A stretch of 20,318 nucleotides of DNA from Stentor roeselii (lineage: Eukaryota > Ciliophora > Heterotrichea > Heterotrichida > Stentoridae): contig RSEH01000425.1 in assembly GCA_006503475.1 (NCBI GenBank), forward strand, positions 1 to 20,318, read 5' to 3'. Positions 1 through 20,318 of the stretch are shown here, one piece after another. The stretch's first letter is position 1, and each line of letters starts with the position of its first letter. The notes under the pieces were generated by a model. That model was given only the letters and a program-made list of their open reading frames with translations, ran no database searches and was not told the origin of the DNA. Position numbers and translations under genes: made by a program.

Positions 1-2985
1 CTCTTGTTCTTGATGTCATCAACAACTTTGTTCCATCTTCTCAAGGCTTTCTTAGGAATGTTGTTGAGTCCGTTGATCAAGCTTTGAAGGCAGCCTTTGA
101 TTTTGTTACCTCCTCCGATGACTCTTTGAGAAGCGTCGCGAGTTGTTCGTTTGATGATTCCTTCGAGGCAGCCTTTGACTTTAAGACTTCGGATGTTGTC
201 GAAGAATGACTTGTTCTTAAGACCTTCCAAGTATTTCTTCCATTTTTCCATTGCAGTTCGTGGCATTCTGAGCATGGTCGAATAGATTTTACGGATTGCT
301 CCTTTGACTTTACTTCCATCTCCTACAATCCTTTCAGTAGCATCTCTCAAAGTTCTTCTTGCAACCTTGTCAAGTTTAGCCTTAAGTTCTCTCGACTTGA
401 CTCCATCAAGGAATTCTTTATTATTAACAGCTTGGACATACTTTCGCCATCTATCAAAAGCTTGTTTTGGTTTTCTCTTAAGTAGTCCATCAAGTCTCTT
501 CAGAGTTGATCTTAATCCGGCAGACATAAAGATAAGACCCTTGAGTCTTTCAGCAGCTTCTTTCATTGTTCTTCTTTGAATTCTTTCAAGTGAGTTTTGA
601 AGTTTGGCAGATCTTGCATTGTCATAAAGTCTCTTGTTCTTGATGTCATCAACAACTTTGTTCCATCTTCTCAAGGCTTTCTTAGGAATGTTGTTGAGTC
701 CGTTGATCAAACTTTGAAGGCAGCCTTTGATTTTGTTGCCTCCTCCGATGACTCTTTGAGAAGCGTCACGAGTTGTTCGTTTGATGATTCCTTCAAGGCA
801 GGCTTTGACTTTGAGACTTCGGATGTTGTCAAAGAATGACTTGTTCTTGAGACCTTCCAAGTATTTCTTCCATTTCTCAATTGCCGTCTTTGGCATACGT
901 AGCATTGTTGAATAGATTTTCTTGATGGCACCTCTAACTTTGCTTCCATCACCAAGGATTCTTTCAGTGGCATCTCTCAGTGTTCTTCTTGCAACTCTAT
1001 CAAGTTTTGCTTTAAGTTCTCTGCTTTTCACGATGTCAAGGAATTCTTTGTTGTTAACTGCTTGGACATACTTCCTCCAATTATCGAAAGCCTGTTTAGG
1101 TTTTCTCTTGAGAATTCCATCAAGTCGTTTCATGATAGCTCTGATATGAGGAGCAGCGAACATTAATCCTTTAACTCTTTCAGAGGCATCCTTCATAGTT
1201 CTTCTTTGGATTCTTTCAAGCGATAATTGAAGTTTAACAGATCTGGCATTATCAAAGAGTTTCTTGTTCTTGATATCATCAACAACTTTATTCCATCTTC
1301 TCAAAGCTTTCTTAGGAATATTGTTAAGTCCGTTGATCAAGCATTGCAGGCAGCCTTTAATTTTATTTCCTCCTCCTAATACTCTCTGAGAAGCATCTCT
1401 AATTGTTCTCTTGACCATTCCTTCCATGCAGCTTTTTACTTTAAGACTTCGGATGTTATCGAAGAATGACCTGCTCTTGAGTCCTTCTAAGTATTTCTTC
1501 CATTTATCCATGGCAGTCTTCGGCATACGGAGCATAGTTGAATAGATTTTCCTGATGGCACCTTTGACTTTAGAGCCGTCTCCAATAATCCTTTGAACAG
1601 CATCTCTCATAGTTCTCTTCGGAACTTTAATCAAAGCAATGAAAAGTTTCTGACTTTTAACACTATCAAGAATTTGATTTTTCAATATGGCTTCTCGATA
1701 CTTCCTCCATTGTTTCATGGCTTCTCTTGGTTTATTCTTAAGCAAGTTATCCAAGTACTGTAAAGGTCCTTTGACTCTAGGTGGAAGAGTAGTGACTTTG
1801 ATCTTCTCAGCAGCGGTCTTAATAGTTCTCTTGCAAAGGTTTTGAAGAATTGACTTAAGTTTAAAGCTTCTTGCATTGTCGAAGAGTTTCTTTTCTTTCA
1901 TGTCTTGAACTGCCTTTGCCCAACTTCTTAAAGCTTTTCTTGGAATGTTATTTAATCCCAGGATTAAACTGGTCATTGCTCCTTTGATACGACTTCCTCC
2001 TCCTATTACTCTTTGAGAAGAGTTTCTTGTTGTTCTTTTAACCATTCTTTCTAAGAGGATTTTTAGTTTGAAACTTCTGGAATTGTCGAAGAAACTCTTG
2101 TTTTTTAGATTTGATAGGTATTTCTTCCATTTTTCCATTGCAGTTCGAGGCATTCTAATCATAGTCGAGTAAATTCTTCTAATAGCTCCCTTAACCTTAT
2201 CCCCATTTCCAACAATCCTTTGAACAGCATCTCTCATAGTCCTTCTAGGAACTTTATTAAGTGCAACAAACAATTTCTGAGTTTTAATTCCATCAAGCAT
2301 CGCTTTGCTCTTAACAAGATTATTAAATTCTCTGAACTTATCAAAAGCTTGTTTCGGTCTTCTTCTCAAAAGAGCATCAAGTCTTTTAATAGTATTAACA
2401 ACATGAGGAGCAGCAAAGACATGTCCAGAGATTCTTTCAGTAGTTCCTTTCATAGTCCTTCTATGAATCTTTTCAAGTTTATTCACCAATTTAAACGACC
2501 TTGCATTATCAAAGAGTTTCTTATCACGAATATCTTGAACAGCTTTACTCCATTTCCTCAGAGCTTTCTTAGGAATATTGTTAAGTCCATTAACAATGCA
2601 AGTGATAGCGCCTTTGACTTTTGACCCTCCTCCAATGATTCTATGAGCAGCGTCACGAGAAGATCTTTTAACAAGTTTTTCCAAGTTATTCTTAAGTTTA
2701 AGACTTCTGACATTATCAAAGAAGTCTCTTTTTTTAACACCTTCAAGATACTTCTTCCATTTATCCAAAGCGACTTTAGGCATTTTCCTTCCAACACTAT
2801 AAATGCTCTTCAAAGCACCTTTCACTTTACTTCCACCTCCTGTGATCCTCTGATATCCATCACGTAATGTTCTATGAGTCACATTTTTGATTCGATTATA
2901 AAGTTTCTCTGCTTTGACTCTTGATAAAAGTTCTCCTTTTTTAACTGAATTGTTGAATTGTCGCCATTTTGCAATAGAATCTCGA
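1..2985 (-). repeat. Higher-order coding repeat: 69+69+72-residue modules, ~630-bp period
   Basis: Trp anchor codons (CCA on the plus strand) start at 2964, 2757, 2550, 2127, 1920, 1707, 1500, 1293, 1077, 870, 663, 447, 240 and 33. At 2334 the anchor is Phe (AFDKF). Steps are 69, 69, 72, 69, 69, 71, 69, 69, 72, 69, 69, 72, 69, 69 residues. Three module types alternate. Type A begins W-[RK]-[KE]-[YF] and has a G[DN]G turn. Type B begins WKKYLEGLKN, has GGG[NS] and ends NGLNNIPKKALR. Type C begins W-x-K and has RRTMK and LKR.P.QAFD. Every module has a conserved F/L-x-x-x-[KR]-S segment and an R[RT]T..A..R core. The array continues off the left edge. Confidence 0.93.
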
Positions 2986-5900
2986 ATTCCTCTTTCAAAA
3001 GACTTCAAAAGGTTCATCACAGGTGCCCTTGCCGCTGTGATCGCATCAAAAGTAATAGCTTTAAAGCCTGTATTCAAATGAGGGCGTAACACCCTGAATA
3101 GTCCATTTTCGAAGTTCTTTGCATCAGCTCGTGCAGAGCGAAGTTTAGATTTATGTAAATCTTTCTTCAATGCAGCCTTCTGGGTGTTAAGTTGTTTAAC
3201 AGTGTCATCAATAACCGACTTTCTCCAGACATTAAAAGCGAATTGAGTGTCTCTTTGCAAGTTCTTTGCAAGATTGGTCAAATAAGACTTAACCAATTTT
3301 TTACTTCCAACAATTTTCCTGAAGCCAATTGCCATGCGAATTCTTAGAGCTTTAAAAATAGCGTCAGTGAGTTTATGTGCGTATATCGTCGGGTTAAGAT
3401 TTTTAAAGAAACTTCTGAAACCTCTTCTGTACTCAACCAACAACAACGCTTTCCAACTTTTAATGATATTTGCAAGTCCTTTATCAATTTGCATTTGACG
3501 ATATCTTCCAGCTTCATTAGTCAAAACATTTCTCCAAGTGAAAAAGCCTCTTTCGATGTCACCTGCGTATTTTCGAACATAAACACTCCAAACACGGCCT
3601 AAGACAATTTTTGGGTTAGGGAAAGCTTTAGCACCTTGGACTAAGTCAGTAAATCTTTCTCGGAATTTATTGTCCAGGGCGAAGACGAATTTGGTGATGG
3701 ATTGAATTCGTTTTATGATTATTAAAGCGTTTTTCTTTTCTTTCCAGATTAGAAAAGCGTCTCGGAAGTACATGTCTGTGTTTTGAGCTGCTCGGAAGAT
3801 GAGGACTGCCATTCTTCTGTGATGGTTTCCGAAGTTGTAGAATTTCCAACGGGTTAGAGCTGAGTCGAAAAGGTGGTTCTTGATTGTTATTAGTTTTTTT
3901 ATTGTTCTTCGCATTATTGCGTCAGCGTCTTTGATTATACGTGTTGGGTGGTAGATCTTTTTAGCCTTTGATGCGAATATTCGCTGAAGGGTGAATATCA
4001 TTCCTAGCATTTTTCGTTTACGGTCTTCGATGTCAGCTAGTTTTATGGTTTCGTGCCAGAGGCCGAGGGCTGAGGTCAGTCGGCTCTGCGGGAACTTTGA
4101 CAAGTACAAATAAAGATGTTTCTGTCCTTTAACAATGGCAGTCTGAGTAGGTATCTTCGCAACCTGATGCCACATAGTGAAAGCCGAAGACAAGCTAGAC
4201 CCTTCAATTCTTGTGTTAAACATTTCTGAAGCTCTGAACGCTCGATGAAGAGCACTTGTAATTTTCTGTCTTTTTTCCGCGAAATTGTAAAACTTCCATC
4301 TGCTCATCGCATTGTCAATCAAGTTTGTTTTGATTAGAATGAGTTTCTTGAAATACCTTCTCATAATAGCATCAGCGTCTTTAATGATTCTTGGAGGATG
4401 GAAGGCTCTCTTGCACTTGCTTGCAAAGATTCTCTGCAAGGTTGTGATCATTCCGAACATTTTATTCTTTTCATTGTCTTTCTTTTGAAGTTCAACCATT
4501 TCCTTCCAGCTTACTACAGCGCTTTTCAAGAACTTTTGAGGGAATTTGGAAAGGAGGGCAAAGACAAACTTTTTCATTTCAAATAGTCTTTCTTTCACGA
4601 CAGGGATCTGTATCGGGTCCTGCTTGACTCTAGACCATTTGCTAAACCTCAAATGCATGACAGCCTGCAAGTTCTTACAGAAGTTAATCAAAGCCTTAGT
4701 CAACAAACCATCTCGACCCTTACTTGCTTCAATTGGAGTCACAGCAGATTTTGCAGTATTTCTCAGTCCAGTTGCAAGGGCAGCAAGGAACTTCTCGACT
4801 TTAACTTTCAATTCATTTTCTTTGTTTTTATTGTAAATCAACTTCCAGAGTCTGAAAGAATTGTGAAGTCCTGATTTGCTTAATTTGAACAGGTTTCGAA
4901 GAAGGACGAATCTTTGATTTTCAACAGCTGATTGCACGTAGTCGTGAGGAACTGCATTTAAAGCGGTGGTTTTTTCGTGAAGTTTCATTTTAAGTAATGC
5001 GATTTTTGGAAGAACTTTTTGGATCACGCTGTTTTCAACTAGGTTGCTGAAGAGCTTGTTTGTCACTGGGTTGGGTGTAGACTTGGCAGAGCTTTGCCAT
5101 TCCCTAAGAGTACTCTTAAGTTTATGCTCATAAACTGAAAAGATTTTAGTAATTGACAACTTGCGAGAAGTTCTATCAGATCTAAGAATCGCTGCACCTT
5201 TCCAAGTAGTCAAGAGTTTCACAGGCATTTCTTTACGTGCTTGATTGATAGAAGACATGTAGTTCAGCATCATTTCCAATTTCAATTTACCTTCGTCGCT
5301 GATTCCGACATTTGCATGTTTTAAGGAACTTAGGCGTGTTTCTTCTGAAATCGCTGAAACATGTTTTGACTTGTCGCTGATGTTTGTTATGATGTTGTGC
5401 ATTTCGCGCTTTGTCAGACGGACTCGCTTGGTTTTCTTTGTTTTTATGTGAATTTCTTCTTCTTCGATCTCCTCGCGTTCCCATTCGTCGTCGTCCCAAG
5501 TTGCCGTTTGCCATCTTTCAACTAACAGGTATCTCAGGTAGTAGAATCTCAAGTTGGCTTTTTCAAAGATCTTACTAAGCAAAGCTCTATTTTTGGCCCA
5601 AATCTGATACCTCTGGTCAATCCAAGTATTAAAAGCATACATGACTCTTTTCTTCCTAATAGTGATTTCAGCAGCTTTAACAGCATCCCTGAGTCTATTT
5701 TCCCTATCAATCTGCGCTTTAACCTTAAGTTTCCATCTCCAAAACCCAGTCTGTTCAAACCTCAACGACCCCATATTGACCATATTAAAAACAGCCGGGT
5801 ACATCTTATGCCTCCTTTCATACTGATTCAAAGTTTTCCTCTTATACTTCAAAGCATATTCATCATCCCCATAAACACTCGGTTCCCTATCAGGTAATAA

Positions 5901-6425
5901 CGAATTACACTTCCACACTCTACAAGTTTTCTCCATATTAATACCCAAAGCTCCTTTAAGTTGAGCTACCATTTTCGCACATTGCAATCTTTTAACTTCA
6001 AGTTTGTGAAGATCTGTCTGATCCTTCATCTCCTTTCTATGTTGTTCTGTCTTTATTGCTCTGAAACTTGTTCCTAAAAGTGTAAGTCTCTTCAATTGAA
6101 TCGTTTGCATTGCGTGGAAGAGCTTTGCTGCTTTTTGGGATGATGGATGATTTGAAAAGCACAGATGTGCCAACTTTGGAGGAGGTATTGGCTTGCCTGA
6201 TATCAGCTGCTTGACGTATGTTGAGAAGTTGTTGAAGTCGTCAGTTCCTAGTCGCTTTTGCTCGCGCATCTGACTTAGGGTTATGCCCACTGAACGCAAG
6301 TTGGACTGGTTAGCTGTGTTGAGCCTTTCGAAGAGTGTTTTGCTTAATTTTTGGTGCTTTTGAGAGTCCCCAGGCCTTCCTGAAAGGACTTTCTCGAGTA
6401 AGCTAGTTATACTCGGAGCTTCCAT
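1..6425 (-). CDS. Giant Sfi1-like W-anchored repeat protein (3'-partial)
   Basis: One uninterrupted frame opens at the ATG at 6423-6425 (context TTATAAAATAATGG) and is still open at base 1, giving 2,141 residues without the C-terminus. No intron is needed. The protein is rich in Lys/Arg. From about residue 230 it carries A-x-x-x-W-[KR] anchors such as AFNTW, AVVSWKEM, AMSRWKFYNF, AFNVWRK and AMEKWKKYL. In the N-terminal half anchor spacing alternates mostly between about 70 and 27-43 residues. From residue ~1150 it becomes a regular 69/69/72 clock. An acidic patch followed by a basic one lies near residues 308-330. The anchor resembles the Sfi1 centrin-binding consensus, and 69 is about twice the usual ~33-residue Sfi1 spacing. 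Giant spasmin-binding proteins of this general kind have been reported in the contractile heterotrich Spirostomum. A role as a centrin/spasmin scaffold in myonemes or basal-body fibres is inference. It could instead be another long helical scaffold. Confidence 0.85.
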   Translation of the reverse strand, partial: MEAPSITSLLEKVLSGRPGDSQKHQKLSKTLFERLNTANQSNLRSVGITLSQMREQKRLGTDDFNNFSTYVKQLISGKPIPPPKLAHLCFSNHPSSQKAAKLFHAMQTIQLKRLTLLGTSFRAIKTEQHRKEMKDQTDLHKLEVKRLQCAKMVAQLKGALGINMEKTCRVWKCNSLLPDREPSVYGDDEYALKYKRKTLNQYERRHKMYPAVFNMVNMGSLRFEQTGFWRWKLKVKAQIDRENRLRDAVKAAEITIRKKRVMYAFNTWIDQRYQIWAKNRALLSKIFEKANLRFYYLRYLLVERWQTATWDDDEWEREEIEEEEIHIKTKKTKRVRLTKREMHNIITNISDKSKHVSAISEETRLSSLKHANVGISDEGKLKLEMMLNYMSSINQARKEMPVKLLTTWKGAAILRSDRTSRKLSITKIFSVYEHKLKSTLREWQSSAKSTPNPVTNKLFSNLVENSVIQKVLPKIALLKMKLHEKTTALNAVPHDYVQSAVENQRFVLLRNLFKLSKSGLHNSFRLWKLIYNKNKENELKVKVEKFLAALATGLRNTAKSAVTPIEASKGRDGLLTKALINFCKNLQAVMHLRFSKWSRVKQDPIQIPVVKERLFEMKKFVFALLSKFPQKFLKSAVVSWKEMVELQKKDNEKNKMFGMITTLQRIFASKCKRAFHPPRIIKDADAIMRRYFKKLILIKTNLIDNAMSRWKFYNFAEKRQKITSALHRAFRASEMFNTRIEGSSLSSAFTMWHQVAKIPTQTAIVKGQKHLYLYLSKFPQSRLTSALGLWHETIKLADIEDRKRKMLGMIFTLQRIFASKAKKIYHPTRIIKDADAIMRRTIKKLITIKNHLFDSALTRWKFYNFGNHHRRMAVLIFRAAQNTDMYFRDAFLIWKEKKNALIIIKRIQSITKFVFALDNKFRERFTDLVQGAKAFPNPKIVLGRVWSVYVRKYAGDIERGFFTWRNVLTNEAGRYRQMQIDKGLANIIKSWKALLLVEYRRGFRSFFKNLNPTIYAHKLTDAIFKALRIRMAIGFRKIVGSKKLVKSYLTNLAKNLQRDTQFAFNVWRKSVIDDTVKQLNTQKAALKKDLHKSKLRSARADAKNFENGLFRVLRPHLNTGFKAITFDAITAARAPVMNLLKSFERGIRDSIAKWRQFNNSVKKGELLSRVKAEKLYNRIKNVTHRTLRDGYQRITGGGSKVKGALKSIYSVGRKMPKVALDKWKKYLEGVKKRDFFDNVRSLKLKNNLEKLVKRSSRDAAHRIIGGGSKVKGAITCIVNGLNNIPKKALRKWSKAVQDIRDKKLFDNARSFKLVNKLEKIHRRTMKGTTERISGHVFAAPHVVNTIKRLDALLRRRPKQAFDKFREFNNLVKSKAMLDGIKTQKLFVALNKVPRRTMRDAVQRIVGNGDKVKGAIRRIYSTMIRMPRTAMEKWKKYLSNLKNKSFFDNSRSFKLKILLERMVKRTTRNSSQRVIGGGSRIKGAMTSLILGLNNIPRKALRSWAKAVQDMKEKKLFDNARSFKLKSILQNLCKRTIKTAAEKIKVTTLPPRVKGPLQYLDNLLKNKPREAMKQWRKYREAILKNQILDSVKSQKLFIALIKVPKRTMRDAVQRIIGDGSKVKGAIRKIYSTMLRMPKTAMDKWKKYLEGLKSRSFFDNIRSLKVKSCMEGMVKRTIRDASQRVLGGGNKIKGCLQCLINGLNNIPKKALRRWNKVVDDIKNKKLFDNARSVKLQLSLERIQRRTMKDASERVKGLMFAAPHIRAIMKRLDGILKRKPKQAFDNWRKYVQAVNNKEFLDIVKSRELKAKLDRVARRTLRDATERILGDGSKVRGAIKKIYSTMLRMPKTAIEKWKKYLEGLKNKSFFDNIRSLKVKACLEGIIKRTTRDASQRVIGGGNKIKGCLQSLINGLNNIPKKALRRWNKVVDDIKNKRLYDNARSAKLQNSLERIQRRTMKEAAERLKGLIFMSAGLRSTLKRLDGLLKRKPKQAFDRWRKYVQAVNNKEFLDGVKSRELKAKLDKVARRTLRDATERIVGDGSKVKGAIRKIYSTMLRMPRTAMEKWKKYLEGLKNKSFFDNIRSLKVKGCLEGIIKRTTRDASQRVIGGGNKIKGCLQSLINGLNNIPKKALRRWNKVVDDIKNK
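3744..4605 (-). repeat. 450-bp (150-residue) internal duplication in the giant gene
   Basis: Two adjacent segments of the giant protein align with a 450-bp offset. Anchor Trp codons at 4506 and 4296 match those at 4056 and 3846. Both copies contain a TLQRIFASK stretch, a RIIKDADAIMRR stretch and end in RWKFYNF. The following spacer differs by 8 residues (4296-4170 versus 3846-3744). The copies are clearly more diverged in DNA than the 630-bp array, so this looks like an older duplication. Outer limits are approximate; a weaker third copy of the opening segment may start near 3720. Confidence 0.8.
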
Positions 6426-7020
6426 TATTTTATAATATAGACCGTCCATTTAAGGTCCTGAAGTTTAAATTTTAGCTTAATATGGAACATTCGTTAAGAG
6501 TGAACTGAGAATTCGATAGTTGGAACTTGGGTTTTGGGTTTTAATTTAGAAGATTTCTTGAGGGATTTTAGGGGGTTTTGGAAAAATTTAAGAAATTTTT
6601 GGGGCGTTGAGGAAGCGTTTTTGGGTTTAGAAGAATTTCTCACAGTTCTCTCATTTCTCAAACATTCCCTAATAAATCTCTCAAAACCTTCCTAAAAAAC
6701 TTTTTCAAGATTTCACAAAAAATTAATAATCTCCTCAATCCTCAACCAAGAAACCCCAAATTTTCCAGCCCTTGACATCCAAAACTTCCCAACTCATTAT
6801 AAATACCTCAAAAATGACCCTACAAAAAAATCAAGAAAATCAAAAAATTTTCTAATTTATCAACCAAATCAAATTCTCATCCTTCCAAAAAATCTCCCTA
6901 AAAAAACCTAATCATTTTCCAAACAATCAGACCCCATCAGTCTCCAAATTTCATATCAATCCAAAAAATCCTCTTCCACAATTCACTACCCTTTATTCAA
7001 ACCTATCGAAATTTCGATAA
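6426..7020. promoter_or_regulatory. Divergent intergenic region between giant gene and snRNP gene
   Basis: No coding frame is supported in these 595 bp, which must hold both promoters. The plus strand is G/T-rich and C-poor from about 6520 to 6630, with several GGGTTTT-like runs. It becomes C/A-rich and G-poor from about 6640 onward. Each gene therefore has a C/A-rich, G-poor leader on its own sense strand. A TATAAA-like word lies at about 6799. Which elements are used cannot be told from sequence alone. Confidence 0.6.
7004..7019. promoter_or_regulatory. 16-bp perfect palindrome abutting a start codon
   Basis: TATCGAAATTTCGATA is its own reverse complement and ends one base before the ATG at 7021. 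It could be a dimeric transcription-factor site or an initiation-region element. If transcribed it would put a self-complementary stretch directly before the start codon. Its function is unknown. Confidence 0.5.
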
Positions 7021-7700
7021 ATGTCCTTAGAAGACGGAAACGAAACCCTTTACATTCAGAACCTGAATGAAAAAATAAAGCCAGAGGGTAAATTTAATCA
7101 GACATGAAGCACTTCCTTCATCAACTTTTCTCTCATTACGGTTCAGTCCTCGAAGTCAACATGAAATCGCAATACCGAATGAGAGGTCAAGCTTTTATAG
7201 TCTTCGACAGTAAAAATGAAGCAGAAAACGCGATGCGTTTACTTCAAGGTTATTATTTCTACGGAAAGTCGATGGTGATTGAAACATAGAAAATCTCTTT
7301 AGCTAACAATAAATCTGATCAAATTGCAAAGAGAGATGGAATTTTTGTACAAAGGGCTGAAGACTTTAGAGAGAAAAAAAGGGAAGACTTTTTTAATCGA
7401 CTTAAATTGAAGAACTCGATTAAAAGAAGAGTTGATTTGAAAGGACTTTCAGGAATGTTTGAGTCTAATCATGTGCTTTTCTTGGAAAGACTTGAAAGTG
7501 CTGTTAGTGAAGATTGCTTGGAAGACCTTTTTGGACTTTATCCTGGGTTTAAGGAAGTCAGGCTTATTTCTGAGAAGGGAGTCGCTTTTGTAGAGTTTTA
7601 TGAAGCTGCCTCGGCTTCGGTTGCTTTGGCTGGGTTGAATGGGTTTAAAGTTTCACCTACTTGTCAGTTTTTTATCACTTATGCCAAAAAGGACAGCTAA
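7021..7700 (+). CDS. SNRPA/SNRPB2: U1A/U2B''-type spliceosomal snRNP protein, two RRMs, two tiny introns
   Basis: Spliced from three exons (7021-7087, 7102-7274, 7290-7700), it encodes 216 residues and ends in TAA. RRM1 starts with RNP2 LYIQNLNEKIKPED and has RNP1 RMRGQAFIVF followed by a YGKSMKISLA strand. A basic linker follows. RRM2 begins NHVLFLERLE and contains PGFKEVRL and VAFVEF, both typical of the U1A/U2B''/SNF family, ending in YAKKDS. The family binds the U1 and/or U2 snRNA stem-loop in the nucleus. The 216-residue length and short linker are closer to U2B'' than to animal U1A. Ciliates may have a single SNF-like protein doing both jobs, so I do not choose between them. Both introns are placed by matching the RRM1 alignment and frame. 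It converges on the WD40 gene with 5 bp between stops. Confidence 0.92.
7088..7101 (+). other. 14-nt intron (apparent)
   Basis: GTAAATTTAATCAG. Removing exactly these 14 nt joins ...IKPE to DMKHFLHQLF across the codon GAC and restores RRM1 helix 1. The exon frames differ by 2 mod 3, so a 15- or 16-nt intron cannot be fitted here. If retained, TGA at 7105-7107 stops translation. An assembly indel in an A or T run would turn this into an ordinary 15-nt intron. Confidence 0.75.
7275..7289 (+). other. 15-nt intron
   Basis: GTGATTGAAACATAG. It lies after the codon ATG. Splicing yields YGKSM-KISLANNKSDQIAK, which matches the last beta-strand and tail of the U1A/U2B'' RRM1 residue for residue in spacing. 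The intron's last three bases are an in-frame TAG, so retention terminates translation. The alternative reading of TAG as a sense codon adds five extra residues and fits worse. Confidence 0.9.
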
Positions 7701-7705
7701 TTTAG

Positions 7706-8707
7706 TTATTCTTCTAAATCTAAGGATTCTATGGGAGCTTCACCGTAGGTAAAGACTTTTACTGTGCCGTCTGATGATCCAACAGCCAACAATTCCGAAG
7801 AATTAGCAAAATCAACCGAATAAACCGACTTAGCAATATTCCCAAGCTGTGAAACCACACATCTTCTCTCAGCCTCAAAAATATAAAGTTGAGTAGACCC
7901 AATTCCGCCAACAGCCCAATATTTTCCATTATCCGCTTTACTAAACTGTGCAGTATAAGCCATACAAGACCTTCCTTGAGTAGTTAAATTAGCACTAAAG
8001 CCACATCTTCCATCAGACATGGTCCAAAGTTGGACTTGTTCCTCAATATTATAACTTCCAGCTAAGATAGTATCGCCTTTGACATCTAAACTATCTCCAT
8101 AAACCCTAGGTCCATAAAACGACCTAATAACTTGGGTGTTCCTCATATCCCAGATGAGAATATTATTATCCCACCCTCCACTCAAGATATAATTATGGTC
8201 AATAAACTTGACACTCATTATTCTGTTATCATGTCCTAAGTGTTGTTGGTCTCCTCCTGTCAAATCTGCGATTTTTTCCTTTGTGCCTTCATCGAATACC
8301 TTTATTGACTTGTCACGGCACCCTACGGCAAAGTAAGTCCCTTCAGTGTTGTAGTCTGAACAAAGGGCCTGGTTGTCTGGAATGCGAAGGGAATGTAAAA
8401 TTTTACCTGATGATGCGTGCCAATGAAGAATTGCTCCGTCGCAGGTTATGGCTGCTAATACGTTTTTGGTCTTGGCTAGACCTTTGTCTGGACGCCATCG
8501 AACTGAGGTTACTGGGTAGGTCTCGGCTTTCAACCGGCAGTTCATTGTACGGATTATTGTGCTGAACTTACCGGAGTATAACTTTACTGTACCGTCTGAA
8601 CACCCTGCGGCTAGATGTGAGTCATCCGGACTCCAACGAACCGAAAAGACTTCAAAATCAGCAGGAGCCGTAGAATGAACTTGAGACAACACTTTTTCAG
8701 CCTCCAT
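7706..8707 (-). CDS. WD40-repeat protein, seven-bladed propeller, unassigned family
   Basis: It encodes 333 residues ending in TAA. Seven blades can be read in order: VRWSPDDSHLAAGCSDGTVKLY, VRWRPD with ITCDGAILHWH, FAVGCRDKSIKVFD, VKFIDHNYILSGGWDNNILIWD, TILAGSYNIEEQVQLW, GKYWAVGGIGSTQLYIF and VYSVDFANSSELLAVGSSDGTVKVF. The propeller fills almost the whole protein, with no extra domain, signal peptide or membrane segment, so it is probably a cytosolic or nuclear scaffold. I do not recognise the subfamily. Blade 4-5 (SGGWDN...IWDMR) recalls uncharacterised WD40 proteins of protists and invertebrates. The start at 8707 opens just before blade 1, and the next in-frame Met would cut into it. No introns are present. 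It lies 27 bp downstream of the coiled-coil gene on the same strand. Confidence 0.9.
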   Translation of the reverse strand: MEAEKVLSQVHSTAPADFEVFSVRWSPDDSHLAAGCSDGTVKLYSGKFSTIIRTMNCRLKAETYPVTSVRWRPDKGLAKTKNVLAAITCDGAILHWHASSGKILHSLRIPDNQALCSDYNTEGTYFAVGCRDKSIKVFDEGTKEKIADLTGGDQQHLGHDNRIMSVKFIDHNYILSGGWDNNILIWDMRNTQVIRSFYGPRVYGDSLDVKGDTILAGSYNIEEQVQLWTMSDGRCGFSANLTTQGRSCMAYTAQFSKADNGKYWAVGGIGSTQLYIFEAERRCVVSQLGNIAKSVYSVDFANSSELLAVGSSDGTVKVFTYGEAPIESLDLEE

Positions 8708-8734
8708 AATTTTTACTATTCAAATTATTTAAAA

Positions 8735-9547
8735 TCATCTAGGTCTTCTTTTAACATTGATAAAAGGAGGAGTATGCATCTTGTCATACTCTCTTTCCAT
8801 ATAAAACTCCTGCTCCTCCTTCAAAGTCTCTTCACAAAGCACACACATCTTCTCAGCAGCGTCACTAGTCTGATTAAGCAACATTGACTTCTGCTCAATA
8901 CTTTTCGACAAGTGTTCTTTAGAAGCTTCCAACAATCCCATTAAAATCGCGAGTCTTTTTTCCTGCGCTTCAGTAACCGACTTCAAAGTAACATGTTCAG
9001 CAGGAAGATGTTGCAAAGTAAAAACCGATCTTTGATACTTCATTTTCAACTCTTTTTCCTCTCTAATCGCGATTTTCGTAGCTTCTGAGATTTTCATCAA
9101 CTTTTCAATTCGAGTTTCCGCTTCTTGTATCTCAAGTTCCTTTTGTGCAGTGATTTTTTCAATCTCAGCTCTGATCTCTTGGTTCTTTTCTTCTACTTTC
9201 GCGAGTTCCTGTTCTTTTGCTGTGATTTTTGCCATGTTTTCCTCATGATGAGCTTGGTACTTATCGCTTAGGTCTTGTTTTCTCTTTTGTAAAGTCTTGT
9301 TTTTTGAAGTTTGCTTGTCACAAGCTGCTGTATTTTTTTCAATACTGAGTAAAAGTCGGGCACTGTTTAAAAGTTACTTTTCTTCACTGAGGACTTGAAT
9401 GTCGATTTTTTTCTTAGCGATTATTTTGGCGGCTTCTTGAATGAGGAAGGAATTTTTCATCTTTTCTGCAGGTTTTTTCCACTCGTTGTGACTTTTGTCC
9501 ATTCCTTCGATTGCTAGAAGACGTGAAGCGAGCTCTTTTTTTATCAT
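8735..9547 (-). CDS. Coiled-coil protein, unassigned, one 15-nt intron
   Basis: Exons 9547-9378 and 9362-8735 join in frame to give 265 residues ending in TGA. Nearly all of it is heptad-like coiled coil, for example NKTLQKRKQDLSDKYQAHH and then AKEQELAKVEEKNQEIRAEI. A CVLCEE motif and a basic, Pro-containing tail (NVKRRPR) close the protein. No family was recognised; ciliary, centrosomal or vesicle-tether coiled coils are all possible. The ATG at 9547 lies 6 bp from the start codon of the divergent RBBP4 gene. A later ATG at 9502 (MDKSHNEW) is a plausible alternative that would leave 51 bp. A longer upstream extension to 9670 would run antisense through the RBBP4 N-terminus and is unlikely. 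Confidence 0.8.
9363..9377 (-). other. 15-nt intron
   Basis: On the minus strand this reads GTAACTTTTAAACAG. Without splicing the frame stops at the TAA inside the GTAA donor. With splicing the coiled coil continues as VLSEEN-ARLLLSIEKNTAAC into the downstream frame with no break. Length and ends match the 15-nt intron of the snRNP gene. Confidence 0.9.
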
Positions 9548-9553
9548 TATAAA
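9548..9553. promoter_or_regulatory. 6-bp TATAAA spacer between divergent start codons
   Basis: The whole space between the two divergent ATGs is TATAAA. The same TTATAAAATG-like word precedes the starts at 15866 and (as TTATAAAATAATG) 6425. It is therefore probably a common start-codon context, not a TATA box placed for either gene. Regulatory sequence for both genes must overlap coding sequence, or one of the starts lies further in. Confidence 0.45.
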
Positions 9554-10762
9554 ATGAGCTTTTTGGTGAAGGAGGATGAACTGGAAGAGACTGATGAGCA
9601 GGTGGTCATTGAAGAGTATAAGATTTGGAAAAAACATTGCCCGTTTTTGTATGATACTGTCATCACTCATGTACTTGAATGGCCTTCACTTACTGTTGAG
9701 TGGGGATCTGGAAGGGAATGCAATCCTAATTCGGATTTTTCGGTTCAGAATCTGGTTCTTGGAACTAATACTGGAGGTGCAGAGCAAGACTTACTAATAG
9801 TAGGAAAAGTGAAATTTCCAATGGAACAATCTTTGATAAGCGGAAAGATCTACCTAGACAACACGAAAGACGTAGGAGGAATAGGTCTTCTCTCAAAGAC
9901 CGAAAACAAAATAGAAGTAAACGCGCGAGTAAACCACGAGCGAGAAGTCCTTCGTGCTCGAATGATGCCAAAGCAAGAGCACTTCATAGCCTGCAAAGGT
10001 GCATCAGGTCTAATAAGTGTCTACGACATGAAAAAGTACACAAATAAGTCAAACCTTAACCCAATGATGACCTTGACAGGTCATTTGAAAGAAGGCAAGG
10101 CTCTAAGTTGGGCTTCTCATAAGCCGCCTTATTTGGCATCAGGGGCACTTGACGGAGTGGTCAATGTTTATGACACTACCACTGGAGCCAATTCGCCTGT
10201 CTTCTCAGTTCAAGCTAATGAGTCAGGGGTTGAAGAAGTCGCTTGGAATGACGCTGGAATTTTAGCTTCTGTTGGAAGAGATCATAGGATTTTACTCTGG
10301 GATCTTAGGCAGGATTCACCGGCTACTTCGGTTGAAGGATCGACAAGGGAGATTATGGCTGCTGATTTTTCAACGGCTCGGGCGGAATTACTTGCTACTG
10401 CGGGAAAAGATAGAATGGTTAGTGTTTGGGATGTTAGGAATCTTTCAGGGAGGGTGGCCAGCTTCAACTCTCATAAAGACTCCATAAGCGCTATCAAATG
10501 GGAGCCATACGGAGGTTCTTTAATCGCAAGCGCCAGTTGGGACCGGCGAGTCCACATCTGGGACCTGGCAAGGGTCTCCGCTGCTCAGACTCCTGAAGAA
10601 GCTGAAGACGGTCCTCCAGAGTTAGTCTTCGTTCATGGCGGTCACACTTCAGTCGTTTCTGACATTGCCTGGAACCCGAATGAAAACCTGACCTTGGCCT
10701 CAGTCGCTGAAGACAACATTTTGCAGGTCTGGCAGATGTCCAACTCAATATTTAACTATTAG
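9554..10762 (+). CDS. RBBP4: RBBP4/MSI1/CAF-1 p48-type histone-binding WD40 protein
   Basis: It encodes 402 residues in one exon and ends in TAG. The N-terminal helix VIEEYKIWKKHCPFLYD and the following THVLEWPSLTVEW are hallmark sequences of the RBBP4/RBBP7/MSI1 family. The late insert EEAEDGPPELVFVHGGHTS and the final SVAEDNILQVWQM are also family signatures. WD blades are visible as LASVGRDHRILLWDLR, LLATAGKDRMVSVWDVR and LIASASWDRRVHIWDL. The family binds histone H4/H3 as a shared subunit of CAF-1, histone deacetylase, NuRD-like and PRC2 complexes in the nucleus. Length is close to the usual ~410-425. The start at 9554 places the helix about 18 residues in, as in animal homologues. Its stop overlaps the stop of the convergent downstream gene by 4 bp. 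Confidence 0.96.
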   Translation: MSFLVKEDELEETDEQVVIEEYKIWKKHCPFLYDTVITHVLEWPSLTVEWGSGRECNPNSDFSVQNLVLGTNTGGAEQDLLIVGKVKFPMEQSLISGKIYLDNTKDVGGIGLLSKTENKIEVNARVNHEREVLRARMMPKQEHFIACKGASGLISVYDMKKYTNKSNLNPMMTLTGHLKEGKALSWASHKPPYLASGALDGVVNVYDTTTGANSPVFSVQANESGVEEVAWNDAGILASVGRDHRILLWDLRQDSPATSVEGSTREIMAADFSTARAELLATAGKDRMVSVWDVRNLSGRVASFNSHKDSISAIKWEPYGGSLIASASWDRRVHIWDLARVSAAQTPEEAEDGPPELVFVHGGHTSVVSDIAWNPNENLTLASVAEDNILQVWQMSNSIFNY

Positions 10763-11160
10763 AACGAATTTAGAGAAGTAAATTCCTCGGCGTATGGGTT
10801 TAAATGACCTGGTTTTTTTGTTAGTTCTCGCATTGATGACTCTAGTTCTTTTAAAATGAAGGAGGATAAAGACTTGTTTTTGTCTGAGGATGGAGGGTTG
10901 TTTTCTTTGTTAATGTCTTGTTGAAGAATTGTTTTTGATTGACGTGGCTTTTGTGGCTTGAATGATGGCAGACGGGATGGAAGGGATGAACGAATTGAAT
11001 CGATTGAACGCCAGTCACTCGGAACCTGCATCGAATGACTTTCTCTCATCATTTCAGAACGAGAGTACTTTTTCAGCTGTTCCACATTCTGATGTCTAGG
11101 CAGTACAAAAATGTATAAAAATCCACAAACAGAGAAATAAAACAAAATCGTCAGAATCAT
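10759..11160 (-). CDS. Small N-terminally membrane-anchored protein, unknown function
   Basis: It encodes 133 residues ending in TAA. The N-terminus (MILTILFYFSVCGFLYIFVL) is a hydrophobic segment of about 20 residues, fitting a signal anchor. The remainder is polar, Ser/Lys-rich and probably disordered, with one KENNPP stretch that resembles a KEN box. I recognise no family. It exactly fills the space between RBBP4 and the STIL homologue, 69 bp below the latter on the same strand. The stop codon shares bases 10760-10761 with the RBBP4 TAG and the two genes overlap at 10759-10762. Support comes from the packing, the clean membrane segment and a length uncommon for chance here. It could still be a spurious frame. 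Confidence 0.6.
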   Translation of the reverse strand: MILTILFYFSVCGFLYIFVLPRHQNVEQLKKYSRSEMMRESHSMQVPSDWRSIDSIRSSLPSRLPSFKPQKPRQSKTILQQDINKENNPPSSDKNKSLSSFILKELESSMRELTKKPGHLNPYAEEFTSLNSF

Positions 11161-11229
11161 TTAAATTATGAATCTGTTAAAATGGCGGAAGTTTTAAAAC
11201 CTATTAGAAAACCATCGTCTTACACTATC

Positions 11230-12906
11230 CTAAGTCTTTCCCAGGTACTTCCTCTGAACAGCCTCGACCTGGTCATCTTCAAGGCTGCTTTCACTTCCAG
11301 AGTCATAATTAATTTTCGGTACATAAATCGTATTCTCCGAAGGATTCTCTATTTTCGGTTTCGTATTCGGCAAGGGTGAAGGTTCAGGTGATTTATTACT
11401 ATACCGAAGAGGATTATAATTCTTTTCCTCTTCCCTAATTTTTCCAAAGTGAAACGAATCAGAAGACCCAGAATTACTTTTCCTTAATCTCGGAGTTTCC
11501 CCCTTAACACGATTAGGCCTTGGTAGGTTAAAAAGTTCAGAAGCGTTTGAAATCGACTTCTTAAGTTTCGGAGTTTCATTAAAAAAGTCTTTATTTTCAC
11601 TTTTTCTATTTGGAGTAAATGCATTAGTAGGACGATTTTGAGGAGTATTACTGTAAATATGGGCCTGGAGTTCAAGTATCTGCGCTTGTAACTGAGCTAA
11701 CATTTTACTTTGCTCTTGAATGATTTTCTCTGCTGAAGGGGAGTACATGTGCTTGAAACTATCAGAAGAACGATTTGATAAAGCATTTGAAGGACTTACA
11801 CTTTGTCGAGGAGGCTTTGAATACCCTGGATTCACTGTCACTGGCGTGAATGATTGTAATGGACGTGGAAGGTTCATTGAAATTTCTAAAGATGAACTTG
11901 ACTGGTCTTCTCGAACGAAAGTCGCGTAAATTGGAGCGAAAAGACCGTCTTCTTTGTGAAGTTCTGAACAGAATCGAGAAGTCTTCCAACAAGGGTTACC
12001 TGATGTGCTTGCTTCGAAGAACTTTGGCTTTGATGAGAAGTGAAGGAATAGAAATGCGTTTTCTTCCAGGGATGGAGAAATTTTGTCTTTTATGTTCGTG
12101 TTTTCGATGTATTGGACACAGTTTGCCCAGACTAAAGGATGCATTATTGGACAGGCTTTTGAGTTTTGGCTCTCTGGGATACCTGAAACCCAGATACCTA
12201 CTATTGGGTACTTGTAGGCTAGTGGGTCGGATGGTAGAAGGGGCAGAACTCGTCCAGACTGATCCATAGTCAAATACCCGGCCTGAAACTTATCCCTTTT
12301 ATTCTGAGTAAGTTTAACACTAAGCGGAGTAGAAACAAGTTTCAAAGGAGATATAGGTGTAAACTGAAAGCTAATAGAAGGATAAAGTATTTCACATTTT
12401 ATCTGAAGTTTAGCTGAAGCTTTATCAGCTGCAAATATAAGTAAAGTGCGACAAATATCCAAAGGTTCAATACACTGTTCTCTACTAATCCTCCTTTCAA
12501 TACTTTTCATCATCTTTTCAATCATTTTCTCTTCTGACCTAAGTCTCTCGGCGCATTGCGCCGAGGGTTGAGAAGAAAGGCAAATCAAGTAATCAGCAGG
12601 AGGAATGTTTCGGCCGCGGCTTACATAATGAACTTCTGTGACTTTCAGTGATAAAAAGTGCGCAGGTGAATATTTATAAGCCGTGCACACTAAAGAAGTC
12701 TTGCCTTCTCCACTGTGAAGAGTCCATAAGTCTTGAAGAACCTCTGATGTTATTTTGAATTGAGGCAACATTGACTGCATTCGCAAAACTACTGGCTTGT
12801 CTTGAGGAGATCTACTCCATAACTCGGATATCGTACCTTGAAGAGAAATTTGACGGAAAATAGGAAGAGTTTCTTGGTAGTCTGATGAGACTTCAGTGTA
12901 GCTCAT
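11230..12906 (-). CDS. STIL: STIL/Ana2/SAS-5-type centriole (basal body) assembly protein
   Basis: It encodes 558 residues in one exon, ending in TAG. The N-terminal ~330 residues match the conserved animal STIL N-terminal domain in order. Seen are RGRNIPPADYL (~95-107), a CTP-like FTPISPLKLVSTPLS segment (~185), GYLTMD (~210), then LLPSDPLAYKYPIVGIWVSGI (~225-243), VWANCVQYI (~260) and FLHFSSKPKFFEAS (~290). A short amphipathic coiled coil (KIIQEQSKMLAQLQAQILEL) lies near 390-415, the position and type expected for the STIL/Ana2 oligomerisation coil. The Ser-rich, basic tail follows. In animals STIL recruits SAS-6 to the nascent centriole and is a PLK4 substrate. A basal-body role here is inferred from homology. 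Human STIL is more than twice as long; the protist form lacks the long C-terminal extension. I cannot identify a definite STAN motif. Confidence 0.85.
   Translation of the reverse strand: MSYTEVSSDYQETLPIFRQISLQGTISELWSRSPQDKPVVLRMQSMLPQFKITSEVLQDLWTLHSGEGKTSLVCTAYKYSPAHFLSLKVTEVHYVSRGRNIPPADYLICLSSQPSAQCAERLRSEEKMIEKMMKSIERRISREQCIEPLDICRTLLIFAADKASAKLQIKCEILYPSISFQFTPISPLKLVSTPLSVKLTQNKRDKFQAGYLTMDQSGRVLPLLPSDPLAYKYPIVGIWVSGIPESQNSKACPIMHPLVWANCVQYIENTNIKDKISPSLEENAFLFLHFSSKPKFFEASTSGNPCWKTSRFCSELHKEDGLFAPIYATFVREDQSSSSLEISMNLPRPLQSFTPVTVNPGYSKPPRQSVSPSNALSNRSSDSFKHMYSPSAEKIIQEQSKMLAQLQAQILELQAHIYSNTPQNRPTNAFTPNRKSENKDFFNETPKLKKSISNASELFNLPRPNRVKGETPRLRKSNSGSSDSFHFGKIREEEKNYNPLRYSNKSPEPSPLPNTKPKIENPSENTIYVPKINYDSGSESSLEDDQVEAVQRKYLGKT
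12547..12565. repeat. GC-rich 9-bp inverted repeat inside the STIL gene
   Basis: CTCGGCGCA-T-TGCGCCGAG is a perfect 9-bp inverted repeat around one central base. It is extended by a T/G wobble and a C-G pair on the outside. It encodes part of PSAQCAER in the STIL homologue. Sixteen of the 19 bases outside the centre trio are in or beside G/C pairs, very unlike the surrounding AT-rich sequence. Confidence 0.85.
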
Positions 12907-15865
12907 TTTTAAATTTTTATTTGAGGGTTTTGGATTTTTTTTAGAGAGTTTTGGAATGTTTTTTTATGGGTTCGAGAGTTTAGGATTTTGTTGGTGGAAT
13001 TGTTAAATAGGTGGATGTTTAGAAGACTATTCAATTTCAAAGTTATCATTATATATTTTTACTGATTAGAAAGTGGAGGGAAACTGTGGGTTTAGGTTTT
13101 AGACTTAAATATCAGTTATTAATAGCTTATTATTTTATAGTAAGAAAAGATTTATAAAAATTATATAATTATTATAAGGATTCAATAGGAAGATCTAACT
13201 TGATACTTGTTTGATAATAAGACAAAGCAACTACTCAATTTCACTTTGAATGATAACTTCTGAACTAATCAGCAATAAAAATCAAACTAATTTGTAAATT
13301 ATTAACTGCTCTAGTTCTTTAATATAAACTACTGCTGAAATCATTATTTTCTTTTACTTAGATATCCTTCTCTCAAAGTGATATAGATAATCTGAAAATA
13401 AAATAATAATCCAAAATATTACTTGAAAATCAAAGATATAAACCTTCAATAATAAGAATAGCATCAAATTAACTAAATTTATTAAATTGATGAAGATTCT
13501 TAAATGCTGATGAAAAAACATAATTTTAATACCGATATTTATTCAGCTAGAGATCACAATTCTTCTTGTTTAATATTTAGAATATTATCTTAAGATTTAT
13601 CTTTCTAAATATTTGATGAATTTTTAAATATAGCAGAATCTTATTTATCTCAAACGTCTATGAACTTAAAGATAGTAATTTAATTTTTTGCTTATTTACA
13701 GATATAACCTTTAGGACATTTCTATAGAATCTTTGATATTGAGTACAGTTTTAAACATCAGAACTCAATAATTTTGAAAATTTTAAATAATCTCTTGTTT
13801 AATCTAAACTTTTTTGCATTCTTTATAAACAAGTTTCACATCAAAATAAATTTTGTATCAATCATTTAATAAACAACTTTCTAGAAATAGTTTTCATTAT
13901 TCATTGAATACTAACAAGAAATTTAACACCTAATTTCATAATCAAAAGATTAAAAGCTGCTCAGAAATGACTTAACTTACTGTCAATATTTTATATCTAC
14001 TACTTTCTTTAGACTAAAAAAATCTGATATGCAAAATTTAAGAAAATTGATTAGCTTAAGGTTGAAGTACTTTGAAAAAGGTTTAATTAAGTAGATTAAA
14101 AAGACAAGTTTTTCAGTCGATTTTTCTGATATGAAGTGCTTCCCAAGTGTCTTTTAAATAAAACCAAGGAGAGGTCTTGCAGATAAGAATAGTTCAAGAC
14201 GTGATTACTGAATACAACTCTTTACTTCTCCACACAAATTTTAAAGACGAGCTGACTCTGACATAATTTAATCTCAATGTTAAAAAATGCATAAAAAACC
14301 CAATCAGCTAAAAATATTGCGAAAGCTATCACATCAGTTAGTTTATCTTTGGTTTTATCTATGAGTTTATTCAACCTGGACCCAAATTATTTTTTCGATT
14401 TTCTGAACATAGCAGAAATCTACTACTTATTATATCTTGAAATAATTTGTTGTAGAAAACTCTCTCAAAAATAAATTTGATATATCTAAAGACCCTTCTA
14501 GATATTTTTAGAATTTTTTCAAGTCCTTCAGCATATTTGTAGGTATTTGAAGATAGTTCCAGAATATGTGTAAATTTTTTTTAAGTCATACCGAAAATAT
14601 ACCGTGAAAACTGCTTATTTCTATATATATTGATATCAGTTATATAAAAAAATAACTGCAATTTCCTTATCCTATAGAATTTTCTGAAAATTTTCCTGGT
14701 AGGCTATATTTTTTTGAATAAATAAATACTTTTAACAATTTGGAATATTTATATTATCGAACTTAATGACTAAGTCCTCCGGATAGTCTTCCTGGTGGTC
14801 ATTGCTAAAAATATTGAATAGTCCAGTTAAAATTACCATATAAAAGATAAGTAACTTAAGATATTTCTAAAAACTAAAAAATATATTTGATTATAAAATC
14901 TTTCAATTACTTTTAATAATGATGTAAGAAAAGATATTTTCTGATACTTTTTATAAAGATATCAGGAATTTGAATTTATTAATAATTGAATGTATTTGAT
15001 ATGGTCTTGGGTCTATGAATATTAACTAGTATTGATTGATATATAATTCATCTTTTATTGTTTTCCTTCAAGTAGTCTGGAATAAACTATTCTATTCAAA
15101 ATAATCTCATCCTCTGTAAACTCACAAATTCAGAATTCGAGATATAATAATTATTCTAAACATAAATTCTTACAAGAATATTCATGATATTGTTTCGGCT
15201 ACTGCGAAAACTTAGATGTTTAAATGATTTAATGTAAATAAACAATCTTAACACCTACACTTAATGAATTACCATTTTGATGAAGATGATGAAACATATT
15301 ATCTTTTTCATTCTATCTCTAAGATATGATAGGTAAATTATTTAAGCTTTTCATTAAGCCATAAATAACATCAAACATCAGAAACCTACCTGATTCTGGA
15401 TTATTTCGCATAATCAAGTTTAAAATTTTCCTATTTATCACTCTCAATCAAATATAAAATACATCTAAAACACTAAAAGTGAAATTAAGGTATCGAAAAT
15501 TTAATGAATGAATCTCTTAAAGTTAATCAAATCTAGGGAACTAAATCGATTTTTCAAAATTGAATTAGGATATCTTCCATAAGAAAAAATTAACAATTTG
15601 AATAGGTGGGCTTAGAATTTCATCTTTTTTTTCAAAGAGATGATATGTAAAGCAGAAATATATAAGAAATATATATGAGATAAATAGCAGTTACCTAACT
15701 TTCCAAGAAATAATTTTTTGTAAAAGTAAATCTCTAAAACATCTATTATAATATAATCTCAATAATAATTAATATAATCAAATTCATTGACACACTAGAA
15801 AAAATACTCAAATATCACTCAACTCTATAATCAACTTTCTAGACCTTGAATCAAAGGCTTATAAA
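12907..15865. other. 2.96-kb AT-rich non-coding region
   Basis: I find no supported gene on either strand: no frame of 60 codons or more, no recognisable tRNA, rRNA, snRNA or SRP RNA motif and no long tandem repeat. The first ~200 bp are G/T-rich on the plus strand, meaning C/A-rich leader sequence for the minus-strand STIL gene, as seen upstream of the giant gene. The last ~100 bp, ending CTTATAAAATGG, should hold the promoter of the surface-protein gene. The middle is dominated by A and T with only small GC islands near 14160-14235 and 14765-14803. Confidence 0.75.
14168..14231 (+). other. Possible small folded RNA or cruciform (weak)
   Basis: Within the AT-rich gap, GGAGAG (14168-14173) can pair with CTTCTCC near 14226-14231. 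Inside it, GTCTTG (14174-14179) pairs perfectly with CAAGAC (14195-14200) around a 15-nt loop. The two stems abut. No known RNA family is recognised and short pairings occur by chance, so this is only a pointer for a structure and expression check. Confidence 0.15.
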
Positions 15866-18800
15866 ATGGTTTCCCTGCTTCTTTTATTTTCTCTCCAGTT
15901 TCATTATTCTTCATCTCAGAGAGTCTGGTGCATAGACTCTTCATGCAGTTCATGCACTGAAGGCTACCGATTCATGTCATGGATGTGCCTTGCTAACTGT
16001 CCTTCAGGGTACTATTTATACGGGAATTCCTGTCAAATGAATTCATCAAAACCTCTTTTTTCTTTCAATCCAGGGATTTCTTTGAGTTTTGACGCAAAAT
16101 CAGTTGAAATGTTTTACCATCCTTCAGGTCTTGAGTTTAGAGATCCAGCAAAGCAAAGTCCGATCATGACAAGAGACCGAGGCCTTTACTTTGCAAATTC
16201 AAGTAGTTTGATATCGAATACTTCTTGGATCCTGTCTCCTGAAGTCACTTTAGGAATCACTGTAAGAGTCTTGAAGCAAGGAGTGATTTTTCTTGTTACA
16301 GATGAAGCACAGAAAGTTTTGGAATTTTATGGAAATGAAACTCATTTTATAGTGTCTATACTGTTGTATACTTCGGGGGTGAATAAAACAGAGAAATTAA
16401 CAGTTTCTCATCTGAATAAATGGGTTACTATGTCTTTTTATTGTTACCAATCGAGTGTTGGTTTGAATATTGTCTTTAGTGGTTCTTATAGTTCATTGGC
16501 TTCTTATGAGTTTCGGTATCAGAAGCTAGGACTTAGGTACTCTTTTGGAGAACCTGGAGGAACTACTTTTTCAGGATTTTTGTATGAAGCTTATATGGAA
16601 AATCGGTATATAAGTTTAAAGATTTTGGTCATACCTGATAATTATTGCAACTTCAGTCAGTATTATGTTAATCAAGTGTGCCAGAATTGTGATCAAAACT
16701 GCTCGGATTGGCCATGGTGTATTAGAAGTACTTGCAACCTTTGCTATACTCAAAATTGCTTAGAATGCAAAGATTACTCATCAAGTTCCTGCTTGAACTG
16801 CACAACAGGTCTCCCCAGCTCCTGTGGACTAGGCTATAAATGCCTTGAAGGTACTCCAACTAACTGCACCTTATGTGAAAACGATTACTTAAATATCAAA
16901 GGAGCATGTTCAACCCTACCTTATAACTATGACGTTAATTCCTTAAATATCCCAGTGATAAACGCTAAATTTGTAGCTTATCAACAATATTACGATATTT
17001 TTCAAAGTGGAGCAAATGCATCGACTTATGGTCCTTATAATAAAAGCGAAAATGATGATCCGTTTCCATTGAAATCGAGAGGAATAGGATTTGCTTCAGG
17101 GAAAAAGAATTTTTTACAGAGTAAGTTTCCTGTTAGTTTTAGCCCGGAATTTACGATTATGATGTGGATAAACATTTATACCTCAACACCAGGCTTTACT
17201 TTCGATAAAACGACTCTAAAAATATACTCTTCCACAAGAGGAACATTAGAAATCTTAAACCAAGAAGGATCCATACTCCATACAACCTCTACTTTAACTG
17301 AATCAACCCAAATATGGAGACTTTTTTGGTTAGGAGTTAAAATCGAATCAGATTTGACTCAAATTTTCATGAAGTCAAATTCATATTCACTCCAATCAAA
17401 TGCAACTTCAGGATATTCATTCAGTGACATCAACACAACGATTTATATTGGAAACTTCAACCAAACTACATTCAGAGGAATGATTTATTGGATAGTCATT
17501 TGGCAAACCTTTATAAGTGACTTATCATTTATTAATACACCATGTGGATCTGGCCTTGGAACAACTTGTCTTATTAATTGTAATATCAATGAATTCTATA
17601 GTAACTTTTCAAAAACTTGCGATGATTGTCCTTTAGAATGCAACTTAGGATGCAGTACTTTCGGACAATGTAGTCAATGCTTTCTTAAAAACTGCTCATT
17701 TTGCAGTGACTTTGAAAATAATGCAACTTGTTACAATACATCAAACAACTACTGCTCTCCAGGGCTTAAGTTAACTACAGATGGAAGTTGTTGTCATTTA
17801 AACTGCACTTCTTGTTATGGTGTTCAGAACTTTAAATGCTTTTCATGTAGTTCTGGATTAGTAAGACTAGGTACTTTCTGCACATCAGTTTGTCCTTTAG
17901 GATACTTTAACAACTCTGGAATTTGTGAACTTGTGACTTTGAATGTGATTGACTTGAAACTTGATCAGATTTTAAGCAGGATGTCGAGTTCTTATCTCCC
18001 AGTCGAGTTTGCAGTTGCTAATGTTTCGTTATTTTACCCGAATTTTTCTATTTTTAATCCGATTCCAGCGAAAAGTAGAGGGTATTACTTTGGAATGAAC
18101 TCATCTATGTTGAGTGCTCCTTTTTATTTGAGTTATAATCATTCCATACATATCTGGATTATTAATTTGTCGAATGGGACAATATTTAAAAAGGGGAGTA
18201 ATCAGCTTACTACTACTCGCTTTTACAAATCTACTGGGATTAGTAATATAGGATCTGTTGCTGGGTATTGGCATGTGCTTTCACTTGAAATCTATACTGA
18301 TATTGGTGGAAATGGCTTTACGAGAATCAAGAGAAATGGAAGTTTTTCACATACAAGTACTATTTCTTATAATTTTCTCACAGATTATTCAAATTCATCT
18401 CTTATTTTAGGAAATCCAGTCGAATCTTTCGTTGGATTTATCTATCGAGTTACTGTTTTAAATCAGATAAATTATTGGCCGACTTATTCTGATGTACTTT
18501 CAAATTGCACTTTGGGATTTTTTGAAGCAGAAAATTCTTGCACATCTTGTCTAAACTCTTGTACTAATGGCTGCATTTCAAATAAGACTTGCAACTTATG
18601 CAGTTCACGTTTATGCGAGGTTTGTCAGAATTTTTCTGATAATTTTTGTATGAAATGTGATAATACATCGATATTGGTTAACAATACTTGCTCATGTTTA
18701 AATGGAACTTATTTTAATCAAACATTCCAAAAATGCGAGAAGTGTCCATCATTTTGTGAAGAATGTCTGAATTATACAACCTGTTTAAAATGCATGGAAA

Positions 18801-20318
18801 ACTCATCCCTAACAAGCATGGATTGTTTTTGCAATAACTTAACATCTCAACAAAATTGCTTAGAATGTCAAGACCCGAATTTTTTCCCTTCAGTGTTAAA
18901 AAAGTGTGAGTGCAATGCAGGGTATTACTTAAATTCTTCAATCAATGCTTGCAGGGCTTGTCTTGAAGAATGCTCCACATGCAACTCGTCAACTTCTTGT
19001 TTAACTTGCAAGTCAAACAATGCAAGTCTTTCGACTTTAACACCCTGCAGATGTGATGATGGTTATTTTGGAACTGTGCTTAATTCCTCGGACTCTTGTA
19101 AATCGTGTCATTCAGAATGCAGGACTTGCTTAGATGATTTGAAATGTTTGGATTGCAAGTTGGATAATATGATTGTTTCGAATAATTTTGGATGTGATTG
19201 TGTTCAAGGATACTTTAAAAATGATTCTGGAATTTGCCAGAATTGTCAAGCTGATTGCCTATCATGCTCTTCATTGAACAACTGTTCTAATTGTTCAGAT
19301 CCAAACGCGCAGGATATAAATGGCCTTTGCATCTGCAAGAGTGGCTACTTTAAAGGAGCAATTTGTGAGCCTTGCCATGAAGATTGTTTAACTTGTAATA
19401 CTGCTTTTTATTGCACTAGCTGCAAAGATCCTAATTCTTTTAATGGAAGTTTCACTGGATGTGCATGCAGAGATGGATTTTACATGAATCAAACTCGGGG
19501 ATGCTCGGAATGTAGTCCTTCTTGTAAGACATGCAATCAATCTGGGATTTGTTTGACATGTAAAGATTCTAATTCATATATTTTAAATGGATCTTGCTTG
19601 TGCAATCCAAATTTTTACTTGAACATTACCAGTGGTAAATGTGAATCTTGTCTTTGGCCCTGCTTAGACTGTTTGAATTCTACGAATTGCATATCATGTC
19701 ATGATTTGAATTTAGAAATGATTTCTGGTAAATGTCAATGTAAAGCATCTTTTTATATCGATTATAATGTGAATCTATGCCAAAAATGTCATTTTCAATG
19801 TAAAACTTGTTCAAAACCCCTCATTTGTGACACATGCTTAGATCTAAACAGTGCTCCAAGTCAATTAGAAGGATGCGAATGTACTAAATCATACTTTTAT
19901 AATATCAATGGTGTTTGCACTAAATGTCTTAATGAATGCAAAAGTTGCGAGGATATTAGCACCTGTCTCGCTTGTCAGGACCCAAACTCAGAACTGAATT
20001 TAACAAGGCGGTGCCAATGTGTCAATGGATTTTACTTGAGTAATCAGAATGAGTGTGTTCCCTGCGGAAGTGAATGCCTAGATTGTAACATTCAAGGTAA
20101 TTGCATTAATTGTATTGATCCTAATGCAGAGCCCAACAACCACCATGGTTGCAGTTGTAAACTCGGATTCTATTTCAATCATTCTTCTCAAATCTGTGAA
20201 TCTTGCCAAGATTTTTGTTTAAACTGTACAAATTTCAATATTTGTGTTCAATGTGCAAGTCCGAGTACCTTTGGGGAAAACTGTACCGAGTGTCAGTCAA
20301 CATGTAAGACTTGCCATG
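15866..20318 (+). CDS. Large secreted/surface protein: LamG/ConA-like modules plus cysteine-rich repeats (3'-partial)
   Basis: One frame is open from the ATG at 15866 to the window edge: 1,484 residues, no stop and no intron. Residues 1-20 (MVSLLLLFSLQFHYSSSQRV) are a signal peptide. Three Cys-poor beta-rich modules of about 200 residues follow, at ~62-260, ~355-557 and ~690-878. They look like laminin-G/concanavalin-A-like folds, e.g. FTIMMWINIY and a closing F-x-G-x-I/L-Y motif (TFSGFLYEAY, TFRGMIYWIV, SFVGFIYRVT). They are separated by cysteine-rich segments. From ~880 onward the protein is a cysteine-rich furin/GFR-like array. Many N-x-S/T sites fit an extracellular, glycosylated protein. 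The C-terminus, and so any membrane segment, lies outside the window. Cysteine-rich surface proteins are abundant in ciliates. Adhesion, cortical matrix or sensing are all possible; no specific function can be assigned. Confidence 0.9.
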   Translation, partial: MVSLLLLFSLQFHYSSSQRVWCIDSSCSSCTEGYRFMSWMCLANCPSGYYLYGNSCQMNSSKPLFSFNPGISLSFDAKSVEMFYHPSGLEFRDPAKQSPIMTRDRGLYFANSSSLISNTSWILSPEVTLGITVRVLKQGVIFLVTDEAQKVLEFYGNETHFIVSILLYTSGVNKTEKLTVSHLNKWVTMSFYCYQSSVGLNIVFSGSYSSLASYEFRYQKLGLRYSFGEPGGTTFSGFLYEAYMENRYISLKILVIPDNYCNFSQYYVNQVCQNCDQNCSDWPWCIRSTCNLCYTQNCLECKDYSSSSCLNCTTGLPSSCGLGYKCLEGTPTNCTLCENDYLNIKGACSTLPYNYDVNSLNIPVINAKFVAYQQYYDIFQSGANASTYGPYNKSENDDPFPLKSRGIGFASGKKNFLQSKFPVSFSPEFTIMMWINIYTSTPGFTFDKTTLKIYSSTRGTLEILNQEGSILHTTSTLTESTQIWRLFWLGVKIESDLTQIFMKSNSYSLQSNATSGYSFSDINTTIYIGNFNQTTFRGMIYWIVIWQTFISDLSFINTPCGSGLGTTCLINCNINEFYSNFSKTCDDCPLECNLGCSTFGQCSQCFLKNCSFCSDFENNATCYNTSNNYCSPGLKLTTDGSCCHLNCTSCYGVQNFKCFSCSSGLVRLGTFCTSVCPLGYFNNSGICELVTLNVIDLKLDQILSRMSSSYLPVEFAVANVSLFYPNFSIFNPIPAKSRGYYFGMNSSMLSAPFYLSYNHSIHIWIINLSNGTIFKKGSNQLTTTRFYKSTGISNIGSVAGYWHVLSLEIYTDIGGNGFTRIKRNGSFSHTSTISYNFLTDYSNSSLILGNPVESFVGFIYRVTVLNQINYWPTYSDVLSNCTLGFFEAENSCTSCLNSCTNGCISNKTCNLCSSRLCEVCQNFSDNFCMKCDNTSILVNNTCSCLNGTYFNQTFQKCEKCPSFCEECLNYTTCLKCMENSSLTSMDCFCNNLTSQQNCLECQDPNFFPSVLKKCECNAGYYLNSSINACRACLEECSTCNSSTSCLTCKSNNASLSTLTPCRCDDGYFGTVLNSSDSCKSCHSECRTCLDDLKCLDCKLDNMIVSNNFGCDCVQGYFKNDSGICQNCQADCLSCSSLNNCSNCSDPNAQDINGLCICKSGYFKGAICEPCHEDCLTCNTAFYCTSCKDPNSFNGSFTGCACRDGFYMNQTRGCSECSPSCKTCNQSGICLTCKDSNSYILNGSCLCNPNFYLNITSGKCESCLWPCLDCLNSTNCISCHDLNLEMISGKCQCKASFYIDYNVNLCQKCHFQCKTCSKPLICDTCLDLNSAPSQLEGCECTKSYFYNINGVCTKCLNECKSCEDISTCLACQDPNSELNLTRRCQCVNGFYLSNQNECVPCGSECLDCNIQGNCINCIDPNAEPNNHHGCSCKLGFYFNHSSQICESCQDFCLNCTNFNICVQCASPSTFGENCTECQSTCKTCH
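18736..20318 (+). repeat. Tandem ~48-residue cysteine-rich repeats (protein level)
   Basis: At least ten consecutive units follow C-x-C-x3-[FY][FY]-x(5-11)-C-x2-C-x3-C-x2-C-x(5-7)-C-x2-C-x-D-x-N. Examples of the unit core are CICKSGYFKG, CACRDGFYMN, CQCVNGFYLS and CSCKLGFYFN. Spacing of cysteines is conserved while intervening residues and DNA are well diverged, unlike the giant gene's near-identical repeats. Each unit has roughly eight cysteines, consistent with disulfide-linked furin-like repeats. The array continues beyond the window. Confidence 0.85.

Follow-up and report, generated by a model that had tools for sequence, protein, structure and literature searches.

The window analysed here is the whole of contig C378 of Stentor roeselii, 20,318 bases long, in an assembly of 44.39 Mb and 522 contigs. 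Its start is occupied by a single stop-free frame on the reverse strand, which encodes a giant repeat protein and runs off the contig; the other genes are given with it in Table 1. The RRM gene, which we take to be U1A/U2B''-like, has one 15-nt intron and one 14-nt gap. The protein with a STIL N-terminal domain (PF15253, E 1.2e-24) is presumably a homologue of the basal-body assembly factor. Two WD40 proteins were found with Pfam: the one on the forward strand also matches the RBBP4/CAF1 histone-binding domain, and the one on the reverse strand may, as a guess, be a PEX7-like receptor. The cysteine-rich frame (at least 1484 residues) has a signal-peptide-like start, many CxxC repeats and no Pfam match; the AT-rich DNA in front of it, about 2.9 kb long, contains no frame of 100 codons or more.

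Table 1. Genes and features of the window, with positions on the contig; residue numbers are those of the giant frame.
Feature	Position	Strand	Remark
Giant repeat protein, open frame	3..6449	-	2149 codons, 3' end cut
N-terminal head, residues 9-350	5400..6425	-	alignment of N-termini; limit at residue 350 approximate
Irregular tryptophan-site region, residues 351-1116	3102..5399	-	counts of tryptophan order; 3 partial modules by HMM
15-module tandem array, residues 1117-2149	3..3101	-	HMM; last module cut by contig end
RRM gene	7021-7700	+	
14-nt intron or gap	7088-7101	+	removal needed to keep frame
15-nt intron	7275-7289	+	in a neighbour gene (RRM)
WD40 protein	7706-8707	-	Pfam
15-nt intron	9363-9377	-	in a neighbour gene
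WD40 protein	9554-10762	+	Pfam
STIL N-terminal domain protein	11230-12906	-	PF15253
Cysteine-rich frame	15866-20317	+	cut by contig end

The genetic code looks standard. The in-frame stops of two neighbour genes sit inside 15-nt GT...AG introns; removing these and the 14-nt one gives open frames, and we therefore rejected the reading of TAG and TAA as glutamine. The reading of TGA as tryptophan, as in Blepharisma, was rejected as well: 12 frames of the family described below, delimited with TGA as a stop, hold 448 tryptophans and not a single in-frame TGA. The stops of seven giants are TAA (four) and TAG (three). Two sequence patterns for the SSU rRNA revealed no such gene: one had no hit, and the hit of the other is not rRNA according to Rfam. 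A standard code with 15-nt introns is what is expected of a Stentor-like heterotrich. In an excerpt of PMC10942620, TGA is the rarest stop of Stentor coeruleus (0.01), and Blepharisma japonicum has 0.30 for TGA against 0.84 for TGG, if the columns stand in the order that we assume.

The initial annotation had announced a protein of more than 2,141 residues in one exon, and the uninterrupted frame of 2149 codons agrees with this. Since the paralogues begin at a homologous methionine, we placed the likely start at M9 (codon 6423-6425, by alignment with five of them), which puts the beginning of the protein at position 6425 and leaves 2141 residues. The protein is incomplete at its C-terminus, the 3' end of the gene being cut by the contig end. 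It is strongly basic (net charge +305) and contains 36 tryptophans, 21 of which are followed by K or R. The motif A-x3-W-[KR], for which about 30 anchors had been announced, was counted 13 times (mean of shuffles 0.55, maximum 4), and A-x3-W 21 times (shuffles 2.5, maximum 7). The head region carries a signature near LLE-x-V-L-S-G-R-P-x-D and an acidic tryptophan-rich patch. The absence of any other recognisable domain was borne out, as nothing in the window protein exceeded the Pfam cut-off and the best match was a HAT repeat with E 0.016.

A search of the same assembly for relatives of this protein gave at least 88 matches on at least 16 contigs, C378 among them. Three family frames are closed: C118 (4784 residues, with 53 of the modules defined below), C51 (2996) and C513 (1806). 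Four have lost their N-terminus at a contig end (C436 with 3893 residues, C343 with 1809, C165 with 1950 and C144 with 856), and four their C-terminus (C378 with 2149, C307 with 2680, C432 with 2619 and C323 with 1480). These four N-terminal parts, four C-terminal parts and three closed frames suggest about seven genes. A head bearing the signature is common to six of the seven N-termini, the seventh, C513, being without it. C436, C343, C165, C144, C118 and C513 have a common tail, some 300 residues long and including a heptad-like stretch; C51 has only the first part of it. The net charge ranges from +12 to +17 per 100 residues over 12 family frames. On viral contigs we obtained four pattern matches, none of them a relative. 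Among the titles and abstract openings searched, none describes this family, which is not a claim that it is absent from the literature.

We then described the repeat by an HMM, seeded on the window's own tryptophan-centred repeats and iterated over the family frames. It recognises 305 modules in 12 frames of the genome, 18 of them in the window: the 15 regular modules of the array, in keeping with the 69-residue module that had been proposed, and three partial ones upstream. The period is 69 residues; in the window the modules follow each other in a 69/69/72 pattern, that is, every third module has 72 residues, and there is therefore a super-repeat of 210 residues. The 72-residue third module is also present in C487, in most of C436 and in part of C343. 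After alignment of 297 modules, 48 with more than six gaps were dropped and 249 near-full ones kept. Tryptophan is present in 241 of these, a frequency partly due to construction because the seed windows of the HMM were centred on it. In 237 of the 249 modules it has a hydrophobic partner at W-3 (control 79.6, maximum 97), and in 194 it has hydrophobics at both W+3 and W+7 (control 25.8, maximum 38); hydrophobics thus stand on either side of it, at W-3, +3, +4 and +7. Alanine at W-4 (73%), proline at W-7 (67%) and K or R at W+1 (about 73%) are also frequent, and glycine is conserved in columns 18 (84%), 20 (71%) and 25 (65%).

The hydrophobicity of the columns has a helical period (P 0.0025 over all 66 module columns). 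By sub-range, P is 0.003 for columns 1-18 and 0.029 for columns 22-66, and for columns 22-54 none of 2000 permutations did as well. This periodicity and the hydrophobic at W-3 support the initial interpretation. The conserved glycines do not fit one unbroken helix like that of yeast Sfi1. A half-repeat of 33/36 residues would mean twice as many sites and a Sfi1-like spacing; we rejected it, since its z of 1.6 is not significant (1.8 for a 29/40 offset, 2.2 for the helical offset of 7 residues). Stretches of modules from the window were compared with one another five times and gave dN/dS of 0.07-0.17, which is what an array that is translated and under selection should show.

Of the regular modules of C378, 14 were tested; they are closest to those of C487 (mean best identity 71%) and of C436 (70%), and the last five have counterparts 78-93% identical in C436. 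As to the completion of the gene on an adjoining contig, which had been proposed as a check, the identity of the modules makes C436 a plausible continuation, giving one gene of at least 6042 residues, but we do not claim this join because no overlapping DNA was seen. Near-copies of the window array, 84-95% identical in DNA over 261-1520 bases, lie on C487 (L028), C400 (L036) and C485 (L043), and a more distant one, of 39-72% protein identity, on C242 (L044). The copies on C400, C485 and C242 and the start of that on C487 contain stops; these stop-bearing copies are decayed or mis-assembled.

Centrin targets follow the pattern W1xxL4xxxL8 or its reverse, L8xxxL4xxW1, with positions 1 and 4 always hydrophobic and position 8 less conserved (excerpt of PMC8622359). 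The Sfi1 consensus has the second order, called 8-4-1 below, and the first is called 1-4-8. Along the window protein the two orders succeed one another. Residues 1-1116 contain 22 tryptophans, 14 in 8-4-1 order, one in 1-4-8 and seven in neither; in the array, 11 of the 14 are in 1-4-8 order only, two fit neither, and the one that fits both is the only one of the 14 to have the Sfi1 order. We extended the count to all six genes whose head is intact, placing the beginning of every array manually. Of the 99 tryptophans that precede it, 46 are in 8-4-1 order, 11 in 1-4-8 and 46 in neither; from the array onward the figures are 20, 119 and 47 of 175. The Fisher P for this contrast (9e-19) is descriptive, because the gene copies are related. 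When only V, I, L, M and F are taken as hydrophobic, the array retains 34 of 175 sites in 1-4-8 order and 15 in 8-4-1, with 128 in neither, the contrast being weaker because Y is frequent at W+3 and C at W+7. C51 departs from the rule, with eight 1-4-8 and five 8-4-1 sites among its 33 tryptophans from the array onward.

The same counts were made over 13 frames with controls. Outside the modules, 54 of 146 tryptophans are in 8-4-1 order (control 17.5, maximum 29) and eight in 1-4-8 (control 17.3); inside them, 218 of 317 are in 1-4-8 order (control 35.5, maximum 51) and 50 in 8-4-1 (control 35.3, maximum 52). In the near-full modules the 8-4-1 order is at chance, with 24 of 249 (control 25.9), and the 194 modules mentioned above are those which have the complete centrin-target triad W1-x2-L4-x3-L8. 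This switch of site order along the chain, 8-4-1 before the array and 1-4-8 inside it, is new here.

Is this a Sfi1 protein? The Sfi1 HMM of Pfam (PF08457), which the initial annotation had named as the check to make, matched neither the window protein nor five pieces of three paralogues, nor, with E allowed to reach 10, any of 34 modules taken singly. A Sfi1 profile run against the genome found nothing either; this search is weak, its control being positive in none of 14 genomes. Among solved structures, which include the Cdc31 chains of the Cdc31-Sfi1 entries 2doq and 2gv5, the PDB search gave no match to Sfi1. The strict consensus, Ax7LLx3[FL]x2W[KR] (excerpt of PMC5112337), does not occur in 14 frames, and the spacing of about 33 residues with one centrin per repeat was not found, the period being 69/72. 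The fit to the consensus is partial, through the hydrophobic at W-3 and the K or R at W+1. The claim of Sfi1 likeness finds support in the mostly 8-4-1 sites of the N-terminal half and in the W-3 position, but none in the Pfam and PDB searches or the strict consensus, and in the array the proline at W-7 and the opposite order of the hydrophobics speak against it. Because the sequence tests failed, we did not file the giant protein as a member of the Sfi1 family. One piece of C118 scored 31.2 bits (cut-off 25) for the N-terminal autoinhibitory domain of Ca-ATPases, with E 1.5e-7 for the whole piece and no stretch significant on its own. We judged the weak Pfam and PDB matches of the family to be chance or sums over repeats.

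Candidate partners were searched for in the same genome with human centrin-2, which gave at least 151 matches (150 of 458 candidates being scored). We retrieved 14 centrin-like loci: 11 are full-length, and L049, L051 and L056 lie on stretches too short and have partial frames. Nine of the 14 fall into two types, five loci ending in KKAFP and four in KRAFP; in the latter type the loops of EF2 and EF4 are degenerate. A tandem pair at C257:147393-149088 (L051, L052) combines the two types. The best PDB matches of one protein per type are caltractin and centrins. In all nine, the residues of the tryptophan pocket (L112, F113, M145 and I165 in human numbering) are kept and the human E148 position is occupied by R, the other five retrieved loci keeping E; this position appears to differentiate XPC from SFI1 (excerpt of PMC8622359). 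The net charge is -8 to -17 per molecule over the 11 full-length centrins. We infer that the two types are partners of the scaffold, or spasmins. Frames of about 450-600 residues account for roughly 80 of the at least 151 EF-hand matches; to guess from this length, they may represent a large family of calcium-dependent kinases.

The window protein is thus a selected, strongly basic, tryptophan-anchored and helix-periodic repeat protein, and its genome holds about seven such paralogues together with many acidic centrins. Our reading, to which we give a probability of about 0.6, is that it may be the N-terminal part of a giant scaffold which lines up centrin- or spasmin-type proteins along a cortical fibre, working in the manner of Sfi1, and which is probably akin to the giant spasmin-binding proteins of Spirostomum. 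The points that we count in favour of such a scaffold are the 305 modules, the tryptophan triad, the helical periodicity, the low dN/dS, the conserved head and tail, the opposite charges and the several copies of centrins; counted against it are the failed Sfi1 searches, the chance level of the 8-4-1 order in the modules, the proline at W-7, the glycines, the lack of a half-repeat and the Ca-ATPase-domain score of C118. Stentor myonemes have been described as fibres of centrin-like EF-hand proteins (excerpts of PMC8511388 and PMC9371601). In the proposed mechanism, a long basic rod would hold acidic centrin or spasmin molecules at its tryptophan sites, each conserved tryptophan occupying the hydrophobic pocket in the C-lobe of a centrin, and neighbouring scaffold molecules would be linked, at their ends or along their sides, through the conserved head and the coiled-coil-like tail. 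Once the centrins bound calcium, the chain would shorten or re-pack (see also PMC13035854, excerpt), probably bending at the glycine-rich columns 18-25 of each module.

The Sfi1-order and array sites may also bind differently, one class being perhaps constitutive and the other triggered by calcium, which is speculative. Calcium improved the binding of a Kar1 peptide carrying the 1-4-8 triad by a factor of 50 or more, it had no effect on Cdc31-Sfi1, and the statements on SAC3 yield no simple rule (all in the excerpt of PMC8622359); that calcium dependence differs between the two orders here is a guess. Pushed to its end, this idea gives a centrin scaffold of two polarities, made of an 8-4-1 N-terminal stretch, a 1-4-8 array, glycine hinges and dedicated centrins with R at E148, in which sites of one polarity would keep centrin bound in the resting state, those of the other would take it up on a calcium signal, and the module would be the unit of calcium-driven folding. 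We regard this complete version as tentative and rather doubtful.

Two other explanations have to be weighed. The protein could be a ruler of basal bodies or ciliary rows, like Sfi1-repeat proteins, placing centrins at basal bodies or oral fibres without contracting. Tetrahymena has 13 Sfi1-repeat proteins, nine of them reported at basal bodies (excerpt of PMC5112337). The window itself contains the STIL_N gene, and the oral-regeneration programme of Stentor includes STIL (excerpt of PMC9371601), but in a eukaryote gene neighbourhood is weak evidence. However, Tetrahymena Sfr1 is small, with 212 residues and three repeats (excerpt of PMC5112337) against the size and module number of C118, and about seven giants together with multi-copy centrins suggest an abundant fibre. 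We consider this ruler unlikely.

The protein could also do without centrin altogether, as a giant helical scaffold that carries calmodulin or some other partner, or as a self-packing solenoid whose tryptophan is a core residue. The lack of a Sfi1 match in any library searched is consistent with this, as are the hydrophobics on both sides of the tryptophan and the conserved glycines, both as in a packed fold, and the HAT-repeat match below the cut-off. The N-terminal autoinhibitory domain of Ca-ATPases binds calmodulin, and the score of C118 for that domain points the same way. These weak matches are nevertheless sums over many similar repeats, and both the 8-4-1 sites before the array and the strongly positive charge are in line with a rod that holds acidic partners, which makes a protein independent of centrin distinctly improbable to us.

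The centrin or spasmin scaffold can be compared with several known systems. Zhang et al. (Sci. Adv., 2023) reportedly described GSBP1 and GSBP2, giants of the contractile heterotrich Spirostomum, as a backbone for hundreds of spasmins; by this description, there are two proteins there against about seven here. To yeast and human Sfi1 our protein is alike in its tryptophan anchors, F or L at W-3, K or R at W+1, amphipathic helix and tandem repeats, and in the mostly 8-4-1 order before the array; it differs in that the array has a period of 69 and not 33 residues, the proline, the 1-4-8 order and the glycines, and in that the family has neither a Pfam or PDB match nor the strict consensus. A further counterpart would be the Sfi1-like centrin-binding protein of the Paramecium infraciliary lattice, reportedly described by Gogendeau et al. 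in 2007. That lattice is a contractile cortical network of Sfi1/centrin filaments served by many centrin genes (excerpt of PMC5483020). The 1-4-8 peptides of XPC and Kar1 share with our modules the spacing W-x2-hydrophobic-x3-hydrophobic, but they are single sites in unrelated proteins, whereas dozens stand here in tandem with an extra hydrophobic at W-3 (excerpt of PMC8622359). The SFR family of Tetrahymena, Sfr1 to Sfr13, is by its description likewise a ciliate family of 13 Sfi1-repeat members, and differs in the shortness of Sfr1 (excerpt of PMC5112337).

Finally, calcium-driven contraction proceeds without ATP and is among the fastest of cell movements. To our knowledge, its scaffold proteins are known in few species. 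If our reading is true, this genome would hold a set of about seven giant scaffolds, built on a defined 69-residue module with one nearly invariant tryptophan, and two types of centrin, each at several loci. From such a set, one module peptide and one centrin would form the smallest unit open to test, and the change of site order within the protein suggests in concrete terms how resting and triggered binding could be kept apart.
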